From assembly GCA_038030265.1 (NCBI GenBank), contig CM075941.1, forward strand, positions 57,947,952 to 58,011,951: DNA of 64,000 nt, written 5' to 3'. The translations under genes were made by a program, and so were the position numbers. Positions within the stretch are counted from its first letter, which is position 1, and each line of letters begins with the position of its first letter. Below, piece by piece: positions 1 through 64,000 of the stretch. A model generated the notes under the pieces. It made no database searches, was not told where the DNA came from, and was given only the letters and a program-made list of their open reading frames with translations. This DNA is from Corythucha ciliata. Its lineage: Eukaryota; Arthropoda; Insecta; Hemiptera; Tingidae.

Positions 1-1144
1 CATAAAAGGGTCATTTCAGCCACTTTCCAGGCGCTATTGAAAACGATTCATCTTTTGAATTTCATGACTCTCGACCCTCACCCTTACCACCCCTCGTTTA
101 TTACAAAGCGTGTCAGATTGAAATGAGAGTACTAGGAAGGATGTACGTGAACAGTATAGAGCTTGAGTTTTAATCTGTAACCCCAAGGGAATGACAAAAA
201 CTTATACCACATAATTTGATATTTTAATTGGGACAGCATTATGAATCTCAAGGATTAACGACTGATGGTGAAGGGAGATGAAGAGAGGGCGGTTAAGGTC
301 CTTATTCAGCGCTTAATAATGACAAAATGATTTATAGCTAACGATTTCGTATAATCCCCTCTACCACCGCCAACCATTACAAACACCAGCCCGCACCTTT
401 TGCAATTCTGGGATGCTCCGGTTTTAAAATCTGTTACGCGACGTGCAAGATGTATGGAGTGCTGAAATTAATGGGAGAGGGTGTGTGACACTGAAAGGGG
501 GTGAAATTGACTTTCACCCTACGTACACAAGAAATTTCCGTTCAGAACCGTCCAACCTTCTATAAAGAAGGGATTTGCGAAGCGATACAGAAGGTTGGTG
601 GGAGACGGTCGGTATAGTCGAGGAATTAGCCTCATTTTTTCTCTCTCACTCTTCTCTTCGATGATAATGCGGGCTTATGATTTACGACGGGCTCTTTTTT
701 TGACTGAAAGAAGACAGCACGAAATTATAAAATTAATTGCTCCGAGAGAGAAGATTTTTTGGCAGACTTCCGGGGATTTGTTGTACCGGTTATAAATTTA
801 TTCAAATGCTATACAAATGACGATACCCCTCAAGATTATTTTGTTTTGTTTTAATGAGCCAAATCAGCGAAATTGTAGTTTCAGCAGGTCAATCCCGTGA
901 AATCAAGGCTTTCAGTGAATTTCTGAGGAGCCAAAAAGTCGAGTCAGAAGCACGAACTCCACCGTTCACCCGCCCCTTCGAGCGCGGCCACCTAGTCACG
1001 ACCCGCCGAAAGAATTAAGTTGACACAGGAGGTCGCGTTGTGCCAACCCTACATATACAATTGGCCATTCAAAGGAGGCAAAATCATGAAATTGACTTTT
1101 GAATGAACCAAACCCACGTAATAAAATTTGTTTTTATATACATA
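1..1144. other. Intergenic flank; the right part is a degenerate repeat array
   Basis: No gene is recognisable. From about 870 to 1144 the sequence repeats, loosely, a unit resembling GAGCCAAA..CGTGAAATTG, the same unit seen at 10712-11075. The large transposon 1145-10711 therefore appears to have landed inside one such array. Confidence 0.5.
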
Positions 1145-1480
1145 TAGTCCAGTCAAACGGTAGTTCCACGTAAACAAAAATCTCGTCTTCGATTTTTTGA
1201 CTTTATTTTATGTTTTTTGGGGTGAGGAACACGAATCTCAAGAGATCCAACAAAATTTCCTTGTGCGTTTTGAGAAACTCGCGAAAAACTGCTCATTTTT
1301 GGCACTTTTTTCAGTTTTTTGTTTATAACTCCTTAATGACGCATTCTACGGAAAATGTTACTCTCTCATTTTTTGAAAAGCATTGAATTCTGCGTCGAAT
1401 CGTGTTTTCTTTTGTCACAATTGACCCAGCCGTTTCACTGGTATTGATTTTTTTTTAAATGGTGAATTTTAGCCACTTTT
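1145..1480 (+). repeat. Left terminal inverted repeat of the XPG/CXC transposon
   Basis: The stretch from TAGTCCAGTCAAA through the run containing CTCGTCTTCGATTTTTTGAC, GGAACACGAATC, GCGAAAAACTGCT, CTGCGTCGAAT and ACCCAGCCGTTTCAC matches the reverse complement of 10392-10711 in order, with short indels and scattered substitutions. Confidence 0.85.
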
Positions 1481-1632
1481 GGTAAAATTTGCCGCAATTT
1501 ACCAGGCGGCCGAGGCAAGCTGCAACTTGAAAATGGCGGTTCCAATCGAAAAATGTCAAAAAATCAAATTTGTTCAGAATTGAATTTTACATAAGTAAAA
1601 AGCCTTGAAACTTACAGGAAAAATCAGTGGTA

Positions 1633-2235
1633 TCAGTTATGTAACAAAAAATGCGAAAAAAGGTGGGCCAAAAACCACGTTTTTCTGCACATTTTTGCCA
1701 ATAGCTCGAGAACTAGTTGTCCAATTTTTTTCATCTTGCAGCTGCATGCCATGGTGTCACAACCTTTGCTGCATTTGCACGCAACATTGGACAGCAATTT
1801 CTCCGGAGCTGGTGGTTTAGTGGTGAACACCGGCTGTAACCCATTGATCGTTTTCTTCCATCCATACATTTCTGGCTGTGGCTTCCCTCCAAGCCATAGC
1901 TGAACCTGCATGTAAACTCTGAGGAGATGTTGATGGGCAGGTTCGGTGGTTGGGGGGATGGACTCCATCTTCATAGAGCGCTTTTATACACTTTATACCT
2001 CACTTCATCCAGCGGAACGCCTACCTTTTCACCATACAGGGCTGCAATGAAATCCTCACCACTGTTCAACATTGATCCCAGGTTGAATGCAGGATCATGG
2101 GCTGGTTTATAGCTGGGAGGCAAGCTGAGGATGTTTGTCCAGTACTTTCATTGTTTTTGCCTTCCCCTGGCCATAGAAGGTGGAAGTGGTGTCACATCCG
2201 CTCACTGCATGGAGGAAGAGGATGTTGTTACGGAT
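1633..2235 (-). pseudogene. XPG/CXC transposase, C-terminal segment, broken
   Basis: This is the 3' part of the gene at 6356-9847, separated from it by the Penelope-like insertion. Directly after the target duplication the frame continues with ILFLHAVSGCDTTS and a YGQGKAK stretch, which I read as the GCD plus helix-hairpin-helix-like part of an XPG/FEN nuclease. A frameshift near 2110 leads to a segment with NLGSMLNSGEDFIAALYG, and another near 1975 leads to SIPPTTEPAHQHLLRVYMQ, GWKKTINGLQPV and PPAPEKLL. The end is CKCSKGCDTMACSC, a CXC (tesmin/TSO1-like) cysteine pattern whose second half has lost its cysteines. The order nuclease then CXC is, from memory, shared with large uncharacterised multicopy invertebrate proteins. 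Confidence 0.7.
2223..2235. repeat. Target-site duplication, left copy, of the Penelope-like insertion
   Basis: TGTTGTTACGGAT here is repeated exactly at 6343-6355 on the far side of the Penelope-like element. The first two bases could belong to the element end, so the duplication is 11-13 bp. Confidence 0.85.
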
Positions 2236-2510
2236 ACCTCCTCGAGAAGCGATGACGTGAACGTCCAAGACACAGGAGTTGGTTGGATTAAAGAAAACGT
2301 CTCGTTCACAGTGTTTATTTTTCCGAACCGGTTTTCAACTATTAATAGTCATCTTCAGGGATGCTGCGACAGTTTAATTTTAATCAATAAGTAACGTACG
2401 AAAATAAATAAGTAATAAATAAATAAATAAGTTAATAAATAATTGAATGCCTACGTTCTTTAAAGGGAAGCCCTTGTCGTTAGTAAAATATATGTATTTC
2501 CACACAGTGG
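2236..2510 (-). repeat. Penelope pseudo-LTR, downstream copy
   Basis: This 275-bp block is repeated directly at 5124-5398. It forms the 3' noncoding end of the full element and contains a T-rich TTTATTTATT track (complement) and a hammerhead-like motif. Confidence 0.9.
2319..2368 (-). ncRNA. Hammerhead ribozyme candidate in the Penelope pseudo-LTR
   Basis: On the minus strand: CTGAAGA at 2358-2352 fits the conserved CUGANGA core, followed by the hairpin ACTAT-TA-ATAGT, then GAA at 2336-2334, then the palindrome AACCGGTT (2333-2326) and a C at 2325 as the expected cleavage base. A self-complementary stem III suggests the dimeric form known in Penelope-like elements. Stem I is weak: only about three base pairs are visible. 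Equivalent copies lie at about 5207-5256 (minus) and 6248-6298 (plus). Confidence 0.6.
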
Positions 2511-2516
2511 TTGTCA

Positions 2517-5045
2517 TTAACTGAATGCTACGTGGGCTTTCACCGGTCTAGCCGCGTTTATGAGCGATAACGAATTCAGGAGAGGGGAACGAGCCATTTC
2601 TAATCTTTCGTTTAAGACCCTATCATTTCCATTTAAATTAAACTCCTGGAAAATCTCGGTCGCTTCCAGACAGTCCATGAATTTTCCTTTCGGAGCGAAG
2701 TGTAGTAAAGTCGCCTCGTGCTGTCCACTGTTTTGCCCTTCACAGTTGTCGACGTGGAGCTTAAATCGAGAGTTCGAGCGAGTTGTGTGTTCACGTAGCC
2801 GGTATTTAAGAGCGCGACCAACCTGACCAATGTAGAAGGCCTCTTCACATCTACCACACTTTAACCTGTAAATGCCACTCCGGTCCTCGAATTTCACGGC
2901 GTCTTTCAAAAAGGAAAACTTTTCTTTCAGGGTACCTGTCGATTTGTAGCCGATTCCATACCCTTTACGTCTCAGAATACTACCTATTTTGTCCGAAAGT
3001 GGCCCTAGGTATGGAAGCCTCATCCATTTCTTCTCCGGCGCGTCCAAAACTGATAAAGATGTCATATTTGAAAGCATGATCTTCCGTCTTTTCTTTTCAA
3101 TTAGGTTACCCACGAGTTGGGTCGGGTAACCATTAATATCCGCGAGGTGTTCTATAAATTGGAGCTCTTCGTCTCGGTCAAAAGTTGATAAAGGCAAAGT
3201 AAAGGCTCGATGGATCGCACTCTGAATACTTGATATTTTTTGCGACGGATGGTGGGCTGATTGGTACGGAATGGTAACATCCGTAGATGACGGTTTACGA
3301 AATATTTTAAATACGAGTTTTCCGTCTTCTTCTTGTCGTGTTACCCGTAAGTCCAAGAATGCAATTTCACCGTTAATATCCAGCTCGTGAGTGAATTTTA
3401 TCCGAGGCTTCTTAGTGTTGAGGAAATCTATGAAACCCTCAAGTTCTTGTTCTGAACCAGTCCAAACGAGGAAAGAATCGTCCACATACCGACAGTAGGC
3501 GAAAATGAATTGTCGGTAGGGGTTGTTGTCACTCATAATAAATTCGATATCAAACATATTCATGAAAACCTCAGCCGAAGTAGGCGAAAGCGGAGACCCC
3601 ATAGGTAGACCGGCATTCCTGTAAAACCGCCCGTTAAAAACGCAAAAATTCTCGTTGAGACAAGTCTCGTAAAGCTCCATGAGTTCACCGCCTTCCATTG
3701 GTGACAAACGGCTACGGTCGATAATCTCCTGAACAATCGGTTTGACGTCCTCCGGAGAAATGGAACAAAATAAATTTACCACATCAATGGATGCTAATTT
3801 GGCATTGCTTGGTATTTCCAGTGCCGAAAACTTCTTGACAAAGTCTACACTGTTCTGAACGGAATGCTCGGCGGTGAAACCTGTCCTGGTTTTGAACTCA
3901 CGGTCTACCTTCTTACAAAGTTTTTGTGAGGGAGCCGATGTGTAGGACACAATCGGTCTGAGTGGAATATTGGGCATGAAGTCTGCCTTGTGAACTTTGG
4001 GAAGTGCGTACAAGCGAGGTGGCTGAGGATTCATCTCGATGAGAGCTCCACTTCGTTTCTCATGCTCAGTTATGATGTATTCAGACCTTTTTACGACGTC
4101 CCTGATGGTAGTCTGGCTTTTATTGACTGGATTCCTTTTTATTTCATTAAAGCCATTATCCCGCATAAATGCAAGAGTTTTCTCCACGTACAGGTCCTTG
4201 TACATAATCACCGTAGCTTGTCCCTTATCAGCTTTTGTGACTATTAGGTCATTAGATTTAATCTTCTTTTGAAGGTTTGAGACCGTCTTGTACACTTCAC
4301 CCAAGTCATCCTCTGTGCGAGAGTCGTTGATGTGCTTATTAATAGCGACCGTTATCTCCTGTTTAATTTCTTCATCGTCCACTGCACTCTCGATCGATGA
4401 CACTAGGCTGACCATATCCTTATTCGATATTGGTTTCGATGGACAGAACTTCAGCCCTTTCTCCAGAAGATTTAATTCATCAGGATTGAAAATAAAGGGT
4501 GTCATATTCATCACCCTGGGAAAACAATTAAACTTTGAGCACGTGCTCCTCTCCTCGAAATTATTATTCCTAATTTTATGTTCATCCCTCTTTTTAACTA
4601 ATTTTCTAAGCTTTTCCTTAATCGATTCCTCTTTCCGTTCAAGTATGTACTGAATTTTTCTTTTCGTATCTAGCTCAAAAATTTCCCATTCCACATAGTG
4701 TAACGTATTAGCTAGCCTTCTATGAATCAAGTACAAATAAAAAATGAGAGTGTCTCTTTTATTATACCACCTCCCAATTTCATTCTTAATAATATTGATC
4801 TTTAACCTTTCAACAACATTCTCAAAACGTCCCCCTTCCCTTCTTTCAAACGACCTAACCGCTGGGTCATTTTCCACGTAGTTAGGGATTAACTTCTTTT
4901 TCAAACAGTCTAAATTGAAATAAATATTTCGTTGCGCTATCCCAGAACGTAATTTCAGTTTAAAGTAATATGCGGCTAATTCTTTTACCGAACATTCTTT
5001 AACAAAAGCTATAGAATTGTCATTAATCGTGTTAAATCGCTGCAT
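2517..5045 (-). CDS. Penelope-like reverse transcriptase with GIY-YIG endonuclease
   Basis: This is the only protein of the Penelope-like element: it copies element RNA into DNA and nicks the target. The ATG at 5045 gives 842 residues; an open frame continues upstream into the pseudo-LTR but has no ATG there. RT motif A is ASIDVVNLFCSI (about residue 418), motif B GLPMGSPLSPTS (about 480) and motif C CRYVDDSFLVW (about 518). The GIY-YIG endonuclease lies at about residues 720-800, with GIYRLKCGRCEEAFYIGQ and a downstream Arg and His (YRLREH). All expected blocks are present and the frame is open throughout, so the protein could be functional. The downstream untranslated part is the pseudo-LTR. 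Confidence 0.95.
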   Translation of the reverse strand: MQRFNTINDNSIAFVKECSVKELAAYYFKLKLRSGIAQRNIYFNLDCLKKKLIPNYVENDPAVRSFERREGGRFENVVERLKINIIKNEIGRWYNKRDTLIFYLYLIHRRLANTLHYVEWEIFELDTKRKIQYILERKEESIKEKLRKLVKKRDEHKIRNNNFEERSTCSKFNCFPRVMNMTPFIFNPDELNLLEKGLKFCPSKPISNKDMVSLVSSIESAVDDEEIKQEITVAINKHINDSRTEDDLGEVYKTVSNLQKKIKSNDLIVTKADKGQATVIMYKDLYVEKTLAFMRDNGFNEIKRNPVNKSQTTIRDVVKRSEYIITEHEKRSGALIEMNPQPPRLYALPKVHKADFMPNIPLRPIVSYTSAPSQKLCKKVDREFKTRTGFTAEHSVQNSVDFVKKFSALEIPSNAKLASIDVVNLFCSISPEDVKPIVQEIIDRSRLSPMEGGELMELYETCLNENFCVFNGRFYRNAGLPMGSPLSPTSAEVFMNMFDIEFIMSDNNPYRQFIFAYCRYVDDSFLVWTGSEQELEGFIDFLNTKKPRIKFTHELDINGEIAFLDLRVTRQEEDGKLVFKIFRKPSSTDVTIPYQSAHHPSQKISSIQSAIHRAFTLPLSTFDRDEELQFIEHLADINGYPTQLVGNLIEKKRRKIMLSNMTSLSVLDAPEKKWMRLPYLGPLSDKIGSILRRKGYGIGYKSTGTLKEKFSFLKDAVKFEDRSGIYRLKCGRCEEAFYIGQVGRALKYRLREHTTRSNSRFKLHVDNCEGQNSGQHEATLLHFAPKGKFMDCLEATEIFQEFNLNGNDRVLNERLEMARSPLLNSLSLINAARPVKAHVAFS

Positions 5046-5123
5046 AATTAATTCAAAAATAACAATTGTTTTGTCGCGCCTAACAGAAATGCTTCTTAAA
5101 TGCCGACGAGCACTCACTGCAAT

Positions 5124-5398
5124 ACCTCCTCGAGAAGCGATGACGTGAACGTCCAAGACACAGGAGTTGGTTGGATTAAAGAAAACGTCTCGTTCACAGT
5201 GTTTATTTTTCCGAACCGGTTTTCAACTATTAATAGTCATCTTCAGGGATGCTGCGACAGTTTAATTTTAATCAATAAGTAACGTACGAAAATAAATAAG
5301 TAATAAATAAATAAATAAGTTAATAAATAATTGAATGCCTACGTTCTTTAAAGGGAAGCCCTTGTCGTTAGTAAAATATATGTATTTCCACACAGTGG
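5124..5398 (-). repeat. Penelope pseudo-LTR, upstream copy
   Basis: Direct copy of 2236-2510, same length, no differences noticed. It abuts the 5' end of the RT gene unit and would carry the promoter and another hammerhead-like motif at about 5207-5256. Confidence 0.9.
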
Positions 5399-5417
5399 AA
5401 TCCATCGAGCCTTTACT

Positions 5418-6098
5418 TTGCCTTTATCAACTTTTGACCGAGACGAAGAGCTCCAATTTATAGAACACCTCGCGGATATTAATGGTTACCCGACCCAACT
5501 CGTGGGTAACCTAATTGAAAAGAAAAGACGGAAGATCATGCTTTCAAATATGACATCTTTATCAGTTTTGGACGCGCCGGAGAAGAAATGGATGAGGCTT
5601 CCATACCTAGGGCCACTTTCGGACAAAATAGGTAGTATTCTGAGACGTAAAGGGTATGGAATCGGCTACAAATCGACAGGTACCCTGAAAGAAAAGTTTT
5701 CCTTTTTGAAAGACGCCGTGAAATTCGAGGACCGGAGTGGCATTTACAGGTTAAAGTGTGGTAGATGTGAAGAGGCCTTCTACATTGGTCAGGTTGGTCG
5801 CGCTCTTAAATACCGGCTACGTGAACACACAACTCGCTCGAACTCTCGATTTAAGCTCCACGTCGACAACTGTGAAGGGCAAAACAGTGGACAGCACGAG
5901 GCGACTTTACTACACTTCGCTCCGAAAGGAAAATTCATGGACTGTCTGGAAGCGACCGAGATTTTCCAGGAGTTTAATTTAAATGGAAATGATAGGGTCT
6001 TAAACGAAAGATTAGAAATGGCTCGTTCCCCTCTCCTGAATTCGTTATCGCTCATAAACGCGGCTAGACCGGTGAAAGCCCACGTAGCATTCAGTTAA
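5418..6098 (+). pseudogene. Inverted Penelope fragment: C-terminal RT/GIY-YIG piece
   Basis: This plus-strand open frame of about 226 codons is the same sequence as the last quarter of the minus-strand RT at 2517-5045, including the whole GIY-YIG domain. It has no RT core, so it is a 5'-truncated, inverted part of the same insertion rather than a gene. Its 3' noncoding tail (6099-6342) repeats the pseudo-LTR in inverted orientation and carries a plus-strand hammerhead-like motif at 6248-6298. The junction with the upstream pseudo-LTR is at about 5399. Confidence 0.92.
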
Positions 6099-6342
6099 TG
6101 ACAACCACTGTGTGGAAATACATATATTTTACTAACGACAAGGGCTTCCCTTTAAAGAACGTAGGCATTCAATTATTTATTAACTTATTTATTTATTTAT
6201 TACTTATTTATTTTCGTACGTTACTTATTGATTAAAATTAAACTGTCGCAGCATCCCTGAAGATGACTATTAATAGTTGAAAACCGGTTCGGAAAAATAA
6301 ACACTGTGAACGAGACGTTTTCTTTAATCCAACCAACTCCTG

Positions 6343-6355
6343 TGTTGTTACGGAT
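6343..6355. repeat. Target-site duplication, right copy, of the Penelope-like insertion
   Basis: Exact copy of 2223-2235. Splicing the two flanks at one copy restores an uninterrupted minus-strand frame (GNNIRN then ILFLHAV). Confidence 0.85.
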
Positions 6356-9300
6356 GTTATTGCCGACTACGCTCGAGGGGTGAAACCATACGGTTTTGGC
6401 TTTTCCTCTGCCTGGTTTCGTGAGGAACGAAACGTTGTGAGGAACTGAAAGTCCTATCACCAGTACTAGCAGGTCGACATCCTCCCCAACCACAGTGACA
6501 GTGCTGGTGTCTGCGGATATCTGGATTGCTGTAGTGATGATCAGCCTATCACCGTCTTCTTCTGCCTGCTTGGTGGGGATGTTGCAGGAATGAAGTTTCG
6601 TCTTCAGCAAAGTGATGAACCGCTTCTTATTACGGTCGTTCCCCAAGAAGTGCTCTTGGGAAACCTCCGGTTTCATATCTTCTGTCAACAAAACTTCTGC
6701 CGAATATTTTTTTGTTGCTCTTCTCAACCGTTCTGCATGTTTCGTTCCACTGCGGTCTTTAGGGTATCCGACAAAAACCACGATGGGGTTATTGAAGTGT
6801 CGGTTCAAGTAAGAGATGTAGGAGTCGCAAATTTGATTAAACGTTGATCCGTATCCCCACATCACTCTTTGTAGTAAAAAACCCCCATCTATTACATGAC
6901 GGGTATCTTCGGGTATTTGGGAGTCGGGCAAGGGGCGGAAACAATTGTATAGACTGGATTTAGTGCCTTCCTCATGAACCCTTCATGAAAGAGAGAAGTC
7001 GGGTATGGACTCAACTCGTACTGCAGGAACTCCTTTAATTCCTCTTCAGTTTGTTTGATGATGGTCATTCGGTGGTATAATGTGGTGGGATCGAAAATTA
7101 TTTCCTTGTCAAGAATTTTAATTGCTGAGTGCATCACGGAGAGAGGCTTCACTCGATCATTTCTTTGGAATTTGACTGTCTTCAAGTTCAAACCTATTAT
7201 TTTCGCCAAACCGTTCTGTCCAAGCTCTCTCGCACGATGGCAGTTGACACGTTCATCTCCAACTATTCAGGTGCTCACAGAGATGATCTGTTTAGTCTGT
7301 GGAAAAGGGTAGTGATTCTCCAGCCATTCAATGAGTTTCATCGAGTCTGACGTGTCCCTTTCAACTCTGGACTCCCTGCTGTCAATATGCTGTTCACTGG
7401 TCTGAAAATGAACCCCACAGAAGGATTCAACGACGTCAGCTATCTGAGCCATGGCTGCGTGTCCTAGCAACCATCTGGTGGCAACGCTGTCAGAAAGGTT
7501 TCGCGATCTGGTCAGTCCACCCTCAACTTTGATGCTTCTCATAAGTACTTGCTCTATAGTCTGATCTGTAAAAGTGCCACACCACAGTTTGTCACTCCTG
7601 CGAACTGTGAAGGCTCCTCCATCAGTGAATCGCATGTACTCTTCTTGCGGCATTTTTTTTTCCAAACCAAGCATGTCCTAAAGATACAGGTGCGCACACT
7701 TGGCGTAGAGGTAATGTCCACTTGAGTGGAAATACGGGAGCATGAAGAAAATAGTTCTTAAATGCAGTCCCCAATCACCTTTTCTCTCTGCCTCAATAAG
7801 TTGTTTTAGAAGAGTAACCATCTCGAAGTACTGTATCCACAGTTGCGCTGTACTTCCACACTTTGACAGCTCAATGAGTGTCTCGCTAAAGGTTGACAGT
7901 TCCTTCAACACTCCGTCTACATGATTGCTATTTATTTCACTTCGGTCGCCACCGTACAAAAGCTCTTGTGCTCTTAAGTGAAGTTCAGAATCAACCTCCA
8001 TAGATTTCATTATGACGCAAGCCAGGTTTCTATGAGTGAGAAAGTGTGCCCTAATAGCACGTGCGTAAGAATGACCGGTCATTATCTTTGCAGTGCTGTT
8101 AACAGCGTAAATCGTGCTGAACAGCTCGCTCAGGCCGCTCCCTTCCATGATGTATCCGATCGCTCCCATGAAGGACATGATGAGGTGAAACCCACCTAGT
8201 CGTACGACTACGTTTGGGAACTCGTTGGGGTTAGTTGCTATGATTTCGCGAGCTTTCAGGTAGAGGGGCTGATCGAACGTCGCAATTGCCGTCGCTTGGC
8301 CCATTGACAAAGTTGTCTGCTTGGCGCAAACCAACGATGTATAAACGGTGTCGAAATCACTTGGTGGTGCGTTTATGAAAGGTTGACAGGCGACAAAGGT
8401 GGTTTCATAAGGCAACCCTTAATTTCATTTTCTCCATGAATCCATTCCAGCCTCCCGTGCCAGGTAAACCTGTGGCTTTGCTATAAAGCCACAGGAGGTC
8501 GGGTGTTGTTGGAAGTACGATGTTCATCGGTGAGAATTTTTCTCCGACAGCCTGAATCTCCACGTCCTTCAAGCCTCCACTTCCACCCCCATGATACGGT
8601 AGTAGTGTGATGGAACCAGTACCTGCCACCTCTTTTGCAGATGGTAATTTCAATATTCTACTGAATCTTTGTCCTGGGACCACTGCTTTTTTAGGCGTTA
8701 GCAACACAATGCCACCCATGACGTGAAACGTTTTGTGTCCATCTAGGGTCTGGATATTGAAGTCGGCGTTGTCGTAGACACACTGAGCAAATTTGTCTTC
8801 TTCTATTTTTGGAGGGGGACACAGAGCACATGAAATCTCACAACGAGCAACTTCTGAGTAGGAGGAACAAAAGCCCAATGCCGATAAAACGTCAATCAAC
8901 TTTCGAGAACCGTACATTTTGTACAAGAATGCTGCCAACCTAACTTGTACTGGGGAGACGAATGAATTGGGCCTCACAACAGTGATAAGTGCATGTGACA
9001 AGGCAGCTGCTTTTCTCTTCCACTTATCCAGACAGCCCCGTTTTTTCTTCAAAACAAGTGACTCGGTGAAAATTTTGAGTGTTTCTGGGACGAGATCTTC
9101 AGAACCCTCAATGAAATCGTGGCAAGGAGGATAAGTGGTGGTGTCGTAGACTTGAGTCCTAATGTCTTCAGCTATAATTGCTGCTGCTGTCTCCACAATT
9201 CGTTTTCTTTCATCTGCTTCGGATTCACACTTCTGCGTGTACCATGCGTCTGTTATAATTTTGTATCAAGTATTCTTGAAACACACAATGGAGGGTTTCA

Positions 9301-9847
9301 AGTCCGTGATTTGTATGTCATTTCCATACTTCTCAATCAATCGCCTTTTAATAGTCTTCCACACTGGAATATCTTCTTCGTCCGGCCACTGCTTCATCAG
9401 TTCATCCGCTGTGAACTGGCACTCTTCGTCACTATTCTCGAGGTAGGCAAAAATCGGTTCCATTTTTCGATCGATTGAATTACGAGGCCGTCCTCGCCCC
9501 TCAACAGTTTTAAATTTCTTAAGATCCAATTTCTTCTTACAAGACAAATGGTATCTCCCACCTGCAGCTTGCAAATCCGTGATTGGCTCTAGACGATGAA
9601 CTATTGCCCGAGTAAAGTCGTCGTTCCATGCTTTTGCTGAATCCAGGATAGAATTTCTGACACCTTCGGTTAATACAGGAATAATAGGATCACGGCGGAA
9701 TAAGGAAAGTTTTTTCTGTTTCTCTTCGTAATCATCAGGTATTTCCTCACCGCAAATGCAACAGTAGGTCCTGAAGTTGAAGGAGTATCTGGGTGACATA
9801 GCTCGACCTGAATCATACCTCAATCTCCTCACAGCTGCAGCAATCAT
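6356..9847 (-). pseudogene. XPG/CXC transposase, N-terminal and central segments, broken
   Basis: This large gene starts at ATG 9847. The N-terminus has a CCHC-type finger: CCICGEE near 9755, then GRYHLSCKKKL. The central part holds ATFDQPLYLKA and RLGGFHLIMSFMGAIG, which may belong to an RNase H-like fold (tentative). The C-terminal part has XPG/FEN-like acidic blocks: VIDGGFLLQRV near 6890, EEDGDRLI near 6560 and VVGEDVDLLVLV near 6470; the matching GCD block lies beyond the Penelope insertion. Breaks: in-frame TGA at 9264-9266, TAG at 7675-7677, TGA near 7265, and frameshifts near 8410 and between 6905 and 6945. Reading resumes immediately after each break, so decay is recent. The role as the mobilising protein follows from the flanking inverted repeats; the alternative is a host nuclease family captured by an element. 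Confidence 0.75.
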
Positions 9848-10391
9848 GCGTTCATTTACATAGCTCTTCCTGCATTTGACGTGCAGTTCACGACTGTTCT
9901 CACACTTGAACTTAACGCTCTTGCCGTCCTCCCTTTCATTACTTGCCGCTGTTAAAGTTTTTAATCCTTCTCTAACTACAACTGTGGGTCAACCATCCCT
10001 TAAGGGTCCGTCACAAATCAAGCAATCGCGCACAGACATTTCACCAAGAATTCTTTGCTTTGTATTTGAAAAACAAACGCTTCGAACTAAACAGTACGTA
10101 AAGCAACGAATGCGTCTCCATAATAGCTCTTCCTTCTGGACGTCACCCTCTCAGACGGACATAAGCATAAGTACGTCATTTTTACAAGCAAGATTCACTG
10201 CACAAAATTATTCATTCATTCTCACTTGTTTTTATAGTATATACATTCAGACCATACCCCTTCTGACACTCATTTCAAGCAGTCAGACTTCCTCTCTATT
10301 GCGTCATAACGTCACCAGTATTGTAGGTAGCGTCATAGATTACATCACTCAACTGAGAGTTGAACTATTTTTATTTTTTCACACATTTTTC
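9848..10391. other. Noncoding leader of the XPG/CXC transposon
   Basis: This lies between the transposase start and the right inverted repeat. It should hold the element's promoter and leader. Short open frames here show no recognisable motif. Confidence 0.4.
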
Positions 10392-10711
10392 CGAAAGCGG
10401 CTATAGAAATGACCATTTAAAAAAATCAACACCGGTGAAACGGCTGGGTCAATTGTGACAAAAGAAAATATGATTCGACGCAGAACTTGATGCGTCATAG
10501 AATGCGTCATTGAGGAGTTGCAAGCGAAAAACTGAAAAAAGTGCCGAAAATTAGCAGTTTTTCGCGATTTTCTCAACAGGCACAAGTAAATTTTGTTGGA
10601 TTTCTTCAGATTCGTGTTCCTCGCCCCAAAAAACATAGAAAAAAGTGAAAAAATCAAAGACGAGATTTTTGTCCACGTATGGTTTTTTTTTTATACGATT
10701 TGACTGGACTA
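10392..10711 (-). repeat. Right terminal inverted repeat of the XPG/CXC transposon
   Basis: Inverted copy of 1145-1480. The outer tip complements TAGTCCAGTCAAA; the right copy has an extra A/T run near the tip (10683-10694) that the left copy lacks. Confidence 0.85.
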
Positions 10712-11720
10712 ATAGCCAAGCCCACAAAATTGATTTCTCTGCGAGGGAAAATCCAAAAAATTGATTTATGGCTACACAAAAGCACCGAAATTGAATTTTC
10801 AAAAATACAATCACGTGAAATTGTTATTTTCAGGGACTAAAACCCCGCAAAATTAGTTATTTCTAGGTCTTTGGAGCGAGCCAAAACCGTGAAATTGGGT
10901 GTATTCCGACATAAATCCGCATGAATCGTACAGCTTGTGACTGCTGAGCCATCTTAAATTGAGTTTCTGAACGAGCCAACCCCGCGAATTTTGTTTTTTG
11001 AAGAGTGAAGCCCAGGAAAGTGTTCACGCCTAAACTAAAAATTTCACAGTACAACTTTTAAAATTCAAGTCATTACCCCCAAAAACTGGTGAATTCCGCC
11101 TAAAAATGGCGGGTTTAACCTAAAAGATCAAAAACGAATGATTTTAATTGCAATTAACAGGCCACTCAGTACTAAAAACTGCCGATTTTATCCTTCAATT
11201 GGCGATTTTAGTAAAAAAAAAAAACGTACAATTCCTGGCCAAAGCTGACAAGCCCTCCCCCTCCAAATGAAGATGGTACCGCAAAACTGGCGATTTTAAC
11301 CTAAAACTAAACTTTACTGTTCCATTTACACCCGAAACGACAATGTCCCCTCAAAATTAGATAATTTACTCTAAAACTGTCACACTTTAACTCAAGTTTT
11401 CCTCAAAACGGGTGATTTTAGGACATTCTGCCTTGAAAACAGGTGATTTCACACAAAAAAAAAGTGACAAATTCATCGCAAAAGTGACGATTTTATACCA
11501 AAACGGACGATTTCATGCCAAAGCTGACGTGTTGCCTCATAACTAATGACGTTAATACAAAACTGGTCATTTTACCCTAAAAAAAACTGACTGTTTTAAT
11601 TCCAAAACTTACCATTTCATCCCAAAGACGTTTCTAAACTGACGATTTTACCCTGAAACTTGCGGTTCCACCCAAAAAATATCACTTCACCTCGAAACTG
11701 AATATTTTACTTCAAAATTG
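10712..11720. repeat. Two adjoining degenerate tandem arrays
   Basis: 10712-11075 repeats units like GAGCCAAAACCGTGAAATTG. From about 11076 the unit changes to AAAACTGACGATTTTACCCC-like text with about 30-base spacing. Units are strongly diverged and of uneven length. Confidence 0.65.
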
Positions 11721-11984
11721 ACATTGATTTACTTTGTTGGGCACAGCTTTTCAGGGCACATAGAGTCAGTTTTGAAGATTTCAAGGCTTGAATAGCTATA
11801 ATTGTCATTTTTAGGGTGCACAGTCTTTCCAGTTAAAGAAGCGAATAGTACGTCCCAAGTCAAGGCGAGAACAGCCAGGTTGGCCATTTTCGGCGCTCCG
11901 AATGGTCTATTTTGCCATTATCAGGGCAGGAGTCACTTGTTCAGACATTTTTATAGCTTGATTCGTCAGGAAATCCATTTCTGA

Positions 11985-13783
11985 AGCACACAGCTATTGT
12001 ACTTTGCTTACGGTGGAATGCATTTTTGACTTCCTGGGACAGGTAAGCCACATGTTCAATGGTATTGCGGTACCGTCTGAAAGCTGCCTGCTTGTCTGAT
12101 AGAAGTTGCCGTTTTTCCAAGTACAGCTGCAGCCTCTCGAGGACCATTTTCTCGTATAACTTCGATAACATGCTTGTCCGAGCAATTGGTCTGTTACTCT
12201 CGGGGGTATTTTCACTTTTTCCTTTCTTTGCAATGGGGATTATGTCAGCCTTTCGCCACTCACTGGGAAGTCCTCTGATCCAGACCTTATTCATAAAAAC
12301 AAGGATCTTCTCCCTTGCCTTTGCCCCCAGGTGTTTGATAAACTCTGGCAGAATCCCATCAGATCCCGCACATTTCCTCTTGGGCGCGCTCTCGATGGCT
12401 CTCTCCAGTTCCGCGAGAGTGAACTCAGAATAGAAGAGGTTCATCTCAAGTTCATCCGGTTAAGAAGATGGCTGCCGGGTATGCAGCTTGCGTTTAGCTT
12501 TAGGGCGTGGGTTACTCACTTTGGCATAATGGGCGCAGAAGTGCCTAGCAATGTCCGCATATCGGGTGAGAGTTTTCCCAGACTGAGTGACCACAGGTTT
12601 GTTTTTGGGGGCTCCCGCCCGTTTCCCACAGAGTTCCGAGACGTACCGGTGGGCCTTCACTCCATCTTTCCTGTAATCCAGCTGCTCCATGAAAGTTCTT
12701 ACTGATCCTCGCTTGGACTGCAGGATCTCGTTCTTAAGCTTGGCGGCGGCAGCTTTTAGTTTCGTTTTGTTGTCTTGGGTAGGATGGGTTTCATACAGTG
12801 TGTCGGCAGCATTTTTTGCATCCCTCAATTTCCCTAATCTTTCATTCCAAAAGGGCTTTGCGTTTTTGAGCCCCGCGGAATAGAGTACATTGCGCTTCTC
12901 AGCACTGCAGTGCTCAGTTTGCGATAGCATGTATCAATGTTTCTGAAAGGTCGACACTACACAGCAATTCCTCGCATTTTACTGTAAACCGCTTCCAATC
13001 AGCCTTCTTTAGGTTCCACACTGCAGCTTTTGGTTGGGTATCCGCGCGCGATCCTCCCTTCCAGGCAATGTGCATCAATTTGTGTCCAATGACGCCGGGC
13101 GCCGGCCTCACATAGTGTTCCAGGCAATCCCTGAGTGCGGAGTGGGCCAGGATGAGATCCGGGTGACCAGTTCCCCCGTTGTACGCATGAAAAGTGGGCA
13201 CGCTTCCCTCGTTCTCAATCACCTCAACCGGGCTATCGTCAATGAATTCCTCAATGGCTCTGCCTACCGCTGTTGTCCTGCTATATCCCCATCTGCTGGA
13301 GGGGGCATTGAAATCGTCGTAGACAACTGTGTTGGATGTCCAAGCAGTTTCCAACCATCCAAGGTTGGGTACATTGGATGGAGGGTTGTACAGGATCACT
13401 ATTCGCCGGCGGCAGGCATCCATCCAGACATCCATTCCCACGGCTTCGAGGCCATCATTTGTGTCCGCCTCTTTCAACACGGTTAAGTCGGCTATTAAGG
13501 CCGTTTTCACGCCAACAAGAATTCCAGAGGCCACTCGCCTAGCTCTCGGTAGGGCAAAGATGCTGTATCCTGGTACCTGGTACGACTCCAGACGGTCTGT
13601 ACATGCTCCAGCTTCCACTACCCCGAAGATGTCGGCTTTGTTGGAGTGTATGATATTCGTCAGCTTGATAAACTTGTCTTGAGTTAAGCCTCCTGCGTTC
13701 CAGAAGATCATCTTCAGCAGGATGTTGTCCACGCTTTGATAAAGGCCATTGACATCAGACCTGTTTGGTTGTGGTCTGCACAT
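11985..13783 (-). pseudogene. Non-LTR retrotransposon fragment: endonuclease, linker and RT start
   Basis: Minus-strand remains of a LINE ORF2. ATG 13783 starts an apurinic-type endonuclease (IFWNAGGLTQDKF, VVEAGA, NPPSNVPNLGWLETAW, then GHPDLILAHS). A frameshift near 12914-12930 leads into the linker (AKPFWNERLGKLRDAKNAAD), and an in-frame TAA near 12460 precedes the RT start (CAGSDGILPEFIKHLG, WRKADIIPIAKKG, NRPIARTSMLSKLYEKMV). Homology stops near 11990, before RT motif A is complete, so most of the RT and everything after it are missing. One histidine/aspartate block reads VVYDDFNAPSS where GDFNAPS is usual. The fragment belongs to the same family as 39949-42169. Confidence 0.85.
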
Positions 13784-13904
13784 GGTGTCGCAATCGTTGT
13801 TTTACTGGGCCGATTTCTTGGGCGACACTGCTACCTCTTTTGACGTCAAACCGGGGGGCACCTGTACGTGTTTAATGACGAAATAGGCTTAGACAGCACT
13901 ATAC

Positions 13905-14246
13905 TTGTACGGAGGCGTGAGTAGCATAGCTTCCCCAAATTTAGTTTATTTGCGTTCAGATAGTGAATTAGCAGCATCCAGTTCTTTTCAAATAACTCCG
14001 CCGGAATTCTTCGATCTGCGAGAACCTTCGAAATGGTCGCGGTGGATTCGAAGATTTGAGTCGTTTCGTTGCGCGTCGGGACTCTCAGAAAGACGTGAAG
14101 TCCAGCAAATTAACATGTCTGTTACCCTTTGCTACCTCCTTTTTGAGAACATTGAAGGCAGGTCCATCTGGATGACGCGGCTCTCCCACCTTTTTCAGTT
14201 ACGGCGCCTTCCTCCTTACTTTACTTACCTTGCCCGTAAACGCTAA
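13905..14246 (+). pseudogene. Ty3/gypsy-type gag fragment
   Basis: A short plus-strand stretch contains FFDLREPSKWSRWIRRFESF, then RCASGLSERREVQQIN, a pattern I recognise from gag N-termini of gypsy-type elements in invertebrates. The resemblance fades after about 14150. No ATG, protease or RT is nearby, so it is a relic. Confidence 0.5.
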
Positions 14247-14259
14247 AGTTCATTTTTGT

Positions 14260-16159
14260 GTACGCGTTGCTAGGCTAGTAAACATTTCGTTGGTTGAAAT
14301 GCGAATAGCGTTAACGTTAGCGTTAGCGGAGCTGTTTGCAAAATCTCTCTATTAATCTATGGTCAAGATGCCACGTGCCGGTTAGAGACCCTTGGTAATT
14401 TTATTACTTTATTATAGTTTTTCCCGCTATTATCCACTTTAGTTTATTTTCATATAATATTTTTAATTTATGTATTATTCTTTAGCCATTCCTTTCGCAC
14501 TGGTGATTTATTGTTATTAAATTTAGCCTTCATGTATTCGTAAATTGTGTTATTGTTGAAAAAAAAGATGAAGGAGAGACTGGGAATGGCTTCTGCTGGG
14601 ATGAATGAAGTAAATTATTTCGTTGTTTTTGTCCAATACAAAAATATAGCCGCCACACCAAGGAGAATAATGAATGAACGTCAGAATGCGCAACTGGACA
14701 AACATTTTCGTGCGGAAAAGGGAATGTGGTTTTGTTCAAAGTTGAATATTGACCCTCGCTCCTATTACTTGAAACCTTGGGTGCCTGTGAAAATTGATTA
14801 AAAAAATGATAATACGCTATTTCCCAGAAAGAAACGCGATGAATTCACGTGGGCAGAGAGGTTCATTGTAATTTCCCATTTAAAAAAAATAGTAAAACCG
14901 ACATTTTTTCTGTATCCAGTCTTCAATGAATCGGCGAATGGCTCTGTTACAAAGTGCGTTGACGTGGTGGTGATGGTGGGGGGGGGGGGTGTAAACAATT
15001 GTGTTTCAGTAACAAAGGGCAATCGGTTTTATCCCTTTTGGAAAGAAGGATCCTTTCGAAGTGTAAAAAAAAAAAAAAAAAACATTTTTTGAAAGGAGGC
15101 GAATTAATAGCTTTCAAGCTAAGGACAATGCTCAATGCTTCTAACACCACCGAAGGAGAGAGGCAGTAAAGTTTCCGTTTTTAAAGTGCTACTCACCCCC
15201 TCGTTATCTCGCCCCCCCCCCTCACGACAACCAATTTTGCAAAACAGCCTTCCCATCCCACCACCCAGCCGACAGCTAGGCCTGCAGTCTTAATTGGCCA
15301 CTCTCTGTGATCATAGTCATTTGTCACTCAGCCATTAATTTTCGCCATTCATCGTTGATGTCTTCGAAAATGTTATATCTCTTCTTTATTCGTCGACCCG
15401 ACTTTTTAACCCTTCTATGTAACTAAACCAAAGTTTTTGAAAGACTGTCCCCTTTTCACCACAGTCACCCATTTTTATTTTATTTTATTTTTTTTTTTTT
15501 TCTCTCTTGTCTGCACCAAAACTTATGCTGCGTTTTATTACGGTGGATAATGAAGAAGTTGAATAGATGGAAAAAGTTGGTTTCTTTTTCTTCAAGTTTG
15601 AGGCGAAAAAAGACCTTTTTCGTACTATTCTAATCGTCGATATCTCGTTTATTGGGGGGGGGGGTTAAAAGTGACGAGTATTCACTCGTACTCTGTCCAG
15701 CTGATTGCGAGTGTGGCGTAAAAATTTACTTGTAACCTCTGAACACTAAAGTTTGAACGAGCGGGTATTGCTCGTACAGCCTGCGTGATAGCGGTGCTTT
15801 TCGAATGAACAGTCGCGGACGCAGTGGTGTAGGTAGGAATTTGTCCTACTTAAAATCTCGTTGTGGTGACGGGAGTGGGTATAATTTCACATTTTAGCCA
15901 TCATTCCACCCAGCCTGGTCACTCTTAAATCTATCGAACATCTTTCTGGCCCCATCCATAGCCTTGCCCGAGAACAAAATTACTATTAATCCCTGATTCA
16001 TCCAGACATTCCAGAATTTTCTTTTCGATAAATCGTTCCGTTATGGAATGAGTAGAGTAGAGGCTAATCTGCAAGTCTCATGAAGTTCTCCCGGATGCAG
16101 ATCCACGAAGTCGATGATACGAGTACAAAAGCAAACGCACACTTTTACCCAATTTAAGG

Positions 16160-16160
<1 letters not shown>
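14260..16160. other. AT-rich spacer with homopolymer and simple runs
   Basis: No gene recognised. Contains G runs (14980-14988, 15654-15664), A and T runs (15065-15080, 15488-15500) and scattered short open frames without known motifs. Confidence 0.5.

Positions 16161-16163
<3 letters not shown>

Positions 16164-16191
<28 letters not shown>
16164..16191 (-). repeat. (CT)n tail marking the LINE 3' end
   Basis: An uninterrupted GA dinucleotide run on the plus strand directly follows the LINE's ATAATAAATCT-like end (minus strand). It is best read as the element's 3' terminal repeat rather than an independent microsatellite. Confidence 0.7.
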
Positions 16192-16310
16192 TTTATTATG
16201 AGCACCTAAGTAGGTAACATAATCGTCAACAGAAACAATAAATTCAAATAAATTAAGTTAAAAACAGAGTTATGTTAACAATAACTTGAGCTTACGTGAC
16301 GAGATAATTA

Positions 16311-19157
16311 TCACAAGTTCCATATCACAAGCTTACCATCTTTATAACCCAAAATTTGGCTTAGGAACTCCTCGAAAGTATAAAAACTGTTTTCCACAAA
16401 AAAAATCTTCAACTTTGATCGGAAATTTTCAACATCCAGACTCACAAATTCAAGCGGAAGGGAATTGTAAAATTTAATGCCCCACCAATCAGCCCTACCC
16501 TGCGACTTGGCAAGCCTACAAAAGGGTGTGATTAATCTGCCACAATTCCGAGTAGGATAACTTTGAATGGCCAAATCTTTTCTGGACTTGTGTACATGAA
16601 GAAGGGAAATATACATATAAACCGATGGTAAAGTCATGATCTTCAGGTTACGAAAATCAATTTTACAGTCATCCCTATATTTTTTATTGCATATAATTCT
16701 AATGGCTTTGCGTTGGAGGGAAAAAATAGACTTAGCTCGCGAACTGTGTCCCCATGCAAGCAACCCATATGTGAGTGGCGAGTGAAACAATGCGAAATAC
16801 GTGCCTAAAAGCACCGAATTAGAAACAGAATGTTTCATACGCCTAAGAAGAAAAATTACTTTCGACAGGTTCCCAGACAAAAATGAACTATGCCGATCCC
16901 AAACGAGGCGGTCGTCGATATGCAAGCCCAAGAATTTAACGGAGCGTCTCTCGTCACCGATGGTGGATCTGAAGTCCATAAACTCGGTCTTTTCCCTATT
17001 TAGAGCAAGTAGGTTGGCTGAAAACCAGTCCTCAGCTCTATCCAACGCGGCCTCAGCTTTCTCATCCACTGACGTTAACGAGTCATTCTTCACCAAGAGG
17101 GTGGTGTCATCAGCAAATAAAACGCAGTGAGTGGATGGACTTAAAGCGGCTGGAAAATCATTGATGAAAATCAGAAACAGCACTGGCCCCAGAATAGACC
17201 CTTGAGGCAGACCATGCTGGACAAGGGACAAATCAGACACATCAGAACCAATTTTTACAGCTTGCTTTCGGTTCGAAAGAAATGATGCAACAAGGTTAAC
17301 AGCATCGGGTGAAAAGTTGTACCACTTTAATTTAGCTACAAGCACCTTATGTGACACGCTGTCAAAAGCTTTCTTGAGGTCAATGAAAATCCCCTTCACG
17401 TGCTCCTTCTGTTCGAAACCAGCCAGAACCTCATCAACAAGATCAACAATCGCCGCCGTCGTGCTTTTACCAGATCTAAAGCCGTACTGATGAGAGGATA
17501 AGAGACCCATATCTTCCAAGAAATCTACAATATTACTTTTCATTAATTTCTCCAAGATCTTGGAGAAAACTGGCAAAATACTTATAGGTCTGTAATTATT
17601 TGGGTCCAAACGATCGCCTCTCTTATATATAACTGAGACCAAAGACGTTTTAAGACACGTCGGAAAAAGACTAGCAGAAATACAACAATTCAACAAGTAC
17701 GTGAGTTCGGGAAGAATCTCATCGATAATGCCCGTTAGTATGGGAACGCTCAGGCCAAACCAATCAGGAGCTTTGCTGTTATTCAGTGACAAAACACATT
17801 GCTTCACCGCAAGCTCACTCACATGCTTAAAATCGAATGTCTTAAGAGGTTTATTACTTCGTTTGAAGTCAGCAAAATTACTAGTGCCAGGCTTGATATT
17901 ATTCAAAACATCCTGCTCGACAACTTTAGAAAAGTGAACATTGAATTCTGCGGCAGTTAGAGGCGGGTCTGGGTGACTCCTAGCTTTGTTCCTAAGATCA
18001 TTTACGAGATCCCAGGAGGCTTTCTGCCTATTGGAAGCGTTGTTTATTTTATTATCATTGTAGGCAATTTTAGCCGCTTGAACAGCCTTTTTATATTCTT
18101 TTCTTAAATTCCGTTTTAGACTCTTGAATGAATTATCGGCACAGCAATGGGACAGATTGCACACAATTTCGAGTTTTTTTCTCATTTCACACAACTCATT
18201 TGTATACCAACGGTTATCAGCCTTGTTTGACTTTCTCACCTTTACATTCTTTAAGGGAAAACAATCTTCAAAACAAGAGGAGACCGTGTTTACAAATAAA
18301 GCCCATCTTTCGTCCAGATCTAGGTCAGTGTTATAAACAAACCCCCAGTCTATTAAAGATAAACAACAACAAAGTGACTGTAAGCTCTCCAGGGTTAAAG
18401 GGCGAACTAATTTACTCTCACTCTTCAGCGATGGACTTGTGTTAATATAATCACGATCAATATTAATAATTTGAGCTCTATGGTCAGAAAAACCAGGATC
18501 AACGTTCAAAACATGACACCTATCGTTCGGAAAATTTGCGAAAACAGCATCAAGCAAGTTAGCCCCGCGAGTAGAACTCTCATTTTGTAATGAAAACCCG
18601 TACATTCTAAGAATATCCAACAAATCTTTCGCCCGTTTATCAGTTACCTTATTGAAGTGAACGTTGAAGTCACCGGTTATTAGAGTATCGCTACTTAACA
18701 CCTTTTGTAGCATTCTTTCAAAGCTATCCATAAATATATTAAATTCCCCATGAGGGGGCCTGTAAACAGTAACAATATTGGTCTTATGATGCACTAATCG
18801 TGTGGCTGACATCTCGCAGTGGTTCTCAACGGAATACATGTTGGCTTCAATGATGGGCAGAGCATCGACATTTTCCCGTACAAGAACCGCAGACCCACCA
18901 TGCTCAGAATGAACCCGTGAGAAAGCAGATGACAAGAAGAACCCTGGCAGCCGGAAGACATCGTAGAAACCCTCCTTCATCCACGTTTCACTTATTAGAA
19001 CGACGTCTGCAGTTATTTTGTTTTCGATGAAGAAACCATCAAGGAGATCAGCCTTACTCCTCAAAGAACAAATATTGTAGTGAAAACAAGTAAAATAAGG
19101 TGTCACTTCTTCACTGTGTGAATGCGTAAAAAGACGTTCATTCAATTCGTTAGGCAT
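16311..19157 (-). CDS. LINE ORF2: apurinic-type endonuclease and reverse transcriptase
   Basis: 948 residues from ATG 19157. The product nicks target DNA and copies element RNA at the nick. The endonuclease covers about residues 20-235: HYNICSLRSKADLL, ISETWM, VYRPPHG, TGDFNVHFNK and FSDHRAQI (catalytic Asp/His). RT motifs follow: YKRGDRLDPNNYRPISILP, FIDLKKAFDSVSHKVL (about 594), GLPQGSILGPVLFLIFIND and CVLFADDTTLL (about 682). The C-terminus has the usual YGLLAWGHS and LQRKAIRII blocks. The frame has no breaks, so it may be active. It starts 44 bases after the ORF1 stop. Confidence 0.95.
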   Translation of the reverse strand: MPNELNERLFTHSHSEEVTPYFTCFHYNICSLRSKADLLDGFFIENKITADVVLISETWMKEGFYDVFRLPGFFLSSAFSRVHSEHGGSAVLVRENVDALPIIEANMYSVENHCEMSATRLVHHKTNIVTVYRPPHGEFNIFMDSFERMLQKVLSSDTLITGDFNVHFNKVTDKRAKDLLDILRMYGFSLQNESSTRGANLLDAVFANFPNDRCHVLNVDPGFSDHRAQIINIDRDYINTSPSLKSESKLVRPLTLESLQSLCCCLSLIDWGFVYNTDLDLDERWALFVNTVSSCFEDCFPLKNVKVRKSNKADNRWYTNELCEMRKKLEIVCNLSHCCADNSFKSLKRNLRKEYKKAVQAAKIAYNDNKINNASNRQKASWDLVNDLRNKARSHPDPPLTAAEFNVHFSKVVEQDVLNNIKPGTSNFADFKRSNKPLKTFDFKHVSELAVKQCVLSLNNSKAPDWFGLSVPILTGIIDEILPELTYLLNCCISASLFPTCLKTSLVSVIYKRGDRLDPNNYRPISILPVFSKILEKLMKSNIVDFLEDMGLLSSHQYGFRSGKSTTAAIVDLVDEVLAGFEQKEHVKGIFIDLKKAFDSVSHKVLVAKLKWYNFSPDAVNLVASFLSNRKQAVKIGSDVSDLSLVQHGLPQGSILGPVLFLIFINDFPAALSPSTHCVLFADDTTLLVKNDSLTSVDEKAEAALDRAEDWFSANLLALNREKTEFMDFRSTIGDERRSVKFLGLHIDDRLVWDRHSSFLSGNLSKVIFLLRRMKHSVSNSVLLGTYFALFHSPLTYGLLAWGHSSRAKSIFSLQRKAIRIICNKKYRDDCKIDFRNLKIMTLPSVYMYISLLHVHKSRKDLAIQSYPTRNCGRLITPFCRLAKSQGRADWWGIKFYNSLPLEFVSLDVENFRSKLKIFFVENSFYTFEEFLSQILGYKDGKLVIWNL

Positions 19158-19201
19158 CTGTCGATCAACGAGACAATCGTCGTGAATAAAAAGCGAGTCT
19201 T

Positions 19202-20329
19202 TTATCCTAAAAAATGACTTCCTTGTGAATATTCACCGATTATACGATCAGAGTTCAGTGACCCATAAAAAAATTTAACAAAACAGCCCGCGGGCCAGGC
19301 CTGGTCGATAACGAGTTTGTTTATGTCCTCTTCAAAAACTTCAATATAAAAAGAGGAGTATGAACTGTGATTGGTTTTCAGCTGGCAACATCTAAAGTTC
19401 GTTACGGCCAGAGAGTTCAAATGAACTCCAAGCTCTACACAATTGGAATTCGGGTCAAGACGCGACACAAAAACTCGTTTCAATTTTTTTGTTTTCTTGT
19501 TCAAATCAAGCGGCACCGCTCTAATCGCTGTTCCTTCCCCAGTCCCAAGAACCACGCGGCCGGGCCTACGTGATTTTTCTTTACGTCCTGGGGGCGGCAG
19601 GAGGGGGACCGAAACAGGCAGGTCCTCAGCCACTATAGCGGTAGGGTCCTCGACTGGGACACCAACCGCAGCGTTCCGTCTTTTCCGGATAGGCCTGGAA
19701 GGGCCCTCCATTACCTTTAAATCCGAATCCTGTTGCTCGTCACCGTCACCAGATGGCAGAAGATTCATGTCCACCGCACCCAATGAAGTCGAAGACTCAA
19801 TTTTGCGAGAAGTTTCATAGACACTTCCACGAGCAGAGTCCGGTCTTTTAGCGAGGATGTGGTCAACAGCTGGCTGCCCGACAGGCTTATCCCCACAGTC
19901 GGCTACCGAAGTGTTCGGTGCTCTCTCACGACTAATACATTCACACAGAGTCATCATTTGCTGTTTTAACTTTCGGTTGTCATCAAATAAGACATCACAC
20001 TTCTTCGACAGCTCAAGGCAAGTTTTGCTCACTGTCTCAAGCTCAGTCACTACAATGCTGAGGAGTGAAGAAGACACAGCTGCATCATTATTCGTGTCAC
20101 ACGCAGACTTACCGTTGCCATAATCTTGTAACGCCTTATCACAAGCCGTGCAGAACCACTTGAGTTTTACTCGAATTTCGCGTATATCGTCAAGGTTTTT
20201 TATAGAAAGTCCAGCGCAACCACTGTGGAACAGCCCCGAACAACTTCCGTCACATTTAATAGCCCGGTCCGTACTTAAAAAAGGAGACAAACAACGAGCG
20301 CACAACGGGTTACTTTTCGTCGCCGCCAT
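19202..20329 (-). CDS. LINE ORF1 protein with PHD-like zinc finger
   Basis: 375 residues from ATG 20329 (MAATKSNPLCARC). The open frame runs further upstream, but that part lies in the BEL/Pao LTR, so the ATG at 20329 is chosen. An N-terminal Cys/His cluster (LCARC, KCDGSC, LFHSGCAGL, WFCTAC) fits a PHD-type finger known from ORF1 of CR1/Jockey-related LINEs. A Leu-rich stretch (CLELSKKCDVLFDDNRKLKQ) may be a coiled coil. The middle is polar and basic (RPIRKRRNA, GRKEKSRRPGR) and the C-terminus is folded-looking (KRVFVSRLDPNSNC). It probably coats element RNA. Confidence 0.85.
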   Translation of the reverse strand: MAATKSNPLCARCLSPFLSTDRAIKCDGSCSGLFHSGCAGLSIKNLDDIREIRVKLKWFCTACDKALQDYGNGKSACDTNNDAAVSSSLLSIVVTELETVSKTCLELSKKCDVLFDDNRKLKQQMMTLCECISRERAPNTSVADCGDKPVGQPAVDHILAKRPDSARGSVYETSRKIESSTSLGAVDMNLLPSGDGDEQQDSDLKVMEGPSRPIRKRRNAAVGVPVEDPTAIVAEDLPVSVPLLPPPGRKEKSRRPGRVVLGTGEGTAIRAVPLDLNKKTKKLKRVFVSRLDPNSNCVELGVHLNSLAVTNFRCCQLKTNHSSYSSFYIEVFEEDINKLVIDQAWPAGCFVKFFYGSLNSDRIIGEYSQGSHFLG

Positions 20330-20345
20330 CTTTTCAAGGCTAGTG

Positions 20346-20350
20346 GTGGC
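20346..20350. repeat. BEL/Pao target duplication, left copy
   Basis: GTGGC, repeated at 26486-26490. Confidence 0.8.
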
Positions 20351-20590
20351 TGATGACGCCTCATTTTGAAACAAAGCGCCATGTGGCGGCGCTCTCCTGC
20401 CAACGGCCTCTTCCTTGTTGATTGATAAAACCAAGATAAAACAATATTCGTTTCGTTCGTTTTGATATCGTTTAAATAAAAGTTGTGCCTCATGCGTTAA
20501 CCAGTTTTTTTGCGTTTTCTTACTTGTTCCAATAAATTAATAATAAGTTAGCATCACAGCAGAAATACAGTCCAACCTCAGGATCCCACA
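20351..20590 (+). repeat. BEL/Pao 5' LTR
   Basis: 240 bp, TGATGACGCC to GGATCCCACA. Identical to 26246-26485 except one base in AAATT(A/C)ATAATAAG. TTTAAATAAAAG and CAATAAAT are possible polyadenylation signals. Because the LINE is on the opposite strand, this LTR now lies upstream of LINE ORF1. Confidence 0.95.
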
Positions 20591-20941
20591 AAATGGTCCT
20601 ACCAGGCGGATTTAACCGCTTAATTGCTAAGTAGAATCGTATCATCGCACTCGGACTTCGTCTCAAGCCGTATCGTTCACGTTTTTCAACTCGAGCTGCT
20701 GCCAAATGCCAAAGGTATCGTTCCCTAATCCTTTACGCCTTCCAATTCCATTCGTCTGATTTCGTAACTTCCTGTCTTTCACTGAATCTTCGAATTAGAT
20801 CAGAATCCTTCACGTTGGGCTAGCACATTTTTCGATTATCGTTTTTCTCATTGATGGTTAGACTTAACTTATTAGCAATTAAATTTAGTTGTAGTCTATT
20901 ATAACACTTTTTTTTCGATTTCCTAGTTATATTTCGTTATC

Positions 20942-22999
20942 ATGCCCCCAAAAAAGTACGATCTTACCCCTCTCGTCAAGAAACGGCTCGTCCTTGATAG
21001 CAGATTAAGGGCTTTCGATGCATATCTGTACAAGCTAGATGAAAAAACTGCGTGTGACGGAGGACTTCTCATTCGACAAGAAAAAATAAACGACATTTGG
21101 GATGAATTTCAAGAGATACAATCTAAAATCGAGGAATCGATCGATGACAAGGATGAGGAGGCTTCGCATTTAACATTTCGCGAGGAATTTGAATCTCGAT
21201 TTTATCGTTCTGTCGGCCGTTCTCGTGAATTACAGAAAGGCAACAGCAGTCCAGTTGACTCATCGATGACTCCGGGGCCCGTTCCTCTCTCAAATTATGA
21301 TGACCTTCGACTACCGCCCTTGTCTCTTCCCAATTTTGATGGTGACATGGATGAGTGGACATCATTTTTTAGTATTTTCACTGACGTAGTGCACGAGAAT
21401 CCTCGTTACTCAGATTCCTCTAAACTAAAGTATTTGAAAAATGCATTGCGTGGGGAGGCTTATAGTCTAATTGAGTCACTTGAGTTGACATCAGCCAACT
21501 ACATCGTAGCTCTTAACTTGCTTAAGGGTCGCCACGACAACCCTGTTCGGTCAGTTTTAAGGCACGTCAGAAGCCTCTTCGATCTTCAAAAATTGGAAAG
21601 GGAATCTCTCCCTCAAATCAGAGCGTTGCTAGATTCGTCTCAAAAACACCTTCGAGCCCTAAAGGGGCTACACCAGCCGACTGAGAGTTGGGATGTTTTA
21701 ATCGTTCACCTCATAACAAGTAAATTCGAGACAAACACTTTGAAGGAATGGGCAAAGGTAGCCCCTTCGCACGAGCTGCCTACGGTAGCCAGGCTTTTCG
21801 AGTTCTTGGAGGGCAGATGCCAAATACTTGAAGCCATTGATAACCAACGTCCCAGTCAGAACCCCCCTTCGTCTCGTCAATTCGAAAAACAACTCAAAGT
21901 TTCTGCTCCGCAAAGGTCATCTCGTTGCTTGGTTGTCAACAACAAAGGCAGAGAATGCGCGCTCTGCCACGAACCTCATGCCATCTATTCGTGCTCTCAG
22001 TTCTTGAAAATGCCTGTTGAAGATAGGTTTAGTTTCGTAAAAAGCAAACAGCTCTGTATCAATTGTTTGGGCACGAAGCACCGCGTTGCTGATTGCAAAT
22101 CTGCTTCCACTTGCAAAATCTGTCAAAAACAACACAATTCATTGTTGCATCGTTTATCATCGTCGCTTTCGCAAGCCCATCGCCATTCGTCGTCTGAAAA
22201 CGTTTCGTCGTCTGTCAACACCTCGTCGCAATCCATCGCTCAACCGATTACACCTAGTAATACCATCGCAATGACGTCATGTGCCCCTCAAAATTCAGTC
22301 GTTCTGCTGGCTACAGCCAAAATTACAGTGTTTGGTCCGAAAGGCCCATTTCACTGTCGCGCCTTGCTTGATTGTGCAGCACAATCTAGTTTCATGACGT
22401 CGTCTCTTTGCAACCGTCTCGGACTGAAGAGAAATCTTGCTTCAATCAGCGTCGAAGGATTTGATGGAACAGCAGTTCCCATTCAGCACAAGATCGAAGC
22501 CAAAATCGGTTCTCGAGTATCGACTTTCTCTCGTAAGTTAGAGTTTCTCGTGGTGCCCAAAATCACCAACTACAATCCTCAGGTGAACATCGACGTAAAA
22601 ACCCTTCATCTACCTCCGCATGTCGTTCTTGCTGACCCGAACCCAGCTGAAATGGGCGAAATTGAAATCTTGTTGGGTGCTGGAATATTTTGGGATTTAA
22701 TGGGGCATGGGCAGCTAAACCTCAGTGGGAAGACTTTGTCTCTTCGCGAAACAAAACTTGGCTGGATAATCACTGGCGCTGCTTCCACGTCGCTCACTAG
22801 TCATTGTTGCGTAATCTCCGACGTGGCCGTTGAGTCCATAGACAAAACAATTAAAAAATTTTGGGAAATTGAAGCACTTGATAACCCCCCTCACTTGACG
22901 AAGGAAGAAAGTTTGTGCGAAGAAATCTACGCTTCAACAACATTTCGGGATGCTCATGGTCGTTACCATGGTGGTTGTCAAGATCCCTTTGAAAAATAA
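20942..22999 (+). CDS. BEL/Pao gag and protease polyprotein
   Basis: 685 residues from ATG 20942 (MPPKKYDLTP). The capsid region includes LPPLSLPNFDGDMDEWTSFF and LKYLKNALRGEAYSLIESL, typical of BEL/Pao gag. Cys/His knuckles begin near residue 338 (CALCHEPHAIYSCSQF, CINCLGTKHRVADC, CKICQKQHNSLLH). The retropepsin-like protease has ALLDCAAQSSFMTS near residue 475, where DSGS or DSCS is more common, and ILLGAGIFWDLM. The frame ends soon after the first RT-linker residues (RDAHGRY) because of a one-base shift; pol continues in the next frame. Confidence 0.93.
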   Translation: MPPKKYDLTPLVKKRLVLDSRLRAFDAYLYKLDEKTACDGGLLIRQEKINDIWDEFQEIQSKIEESIDDKDEEASHLTFREEFESRFYRSVGRSRELQKGNSSPVDSSMTPGPVPLSNYDDLRLPPLSLPNFDGDMDEWTSFFSIFTDVVHENPRYSDSSKLKYLKNALRGEAYSLIESLELTSANYIVALNLLKGRHDNPVRSVLRHVRSLFDLQKLERESLPQIRALLDSSQKHLRALKGLHQPTESWDVLIVHLITSKFETNTLKEWAKVAPSHELPTVARLFEFLEGRCQILEAIDNQRPSQNPPSSRQFEKQLKVSAPQRSSRCLVVNNKGRECALCHEPHAIYSCSQFLKMPVEDRFSFVKSKQLCINCLGTKHRVADCKSASTCKICQKQHNSLLHRLSSSLSQAHRHSSSENVSSSVNTSSQSIAQPITPSNTIAMTSCAPQNSVVLLATAKITVFGPKGPFHCRALLDCAAQSSFMTSSLCNRLGLKRNLASISVEGFDGTAVPIQHKIEAKIGSRVSTFSRKLEFLVVPKITNYNPQVNIDVKTLHLPPHVVLADPNPAEMGEIEILLGAGIFWDLMGHGQLNLSGKTLSLRETKLGWIITGAASTSLTSHCCVISDVAVESIDKTIKKFWEIEALDNPPHLTKEESLCEEIYASTTFRDAHGRYHGGCQDPFEK

Positions 23000-25900
23000 C
23001 GTCAAATTATTAGGCAATAGCCGAGATATCGCTCTTAGACGTTTTGTCAATCTCGAAAGGCGCTTCGCACTGAACCCCGAGTTGAAAGTAAAATATCAAA
23101 CCTTTCTAGAGGAGTATCGGGGTCTTGGTCATATGGAAAGGGTGGATGCGTCCACAATTGCATCAACGACATGTTATTTTGTACCCCACCACGCGGTGTT
23201 CAAAGAAACCTCATCAACCACAAAACTGAGAGTTGTATTTGATTTCTCCTGCAAATCATCGTCTGGATACTCCTTGAACGATTTGTCAGCAGTCGGCCCC
23301 ACAATACAACCGTCACTTTCACGGCATCTAATTAGAGCTCGCATCTATCCCGTGCTAATATGTGGAGACATAGAAAAAATGTACCGACAAATTCTTGTGG
23401 ACCCGACTCAAACACCTTTACAGCTCATTTTATGGAGAGATTCACCCTCTGAACAACTTGAAATTTTCAAGCTTCTTACCGTAAGCTACGGAAATAGTAG
23501 TGCTCCGTGGCTTGCCACTCGAACATTGAAACAGATCGCATTAGACCACCATCATAATGTTTCATCCCACATTTTGCAAAATCACTTTTACGTCGATGAC
23601 CTCATAACCGGTTGTAACAACGCATCAGAAGCGGTTCAACTCCGATCCCAAATTAGCCATCATTTGTCTCTCGGAGGTATGCATATTAGAAAATGGAGCT
23701 CGAATTCACACACGTTCATGGAAAACGTGCCACAAAAGGACAGAGAGCTTAACTCGACCATTTCGTTTGATGAAGACTCGTCGGTCCGAACTCTGGGTTT
23801 ACTTTGGTTTCCTCGAAATGACGTTTTCTCCTTTGCAATTAATCAAACGGATTTAGCACTCGACGGCAAGGAGCAGTACACCAAGCGGTGTTTACTTTCA
23901 ACAATATCTAAATTTTACGACCCCCTCGGATTGATCGGTCCAGTAATCACTAAGGCTAAAATTCTTATGCAAAGGCTTTGGGTGGAAAATTATGGTTGGG
24001 ATGACCCCCTCCATGATGGAATTGTCGAAGAGTGGAGCTCGCTGTGCTCGTCTTTGTCATCACTGACTGAATTGAAGATTCCTCGTTGCATCGTTATTCC
24101 TGGAGCTACAAAATTCGAATTACACGGGTTTTCCGACGCGTCGACAACAGCCTACGGCGCTTGCATTTTCTTGCGTAGTTCAACCCACTTTGGTGACGTC
24201 GCAGTTCACCTAGTGACTTCAAAATCTCGCGTAGCTCCACTGAAGATCCTATCACTGCCTCGTCTTGAGCTGTGTGCGGCTCTTTTACTCGCAGAGCTAA
24301 TTGAACAAACACTCCCGTCGTTGGAAAACTTGGACATAGACACGGTCACTTACTGGACGGACTCTCAAATTGTATTGTCATGGCTGAACGGGCCACCTTC
24401 AAAATGGACAACATTCGTTGCAAATCGTGTTGCTAAAATTCAAGACTTATCGCAACCAAAGCAGTGGAAACACGTGAAATCGTCTGACAATCCAGCAGAT
24501 CTGATTTCTCGAGGCACATTTGCAGATCAGCTCGTCAAGTGTAATTTGTGGTGGAAAGGGCCTCAGTGGCTCACAGACGATCAGCCAAGTCACAATTATG
24601 GACACTTCGAACCTCAAGAAATTTCAGAGTTGCCTGAGACCAAGATTGTCAAATCTACCGTTCTAATGACTACTGGCACTTCAAACATTGACACGAAAAT
24701 TCACATCATCACCTCACTAACTCGCTGTTCGTCTTTTAACAGGATTGTCCGAATCATTGCTTATTGCTTCAGGTTTCGTGAACTCAGTAGAAACAACCAG
24801 GATTCAAGACTCAAAGGTCCAATATCATCAATCGAATTTGAAGAATCCAGACTAGCCCTATTCAGATTGTGCCAGCGTCTGATGTTCCCTGATGAGTCCC
24901 AGAGTCTACTTAAAGGGAAGCCCATCAAATCGTCAAGTCACATCGCTACGTTGAGTCCCTTCCTGGACCACAAAGGGATTATTCGAGTAGGTGGAAGACT
25001 TCAAGCATCGCAATTGATCCCTGAGAGAAAACATCCAATTCTTCTTACTCACGGAGGAAAAAGTGAAGTAAATAAAATCACATTGATCTTGGCTGAACAG
25101 ATACACAAGGACAACGCGCATCTTGGTCCTCAAGGTTTGCTGGCCACGATTCGGGAGCAATATTGGCCAATCAACGGACGCAACTTATGTCGCCTCATTT
25201 ACCATCGTTGCATAAAATGTTTTCGAGCAAATCCCAAATCGTCAAGCCAAATAATGGGACAGCTTCCACAAGCCAGAGTGGAACCCTCTCGACCTTTCTA
25301 TAATTGCGGAGTTGATTACGCTGGTCCCATCTTCATTCGAACATCGTCACGAAGAAACGCCCCATTAGTAAAGGCTTACATATCGTTGTTTGTGTGTTTA
25401 GCCACTAAGGCAATTCACTTAGAATTAGTCGAAAATTTGACAACTGAAGCTTTTCTAGCCGCATTGAGAAGATTTATGTCTAGACGTGGTAAACCTTTAA
25501 TAATGTATTCAGACAATGGTTCTAACTTTGTTGGGGCAAAAAATGAATTAAAAGAATTAAGAGATTTGTGGAAATCCGAAAATCACATTGATGCTATTGT
25601 TAATCAATTATCTAGTCAAAATATTGAATGGAAGTTCATTCCACCTAAGTCGCCAAACTTTGGTGGCCTCTGGGAGTCAGGAGTTAGAATTGTAAAACGA
25701 CACTTGAAAAGACTTATAGGATCTCATAATTTAACATTTTGTGAACTTAACACCGTGCTAGTCCAAATAGAAGGTTGCGTCAACTCTCGTCCACTCACCC
25801 CGTTGCCATCGTCTCCCGATGACCTAAATGCATTGACTCCCGCTCACTTCCTCATTGGCAGTAGTATAGTCGAGTTGCCAGAACCAGACTTGAAACAACT

Positions 25901-26264
25901 TCCTAGCAATCGACTTTCACGTTGGCAATATGTTCAACAAGTTGTACAACATTTTTGGCAACGCTGGTCAACAGAATACCTGCAAGAACTGCAACGACGC
26001 ACCAAGTGGAAAACTACTTCGAAGAATCTTGAGACTGGAACGCTTGTCTTAGTCAAGAACGATCAGGCGCCACCTCTCGCTTGGAATTTGGGCCTGGTCA
26101 CAGACACCCACAAAGGACCCGATGGTTACCTTCGTGTCGCCACCGTTCGTACAAAGGCTGGGCACTTCAAGCGGAATGTTCGAGACCTCTGCCCTCTGCC
26201 CATCGAAGACAATAATGAAGACAATGCTTCATGGCGGGGAAGACATGATGACGCCTCATTTTGA
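22950..26264 (+). CDS. BEL/Pao pol: RT, RNase H and integrase
   Basis: 1,104 codons from ATG 22950; homology really starts near 22970 (VVVKIPLKNNVKLLGNSRD), continuing the gag-protease reading in the +1 frame. RT has KLRVVFDFSCKSSSG, ICGDIEKMYRQI and FYVDDLITG (about residue 213). RNase H has GFSDASTTAYGA and YWTDSQIVLSWL (about 470). The integrase has an HHCC finger (H...HLGPQGLL...CIKC) near 722 and catalytic acids at VDYAGPIF (about 788), YSDNGSNFVGA (about 853) and LWESGVRIV (about 909). The frame ends inside the 3' LTR. The single shift at GGTCGTTACCATGG could be a mutation, an assembly error or, less likely, programmed. Confidence 0.94.
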   Translation: MLMVVTMVVVKIPLKNNVKLLGNSRDIALRRFVNLERRFALNPELKVKYQTFLEEYRGLGHMERVDASTIASTTCYFVPHHAVFKETSSTTKLRVVFDFSCKSSSGYSLNDLSAVGPTIQPSLSRHLIRARIYPVLICGDIEKMYRQILVDPTQTPLQLILWRDSPSEQLEIFKLLTVSYGNSSAPWLATRTLKQIALDHHHNVSSHILQNHFYVDDLITGCNNASEAVQLRSQISHHLSLGGMHIRKWSSNSHTFMENVPQKDRELNSTISFDEDSSVRTLGLLWFPRNDVFSFAINQTDLALDGKEQYTKRCLLSTISKFYDPLGLIGPVITKAKILMQRLWVENYGWDDPLHDGIVEEWSSLCSSLSSLTELKIPRCIVIPGATKFELHGFSDASTTAYGACIFLRSSTHFGDVAVHLVTSKSRVAPLKILSLPRLELCAALLLAELIEQTLPSLENLDIDTVTYWTDSQIVLSWLNGPPSKWTTFVANRVAKIQDLSQPKQWKHVKSSDNPADLISRGTFADQLVKCNLWWKGPQWLTDDQPSHNYGHFEPQEISELPETKIVKSTVLMTTGTSNIDTKIHIITSLTRCSSFNRIVRIIAYCFRFRELSRNNQDSRLKGPISSIEFEESRLALFRLCQRLMFPDESQSLLKGKPIKSSSHIATLSPFLDHKGIIRVGGRLQASQLIPERKHPILLTHGGKSEVNKITLILAEQIHKDNAHLGPQGLLATIREQYWPINGRNLCRLIYHRCIKCFRANPKSSSQIMGQLPQARVEPSRPFYNCGVDYAGPIFIRTSSRRNAPLVKAYISLFVCLATKAIHLELVENLTTEAFLAALRRFMSRRGKPLIMYSDNGSNFVGAKNELKELRDLWKSENHIDAIVNQLSSQNIEWKFIPPKSPNFGGLWESGVRIVKRHLKRLIGSHNLTFCELNTVLVQIEGCVNSRPLTPLPSSPDDLNALTPAHFLIGSSIVELPEPDLKQLPSNRLSRWQYVQQVVQHFWQRWSTEYLQELQRRTKWKTTSKNLETGTLVLVKNDQAPPLAWNLGLVTDTHKGPDGYLRVATVRTKAGHFKRNVRDLCPLPIEDNNEDNASWRGRHDDASF

Positions 26265-26485
26265 AACAAAGCGCCATGTGGCGGCGCTCTCCTGCCAACG
26301 GCCTCTTCCTTGTTGATTGATAAAACCAAGATAAAACAATATTCGTTTCGTTCGTTTTGATATCGTTTAAATAAAAGTTGTGCCTCATGCGTTAACCAGT
26401 TTTTTTGCGTTTTCTTACTTGTTCCAATAAATTCATAATAAGTTAGCATCACAGCAGAAATACAGTCCAACCTCAGGATCCCACA
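26246..26485 (+). repeat. BEL/Pao 3' LTR
   Basis: 240 bp, one difference from the 5' LTR. Followed by the second GTGGC (26486-26490). Confidence 0.95.
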
Positions 26486-28628
26486 GTGGCCACTCAATGA
26501 TGTTGGGAAGGAAACCGCGTACGTTTGGTCAGTTGAGCATATCTCCACGGGACTCATACTTTCGGCTCAAAACGAAATACTCAGAAAAAATGATCCTAAA
26601 ATCTCTCAGTTGGGCGATTTTCATATGAAAGGGATAACATTTAGAAATGGATGAAACCGCGTAACGTCGGTTCACTGGCGGACCTACACCTATCGGGTCC
26701 CAATCGCGGAAATCTCCAAGAGGCCCCTGAGCGTCTCTGTGCACGGACAAACTTTTAAAGGAATTATTACTTTGATCCCACAGTAACCCACGGACATCAA
26801 CTTTACTACATTAAAAATTGGGTTGCTTTTCCGTTTCTTACTCGTAGACAGTGATCAGCAATTAGTGTATGCCTGTCTAAGTAGATTTTAACAAAACTAA
26901 CGTGAGAGGGTTTTCGACAAATAAGTCGAAAAAAAAAAACGTGAAATTACGTGGTAAAAGTTCAAGGTGAATTTAAAATAACTTCCGAGATTTTGAAAAA
27001 AGGAAAACTACTGCATTATGCGGAATTTCCTGAAGATTAAAACGAGTCTTTAAAAACCAGGATTGGTGCAGAATAAGGTCAGAAAACGTATGCCGAGTAG
27101 TAGGCGAGGGATGATTGGAGGGGGTCGAGGAATCACCCGTGCAACTTCCCCTTAATGTGCAGAGTTATAATTTCATAATGATGGTTTTCTTTCGCATGAA
27201 AGTTTGTTCCATAGCTGTCCAGTTATATCTGTCCCCTCCATGGCAAATTTTTAAGAAAATAGTCACATATTTGAATTTAAACAACTTTGAAGTAGAACGG
27301 AGTTATTTGTAGCTAGGTCATTCGATCTCGCCTACATTCTCGTCTCGGTCTGAATGAATCCGATTTCTCGAGCTTTGCTTTCGACTCTTCAAAAAAGTGT
27401 TTTCTCGGTATTAAATTCCTTCAAACAACCGATTTCGTCGGCCTGATGTCTCTTAGAAATATTATTTTAGTTGGATCTGCTCACGCAAAACCCTGTGATT
27501 TTGCAGGTCGAACTCTTCAAAAACCAATTTCAGCGTTTTAGGTAAACAAAAACGAATATTCTAGTGGATTTGACTCTGATTTTGGAGAGTCTAGCCCAGT
27601 CAGAAGTCAATTTTGGCGGGTTTGAGTCGTCAAATTGTCCATTCTGTGGAGTTTCCACCTAACAGAAATAAATTTCGTGGACCTGACTCTTTGGTTAAAC
27701 AAATTCATCGAGATTTTCCCTGCTTTAAAAAACCACTTTCATGGTGTAATCCAAAGTCATATGGATTACAAGTTGCACCACTCCACCCCCTCCCGCCCTA
27801 AATCAGCGGTCTCAAATTAATTTCTCATTTTTGATCCCACAAGATAGCACTGCGTTCTTTACTTTATTCAAGTTCAGTTCACATGGTTCCTTTATTTTAG
27901 CCCTTTGTGAACTACAGAGCAGAAATTATATAGTTTGAAGATCAGGGTCGTACTGAGGCTACTTCTTCTGGGTGGGAGAGTCGGATTCCCCCCACACCAC
28001 TACCAAAGAAGCTGTAAAATTGGGCGTTCTTCTTCCTGACGTTACTTGTTCTCATCGTGTTTTTGTCCCTTCTTTACAGTTTCAACGAACATTTCGTCAA
28101 TACATTAAAACTAAGTGCTGTGAAAGACGCAGGATCAATGCTGCAAAGCACACCAGGTTGGAGTACAGAAGTAGCACTGCGTGTTGTAAGGATGATTAGG
28201 GTAACGAGTTAGTAGACCCATCAAACCGGAACACCCGTGGTTAACGATAAAGGGGGGGGGATATATGTATTTGCAACAAATTAAATGTTTATTTATTTAT
28301 TTCAGGAATCTTGAACGAATTTTAATAACTAGTTACCTACTTATTATTGTCAGAACATGACATTTTTTGTATAGTAAGTTCAAGTTTCCTGGTTGTAATA
28401 AGGCCCCGTTTACAAACTGTCTGTCAACCCATTGACGTGCGTCTGTGGAAGTGTGGAGCCTGTGAAACCTATGAAAATGCTTTATTTTACTAGGGAATAA
28501 ATTGGTTTGGTTGCATAGACTCCACAGGCGCTTGGCACATGCAGAACTTATGAACGTGGTCTAATACATATTTTTTTAAGTTCCTGCAGCACATTTCTCT
28601 AAAATTGAAATTAAAAATAGTAATTATA
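26486..28628. other. Spacer with LINE leader remnant and a degenerate array
   Basis: The first part (from 26491) should include the displaced 5' leader of the LINE at 16164-20350. About 26670-26730 holds an ACTGGCGGACCTACACC motif like those bordering other arrays in this window. About 27340-27760 is a degenerate array, read on the opposite strand, of the CGTGAAATTGGTTTTTGAAG type. No gene recognised. Confidence 0.45.
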
Positions 28629-29468
28629 CAGGGTGGAAGGAGATAAGTGTGACAAAAAAAATTTGGTGAAAATAGACATCATTTGCGACCAAAAACACTG
28701 CCTATACCATGGTCCGAAAATCAAAACCCTTCGAGATATGATTTTTCAAACGCTTTTTCATGGCTTACTTACATCAATTTTTTCAACTAACTGCGAGAAA
28801 ATCGCTTTCAATTTGCATTTTTGCAACTTTTTGGTGATGGATTCGGAAATAGCACACTATTTTCTGTCAGGATTAGCAATTTGCGGTGGATATGAACTAT
28901 TTTATGTGGCCTCAAATGCGGCTCTAAGTCGTGCAAATCGGGGATTTTTTTTTTAAAGTCAGTCTCCGTTTGTCTAAAAACAAATCACAAAACTTGTTCA
29001 AATTTTTCAGGTCAAAACAAACGATTTTGAAGAGAATAATCATTATTTTAAGTTATAAGGGCCTAAATAACAGAAATGTACCTTAGTTTTCTTCATGATC
29101 TGTCAACGTTTTATTTTTCAAAATAAAACCCTCCAATCACCCATGAAAAAACGTCCCAAAGCATCAAACAATAATTTATTTTCATAATTAATTGATTTTC
29201 CAAAAAAAGTACGATTCTTGGTTTGCCGCCCCCATATAAGCCATTTGCCTTTGACTCATCAATGAAAAGAAGTGCCCCACCTCCCAGGTGTTCGTTTGGA
29301 AGCGACAAGTCGCACTAGACTAAGAAAAGAGATATATGTATTTTAAAACGTTTGGAAAATCATATCTCAGAAACAATTGAGTTTCGGGCTATGATGAATT
29401 TGGCATTTTCGATTGCAAATAAGGTCTATTTTCATCCACAAAGTCCGTGCTTGATTCGGAACATCCTG
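28629..29468. mobile_element. Relic of a TIR DNA transposon (Tc1/mariner-like, tentative)
   Basis: The outer ends are CAGGGTG after TA on the left and CATCCTG before CA (decayed TA) on the right. Further in, GAGATATGATTTTTCAAACG (near 28733) pairs with AAAACGTTTGGAAAATCATA (near 29342), and TGAAAATAGAC..CATTTGC on the left with the complement of GCAAATAAGGTCTATTTTCA on the right, giving inverted arms of about 130-150 bp. The interior has only a weak minus-strand frame (29111-29308, LLFIDESKANGLYGGGKP) and no complete transposase. The TA-CAGGG end suggests a mariner/IS630-type relic. Confidence 0.5.
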
Positions 29469-29940
29469 CATAAAATTGGTCAAGGGCCGAGACGAGTTTA
29501 CAGTAGGTCTATTCGTTTGTCGTCCGGAGCTGCACTATTAGCACTGAAAGTACTAACCTTTCATTATTTTTTCGCGTTATTTCACATGATAACCCGCGAG
29601 GTTGCAAAATTTCGTGCAAATGTGTTCGTCCAATCTCGTATTCCTAGGTGTTTAAACCGCATCTACTGTGTACATAATGAAACAAAGTGATAATTACAAA
29701 TTTTTAACAAATTTGAGAGCAGAAGCCCCCCAAGGAAAAGTTGAAAACCTACGCCCTTTCATGAAAGCTTGTTCGTAATTGAATAAAGTAAGAATTGCAG
29801 AGGCATCTATCGGGATCGATTTTCCCAAAATGCTTCGGGACCGTGTCTTATCAAAAGCGACGCGACTTGTAATCCATATGACTTTGGTGTAATCACTGAA
29901 AAATCGAATTCCTTGGAAGTAAATCCGTATAGGTTTGTTC

Positions 29941-30034
29941 TGTTATTAGTCAGAAAAAAATTTATTTTATCTTTTTTTTTTTATTCTTCAAAAAACTCCA
30001 AAGGGGGTAGAACAATAATAAAAAACATGTGTCA
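29941..30034 (-). repeat. Copia 3' LTR (94 bp)
   Basis: Near-copy of 34072-34165, with TG...CA ends on the minus strand and a shared block CCCCCTTTGGAGTTTTTTGAAG. Differences are mostly in A/T run length. Confidence 0.75.
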
Positions 30035-30186
30035 TTAAATTTTTTTTTTAAATGATAGAAAAAAATAAATTATTTATTAACAATAAAAAGGGTAACAAAG
30101 GGGTCCAAACATAACCGGCAGAGAGCCACCAAGCAAACCCAAGCCAACCCATGCCGCAAAGAATCTCCTAAGCTCATTATTGTCCA

Positions 30187-31405
30187 CTAGATCTGAAGGG
30201 CCGCCCCGTCTGCAACGCCTAGGAGAGCATCAGCATTGCGCCATCTCTTCCTCGACGAATGAATGCAGAGGCTTGAGGCACGAAGAATTGCAAAGGTCAG
30301 CCTAGTGCGAACCCAAGCTCTCACTACGTGCTGAGGCTTTGCCCATTTGTCCGCAAGTCGCTCAGCTAGAACTTTGACAAACGCCGCCATTTGAGGGGCA
30401 AAGTGGCCGTTAACTGACGTAACAAGGGGAGTGAATGACGCGTGCCTGTCTTCGCAAGCTGCCACATACTTCCGCTTCTTCTCCTTCTCGGCTGTTTTGA
30501 ATACAGCGGACACGTTGCGTGAGATGTAAGAGGGCGCATCAGTGTCTGTGACACGGATATCAAACAATGCCTCCCTCTGTATTTCCCACACACCTCGACA
30601 CGCCAGGTCCCCTCGAAGGCCAGGATGTGTGTCGGAAGGTTCCAAAATAATAGGTTATTTTAAGCAGTTCCCCCAGGCAGTTTCCATGAGTTGGCCCAAC
30701 ACATCTCGCACTTCATTGTGCCGTCGGGTCATGAGCCCACCAGTTTTACAGCTCATTGCGTGTTCCATGGAGAATGTACCTCCACAACCATCACAATCGG
30801 AAGGGGTACCTGTCGGAGGGCGCATGTATCGTAACGCGAGGGCATCTCTGAACTGCGTTGGTGACAAGTCAAAATGTTGCCTTTTTATCAGTAAAACCGA
30901 GAGCCACCCCGTCGACTTGCTTCTGGATAGAGCGTTCCACTGCCCTCCTACGATTTTCAGGAAAGTCAATGAGTATTGCTTGAAGAAGCGTCTCCTCCTC
31001 TCCTTCTCTTCTCTGAACTGCGGCTTTCTTCTCTGCACCCAATGTTGCAAGATGGTGCCCGATGACGAAATTGGAGTCACCCAACCGGATTGCATCTGCC
31101 AACACTGAAGTTCCCGTTCGTGATGTCTGAAAGAATGGCTGGGCTGTAGATACCGGATCTGTCAAGGCTAATCCTCCCTTCTTGACAGGTAGCGAAAACA
31201 AATCACATTCTTCTGGTGTCGCTTCCCCCTTGAACATTGCTGGTATGAAAGAAGACCTAATGGCTCTTTTCAGGTTCACATAGGTGTTATCGTTGCCTTG
31301 GACCACTCGTTCAACAAATTGCCACAGGAATTGCACGGACTTCACAAATGCGGCGTAAGCAGCCTGTGGTTGTGATTTACCTGCTTGGGACAACTTTTCC
31401 ACCAA
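30187..31405 (-). pseudogene. C-terminal part of an RT-encoding retroelement, class uncertain
   Basis: Overlapping minus-strand pieces read QFVERVVQGNDNTY, FSLPVKKGGLALTDP, then in another frame CDGCGGTFSMEHAMSCKTGG and RRHNEVRDVLGQLM, then LRGDLACRGVWEIQREALF, DIRVTDTDAPSY and ASSLCIHSSRKRWRN. The C-x2-C...H-x4-C finger followed by an acidic FD(I/V)RV block resembles the finger plus restriction-like endonuclease arrangement at the end of some retroelement polyproteins; I have also seen this FDxRV...RGSR pattern in multicopy metazoan RT proteins. At least two frameshifts (near 30870 and 30650). No RT core is present. It lies inside the Copia element. Confidence 0.55.
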
Positions 31406-31590
31406 CTTGATCCAGCTTTCAAGTGAAAGAATACTTTTCTCAACACTCTCCCTTCTTAATTTTTTTTTTTTTTTTTTTTTTTCACCCCATTTTCCGAGAA
31501 AGGTCGTCGAGACGGGGTTTGTGAAGAGGGAGTTTGTTATATCGGCTACTTGAAATTCAGTTGAAATTCGAGTTACTTGAATTTCGCCGT

Positions 31591-32969
31591 TTATAACAAG
31601 CTCCCGAACTCCGGATTGTTCGATAGTCGAACCGCGGCTTCATTATCAACGAAGAGGGTAGGAATCGCTTCCATTCGAGTGATGGCTCCTAGTAGTCTCT
31701 TGAGCCAAACGACTTCTCTAGCTGCTTCGCTCACAGCGACTATTTCAGCTTCGGTTGTTGAAATGGCCACTGTTGCTTGCCTCTGCTGGCTTGACCAAGA
31801 AACTGCTCCTCCAGCGTTTAGACAAACTACTCCAGAAGTCGAGCGGACAGTACTTCCGTCTCCACCGTGATCAGCGTCACTGTAGCTCTCTAGAATCCCT
31901 CCTCGACAGTCTTGTTTGTAGACAATTCCGTTAGTCACCGTGCCTTTTAGATAGCGAAGTATTCTTTTGACTTTAACCCAGTCTTCCCATGATGGATTTT
32001 CCATTTTTCGAGAAACGACGCTAATCGCATAGGCAATATCAGGCCGCGTGCCTACCATGAGGTGCATGAGAGCTCCAACAGCTTCTCTGTAGGGAAATTT
32101 CTTTTCTTTTTCTGTCTCTTCTTCCTTTACCGGAACGCTCTCCCTGATTATTGGTGTTGGAGCAGGACGGCAGTCATTCATCCCGAATCTTTCAAGAATT
32201 TTTCTTGTGTACGAGGCTTGACTCATTTTGATGCATCCGTCCTTTCTTTCCAATTCTAATCCCAAGAAATAACAGGCTGGCTTTTCTGTAATTTTGAATT
32301 CTTTTTTCAAGTCATTCAAGAAATCCGAAAGCTCCGTGACGCTCGAGGATGCTACTAATCCGTCATCGACGTACAGAGCTATCAAAATTTTGTCGTCTTT
32401 AGTGTTTTTCATGAATAGGCACGGATCTTCTTCATTTTTCTTGAAGCCAAGTCGAATGAGATAATCGCCAAATCGTTTGTTCCAACATCAAGGCGCCTGT
32501 TTTAACCCATAGAGACTTTTTTTCAGTCGGCAAACTCTATTTGCGCCGTCGGAAAAGCCTTCAGGTTGCCTCATGTAGATCGTTTCATCGAGGTTTCGAG
32601 AAATTGAATGAGATGCATGTTTTCGCTTGCAGCTACGCTCAGCACTGCTCGAACCGTTCCCGCCTTCGCAACAGGGCTGAATATTTGGTCATAATCTTCA
32701 CCCTTTCTTTGTGAATATCCTTTGATGACGAGTCGGGCCTTGTACTTTTCTATTTCACCCTCGGCATTGGTCTTAATTTTGTAAACCCATTTGCACGGAA
32801 TCGCCTTTTTTCCTGGTGGTAAATCTGCTAGTTCCCACGTTTCATTTTCTTCAAGCGAGTTCATTTCATTATCCATTGCTTCTTCCCACTTTTTCGAAGT
32901 TTTGCTTTGAACTGCTTCTTTGAAAGTTGTAGGCTCATAAAAACTATAAACGTCTGCAGCAGCTGACAT
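31591..32969 (-). pseudogene. Copia RT and RNase H, broken
   Basis: The first piece (32571-32969) has KWEEAMDNEMNSLEENETWE, CKWVYKIKTNAEGEIEKYKA and [20 protein letters not shown], the N-terminal Copia RT. A break around 32413-32570 precedes the second piece (31591-32412): ALYVDDGLVASSS (catalytic YVDD), YFLGLELERKDG, YREAVGALMHLMVGTRPDIA and the RNase H blocks YSDADHGGDGSTVRSTSG and ISTTEAEIVAVSEAAREVVW. RNase H stops at SNNPEFG, before the usual HIDIRYHF block, where foreign sequence starts near 31605. Confidence 0.9.
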
Positions 32970-33099
32970 AATGTAGTCATTAAATTTGTTCGGTAATTTT
33001 AGGGTCGAACGATTTTAGGTTCGACTGTATCGCCTGTCGCAGTAGTTACTTTGTGTGAGTCTGAAAACTCCTCAAAAGTTTGGAACAATTATTTTCTGA

Positions 33100-34022
33100 A
33101 AGTTATGTGACTCGTCGCCCCATTGTCTACGAACCAACTTTCTTCGTCATTTTTTTTCGACAGAAAAGCAGTTGCACTAAGCAGAGTCATATTTGCTCCT
33201 GACTTTTTTTTCAGTTTTTTTTAGTGGTCGTCCATCCGCTACCCATTTTTTACAGTTCCGAACGATGTGACCTATACCTCCACAGTAATGACACTTGAAT
33301 TTAGCCTGGGGTTTTGCTCTCGAGTTTTCCTGTTCCAATGGTTTCGATGAATTAACTGTGAGTACCTCTTGACTATCTTGATTTTCTTTGCCTTTTAGGG
33401 CTCTTTCAAAGGCACATAGCTGATTGGTCAAATTCTCGATGGTCCTGTCTGCCTTCGACATTAACATCCAGCTTGATTTGAAAGAAAAATAATCTTCTGG
33501 TAGCGTTTCAAGTATCTTGCAAATCAGAAATAAAACGGGTAGTTCACTATGCGGTCCTCGTTCTTTCACAATTTCAATCTTCAAGTCATTCCACAAGTTC
33601 TTCAATTTGGACATGTGACTAGCTAAATCGTCGATAGGATCTCGCTTGTGATTAAAAAATTGGGAACAAATGTCGTACGCCTTATCTTCGAACGCTTCAT
33701 CAAATAATCGGTGTAGTTCCATCCAGACCTCTCGTGATGTCGAAAAACGCATTACTTTCTTTAGAGTTTCTTCCGTCATGTTCGTAGTCAAAATGATCAT
33801 AGCACTACTTTCAGCTTTCCAGTAGTTAGTCAGATCTGTTTCATATTTCTTCCTGACTTCTTCAACCACGCCTTCTTCAGGTTCTCCAGGTTGCTTCAAA
33901 ACGCCGTTCACAACACTTATCGACCCTGGAATAGCTCGGAGAAGTATGCTGATCTTGTACTTCCATGTTATCCAGTTCTTCTGCCCTTCCAGAAGACCAA
34001 TGCTTACCTTTGTTAGCTCCAT
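33100..34022 (-). CDS. Copia gag with CCHC knuckle, and protease start
   Basis: ATG 34022 opens a 281-codon gag: LLEGQKNWITWKYKISILLR, EVWMELHRLFDEAFEDKAYD, LASHMSKLKNLWNDL, and the zinc knuckle CHYCGGIGHIVRNC near residue 245. The frame stops at 33177. Just downstream on the minus strand is WFVDNGATSHIT (about 33115-33150), the Copia protease active site with DNGA for DSGA. Shortly after, near 33010, reading jumps to sequence just upstream of RT, so the rest of protease and all of integrase are deleted. Confidence 0.85.
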
Positions 34023-34057
34023 ATTAATTTGAAGCTATCGGCAGCAGAAAACGTGAT

Positions 34058-34071
34058 CTGGGCCCATAACC
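34058..34071 (-). promoter_or_regulatory. Copia primer-binding site (half-tRNA type)
   Basis: GGTTATGGGCCCAG on the minus strand begins directly at the 3' end of the 5' LTR. It matches the internal initiator-tRNA-Met site used by Drosophila copia, as I remember it. Confidence 0.75.
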
Positions 34072-34165
34072 TGTTATTAGTCAGAAAAAAAATTATTTTA
34101 TTTTTTTTTTTTTATTCTTCAAAAAACTCCAAAGGGGGTAGAACAATAATATAAAACATGTGTCA
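34072..34165 (-). repeat. Copia 5' LTR (94 bp)
   Basis: TGACACATG...AATAACA on the minus strand; matches 29941-30034. Confidence 0.75.
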
Positions 34166-34339
34166 TTTAAAAAAAATGAAAATACTTTTCTCAACATGTT
34201 CCACTCAAATATCTAACTTCGTGGTTTTGACTCTCCTAACGCCCTCCTCCCCCCACCCTTAGAACACTTTTTTTTCCTCCAAAAGTTCAATTTTGTGGGG
34301 TGGCTGATACCGGTGGTCAGTGCCGGCCTTGGTTTTTGT

Positions 34340-36060
34340 CGCTTCTTCTGAATATCATCGGTGAATTATAGCGATTTTTCTCCATTTTAGCCGTGATAAT
34401 TAGCGACTTTTCTTCCAGTTTGTGTTTGCCTGATTTTAGCCACTATAATAATAATAAACAGTTTACTCCAATTTATCCGTGAATAAGCGCTTTTTTCTCA
34501 ATTTTATCCGCGGATTAGGGATTTTTCCACTTGAACTCACGATGCCGCAAATTGGTGTTTTCGTAATTTTAGCGGGTTTTTCAACACTTTTTCCGCAGAA
34601 TTATAGAGCTTTGCCTTAATTTCATTGGTGAATTATCACTTTTTTTCCCTAATTTAGCCAGAAATTGGCGTTTTCGTAATTTTAGCCATGGATTACAGCC
34701 CTTTCTCAACATAATCCGTGAATTTAGAATTTTTTCTCAATTTCAGCCTTGATTAAGCGGTTTTTATCACTTCTATCCGCGAATTAGCGGTTTTTCATAA
34801 TTTCAACTGTGAATTAGCCGCACATTCTCCATTTTAGCTCCGAGTTACAGCGTTGTTCTCAGTTTTTGTTCGGGAAGTTGAATCTAGAAACCTTGAATCA
34901 GCGCTTTTTCAAAATTTTTGCCACTAATATTAGCATTTTTCAACATTTTAGCCACGTATAGTTGTATCAAGAATAACACATTAGTGCGCTTTCTCAGTTT
35001 TAGCCTTCTAAGGACCTTCACACAATGGGAATATGCGTATTTTCTCTGCGAAAGCTTCTCCAGAAGGCACCAAAAAAATGCCAACGATGTTTTATTAACT
35101 AATTTATATCCATTTTCATCGTGTTGAAATATTCATGAATTAAATGCGCTTCGTGGGGCATTGTTGCGCCATCCGTTCCCCTTCATTTTGCTAAACGCGC
35201 CCGTATGACCCGGCGTGGCGCCCCCCGGATGGTTATCCGGCTCCCCTTGAAATTCTTCCAGCGTACTACTTCTCGGTGGTGTGTGTTTTGGGAGCGGCGG
35301 GAACCGTGTTCCGAGCCGTGGCCCGCACAGTGCAGCGACGGGATCCAATCGATGAGCCGCCACCTATAAGAGAGAGCGTCTTTAGGTGCACCTATGTGTA
35401 CATATCCGTTTAAATTGGATGCTTCGAAGCAAAAAAGCTGCAAAATTGCAAGTTTCCGGTGTAGATTTCCTGGAAATTGAAAGTTTCTGGCATTACTTTC
35501 CAGGAAATAGCAAGCTTCGGGTCCCGTACTTGTGGGACAGAGCCCGAAGCCGGACGAATAGCCACGGCATTGCAACATTTTGAGCAATGAAATTCATGAA
35601 ATAGGAAGTATACTTGCTCCCTGGCTGAATATCCACGAAATAGTGAGTTTCGGGGGTTTAAACCTAAGTAAAATTGAAGGTTACTGTTTTTATTGTTTGC
35701 CGCGGAAGCCGAGGTATAGCCAGCCCCGATGATGCCCAATATACGAAAAGCCGTCAATTGCTTAATTAAAGCAAAATATCCGCTAAATTTGAAGTTTCTG
35801 TTCAAGAACTTTGTCAGCACTGCAATTTTCGTGAAATTGCTGGCTTTGGGGCCTTTTCTATAGTATATAGGCTTTTGCAGCCCGCAAAATGCTATTATTA
35901 TAGCCATTATTCAGAATTTTGGCTGCGTATTCCTCTCCAGAACAATACATTAGCACTTTTTCTCCATTCTAGCAGTGAAATGAATCATTTTCATATTCAC
36001 TAAAATCTCTGCGTAGTACATACGTATAAGATCAAATAGCCTCGCGTATGGAACTTCATC
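34340..36060. repeat. Degenerate arrays of GCGAATTAGCG and GAAATTG(C/A)AAGTTTC types
   Basis: 34340-35060 repeats units such as GTGAATTAGCGATTTTTCTC followed by AATTTTAGCC. From about 35400 to 35920 the unit becomes GGAAATTGAAAGTTTCTGG-like. 35130-35400 is a GC-richer stretch of unknown nature. No gene recognised. Confidence 0.6.
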
Positions 36061-37373
36061 ACCAAAAGAAAAACAAAATATCGTATTCACCGAACAGAAA
36101 AGCGTCGTACAAAGCAGACCCTTCAACCCTTATCACCACATCAGACGTTTGATTAAAATTCACCCTATGCCCCCTCCCCCTCTCCGTTTCAACCCCAGCC
36201 TGTTTTGCGGTCGTAATCCTTTTGAGAACGCCAGCGGTCATGCAATTTTTACCTTTTTCAAAAGCACGCATTTTGGGGGTCCTTTTAAAAGATCTTCAAA
36301 AAGATTGTGTTAATGGTCGTGAGTGGAGGAGATAAATAGTTGTTTAGCTTAATGAAAGCACATCGTGAGATCGGGAATGTTTCTATTGGGAGGGGGGGAA
36401 GAGGGGTCCTTTTGTCTTCATAAAACGAATACCTAAACGTCTAAACAATACAAGGGCTTATAAACAATTAATTATTAATTTATCAGTCACTATATTTTCA
36501 AAGGTTTTACCTCAAAATACAACATTGCGCTAATATTATTATTATATTTCCTTATTTATTTATTTATTTTTTTATTTTTTTTTCAGGTTCTTCAACAAAA
36601 TATACCGTGGTTTCGCGTCATTCAATTTGAGAATTTCGTACCTTAATTGTCCTGAAACAATTCCGAAAATGAACCACAATTACGACATTTATCTAAAGAG
36701 TTTTTTTTTTCTTTAAAAAAAAAACTAAATATTCCCTTATTTCCACATATTTAAAACCTTCTGTAAATAACATCTTCAGTAAATCGCCCCTCGAAAACTT
36801 ATCACTTTCTGACTTTTCTTCAACCAATTAGCCTTAGCTGGTTACGGGGTCACAGAAAATTGATGTGTCAAGAGTGAAAAGTTTTAACCCGGGACTCCTT
36901 TTTTTATTAAAACATTCATAAATGAAATGTATAATGTATAACAAAAAATATTGCCGATTTTATTATAAATAAAATACATTATTAAAAAACCCCGTTTGGC
37001 CTCGTTGACAAATAGAAAATTTTGTACAGAAATGTACAGGGCGTGAGAAAAATGAAAGGTGATCAAAATATGCACTCCAACAAAATTGTTTATTTTTATC
37101 GAATTGTACAATATTTGTAATGTATATTTTTAAAAGTAGGTTTAGTTGTTGATGTTTACAAACATTTTAACGTAATTTATTGTAATTTATTTATGTAAAT
37201 GTAAACAACTGTAAATAAATTAAATGTTTGAAACATTTTCGGAAAGAAATGCATCCCTTGACATTAAAAATAAAACAATTAAAATTATTAGCGAGTTTTT
37301 AATTACAAATAAATAAATAAATAGGATACAAAAAAAAAGTGAGCATGGAACTAATTTAGTAATTTTGCCTTCT
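36061..37373. other. AT-rich spacer downstream of the host-like gene
   Basis: Contains ATTTATTTATTT runs (36550-36580, 37305-37320). The first minus-strand sequence after the stop at 37374 is the 3' UTR of the neighbouring gene. No clear minus-strand AATAAA was fixed within the first 200 bases. Confidence 0.4.
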
Positions 37374-38401
37374 CTAACTATCCGAAGGAACCAAGTTCAT
37401 TTCAAGGCTTCTCATTTTCTCATCAGGAAGGCTCACGACGTCCTCCTTCAGTATGAGAGTTCTCGGATCGTTATTGTTCGATGCTTTGATCTCCGTTGCA
37501 ATTCTATCGATTAGTAGTGACGTCATCGCCGTGTCCTCAGGTGAAATAGCAGTGGAAGCGTCAACAGTTGGCACTGTAACCATAGGGATGGGTGGCGATG
37601 GTTTCGTGTCGTCCATCTGAGTTTTATCCGCGGTGTCACCGGCCTTGGTGGTGTCGTCGGTTGTCGACGAGGGCGACGCCTCTTGCTGTGTTGTTGTCGA
37701 CGTCGTCGTCGTTGTCGGTTCCAGTGTGGTGGTTTCACCAGGGATTGGTGTCGTGACGTTGGTTACCGGTTGCGAGGGTAATTGCGTCGTCGGTAGTTCA
37801 TAGTAGGTGACAGTGGCTCGTGCTTCGCGAGGATTGGGCATTGAGTATGGCGGTGATGCTGAATTAATGGGACAGATGACCGTGGGATTTTGGGTCAGAG
37901 TGATGGGGCCTCGTCTCGTGTAGGCGATTGAGAAACCGTCTTGATGGGTCATGGGTGGATTATAGACGCCGTTCATTTGAGGAGAGGAATAATAGTTCAC
38001 CGATGGCGCTGTTTGGTAATTATTCTTAAAGAAACCTCTCGAATTCCTCGAGCTAACCATTTTTGCATCATGGAAATGCCCCAAAGAATCAGTCCTTACG
38101 GGCATAAAAACTAATTGATTATTCTGAGTGGGATTAACAGGAAAGTTCGTTGGACACCACTGATTTTGTCCTGGGTGTGAAAAATAATTTAACTGATTAG
38201 GATAAATTGCATTGAATCCATTAACTTGGGGTTGAAATTTGAACGGGTTGAAATTATTTGACGGCTGAGACGTAATTGGCGAAAAGGAAGGAGGCTGTTG
38301 AGGCACAGCAGAAGTTAGGTCAAGGCTTCGCCCTGCTCCATGACGAGAATTGTGCTGTTGAGCTTGAGTCTCCATTCTGAATACAGGAACAGCTACATAT
38401 C
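37374..38401 (-). CDS. Host-like gene, last coding exon (Thr/Pro/Gln-rich C-terminus)
   Basis: This exon joins the exon at 38481-38886 across a 79-base GT-AG intron (38402-38480). The join is phase 1 and gives IRPEG-YVAVPVFRMETQ. It encodes about 342 residues rich in Asn, Gln, Pro and Thr: PSNNFNPFKFQPQVNGF, PGQNQWCPTNFPVNPTQNNQ, then a mucin-like Thr tract (ETTTLEPTTTTTSTTTQ) and an acidic tail ending LVPSDS. No transposon motif is present. I do not recognise the family. Likely a secreted or cuticle/egg-envelope-type protein, by composition only. Confidence 0.65.
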
Positions 38402-38480
38402 CTTCAAATGTATAAACATTACAAGTAAAAAGAAATAATTGAAAACGAAAACAACAATTAAAAGTGTGTAAATTAAATAC
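38402..38480 (-). other. 79-base GT-AG intron of the host-like gene
   Basis: Minus strand: AAG|GTATTTAAT at the donor and TACATTTGAAG|GATATG at the acceptor, with a T-rich stretch between. Splicing keeps both flanking frames open. Confidence 0.65.
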
Positions 38481-38886
38481 CTTCGGGACGAATAGCAGTG
38501 CCCGGTGCCTGAGTACCAAACTCAAAAGATCGTGCTGACGGAACAGGTTTACTCAGTGTAACAGAAGGCTGGCCATAATCTAAAAGAGGCTGCTGAAATG
38601 ATTTACTCATCGACACTTGGGGTGATTGATTGAAAGTAGTGGCAGTCGTTGTTGGTATCTGATTGAAAAAATTGCCTCCCGTCCCAATCGGTCCTTTTAC
38701 GGGCATTGCGCTCGCGTATTTAAAATAATTCGGGTCGACCAACTTCCAATCGCCAGGTGCCTGAGGGTAAAAATTACCCCCTGAAATTATTTCCAAGTTT
38801 CCTAGTTGTTTTTTATCCGGTGGAAACGCCAACCCCGGAACGTTAGGATCACCGAAGACGAAAAACGTCAGCTGTGTGACGAGTAT
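38481..38886 (-). CDS. Host-like gene, internal exon with end of a signal peptide
   Basis: Minus-strand exon with acceptor TATTTTTTCAG just before 38886 and donor GTATTTAAT just after 38481. It starts in phase 0 with ILVTQLTFFVFGDPNVPG, a hydrophobic run then a plausible cleavage region, so the initiator Met and the rest of a signal peptide must lie in an upstream exon (above 38900) that I could not find. The following text (LGNLEIISGGNFYPQAPGDW, NYFKYASAMPVKGPIGTGG) is moderately structured, then Gln/Pro/Ser-rich. Product unknown; probably secreted. Confidence 0.65.
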
Positions 38887-39900
38887 CTGAAAAAATACAA
38901 ATACAAGAAATGAAAAAAAAGAACGAAAATTTACCCCAAAAAAAAGACCACTGTCAATTCGTTAGAGGTCATTTGTAAAATGGGTGTTTTTCTAGACATT
39001 TCACGAGTGAACTAAAGAAAACAAAAAGCTTCTCGGCAGTAAATCGTTGTACAAGCCCCAACATATAAATTTTAAGGGTGAACTAAAGCGGGTTTGCCGT
39101 GATTTACCTTCTCGGGAGATAGCTGGGAAGACGATCCCTTTAAAAAAAACAAACAGGGCGTGGGCTACAAGGAAGTCAAGTTTGAAATACACAAAAAAAA
39201 CAACTGTTGCATCCCTAAGGCTTTAATTTCTCTAAAAAAAATGGAGCTAGGCGGTGAACTGTAACGAATCATATAGGAATTGTGAATAAAGTAAATTTTA
39301 AAGCGTTAATTTACGGTTGGTATATTAGGAAATAGCAATTCACGGCTAAAATTGATGAAAAGTGCTCATTAGCCCATAGAATTGAGGAAAAGCACTCATT
39401 TTCAGCCGCAAAATAGAGGAAAAAAACACTGAATCTTGAACTTTCATGCCTAAATGGAGAAATAAATTGCTGATTCGCTGTCAACAGAGAACCTCACACG
39501 GCAGAAATCTGGAGAATAACTTCTATGTTGTACTTATACAGGCAACTATAGGTAAAAAACGCTAATTCATGGTGAAAAAGCGCTCACATTTACCGCTGAA
39601 ATTGATGAAAAGCGTTCATTTCTAGCAAAAGTTAATAAGAAGCACTCGTTTGTCATCAAGTTTTGGAGGAGAAACACTAATTCGTTAATTCGTGGTATCT
39701 GAAGGCATCTCGCGCCATAGATAAAATTGGGACACGCACGGAAATGGGTGTACTCTTAGTGCAAGTCCGTGTGGCTAACAAATTTGGAAAAATCACCAAA
39801 TAGTGCGGATAAAATTGAGAAAAACGTTTTTTTTTTGCGGCTAAACTTGATGCGAAATGGCAAATTCATAGCTGTCTATGCTCCGTACGCAATTTACAGG
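38887..39900. repeat. Upstream intron/spacer and degenerate array
   Basis: 38887-39240 would be intron of the host-like gene. About 39290-39880 repeats GCTAAAATTGA(G/T)GAAAAGC and CACTAATTC-type units, the reverse-strand form of the GCGAATTAGCG array. Confidence 0.55.
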
Positions 39901-39948
39901 CCCAAAATTTGGAATGACAAGTCCGGGGATTGAAAACAAAACAAAAAA

Positions 39949-42169
39949 TCACTCCCTCCCCCTCACGTCCATTTCACCGGTCCCGCACAATTCACAATCT
40001 GGTGATGATTTCACGCCTATCCTGTGCAGATGTTTCTGGAGAAAATCATGGCCGGTCAATGTGCGAAAGCAGGCAACTCCAACTTTCCTGGGAAGATCCG
40101 CTGGTATTTGACCGCCACTTCTTGCTAGGGATTCCCATTTCTTCCCCTCCAGCGCGCTCAGCATGCTCAGTAGCCAGGGTCCCCAGAATCTTTCTTTGAG
40201 CATCTCTTCTTTCGGCATACTGCGTTACTGGGATGGTTGGTTGGGTCATCTCCGAGCCTTCCTTTGACAACCGATCGGCCATCTCGTTTCCAAACAGGCC
40301 ACAATGAGAGGGCACCCACTGGATTGTCAAACGGCTACCTTTTTTAAGCAGTACATCCGCCAATCTCCTACACTTCCGGACAGTCGAGGAGTCACCGAAT
40401 TGTCCAGATCCTGTAACGGCTGTGATGGCTGCTTGGGAATCGACCAGGATTACTATATCAAGGGTTTGCTCCAGTTTCAGACACTCCTCCAGCGCCAACT
40501 GGATTGCCTTGACCTCCCCGTCGAAATTTGTGGCAACAATTCCAACTGGTGCTTTGATCTGGAAGGCGGAGGAAAACACGCCTGCACCAGCGTTCCTCGT
40601 GCCATCTTTAGCGGAACCATCTGTATATACTCGCAGCCATAGGGGGTTAGGGTATCTTTCATTGAGGGTCTCCAGAGCCGTCATTCTCAGCTCAGAGATG
40701 GATGACTGTCCCTTTTTCACATCCCTGGTCAGGTCAAGTCTGACCTTGCTTCGTTTGTTTGAACGGGGATGTGGCATCACGGTACCTTACCCGAAGGTAA
40801 CGTTGGGCGAGGAAGGACCTTATGAAGCCGTGCAATCTACCATGTATCCCCTTGTCAGTAAGCTTTTACAGCAGCCTCCTCCTCCACACAACATCAAAAG
40901 CAGTGCTGAAGTAGACGAAAACAGCCAGCGTGCACTCTGCTTTCGCTGGAAACCATTCTTAACCTCTTCCGCCAAGCGAATAACATGTTCCATCCTTGAG
41001 CGTTAGACAGGGTCTTGTGCTTATTCAAGAAGATATGCAGACGATGCAGGGCCATCCTTTCAGCTAGCTTGCACAACACACTTGAAAGGGCAATAGGCCG
41101 ATAACTTTCGGGTCGGTCTGGGCTCTTATCTTTTTTCAGGATAGGGATAACCTCTGATTTTCTCCACATGCTGGGCAGTCCTTTTCTCCAAACCAAATTA
41201 TTTATGGGCTTTGAGACCGTCTTTGCGGTAGTCTAGGCTACCAAGGAAGGAACTGCATGCCTTCCGCTTCGCCTGGATAATCTCAAATTTCAACCTGGCC
41301 GACCTCTGTTTCAGAGCAATCCTGTCACCCACTGAACCCGGATTTCGCTCGGCATTCTCTCTGGCCTGATCCCTCTCCTCTTTCAATCTTTGCAGAGCGC
41401 TATTCCAGAATGGACTATTCTTCTTCACTCTGCCCTTAGGGATACATTTACCTGCTGCTTTCATGATTGCTGCTGATACCGCTTTACACGACGAGTCCAC
41501 ACTGTCTGTCACCGGGTCCATTGTTAACGAATCGTCGGTGAGCTTTTTGTCCACCTGGCTTTCTTCAGGTTCCAGTATGACTTCTTCTCAGCAGGGGTTT
41601 CTCTGATGGGGGTGCAGATTGCTACCAGTATTAGCTTGTGACCCATATTTCCAGGGGCGTGGCCGAGAGAGTGTTTGATCCATAGCATTTGGGAGGAATG
41701 GGCCAGAATGACGTCCGGGTGCGACAAAGAGCCTGAATAAGACAGGAAAGTGGGTGCCATGTCTTCATTGTCCACGAATCCAGCTGGGCTCGAGCCGATG
41801 AATTCTTCCCAGATTCGTCAGATCCGAGCTGCTACATCCCCAGACAGTTGACGGCGCATTCAAGTCTCCATACAATATGGATTTGGGATCCCATTCTGTT
41901 TCCAACCAGCCGAGGTTTGGTTTGTTGCGAGGCGGGTTGTATATCACAAAAATACGTCTTCGATTTCTGTTCCTACAGACCTCAATTCGCACTGCTTCCA
42001 ATTTGTCCGTGGCCGTCATCTCCTTGCAGGTGCTGAAACTAGTAACAATGGAAGCCTTTGTCGCCACTACTATGCCAGACGCACATTGTCGGCTCCGTTT
42101 TAGGGAGTACATTTGGTATCCTGGAACTTGGTATTGGTCCAGGTTATCTGCCGCAGCTCCAGCTTCCAC
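39949..42169 (-). pseudogene. RNase-H-type LINE, internally deleted
   Basis: Minus-strand remains of the family also found at 11985-13783. From 42169: endonuclease (EAGAAADNLDQYQVPGYQMY, NPPRNKPNLGWLETEW, GDLNAPSTVWG, shift near 41770, HPDVILAHSSQML), linker (KKNSPFWNSALQRLKEERDQ), RT start (WRKSEVIPILKKD, ESYRPIALSSVLCKLAERM) and motif A in a shifted frame (VFVYFSTAFDVVWRR). Soon after RVRYRDATSP it jumps near 40770 to the RNase H region: LRVYTDGSAKDGTRNAGAGV, EVKAIQLALEE, DSQAAITAV and VPSHCGLFGNEMADRLS. The C-terminal CELCGTGEMDV finger ends near 39950. RT motifs B to D are absent. Confidence 0.88.
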
Positions 42170-42214
42170 TATCCCCAGTACGTCAATATCTTGAGCTTGT
42201 ACAGCGATGAGTAA

Positions 42215-44333
42215 TGATATTTTCTTAATTTAAACCGCGAATTAGTGCTTTTTCTGCATCTTATCCGCGTGAAGAAGCGATTTTTTAAAATTTAACCAAA
42301 CCTTCAAGGTAAAGCCTTTTTATTTTAGCCTCGAACTAACACTTTTTCTCAATTTCATCCATGAATTAGCGAATTTGAGGCGACTTCTCTCTAATTTTGT
42401 CTCAATTTTACTGCCGCAAAATTGGCACTAAGAGGCCGATGAATTGGCGTGCTTTCAATTTTAGTCGACAGCCAGTGTTTTTTAACATTATAAGCAGTTG
42501 TGCATATTCCCGATTAGTGATTTAGCGATTTTTGTCTTTTTTAAAGCCGCAATTTCGCTCTTTTCCTCTATTTTAGACGCAAAATTGGCTTAAGAAGTCA
42601 CGAATTGGCATTTTACTCAATTTAATAGCGGCGAATGATCGCTTTTTCCATACTTTACCAGTAAATAAGCTGTTTTTCTCAATTTCATTGGTGGGTTACT
42701 ATAATTTTCATGCTCGTTCATGGATATAATCAAGCTAAAGCGCTTATTCACGGTTTCTGTCAACAGAGAAAGTTAACGGAAGGCTTCACGCGGCTGAAAT
42801 TGAACGAAAACAAGTGCCCGGGCTGGGCAAGTCCGTGACTGAAATTGGGTGCTGGTTGGCGGGGAGAACGTTAATTCCAGAAAAAAATAACTAAGAAAAG
42901 TCGTTAAATCGATGCTTAAATTGCGATAAAGTCACCGTTTGCCACTAAAATTGGCAATCACCCCCGCCATCAGTGGCGGACTGGGGTAACTAGTTGCAGG
43001 GGGGTGCCCTGGTTAAAGGGGCGCCGGTTGCGTGAGCTTCAGTTTGTGACTGATAACGCAGTGGCGTATGAAGTTTTGGGGGGCAGGGCAGGCCATTGAC
43101 CACCCAACTGGAGTATAGGATGGACAAAAGTATATTTTCAGCCCTTCCCCACTGTATTTTCACTGTATTTATCCACCAGAAGTTGTTCCACGGACCAGTC
43201 AGTTTTCTTCTTTCGGTACACTGGTGGACCTGCGCCTATCGGGGCCCGGGGCGGAAATCTCCAAGAGGGACACCCAATTTGAGTTTTCTCCACTTTAGCG
43301 GCACACTAGCGATTTTTTCTACATTTCAGCACTGTTCACAGTTTGGGCTGAAAATTAGCGTTTTCTTACGTACCTATTTTCCTCAATAATAGCCGCAAAA
43401 TATCAGTTTTTTCCGCATTTTGGCCACAAATCGCATTTTTTTGTTCATCATGCGCTAAGAATGCGATTTTTCAGTCACAAATCAGCAGTATTTTACCTAT
43501 ATAGCCACAAATTAGCGCTTTTTCTCAATTTTAGCCTCAAAGTTGCCTTCAGATGCCGCGAGTATTGAAATTTTTCACAATTTTTGCCACGAATTAGTGA
43601 TTTTCCTGAATTTTACCCGCGAATAATAGTTTTTGTTTAATTTTAGCAGCGTAGTAGCGTTTCTAACACATGAATTAGCGAATTTTCTCAATTTTAGCCA
43701 CGAATTGTCGTTTTTCACATTTGTAGCTGCAAATTGGCTATTTTTTTTTTCCATTTTTAGCCTCAAATTAACATTTTTTAACATTTAAGCACAGCGTTAG
43801 CAATTTTTTTGTTACTTTTAGCATGTAGATCAGCGTTTCTTCTCAGTTCGAGCATCAGCGGTGTTTTTTTTAACTTTATAGCCCCACGAATTTGCCGTTT
43901 TTCTCAATTTTAGCCACAAATTTGCCTTCAGGAGGCAAAGGAAAGCGAGTATTCAAGTTGGAAATTTTACCACAGTTTTGTCCGTGAATTGGTGACTTTT
44001 CTCAAGTTTAGCCGCGAACTGGCACTTTATCTCATATTTTAGCAGCGCATTAGTGCTTCTAGCCCGTGAATTCGCGAATTTTTATCAATTTTAGCCACGA
44101 ATTGGTGGTTTCCGCAATTTTAGCCGCAGATTAGCCATTTTTTCCCTTTTTAGATCCGAATTAGCATTTCTTCTCAGAGAGTTTTTGGAGAGAAAGTTCA
44201 ACATTTAGAGTTTTTCTTAATTTTGGCAGCGCTAATTAGTGATTTTTTTCAATTTTAGTCGCTTTTTTTTATGTATTTTAGCCCCACACCCCACATTAGC
44301 TACTTTCATTACTTTTTGCTATGGATTAGCGCT

Positions 44334-44373
<40 letters not shown>

Positions 44374-44940
44374 CAGCCTTGAAGCTCCCAGGAGCTACGG
44401 ATTTTTGTTTTCTCAATTTTAGCTGTTAAATAGTGTTTTCTAGCGTCTTCTGATGCTTTTGCAGTGAATTAGCATCTATTCTCTTTTTTATATGTGAATT
44501 GTGCGATACATACTAATTTTTATATAGGATTTCAGTTATGAATTTGCCATTTTTGTCCAAATTTAACCCTAATTGGCGTTACTTTTGTCATGTAAATTAG
44601 TAGCGCGTTTTTCTCAATTTTAGCCGCGGGCTGAGCCCCAAAACTACACTTTTGCGTTTATTTACACATTGTAGCCGTAGAATGGCCTCCGCATACATCG
44701 CGCGTAAGTATATCAGCAATTTTTTTTCACAATTTTGGTCTGGAAGCTGGATCGCGAGACCACGAATCAGCGCATTCTCATATTAGCGCTTTTTTCAACC
44801 TTTTTGCCGCGTCAGCAAGTTGCACATTGACGATCAGCGGTTTAGTGTGCTCAAGGACCTATAACGAAACCGGGGACGGTGTATTTTCTCCATTTTAACC
44901 GCGAATTTTTTAAAATTTGAGCCGTCAGAAGCGCTCTCGG
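42215..44940. repeat. Degenerate GCGAATTAGCG arrays with element-end motifs between
   Basis: 42215-42960 and 43265-44940 consist of units like GCCGCGAATTAGCG, then TTTTTCTCAATTTTA, diverged and of uneven length. Between them, CAGTGGCGGACTGGGG (42971) and ACTGGTGGACC (43214) resemble the hAT-like tips at 51840 and 55950. A pure T run covers about 44335-44373. Confidence 0.65.
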
Positions 44941-45087
44941 GGAATCAATTGAATATTCAGCCCACTCTTCGCTGATATCACTTATTGCAACGTTAGGAGA
45001 GACTGAAATTCGTAGAAAGGAGCCAAATCGCTGATCAACCGTCTTTCACATGACCTACATGATGTACCTACATTGTTGTAAGTATGC

Positions 45088-45130
45088 GTTCTATATTCAT
45101 GGATGTAGGCTACATCCATGAATATAGAAC
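45088..45130. repeat. Near-perfect 43-bp palindrome
   Basis: 21-base arms, from GTTCTATATTCATGGATG through TAG, separated by one G, then the exact complement. Confidence 0.85.
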
Positions 45131-45229
45131 CTAATATTTCCAATTTTTACTATTCAACCTTTTCGGGGGCTTATAGTGGGCCCGGGCGGTCCGCCCCCTT
45201 CACACCTACCTCGGTATACGCTACAAGTT

Positions 45230-46980
45230 TAGCTGGGCGATTCTTAGTCTGAACTGACACATTTTTGGGCCGAATGGTGAGTTTAAGCGGCAAAAATTAC
45301 CAGTTTTTAACCAAGTAACGGATTCTGTGACAATTAATCGACTGGTGGGCACGGCCCATGTGGTTTCTGGGCATAAAATGTCAACTTTTTTTAGCCAAAT
45401 AACTAGTTTTAGGGGCTGAGTTGGCCAGATTTGACCATTTCCGTTGTTAGATAGAGTCCACTAGTGCCTGTGATTTTAAAGCGTCGGTAATAGAGCCAAC
45501 ATTGCTGTTTCTGGGCTGAAATAGGTACACGATTTATAGCAACGCCAATCAAGTTAAAGGGGCTAAATTTCCAAATTTTATTTTTGAGCAGCCAGTCAAT
45601 TCTAGGGAGATATTAAAGTAATAGTTAAGGGGGGAGGGCTGATCCCGACGAAAATTGTTATTTCTGTCACAAAAAGTCAGTCCTGGAATAAAAGTCAGTT
45701 CCGCAGAGTCCCTTTTCTGCAATTAGATTTTGACGATTTCAGAAACAGTTGATCGTTTTTAATCCATTATTTATGAAAATCTTACGATGGTCTGAGTGGG
45801 GCGCCACGCCCAAGGGGCGCGGGGGAGGTTTGGATACCCACTCCATCCTTCTGGCATCCTTCTGCCCCCACGACCAGCACTAGCAAACACTTGATAATTT
45901 ATTTTGTTTAATTATTCATGTTTTTACTGTTTATTTGGGAGGGTTGTTTCAAAAAACTGTCAATTATAATGTCTTCTGTTTAAAATGACTATACTCCGCT
46001 AACAAACAAATAAAATAAATGTTTGATCCTGAGTAGCTTTTTCAACCCCCCCCCTTCTTCCCTTCACCACCACCACCATTACCAATTCAAATTTAATTTA
46101 GATCGCAAGCGTAAACCACTCAACTTTTCATCTCAAAGGTTTGACCCGCACGCCACCGCGCTCCCGTTCACTGTTTATCAAGGTGAATAATTCTCATTTT
46201 GAGGAATGCAATACGAGAATTCTTGCGTAGACTGAAATCTTATTCTCGCGATTCTGTTTTGCAAACATTTTTGAAAATGAAGGGAAGAAACAGTCAAATA
46301 AGGCTTAATTATGGAATCAACCCTGTGTAAAATTGGTCAAAGTAACAAATAATGTATTATTTATAAAGTTCAGCTTAGGCCCTGAAGACTACAACTCAAT
46401 CAAAGCGAAGCATATTGTTCCATTGTCCGCCTTCTACACACACAATTTTGCCCCCGTCACTCGCAAAAATCACACAGTTTATCAAAAATAATTTGATGAA
46501 TTCATCAAAACAGGAATGCGTCGAAAAGAAAAGGAAAAGTCCACAGCTTCAAGCGTAGTATGTTTGGGCAAAGGCACAGTGACCTATAATATGGCCGGGG
46601 GCGGAAATATCCACTTTTTATGGATGTTATGAGTCGCAAATTGGACCAAAAATACAATGCTGTGGTACAGTCTTGTGTGTTATGGTTTTGTGGGAAAAAA
46701 ACGCACTCTGCGGGATGATATTTTTCAGTTATTTTAGGAGTCAGATATGTATTTGTTATGAAAATTGGCCAAGGAACGAGTTTTTGTACTAGAGTATAAG
46801 AAATTCAGTTTCTTATAGAAGAACGAACGATTTTATGGGTCAACGCGTCATATTTTGGTCGATAAATCTGTTTCGAAAGCGCGTAGGAAAACCTTTAATT
46901 TTGTTGGCTCAGAGTGTAAATCTCCATGGCCTTGATGGGGGCGATTGTTCGTGCCACCTTGGTCCCATGATATTATGTAT
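45230..46980. other. Degenerate array then AT-rich spacer
   Basis: 45230-45620 loosely repeats TTTGGGCC.AATGGTCAGTTT-like units. After 45800 no gene or clear repeat is recognised; CAGTGACCTATAATATGGCC near 46580 faintly resembles element-end motifs. Confidence 0.4.
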
Positions 46981-46984
46981 AGTC

Positions 46985-48119
46985 CAGTGGCGGATTTACG
47001 GGGTGGGTTGAAGGGGAAGCTGCTTGATGTTTGCTCGACCCTCCCCCCGCTCTATTCATCCACCACCCGTAGTGCATCGATAAACGGTGGTCGAGAGGGA
47101 GGGCAGTTCGAGCCGGGCTATCATTCGGTGGTGGGGGAGGGGGCGAAAATTTAGAAGGCGTTCTAATGTGTGCTAACTTGGGGCAATTGAGCGGCAAAAA
47201 GTTAGGGAAAAGCACTAATATTCGAGCACGAAAAAGCAAAAAAGCTCTGATTCATAGTAAAAATGCTGAAAAAATCACTAATTTGGCGCTACAAATGGAG
47301 AAAAACACTAATATATGCGACGATAATTGGGACAAAGCTGCAGTCCATCGCTTAGTATTTCAACTATCATATTTTTAAAACCGCCAATTCGTGGTTTTTC
47401 GAGGCAAAAACGGGACTGAAATTGAGAAAAAGCGCTTATTCACAAGCATAAAAGTTAAAAAATCACTAATTCACTGCTAAAATTGAGAAAATCGCCCAAT
47501 TCGCGGATAAAACTGAAAAAAATCTGCTAAGTCCTGCATAAAATTGAAGTGAAACGCTCGTTCGCCGCTTAAATGGAGAAAGATGCCAATTAGCGGATCA
47601 ATTTGAGAAAACGCGTTAATTTGCGGCTAAAATTGAAGAATCCACCGCTAAAATTAAATAAAATCCCTAGTTTCAGCTAAAATTGAAAAATAGGACTTAT
47701 TCGTGGGTTTTGAAATTGAGTAAAACTGGCGTTCGCAGATGAAATTAAGGATTGATGCACGGCTAAAATTCAGAAATGATTTGCAGCTAAAATGAAAAAA
47801 AAAAAACAACAACAACAACAAACAACAAAACCGCTAATTCACGAATCAAATTGAGAAAATCTGCTAATTCGCGACAAAAATTGAGGTAACGTGGTAACTC
47901 GCGGCTATAGAATGGAGATAAAACGCTAATCCGCATGCCTAAGAAGTGAAGAGAAACGCTAAAATTTGAAGAAAAAAAAAAAAAACAAACAAAAAAGTCA
48001 ACTCACTTGATGTTAAAATTGAAAGGACAAGAAGCTGCTGCTCATTCGCTACTAAAACGAATTTTAACGACAAATAGCGGATCGTTTTGAGAAAATCCGC
48101 AAATTCACGGCTGAAATTG
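46985..48119. repeat. Degenerate array opened by a CAGTGGCGGATTTACGGGG tip
   Basis: The tip at 46985 is followed, from about 47160, by units such as GCTAAAATTGAGAAAA then CGCTAATTCGC, the reverse-strand form of the common array. The array is interrupted at 48119 by piggyBac and resumes at 51637-51780. Confidence 0.6.
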
Positions 48120-48400
48120 CACTAGAAGTACCGAGAGGGGTCAATTGACTCTTTTCTATTTTTGTCAACGCAGATTTTTCGAACCGATCGATATTTTTTT
48201 ATTCCTCTCGGTGACTTTTCATGTTTTAGTGCAAGCTATCGAAAACCTCTAATCAATTAATTTTGGAATTAATCATTTTCGAGAAAATTCAATATTTACC
48301 TTTTAGTACCGGGTGGGGTCAATTGACACCATACCAGTTTTTGAATAATTTTTCATGAATACGTTTCAGTCAATTGTTTGTTTTGCACGAAATAGCAAAT

Positions 48401-49197
48401 TATGTTACCGGGAATGTCGTTAATCAGGAAATCACGTGAATTACTAGGGAATAACGTCATTTACTGGTAAATAACGTTATTTCCTGAAGATTTTTGGGAT
48501 TGTTGTTTATAACAACATTTCCTAGGCATTCACGTTAATCCCTACCTCGTCGCAGGGCGCACGGGCGGCCGGAGGAAATAGTCTTTTTGGAGCGCAGGGC
48601 TATCATCGGTGCAATTGCACGACAAAGTGCACTACCAATAAATGTATTTGCAAATCGAAAAAAAGACTGTGCACTTCAAAATGCCACAGCAGTTTAAGTT
48701 GTTCTAACAAGTGAATTCCCCGTTCCATATTTTGGTATAAATTATCTTTTTACGTTTATTATTTTTGGTTCATTATAGTTTTTTTCATTTTAGTTTATTT
48801 AGTTGTGAAACGCTTATGTCCAATTTCACCATGCGAGAGTTAGGCTTAACTCCATGATTGGCTAGCTGATTTACTCAGCCAGTCATCATGGAGTTAGCCT
48901 AACTCCCACATGGTGAAATTGGCGATTAGAGTTACCATACCATGGAAATAAATTTGATTTTACGAACTGGTTACTCTCTATCAACATTTCCTGACAACAA
49001 CCAGTAATTCACGTGAATGACTAGGAAATGTCGTGAATTCCATGGAAGAATGTAAAGATAAACAACATTGACTGACCATTTTAGGTATTAACGTCAATCC
49101 CTAGGAAATAACGTCATTCACTGAGGGATGCAGGGAATCTCGTGATTCCCTAGTAATTCACGTGATTTCCTGATTCACGACATTCCCGGTAACATAT
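48401..49197. mobile_element. TIR element nested in piggyBac, with a Cys-rich ORF scrap
   Basis: The tips are TGTTACCGGGAATGTCGT and its complement ACGACATTCCCGGTAACA with one change inside, and the following TCAGGAAATCACGTG and AATTACTAGGGA also match. TGT...ACA ends are reminiscent of Ginger-type elements (tentative). Inside, short blocks related to AATCACGTGAATTACTAGGGA recur several times, and 48822-48930 is a long imperfect hairpin (CCAATTTCACCATG ... CATGGTGAAATTGG). No clear target duplication was found. Confidence 0.6.
48570..48713 (+). pseudogene. Cysteine-rich C-terminal scrap of a transposon protein
   Basis: In one plus frame: GAQGYHRCNCTTKCTTNKC, then ICKSKKRLCTSKCHSSLSC and a stop. 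This Cys-rich pattern (CNC..C.T..C.C....LC..KCH..L.C.NK) occurs at the C-terminus of several transposon-derived proteins in animals. No start or upstream domain remains, so it marks the protein once encoded by the parent element. Confidence 0.5.
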
Positions 49198-49424
49198 ACA
49201 TATAATAGTGAATAAATGGGAAGACCGCGGTGTTGAATAAAAGGAAATCAAGCCGGCAGTGTTTGATATTATCTCGGCGGCTCTCGCTCGCGCCGTTTTC
49301 GTGTTATCAACTCCAACTCCTATGAAGACCAATCACGACTTTATCATCACTTATCAGTTTTGCTAGTGCTTGAGCAGACGTGAAAACGTTGGTCCAGCAG
49401 GTTTTTTTTTTTTTTTCTTGTGCG

Positions 49425-51397
49425 ATGGCGTCAAAAAGAGCGTGGACTGATGATGAAATAGCCGATTTTCTCAGAGACATTTCTCCTACACGGTCAGTGG
49501 ATGAGCGGTCCAATTTCTCTGGTGACTTTTCTAGTGACGATGAGTATAAGAAGGTGCAAATAGTGACACACCGAAGTAGTGACGATGAGGATTCTACTTT
49601 TCCTCGCCCGAGCATGTTGAATCAAGGGTTACAGGTTAGCACTGTGAAGAAATGTGTGGCTTGAACACGGGTGGATGAAGAGTCCTTTACAAATTTTAGA
49701 TTGTGAGGGAGGTATCCTAGATAATGAGGGAGCTGGAGATTCCATGCCTCAAGGTAAGCAGTACACATTTTAGCAAAACTATCAAAGACCTTACGTTCCA
49801 GCTTCTGTTCCAAGAAACAGTCCTCTGCCCAAGGAACGGTTCAAGGGTAAGAATAAACTTCAAAAGGTCACCGTTCCTGCGAAGAAAAAGATGAAGTCAG
49901 AGCCAACAAAATCGTCGGCACCGTTCCAGTCAAGAGTAGCCATAGGAGAGGAGGAAATAAGCTCTGATGGAACAAGATGGATTCGTATTGCTCCCGGTGA
50001 TGGACCAGGTAGGCGAAATTCCCACAACGTCTTGAAAGAGGCATCAGAACCGACTTCTCGAGCAAAGAGAGAAATTGATGAAGCCTCTCAGTCGAGTTCA
50101 TGGAGGCTTTTCGTAACGGACTCTATGCTTCGGCTCATAAAAAAGTGCACGGAGGCTGAAGCGCACCGCGTACTGAACGATGATTCGTGAACTCTTCCAC
50201 TTGACGAGCTGGACGCTTTTATCGCCATTCTGTATGCTCGAGGGGCATACTGCTTTCGTACGCTAAAGTTGCATGACTTGTGGAACAAGGAGTGGGGACC
50301 ACCATTCTTCGCCAACACTATGCCTCGGAATAGATTTTTCGAAATAATGAAATATCTCCGCTTCGATGAAAAGACAAGCAGACAGCAGCGAAGAGTCACT
50401 GACAAATTTTGTTTGGTCTCTGAACTGTGGAATAAATTCATCGAGAGCTGTGTTTCGAACTATAAGCCTACCGAAAACATGACAGTTGATGAGCAGCTGT
50501 TTCCTTCGAAGTGCCGCTGTCCTTTTACGCGATACATGAGCAACAAACCAGACAAATATGGTGTTAAGTACTGCATGATCGCTGACAGCTCCGAAAGATA
50601 CGTTTTGAATGCGTTCCCATATCTCGGGAAGGATGAGCTCCGGCCCGCGGACTGATCTCTTGGTCATCATGTCGTAATGCGGCTCGTTGAACCATTCATC
50701 AACACTGGGAGAAACATAACTTGCGACAACTTTTTTACATCTCTGAAGCTCGCAGAAGAACTCAAAGATAAAGGAACTAGCTTAGTTGGTACAATGAACC
50801 GAGCCAAGAGAGATGTACCGCAGCCCGAAAAGAAGCCGAAAAATCCGCTTTACCACACCACATTTTATAAAACTGGTAATGCAATTCTAACGTGCTATCA
50901 GGGAAAGTAAAAAAAAAACGTCGTAGTGCTAAGCACTCTTCATACCGGAGTTACCATCGATGGTGAAACCGAAAAAAAAAATTCCAGAAACTATTCGTTT
51001 CTACAACGAGACAAAAAGCGGGGTTGACACGGTTGATCAGATGGCAAGAAAATACAGCGTGCGCTCTGGTACCCGGCGATGGCCAGTTCACGTGTTTTAT
51101 AACATTTTGGACCTAGCCTGTATAAATGCTCACTCATTATACAAAATGGTCACAAAATCAAGAACCACAAGAAGGGAATTCATCCTAAAACTTGCTGAAG
51201 ACCTGGCAACCCCTTACCGATTGCGCCGAGAAGTTCAACATGTTCCTCAAAATCTAGTTGCGTCAACCCGTGCAAAATGCCAAATTAGCCTGTGCAAAGG
51301 AAACAAAACACGTGAAGAATGTTTTGGTTGTCGAAAAAGGATGTGCGGCACTTGCCAAAGTAAGAAAAAAATTTGTAAAAAGTTTGAAAATCCATAG
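49425..51397 (+). pseudogene. piggyBac transposase, broken
   Basis: ATG 49425 (MASKRAWTDDEIADFL) starts an acidic N-terminus that closes at 49664. The catalytic part reads from about 49815 in another frame: LDELDAFIAILYARGAY, KEWGPPFFANTMPRNRF, then MTVDEQLFPSKCRCPFTRYM (first Asp), YMSNKPDKYGVKYCMIADS, NITCDNFFTSLKLAEEL (second Asp). TGA at 50188-50190, TGA at 50653-50655 and TAA at 50908-50910 interrupt it. A frameshift before 50960 leads to SGVDTVDQMARKYSVRSGTR (third Asp) and a C-terminal cysteine cluster (CQISLCKGNKTREECFGC, CGTC). All three catalytic acids are visible, but the gene is dead. Confidence 0.93.
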
Positions 51398-51569
51398 TCA
51401 TTTGTCTTAAAGTTGCAATAAAATGTCTTTCATTATTACTATAATTATTATAATTGTTATTATTTGATTGACGTTGGAATTCTTATGTTCGTTGTCACAC
51501 TCCGATATGCATATCAAGTCAGAAGAATCACGTTAAGATACTGAATAAAACGATTTCTCGATAAATTAC

Positions 51570-51593
51570 GTGAGGGGTCAAATGACCCCTCAC
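51570..51593. repeat. Perfect inverted repeat near the right end of piggyBac
   Basis: GTGAGGGGTCA - AA - TGACCCCTCAC; related to the GGGGTCAATTGAC blocks at the left end, so likely a transposase-binding or subterminal signal. Confidence 0.65.
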
Positions 51594-51831
51594 GGTACTC
51601 AAAGGGAGCTTGAAACTCCGGTACTTCTAGTGTTAAGGAAACGCGGCAATTCATGGCTAAAATTCGGTAAATGTGCTTGGATCGCGATAAAATTGGGGGA
51701 AAATCGCTAAATCATGGCTAAAATTGAGAAAATATCAATTTGTGGCTCAAATTGATTATTTCAGTGATGCCGGCGTTTATTTCCCCGCCAGTGGCTCGAT
51801 TTCAGGGAACGCCTACGATGGCCACGCAATC

Positions 51832-51839
51832 GAAAGGCC
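51832..51839. repeat. 8-bp target duplication, left copy, of the hAT-like element
   Basis: GAAAGGCC, repeated exactly at 55951-55958. Confidence 0.75.
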
Positions 51840-51949
51840 CATTGGCGGATTTAAGAGGGGGCTATAGGGACTTAGCCCCCCCAGTTGGACGTATTAGCCC
51901 CCCCAAGATGTTTATTCTCGAGCCCCTGTTCCACAAACTGTCAAATTGA

Positions 51950-53260
51950 CAGTTTTTAACTCCGAAAAGGACAGTGTCTATAGGGCGACATTGGCATGTT
52001 TAGAGGACGAAATTTACAGTTTCCAAGATAAAGATGTCCATTAATTAATTCCAGTACGAAATTTATAGTTTTGAACGACGATATTGATAGTTTCTAGTAC
52101 TAGTAGTAGTAGGATATTCGTTATGTTGGAGGAAATTGAGATTCCAAGTCAAAAATGTCCGTTCCTGAGGCAAAATTGACAGTATTGTAAGTCGAAATTA
52201 ACAGTTTGAAATACAACAATCACAGTTTTGAATGTTCAAATTGACAGTATCTAGGGTGAAATTGACAGTTTATATGATGAAATTAGGAGTTTGAGGACGA
52301 CGTTGATAGTTTTGACAACGAAATTTACAATTTCCTGGACAAAATAGAAAGTTTCAGAAAGGAATTGACTGTTTCTCGAACAAATGCAAGTTGATAGTTT
52401 CCAGGACGAAATTGAAAGTTTTGAATGATTCTTGAACGAAATTGACAGTTTGTAGGACGAACACTGATAGGTTTGGCGACGAAAGCGACTGTTTTGGGGA
52501 CGAAATTGACTGTTTCAAAGTCGAAATTGTTAGATTTGAACATTTACTTGATAGTTTTTAGGGCGAAATTGACAGTTTTGAACGACGAAAATGATAGTTT
52601 CTAGTACTCGACTGTTTTCGGTGAAGGGACTTAGAAATCTTCAGTTTCCGGAATCCCTTGACACAGTTTCTAGGAAGACATTGGCAGATTCGAGGATGAA
52701 ATTGACAGTTTGTGGGTCGAAATTGGCAGTTTTAGAATGATATCGGTATAGTTTTGACGACGAAATTGACAGTTTTGAATGACGAAATTGACCTTCATAG
52801 GACAAAATTGACCGTGTTAGATCGATACTGATAGTTTCAACTAGAAATGTACAGTCTCCAGGACGAAATTGACACTTTTTGAGACAACATTGACAGTTAT
52901 TTATGACAAAATAGACAGTTTCTCAGGTGAAATTGACAGTTTCCTGGCCGAAACTGACAGTTTACGGGACGGAATCGTTTTAAGAGTTTTAACTGTTTCA
53001 GGTGAAGGGGTCCAAAAACCCCATGTTGTGAGCCCGAATGGTCCGCTACTGAATCTCGAAATCAAGTTTTGTGATCTTCTGTTATGCAGGAGGAAATTGA
53101 CAGATTCCAAGTCGAGACTGTCAGTTTCTGGGGTGAAATTGGAGTTTTTTAAAGAAGAAATTATCAGTTTTAAAGACGAAATTGACAGCTCGACCGAAAC
53201 TGACAGTTGCCGAGGGAGGACTTGAGAAAATCCATACGGTCGTCTAAAACCAGAATTCAC
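51950..53260. repeat. Degenerate array, unit GACGAAATTGACAGTTT
   Basis: Dozens of related units, commonly ACGAAATTGACAGTTTC followed by TAGG-type linkers, about 20-40 bases apart, with many substitutions. Any open frames here are by-products of the repeat. Confidence 0.8.
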
Positions 53261-53269
53261 GTCAGTGAC

Positions 53270-55420
53270 TGAGTTTGCAATTTTTATTGCCTGACTAGTC
53301 GTTTTGGTGATCTGGTACCAATCGTCAGTTCAGGCATTTTTAAGACACGAATGGTCAATTTGGCCATTATTGGAACGCGAGTGGTCGTTTTTAAGACGCA
53401 AATCTATCAGTATAGCCATTGTGGGGGAGGGGGGAGGCATGAATTGTCAATACGACTAGCAACCCGTTTTAGGGCTTGTCCAGTCTGTTCTACCACTTTC
53501 AAGGGGCCAATTGTCGTTGTCCCTGACGCTTTCCAAAGAGCGCGAATGACCAGTTTGACCATTTTTAGACCAAAACTTTGAAGATTGAAATTTTTAAGGC
53601 GTTTGGTTATTTCAGAGCACGAATCGTCAGTTCAGTCATTTTCAATGGCCTGATGGCCTTTTTGGCAATTTTCCCGGTGCGAGTCGTCATTTTAGGCATT
53701 TCCAGGGGACGAAACGTCCGTAAAGTCAATTTTAGGGTTTGAATGGTTAGTTTAGCAATTTATAAGGCATGAATCGCTTGATTCGCAATTTTTCGAATGG
53801 TTCCAACGAGCAAAAATTTGTTTTTGGTGCAGTGAAATCCGTGAAATTGCTTTTTTAGGTTCAACCAGCAGCAAGTCACATTAGGCATTTTAATGGCAGC
53901 ATGAATCGTCAGTTAAGCCATTTCCAAGACGCAAATTATTAGTTCTGCTATTTTTAGGGCACAGATCCTCCGCTGGTGGACAAGTCGTCGTGGCTCAGTT
54001 TGTCCATTTTTGCGCAATGAATGGTAAGTTCGCCATTTCACTGGCACGAATTTGCACATTTAGCTATTTTTAGGGCGTGATTTACCAATCAAGCAATTTA
54101 ATAGCCTGAGAGTCGGTAATCAGTTTCAAATAAAATCTAAAAGTTTACCCAGTCCATGAGGTGCATGTAGCTAACGCGGGTGGGTGGGGTGGGGGGGGTC
54201 GGTGTGAGGACGGCCCATGCTCGGTACGCAATCGCAAGTGGTCAGCTTATCGCTTGAAGGGTGCAAATAGCCCTGTTTGGCCATTTTTGGGTGCAGATAT
54301 AGCCACCCAAATTTGAAGGCGCGAATCGTCTGTTTCTCTGTTTGGCCTTTGTAGAGCACAAACGGTCAGTTAGGCCATTCTTGGACCGTGAATTGCTGGT
54401 ACGGGCTGTTTATGTCATTTACAGGGTGCAAAATAGCGTAAATAGCCAGCTTTTAAGGCCAGGATCGTCAGTTTAGACATTTCCAAGGTGTGAAGGCTCA
54501 GTATGGCTATTTCTGACGCGCGAATGGCCAATTTTGCCATTTTCAGGACATGAATCATCTGCTTTGGGATTTTCAAAGTGCGAATTGTCAGTTTAACCAT
54601 TCACCGTAGGCCGCATAGAGTCAGTTTTACAAATTTTATAGGTCGTGAACAGCCAGTTTGGCAATTTTAACGCTGCCAGTATGGCCATTCCTAGGGCATG
54701 AATCCGTCATTTTAGTCAATTGTATGTTACGAACTCAGTTTTGACATTTGCATTGCGTGAATTATTAGTTTAACCATTTAGAGTACGCAAACAATCAGTT
54801 ATGGGGTGCGAATTGTCAGCTTGCCATTTCTAGGTCGCAAATTGTCAGCATAGTCATTTATAGAGAGTGAATAGCCAGTGTGATATTTTCAGAGCATGAA
54901 TCGTCAGTTTTTCTTTCTAGGGTTTGTAAAATCTGTTGGGCCATTTATAATAAGCGCGAATCGTCAGTTTTGCTTTTTTGAGGACGCTATTAGTTCTGTC
55001 AAGCCAACGCCCGTATGGTCATTCTTGGCGCGCAAATGGTTGATTTTGGAATATTTAGGGCAGGAATTGTCTGTTAAGGGATTTGCGGAGCGTGAATTGT
55101 TAGTTTGCCCATTTTTAGAGCAGCTTGGCCACTTTTTGAGCGGGAATCGCTAGTTTTAGCTAGTTGAGCTCGCGAATGGAAGATTTAGCCTTTTTCATAG
55201 CGGGATTCATGATCTTTTCATGCATTTTCAGGGCTGCACGAACCGTCAGTCTAGTCACTTTTAGACCGCGTGAAGTCCGTTGGGCTTTTCTTCTTTTTTT
55301 TTTAAAGCGGTAATTGCCCGTTTGGCAATTTTTAAGGCGTTTTAAGGTGGTAATAGGCAGTGAATTGGTAGCAAGCCATTTTTATTAGAGCGAAGTACAC
55401 AATTTCATAAGCCTCTCCGT
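53270..55420. repeat. Degenerate array, unit GCGAATCGTCAGTTTGGCCA
   Basis: Units of about 30-45 bases, GCGAATCGTCAGTTTGGCCA followed by TTTTTAGGG, repeated across the tract with heavy divergence. Confidence 0.8.
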
Positions 55421-55439
55421 TGACTAAATCTTGGATCCG

Positions 55440-55860
55440 CGTCTGGACCCTGCGATATTTTGTTTTTAAAAACAGCCAGAGCCGTGAAATTTCTCTTTAA
55501 AATGAGCCAGTACGCTCATTTATCCTCTAAAAAGGTGTGAAATCCCGTTAAATTGGCTTGTCTTAAGGGAGCCAGCCCCATGAAATTGGTTTCTGACCTA
55601 CGAAATCCGACAAATTTGGTCTCAAAAAGTGCCAAACCGGCAAATTTTGTTATTGAAGTAGCCAAAATCACGGAATTGGTTTTTGCGGTGTGTTCAATCC
55701 GTGATATTTGGACATCGAAAGTGTCTAATGAGCGGAATCGCATTCATGAAGAGTCAACCCGGTGCAAATTGGCTTTTTAGGGAGTCAATTCTGTGACATT
55801 GGCGTTTTGAGCGAGGAAAACCTTTGAAATTCGTTCTGAGAGCAAAAATCCACAACATTA
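55440..55860. repeat. Degenerate array, unit GAGCCA..CCGTGAAATTGG
   Basis: Units such as GAGCCAGCCCCATGAAATTG followed by GTTTTT; the same unit type as at 870-1144 and 10712-11075. Confidence 0.7.
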
Positions 55861-55950
55861 GGAATTTGACTTGATCTGCGAGAGGTGGGGGGGGGGATCA
55901 TGAGCTCAGGGCTAAGCCCCTCTAAACATTTTACATTAAATCCGCCCCTG

Positions 55951-55958
55951 GAAAGGCC
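55951..55958. repeat. 8-bp target duplication, right copy, of the hAT-like element
   Basis: GAAAGGCC, matching 51832-51839. Confidence 0.75.
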
Positions 55959-57165
55959 TGCAAAGTTTAAGAAAGACCATCGGTGCACGACGGTGGATCG
56001 CTAGCCAAATGGGTTGGCGTACACGGTACACATTCTTTGAGAAGTGGCTTTTGAAAGAAAAGATGTATTCAGAAAATAAAATAATAAAATAAGTTTTTCT
56101 ACCGAAGAAACAATCTCGCTGAGGTTTTTCACCGTACCATAACGTTGTTGAACCGTAAGGGTCGGCACCACCAATGGTAAAAACGGCAGATCATCGAAAC
56201 CTCGACGTCAATTGCCCATCAGTAAATGAAATGAATGGATCGTCATCACGGACGCAGATGTCTCTGATACGATAGGAGGAGGAAAAATAAATAAAATTGT
56301 TCCCCTGAACAATACCTCACTCTGTCCATACCAATGGTTTTGTACGTACCTACCTTTTTGGGACGTTTGTAAAAGCAATCCATTCAATTAAGTCATCAAA
56401 ATCGTCGGAATCAATAATTATTTTATCCTCCAAAGCGATAACTAACAACTGTTCTCGATACGCTTATTTAGATAAGTTTAGTATAAGGGTGGTCGGGAGT
56501 ACACTTAAAATTTTGAGGTCATTTTCTTCTTTTCAAGTCTGAGATAAGGCTGGTTTGATTTAAGTGAGGTCTATGAATACACATTTCGCCCTAAGCGTCG
56601 CTTAAGTAGGCCTCAAGTTCTACTCAACTTAAATCTTAAGGGGAGATAAAATATCACCTGGCTGAGCCCTAAGTGAAGTCTCTGAATGCAAAATCTCCAT
56701 TTAAGTATAAGTTAAGGCTAAGTTCGGTTTGAGTGACGTTTATGAATACGGCCCTTAGTGTTAATAGTTTTCGCAATTTTAGCAGCTGGCACGCTCCCTA
56801 GGAACAGAACATTGTTTGCAAAGTTTGTACACATATCAGTTTTTTACAGCATTTTGTTTGCAAAACTGTTGAAGCCGTGTTAGAAACGCCTTCGTATATA
56901 GACCGACAGCCGGATCGTGCGGAGCTCCCTGAATAACCGACGAGACATTGACCCGCGCGGAAAATCTGAATAAGGAAAATCACAGGTTTGGACACGTCTT
57001 TTTTTAGTCGATTCGTGGTTTCGAGGCCCACTTCACTCCTGCTGTTATTATCATGACCGATATAATTATAATTCCCGTTAGTTATTCGTGTTTTTGTACT
57101 ATAGGATACATGTAGGAGCTATTTTTCACTGTGTTTTGCACTTTCAATCCGCTTCTCTTTTTTCC

Positions 57166-57196
<31 letters not shown>

Positions 57197-60100
57197 GTTT
57201 AAATCTAATTTATTCCACGAACTTCAGTCGACCCTTTGTTAACGACGTAGAATGCTAAATTTTACAACGAGTTACATTTTAATTAATGGAGGGAGTTTCT
57301 GGATGAACAAAGAAATGGCATAAAGGCAAGGTTCAAAAGGGCATTACGTCGGCAGGTTGTAATTTATTATTATATTATGTTGAAATTAGAAGCCTCGCGA
57401 TCTGGTTACGTAAGAATATTTCTCTTTTCTTTGTGTTTTTTTTTTTTTTTTGTTTCGCGATGTTAACATGGCCACGTGTTGAGTTAGGTCAGGCATGTTC
57501 CCTTATATTTTATTTCTTTTCCCCACTTCTTTTTGTGTTAATTTAACGTGATGAAAAGAGCTCAAAAGCAAACCATAGTTTTTTTTTTTATCTCTCATCC
57601 CAGGGAATGGTGTAGATTAGTGTGGTTCGTCTCCCTTATTCATTAAATAAAGTAAACCGACTTAAAACATTAAATATTTGCTCTGCATCTACCCTGAGTT
57701 GATTAATGTCGCCATTACGCCCTTCGTCACCGTCAGTTTCAAATAAACAAAGAAATTAATTTCCCGTGAAAACGAAAGCTTTGAAAGGAATTATCGTTTA
57801 ATGGACAAAACAGAGATTATAAAATTCCTTTAAAAAAAATCCGTTAAATCCTCAGAGTCATCGTAATGCAGCGAAAAAAGTGTATTATATAAAACGGAAT
57901 AACTTACCAGCAGATTGAAACATTCCATAGCGCTTGGGACAAAAATGTGGGAAATTCGCACAGAAATTAAAAAACTGAATAGAAATAATCGTCGCCGGCT
58001 CTTAAAAAGATACTCGGGTGACCCCCGACTCAAGGTTAACTCCTAAAATTGTTTTAAGTTTTCTAGGGCAATCAGGAAAACATCACGTAGAATAAACTTA
58101 TTTGGGCACAATAAAACGTTTTATTTTTATTTTTAGTTTCAAACAAAGAAAATTCCGGTTACAGAATCGTAATTAGATTCAATTTTTATTTACTTTTTTA
58201 AGCTCAGCTCAGCAGACTTGGGGAAAACTTCTGCATTCCAAAAAAACTTCGCTTGAAAGTAATTTTAGTTAATTAATAGCTCTTTTCTTTTAAAGCAGTT
58301 TAATTGTGTTTGCTTATAATTATGACTTAAACTTAAGTTGCACTGGGCACTTTTTGCCAAATCCCCCCCCCCAGCCCAGCTCATCCTATGATATTCTTAG
58401 ACAATATTTCCTCGTTTTCCATTGAAGGAATCAACAACAACTGTTGACTAACACAGTTTTTCTCCACCGTAACATTTTCTTATTTTGCGCCGATAATATT
58501 TCATTCGAAAAGGAATCAGCCCACCGGCCCCGGTAAGAAACCAACTGAGTAGAATATCTAGATAAAAATCCCCCCAGTCCATCATCCTTATAGGTTTCTA
58601 TTTTCTCTGGAGCGCTTTAACGTAATATATATATATATATCATTTTCGAAATATTTCGCTCGGAGGCCCAAGGTTAGAGAAATAAACCGATTCAGGTCTT
58701 TATACCTTCGTTGTGGAGAGGCGAGGGCCCCGGAAGTATTTTTCCCTCTGTAAATTGTAGCGCTCCACTACCCTCCCACCACCCGCCGCTCCTTGTCTAC
58801 AATTCTTCTTCACTTTCCGCATTTTATCAAAGGAAGAAGAAGTAGAAGAAGAAGAAAAAGAAAAGATCTCTCTCTCAAGTCTAGGTGCTTTCGAAACTTT
58901 TTTTTTTTTTTTGTCAACGACCCCCTGCATGGCGGTAGAGCGAGCACACAAAGCTAGTCTCGCAAAAAGACGTAGAATCCCCCTTCACCCCCCCCCCCAA
59001 GGAAAAGAAGCGCTGACAAGTATTAAAAGGGTGCGGGGGACGAGGGGAGAGCGAATATAAAGCAGAAAAGGGAGTTTTAAAAGAAGGGATTGCTTGAGAC
59101 GCAAAGGAAACCCCTTGAATTTAATTTAATTAAAGATGGGCCCATTCTGGATAAAATTTGTTTTTTTTTTTTAAAAAAAGGTTAAGTGCACCCTTGACCA
59201 ATTTTCCTTTGACCAATTTTAAATGGTCTCCTGTTTTCCAAGCGCTTGTCTATACGCTTTTAAACGAGGATCAATGTGTGGGGGGCTGCGTTCATATTTC
59301 ACAAAGAGAAAGGCAACAGAAGTGTGGGGGGGGGGGAGTGAACCACAGATTCTGGATAAACACTCGGGGCTCTGTTGGTTTACCGAACCCTTCTGGATTT
59401 TGTTTCTCGAGACTCCGCGCGATTTTTTCGCCACCTGTACTGATATATACGAAAACCTTACATTTTCCCCCTGGGCCTATACAATATCGACAATTACCAA
59501 AGAACATTTCATTTTTGTTCCATAAAAAAAAAGAAAAAAAAAAAAGACACGAATGCCCGCCGGGTAAATCAGAACAGAATAGTCATATAGAGGGGGTGGT
59601 TTACACGAGAGAATATTTCTCCGGGTAATAATACGGCTCTCGTATTGCTCATACATGTAAATTGGCGAACGATGACATCCCACAAAGTGCGTCCCTTGAA
59701 TCTAAAAACGATTGTACTATACTCGTAACGACACGAGTGAAAAAGAGACGGCCTGGATTAGTGAAAAGGGAGTGGCTATATTGTAAAATAGGAAGAGGAA
59801 CCAAAAACAAAAGGGAGGGGCAGACGACATAAATAAAATTTCCCCTGGACGTTGTTGAAAAAGAGTCGTCGGTGATGATGATGAGTTGGCGGGGCGGGAA
59901 AGGGTGGACGAAAAGACAGGGATAAATGCGTAATGTTAAACCAGACGAATTACTTTGTTCCTTCTCACCCTCCACCGACAATCACACTGCCTCTCACTCG
60001 TCGTAATATTCTCTCTTTTTATTCACTTTTTTTTCTCTGTACTCTCTTGATAGTCGTGGAGCGGTGGTGCGCTATAGAAGTTTTTATTCCACAAACTAGT

Positions 60101-60850
60101 ACTGAAGGGCGGAAACGTGAGAGAGTGACAAAGGTATGGCTTTTGTCTAACCTGTGACGTTTGTGGGCGTGTGCTGAAAGGATCAAAATGATTGTCATTG
60201 GTGTACAAAGGCCTCCAGTTCGTCCAGACTATGGGCGAAAAAAAAAAAAAAAAAAATGCTCGTATCTTGGAGTTTTTCTACACGAATGAATCTAAAAATC
60301 GTGACGGATTTTGATCGGTTGTTGTTCTCAAATGTGATTTTATCGTTTTTCGGTTCTTAACCACTCATGAGCACAATTTTCAGGGAGCCACACGTCTCCA
60401 GTAAACGTTGACGTAGTCGTCCAATGAAGTTCTCAAGTTCCCAAGTAAGAGCCCTCGATGCCATCACGTGGAGCCTTCTGGAGTCGGCTCGGGGAGGCCT
60501 TAATAAGCAGTGGCGCCGAGACCACATCCAAAGGGGTGGGTGGTCCGTGACCGAGAAGAAGATAAATAACATGGAAGATGGAAGCGAAAAATAGGAAGAA
60601 ATAGTCGTTAAAACAAAAGAAGGAAGTGAGAATCGGTTCTCAGCCTTATCTCAGTTCAGAAAATCATAGTTGAGAGCCAGAAAACTATTATAAATTTAAG
60701 CACGATCACAAAGCCAATAAGTAAAGCCCGAGTCGGGCACATTAATTCACCGCGAAGCTAGAAATCTGTGCCGATACTAAATTTGTTCACTTCTTGGTCA
60801 GAAATGGTGACTTATCGACAGTGACGTATTATCCAAGAGAGTGGGCCACA
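55959..60850. other. AT-rich spacer without recognised genes
   Basis: Holds T runs (57172-57196, 57437-57451), a TA run near 58628, C and G runs and small open frames without motifs. No transposon ends or exons could be supported. Confidence 0.45.
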
Positions 60851-60852
60851 GG

Positions 60853-61560
60853 CAGGGGCGGATACACAGATTTGTCCGGCCCGGGGCACTGGGAAAAATC
60901 GGCCCAATATACATTCGTGAATTCGATATTTCCCCCATTCCAACCGCGAATAAGCGATACGTTTCCATTTTAGCCGCGATTTTTCTAAGTTTTTGCCGTA
61001 AATTAGCACTTTTAGCTAATTGGCTGCAAAGTTGCCTCCGGAAGCCTCGGATTGCCATTTTCTCAATTTTCTGTTAATTACTAATTTTTCTCAATTTAAA
61101 CCCCAATTACCCATTTATCCTTATTATAACCACACATATTAGTGTTTTTCCTCATTTTAACCACTAAAATTATAGATTTTTATACCTTTCAGCCACGAAC
61201 TAGAGTTTTGCCCCTATTTTCGTCGCGAACTATGTAAGGCTTTTTCTGAATTTGGCTGTGAATTAGCGATTTTTTCACTTTCTGGCACGAAGCTACCTTT
61301 AGAAGCTGCGAATTTGACGTTTTGTCCATTTAAATAGCAAATTAGCGTTTTTCCTCACTTCAGGGCTTCTCAATTTTATCGGTGGATTAGCGATTTTTTG
61401 CGGTGAGTTCGTATTTTTCTCGATCTTAACCGCTAATGAGCCATTTTTCTTAATTTCATTCATGAATTAGCGCTTTTTCTGTACTTTATTCGCGCCTCGC
61501 GGAAGCTTTAATGAAACATGAGCCACGAAGTAGCACTTTTTCTCACATCTGTCCGTGTAT
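60853..61560. repeat. Degenerate GCGAATTAGCG array opened by a CAGGGGCGGATACAC tip
   Basis: The tip at 60853 resembles the hAT-like ends at 51840/55950. From about 60900 to 61560 units such as GTGAATTAGCGATTTTTTC and AATTTTAGCCGCG repeat. Near 61575, CAGTGGTGAGGGGGCC and GGTACGCCAC may be further element-end sequence. No 8-bp duplication pair was found here. Confidence 0.55.
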
Positions 61561-62374
61561 TAGTAGCGTACCGAGACAGTGGTGAGGGGGCCGGTACGCC
61601 ACGGGCCTAAAAGTGTGGATATTATAAGGATCTATAGCTATGTCTCCCACTTGTGCGCTTTCGTCTTCCTCTTTCAATTCAACACGCCTTTTCAACACTT
61701 TCAACAACGCATGCGTCCAAGCTATGCACGCAATTTCTGATAATCCTTCCAGCTTTTTGAGACATGCAATAGCGCATTCCTCACGTTCAACACACCGCCT
61801 GCTGTGACGCATGCCTCTGACGCAGGCGAAAAGGCACAAGTGAAGACATGGCTTATGTTTATGTTTGTAGGTACGTGAAAACGAGTTTTTGGCATGCAGT
61901 TTGACAGCGATATTGGCTCCTTTCGATGCTTTTCAATCCATCCCATGGGGTCAAATGGGGTGGTTATGCGTTGACGCCGTGTATTTCATGGCGTCTTTTA
62001 AAAATACGGCACCATGCATTTTGGTGCAGCTAGCCACTGACCACCCAACTCCGACCTCCAGCCTTCCCGGCGTCTTTGACGCGCCGTGCTGTGGCATCCG
62101 CGGCACGGTTGGCGGCCCTGTTACGGAGAATTCTCTTAACAAATGGAGGAGGGGTATGGGCCGTGTAGTGGCGAGGGCACGGTCTTAAAAGAACTCGCTA
62201 CCAACCCAAGGCGTTATGTGATCCGTGCCGAAGGGTGCGTGACACAGGGTGAGCTGTGTATTTAACGGAGCCTCAGGGATACCAGGCGACCTCCCTGAGT
62301 ATTAAGCCTTCCCACGTCATGCGGGGCTCTGCCGTGGGTGACTTTTATTTCCCTAGCTGCTCGTGGGACCGTTT
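61561..62374 (+). other. Spacer and 5' leader of the right-edge LINE
   Basis: The stretch from about 62100 (GC-richer, GGCGGCCCTGTTACGGAG, GTGATCCGTGCCGAAGG) probably is the LINE 5' UTR upstream of ORF1. Its exact start is not visible. Confidence 0.4.
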
Positions 62375-63757
62375 ATGGATCGCGATCGTTTTACATTGAC
62401 AAACCCAGGGTTCATAACTCTGGAGCAGGTTGAGGACGAGCTTCTCAGTAGCCCTCAGCCTGCTCAGCCCGGCACCGCGGAGATGACGGGGGAGACCACC
62501 TCAATGGAGGTGGTTGAGCCCGGAAACTCCGGTGGTGTCGCTGAGGGAGTAGTCTCCCTCTCGGGTTCGCCGGTATCCGGCGTACCCGAATTACAAGCGG
62601 GTCAGGGAACGGTATCCGAACCCGTCGATCCCGCAACAGCGGCGCCTGGAGACCAGGAGATCGCTGATTTTGACAAATACGTCTCTGGCCTGAACAGGGA
62701 TCAGAGGCGATGCTTTTTGTGGCTGGTTCGGAAGAAGGGGGAGGAACCGGAAGCCGCCAGGGCGAGTGCTCTGCAGATGGTGGAGAAGAGGAAGAAGGGG
62801 AGAGCCTCTGCAGAGACGACTCCGGAGGGAGCCGTGAAAAAGAAGCGAAGGACGACCGCACAGGGTCCTTCGTACACCGGAGCGCTCAAGGGAAGGAAGC
62901 TTGGTGTGGTTCATAGAGACTACCCAGCAGTCCTCCTCTTGGACGACCAGCTTGAGGCCCTGGAAAGGAGCATTGAAGCTGCTATTGTTGCGCTGGAACC
63001 TAAAGCTGGGGAGGTAGTGCCCCAGTTTGATGGTCTGGTGCGAAGGAGGGGATGGCTATCCATCACCTGCGAGGACGACGGGACGGCTGTTTGGTTAAAG
63101 TCGCTCGTTGAAAGTATCGTACCCTGGGAGGGGACAAGGTTGAAGGTGGTTGAGGGGAGTGACCTGCCCAAGCCCAGGGTGGCGGTTGCATTTCTCCCGA
63201 AGTGCGCGGATCTGGGGAATGAGCAAGTCCTTCAGTTCCTCGTGCGCCAAAATCGGGGGTTAAATGTGGGACAGTGGAAGGTACTGTCCAGGAGTGTGCC
63301 TCAGGGCACGCCGGCTTTGATGATGACCCTGCTCATCGATGAAGAGTCGGCGAAGATCCTGGAAAGGAATAATGTAGTCCACATCAGGTTCGGCAAGGGG
63401 ACCATCCGGCCTAAGGCTCGGAAGGGGGAAGGATCATCCTCCGGCCCCCGGCAGCAGCCGATGGAGGTGGATCAGGTAGCCGCTGCTGTGCGGGGTCCCA
63501 CCCCCGCTCCGCGGCAGGAAGAGCTATCTGTGGGAACAGCGGTTGGCGCCACGGCATCCGGGCAGTCAACGCAGGTAGCTCCCTCATATGCTAGGCCATC
63601 GACTAGCAAGGCGGGGGAGAGAGGTGATAGTGTCGGACCAGCGGGGGATGAAAGAGTCCCGAAGGCGGCAGGTCGGGCACGGAAACCCCACCCTACTAGG
63701 AGTAAGGCGATGCTGAAGAAGCAATCGCGGAGTGGGGTACATAAGGGGAATAAGTGA
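62375..63757 (+). CDS. LINE ORF1 protein with DUF4780-like domain
   Basis: 460 residues from ATG 62375 (MDRDRFTLTNPGFITLEQ); a GTG-started extension to 62363 is less likely. The N-terminal third is acidic and low complexity, then a basic stretch (AVKKKRRTTAQGPSY). From about residue 170 to 350 there is a folded domain: LGVVHRDYPAVLLLDDQLEA, LVRRRGWLSITCEDDGTAVW, PKPRVAVAFLPKCADLGN, FLVRQNRGLNVGQWKVLSRS, which I recognise as DUF4780-like, a domain common in insect retrotransposon ORF1 proteins. No CCHC knuckle is visible. The C-terminus is Pro/Ala/Arg-rich. GC content is clearly higher than in its surroundings. It probably binds element RNA. Confidence 0.8.
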   Translation: MDRDRFTLTNPGFITLEQVEDELLSSPQPAQPGTAEMTGETTSMEVVEPGNSGGVAEGVVSLSGSPVSGVPELQAGQGTVSEPVDPATAAPGDQEIADFDKYVSGLNRDQRRCFLWLVRKKGEEPEAARASALQMVEKRKKGRASAETTPEGAVKKKRRTTAQGPSYTGALKGRKLGVVHRDYPAVLLLDDQLEALERSIEAAIVALEPKAGEVVPQFDGLVRRRGWLSITCEDDGTAVWLKSLVESIVPWEGTRLKVVEGSDLPKPRVAVAFLPKCADLGNEQVLQFLVRQNRGLNVGQWKVLSRSVPQGTPALMMTLLIDEESAKILERNNVVHIRFGKGTIRPKARKGEGSSSGPRQQPMEVDQVAAAVRGPTPAPRQEELSVGTAVGATASGQSTQVAPSYARPSTSKAGERGDSVGPAGDERVPKAAGRARKPHPTRSKAMLKKQSRSGVHKGNK

Positions 63758-64000
63758 CCGCTACGGGGTTGCGCTTCCTCCAGGTGAATCTGCATCGTGC
63801 GGCAGCGGCGTCGGCCGTCTTGAGCAGGGTGTTCACTGGGAGAAGCTATGACGTCGCCATGGTTCAGGAGCCATGGGCATGGGAGAGGCAGGTCAAGGGC
63901 CTCTCTGCGACAGCAGGTAAGCTGGTTTACTGTAGGGATGAGGAGCGGCCACGAACTGCGCTGCTTCTAAGTCCCGCAGTGAAATTTCTAACTATGCCAG
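63758..64000 (+). CDS. LINE ORF2, endonuclease N-terminus (cut by window end)
   Basis: Open frame directly after ORF1: LRFLQVNLHRAAAASAVLSR, YDVAMVQEPWAWERQVKGLS, GKLVYCRDEERPRTALLLSP. This is the start of an apurinic-type endonuclease of R1/Jockey-like LINEs (N of QVNLH, E of VQEPW). No ATG precedes it in frame after the TAA at 63751-63753; the stops overlap as TAAGTGA, so translation may depend on re-initiation or readthrough. The rest, including RT, is beyond the window. Confidence 0.85.

Follow-up and report, generated by a model that had tools for sequence, protein, structure and literature searches.

The window, meaning the whole stretch of 64,000 nucleotides analyzed here (C5:57947952-58011951 of the Corythucha ciliata genome), contains a dead copy of a transposon that agrees in its features with AcademX. 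The copy is delimited by terminal inverted repeats (TIRs), a 3-bp duplication and homologous copies in the same genome. Its parts, in order of position, are the following:

1142 to 1144, no strand: left target-site duplication, ATA
1145 to 10711, minus strand: whole AcademX-type element, non-functional copy
1145 to 1491, plus strand: left TIR
1732 to 1734, no strand: deletion point relative to other gene copies, with up to about 1.2 kb missing, the remainder of the Cys cluster with it
1734 to 2235, minus strand: remainder of the nuclease (SGCDTTS region) and truncated start of the Cys-rich (CXC) tail, with frame changes inside
about 2236 to 6355, no strand: reverse-transcriptase retroelement within the gene, with a 13-bp duplication and a site that is empty in five copies
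6347 to 6982, minus strand: first blocks of the XPG/FEN/Exo1-like nuclease (VIDGG, FVG replacing FDG, EEDGD, GEDVD)
6895 to 8418, minus strand: middle part of the gene in a different frame, with the second DDE aspartate (TFDQPLYLK), GGFH and the glutamate (IEAER), and with in-frame stops
8408 to 10039, minus strand: N-terminal part of the gene, with Cys/His pairs, a winged-helix-like region and the first DDE aspartate (VYDNADFN), and with in-frame stops inside
10381 to 10711, minus strand: right TIR
10712 to 10714, no strand: right target-site duplication, ATA

Alignment of the left TIR (1168-1491) with the right TIR (10382-10678) gave 79-80% identity over 314-326 columns, which bears out an earlier, preliminary description of inverted repeats of about 320 bp bracketing a gene. 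The terminal 13 bases, TAGTCCAGTCAAA, are the same at 1145-1157 and 10699-10711. Of the two flanking sequences suggested in that description, ATA is found directly outside both ends of the element and the alternative, TA, is not needed.

The gene starts reading at 10039 on the minus strand and is read in pieces. Before the retroelement insert there are four or more in-frame stops and two changes of frame, and further frame changes lie beyond it. The N-terminal Cys/His pairs look zinc-finger-like by eye, and the middle part gives a weak Pfam match to DUF6589 (E = 0.002, below the cut-off). The motifs VIDGG, EEDGDRLI, GEDVDLLV and SGCDTTS are all found, and the second nuclease aspartate, which lies in FDG in relatives, is changed to valine (FVG). 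Because about 1.2 kb that is found wholly or partly in other copies is absent at 1732/1734, the Cys cluster is cut short; two other copies (L010 and L023) continue through the full Cys cluster at this point. The window element is a dead copy, as seen in its stops, frame changes, insert, deletion and FVG. The preliminary description had the strand of the gene right, but the gene is broken by stops, frame changes and the insert, and the description missed that the copy is dead. Pfam searches using the pieces from the window returned almost no matches, a PDB sequence search using a window piece alone returned none, and scans of the window for tRNAs and other RNAs (ARAGORN; Rfam at the gathering threshold) found none.

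Over 2234-6360 the insert encodes a 901-aa frame bearing a reverse transcriptase, for which the best Pfam match was RVT_1 (E = 9e-7, narrowly short of the Pfam cut-off), and its tail appears GIY-YIG-like by eye. It has long internal inverted and direct repeats and a perfect inverted copy, 955 bp long, of its own end; it is probably Penelope-like. L010, L013, L023, L025 and L034 show an empty site here, with element positions 1091 and 5199 joining at a 13-bp overlap; this overlap is the duplication made by insertion of the retroelement. Elsewhere in the window, frames resembling other retroelements were noted by eye: a LINE-type retrotransposon with endonuclease and reverse transcriptase at 16311-20536 (from the translation), overlapping long frames of a BEL/Pao-type LTR retrotransposon at 20927-26264, and pieces of a Copia-type retrotransposon at 31591-34034.

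Copies were sought throughout the genome (400.9 Mb, 57 contigs). The search using the left TIR gave 1286 first-look candidates, of which the best 40 were scored and at least 40 matches listed, and 20 TIR loci were retrieved for inspection. Half of these (L014, L015, L018, L020-L022, L024 and L026-L028) hold a gene-less, MITE-like derivative of about 1.53 kb (1.52-1.54 kb) with both element ends, and the remainder are gene-bearing, deleted, interrupted or one-ended copies. TIRs lacking the gene thus occur at a near-constant and not a random spacing, and an unrelated dispersed repeat was rejected because the gene-less copies retain both ends. A 2-kb piece of the gene gave 15 full or near-full matches at 93-100% identity (36 of 36 candidates scored), together with partial matches at 92-98% and related families at 69-79%. 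At least one TIR end was located for every one of the 15 gene copies (both ends for 8, a single end for 7), so that none of these 15 lacks the TIRs altogether. The stretches probed contained no left end for the copies at C3:48.73, C5:49.96, C7:5.41, C2:8.82 and C2:32.62 and no right end for the copy at C5:13.16. For the copy at C5:59.54, the left end lies at least 4.7 kb from the gene match in the same orientation.

All 19 copies whose ends were paired have a perfect duplication of 3 bp (n = 13) or 4 bp (n = 6), and 8 of them carry the gene wholly or partly. As a control for chance, mismatched pairings of the same flanks reached 3 bp in 22 of 342 cases, and 5000 random re-deals of the right flanks produced such duplications in 2.2 of 19 copies on average and in at most 8; the duplications of the paired copies exceed chance. 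Copies showing one end in the retrieved stretch, and termini belonging to other, related elements (in L013, L017, L024, L026, L027, L028, L030 and L052) were not paired for this count, and L016 was paired though its right end lies about 0.9 kb past the inner TIR match. When the 19 flanks were joined and used as queries, empty sites spanning the junction at 96-99% identity were found for at least six, three of them from gene-bearing copies. These counts are lower bounds, since 40 of 7442 candidates were scored. The preliminary description had proposed that the protein belongs to a TIR transposon and is not a host gene, and the TIR ends, duplications and empty sites support it. Note also that L027 (6617-8341) and L028 (4524-7100) contain ends of further related elements that differ from the terminal 13-mer at one or two positions, and that these seem by eye to have matching 3-bp flanks (taa and tga, uncounted).

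With 7991 candidates scored, the joined query was matched over 98-100% of its length by seven full-length relatives of 1457-1508 aa, among them Photinus pyralis LOC116165167. Among shorter relatives, 213 match the nuclease part and 298 the middle part, of which the best 120 were listed in each case; the species named among the listed relatives are presumably all arthropods. In relatives the protein is a single uninterrupted chain of about 1,460-1,550 aa, in the order zinc-binding N-terminus, winged-helix-like region, DDE core, nuclease and Cys-rich tail. Conserved Cys/His positions suggest the zinc-binding N-terminal blocks and the C-terminal Cys-rich tail, and the winged-helix-like region gave weak matches for the corresponding part of a relative's model. 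In predicted folds of relatives, the XPG domain is preceded by a DDE core of RNase H-like fold that carries a long helical insertion. The D, D and E of this core are invariant in 58 of 58 rows; in P0131 numbering the candidate residues are D238, D404 and E568. The nearest solved fold for this core is the P element transposase (6pe2), with Hermes hAT also similar, and Z-scores for these comparisons should be read with caution. The nuclease part has a predicted Exo1-like fold, matched more firmly than the DDE core. Six carboxylate positions counted in it are conserved in 63-67 of 67 rows, and six acidic positions line up by sequence profile with metal ligands of Exo1; the first aspartate (VIDGG), which lies outside the 67-row count, is D in all seven full-length relatives.

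The reading of VIDGG, EEDGDRLI, GEDVDLLV and SGCDTTS as XPG/FEN acidic blocks in the preliminary description is borne out by fold and by conserved positions. Neither XPG_N nor XPG_I matched any of five full-length relatives, for which Pfam returned almost nothing, and XPG_N matched one of 67. Divergence beyond these models is probably the reason. Of 7 relatives scanned for DUF6589, 3 score above its cut-off, and 4 had been picked because a DUF6589 match was already listed for them; the name DUF6589 was not found in the literature searched. A scan of viral contigs gave 87 stretches fitting the pattern, none of which was confirmed as a relative.

When the relative P0001 was used as a genome query, matches at 38-60% identity were found (best 32 of 1324 candidates scored), some of which are open without interruption for as much as 1547 aa; among the matches listed, the longest uninterrupted one from the window family is 1231 aa (C2:57.82). 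One further family (L057 and L058-L061) has 0.93-kb TIRs that are 97% identical and an uninterrupted frame of 1538 aa from the first Met. In the compared stretches, three of its copies are 99.4-99.8% identical, and this AcademX-like family looks to have been recently active. Another has TIRs of about 0.59 kb at 95% identity, with an uninterrupted 1463-aa frame in one copy and one stop in a sister copy. The termini of these two families read TAGTACAGTCA and TAGTCCAGTCA. Duplications, taken from the printed flanks, were present in 5 of 5 copies examined from these two families, and were of either 3 bp (ATA, TCA, ACT, TAA) or 4 bp (GATG). Because there are uninterrupted genes and near-identical copies, recent activity in this genome is likely.

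The AcademX nuclease in Repbase is of the XPG type, and Academ proteins there include a Cys8 finger. P and hAT elements make 8-bp duplications, and we know of no flap nuclease fused to the P-element or Hermes transposases. What both share with the element's protein is a fold only, the RNase H-like DDE core into which a long helical segment is inserted, and 8-bp duplications were found in 0 of 24 copies. Human Exo1, FEN1, XPG and GEN1 share the nuclease fold at 10-15% identity and, unlike the element's protein, are host repair enzymes without a transposase. The fold and acidic active-site positions of this group are present in the relatives, and the window copy has lost one such position (D to V).

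Academ is placed among the DDD/E superfamilies in the available text of PMC9587614 and likewise in that of a bivalve survey (PMC10294476). In the available part of PMC10045372, AcademX has 3- or 4-bp duplications and AcademH 9- or 10-bp duplications, a difference that the authors tie to the encoded nuclease versus helicase. AcademH belongs to the same superfamily by name; the elements described here instead have 3-4 bp in 24 of 24 copies, and no helicase family was listed for the 12 relatives scanned. With AcademX they share TIRs, 3-4 bp duplications, a DDD/E transposase domain and a nuclease in place of the helicase, and no difference was found in a comparison at the level of description. The element is filed under AcademX because all of the features that were tested agree. 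The Academ-like direction taken in the preliminary description thus stands, as AcademX; its implied reading of the XPG block as the transposase most likely does not, a separate DDE domain having been missed.

The transposon kind itself is already known. Accessory nucleases beside a DDE core are also not new in themselves, given the precedent of Kolobok, whose lineages pair the core with differing accessory nucleases or a helicase; in KolobokE, KolobokD and KolobokP the nucleases are of other folds, namely lambda exonuclease, DnaQ and His-Me finger (PMC9587614, available text). The fold of the AcademX nuclease is not described in the available portions of PMC10045372, PMC10799480, PMC12210899, PMC4455052, PMC9143410, PMC10294476 and PMC9587614, which devote one sentence to that nuclease, and PMC3706591 makes no mention of Academ.

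We consider it very probable that the element is a dead Academ/AcademX cut-and-paste transposon whose protein combines zinc, winged-helix-like, DDE, Exo1/FEN-like nuclease and Cys-rich parts. In the working that we propose, the zinc and winged-helix parts would bind the TIRs, the DDE core would cut the ends and insert them into target DNA with a stagger of 3 or 4 bp, and the fused flap nuclease may clean up donor ends or target joints by trimming 5′ flaps or frays there. From its fold, its invariant residues and the duplications, the DDE core likely does the cutting and joining, and trimming of 5′ ends or flaps is a plausible role for the nuclease. Since a separate DDE domain lies upstream, the XPG block most likely acts as an accessory nuclease rather than as the transposase core. 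We put forward tentatively, as a rather doubtful extension, that one polypeptide couples DDE transposition to Exo1-like flap resection, doing part of host gap repair, and that duplication length is set by which accessory enzyme, nuclease or helicase, is present. If this is true, what the nuclease takes away at the ends of the donor or target DNA would be a 5′ flap or a portion of the second strand.

DDE strand transfer typically leaves perfect short duplications, and their presence here counts against the reading implied in the preliminary description, in which the XPG/FEN nuclease serves as the transposase and the domain upstream has a structural role. That reading could draw on the strong conservation of the nuclease carboxylates and on the clarity of the Exo1-like fold; it is very improbable, and was rejected for a sole transposase owing to the DDE core with its invariant D, D and E, in keeping with the DDD/E listing of Academ (PMC9587614, available text). 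A multicopy host gene family lying by chance between unrelated inverted repeats would suit relatives deposited as uncharacterised or oddly named proteins. We give it practically no credence: TIR ends accompany all 15 gene copies, all 8 two-ended ones have perfect duplications, three gene-bearing copies have empty sites, and two more families with different TIRs have the same design. For the window's family it was rejected on the duplications and empty sites.

There is a slim chance that the element is a DDE transposon with an XPG-type nuclease from another or unnamed superfamily, merely similar to AcademX, considering that the likeness is one of description and not of Repbase Academ sequences, that the nearest solved DDE fold is that of the P element, and that some relatives match DUF6589. 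The absence of 8-bp duplications speaks against it, as does the match of a nuclease-bearing lineage with 3/4-bp duplications to published AcademX (PMC10045372, available part). It is unlikely, though less so, that the nuclease acts outside transposition proper, for example by steering host repair after excision or by attacking other DNA. Kolobok accessory enzymes vary and hence seem exchangeable (PMC9587614, available text), but in this protein the nuclease is part of one chain with the DDE core and its active site is conserved, and the nuclease and helicase lineages of Academ make duplications of different lengths (PMC10045372, available part).

To the known transposon kind, this analysis adds a two-domain structural assignment, duplication and empty-site evidence, and the assignment of uncharacterised proteins. 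The assignment of a DDE core nearest to the P element together with an Exo1-like nuclease makes the role of the nuclease directly testable. A large number of animal proteins now labelled uncharacterised can be understood as products of transposons of the AcademX kind. Matching arthropod deposits are named uncharacterised, "Tesmin/TSO1-like CXC", "Exonuclease 1", "asteroid" or even as metabolic enzymes, and should be masked or renamed. For example, P0188, P0193 and P0235 are named glutamate-cysteine ligase, CaM kinase-like and glycerophosphodiester phosphodiesterase, yet match the transposase; these host names reflect either mis-annotation or fused gene models.
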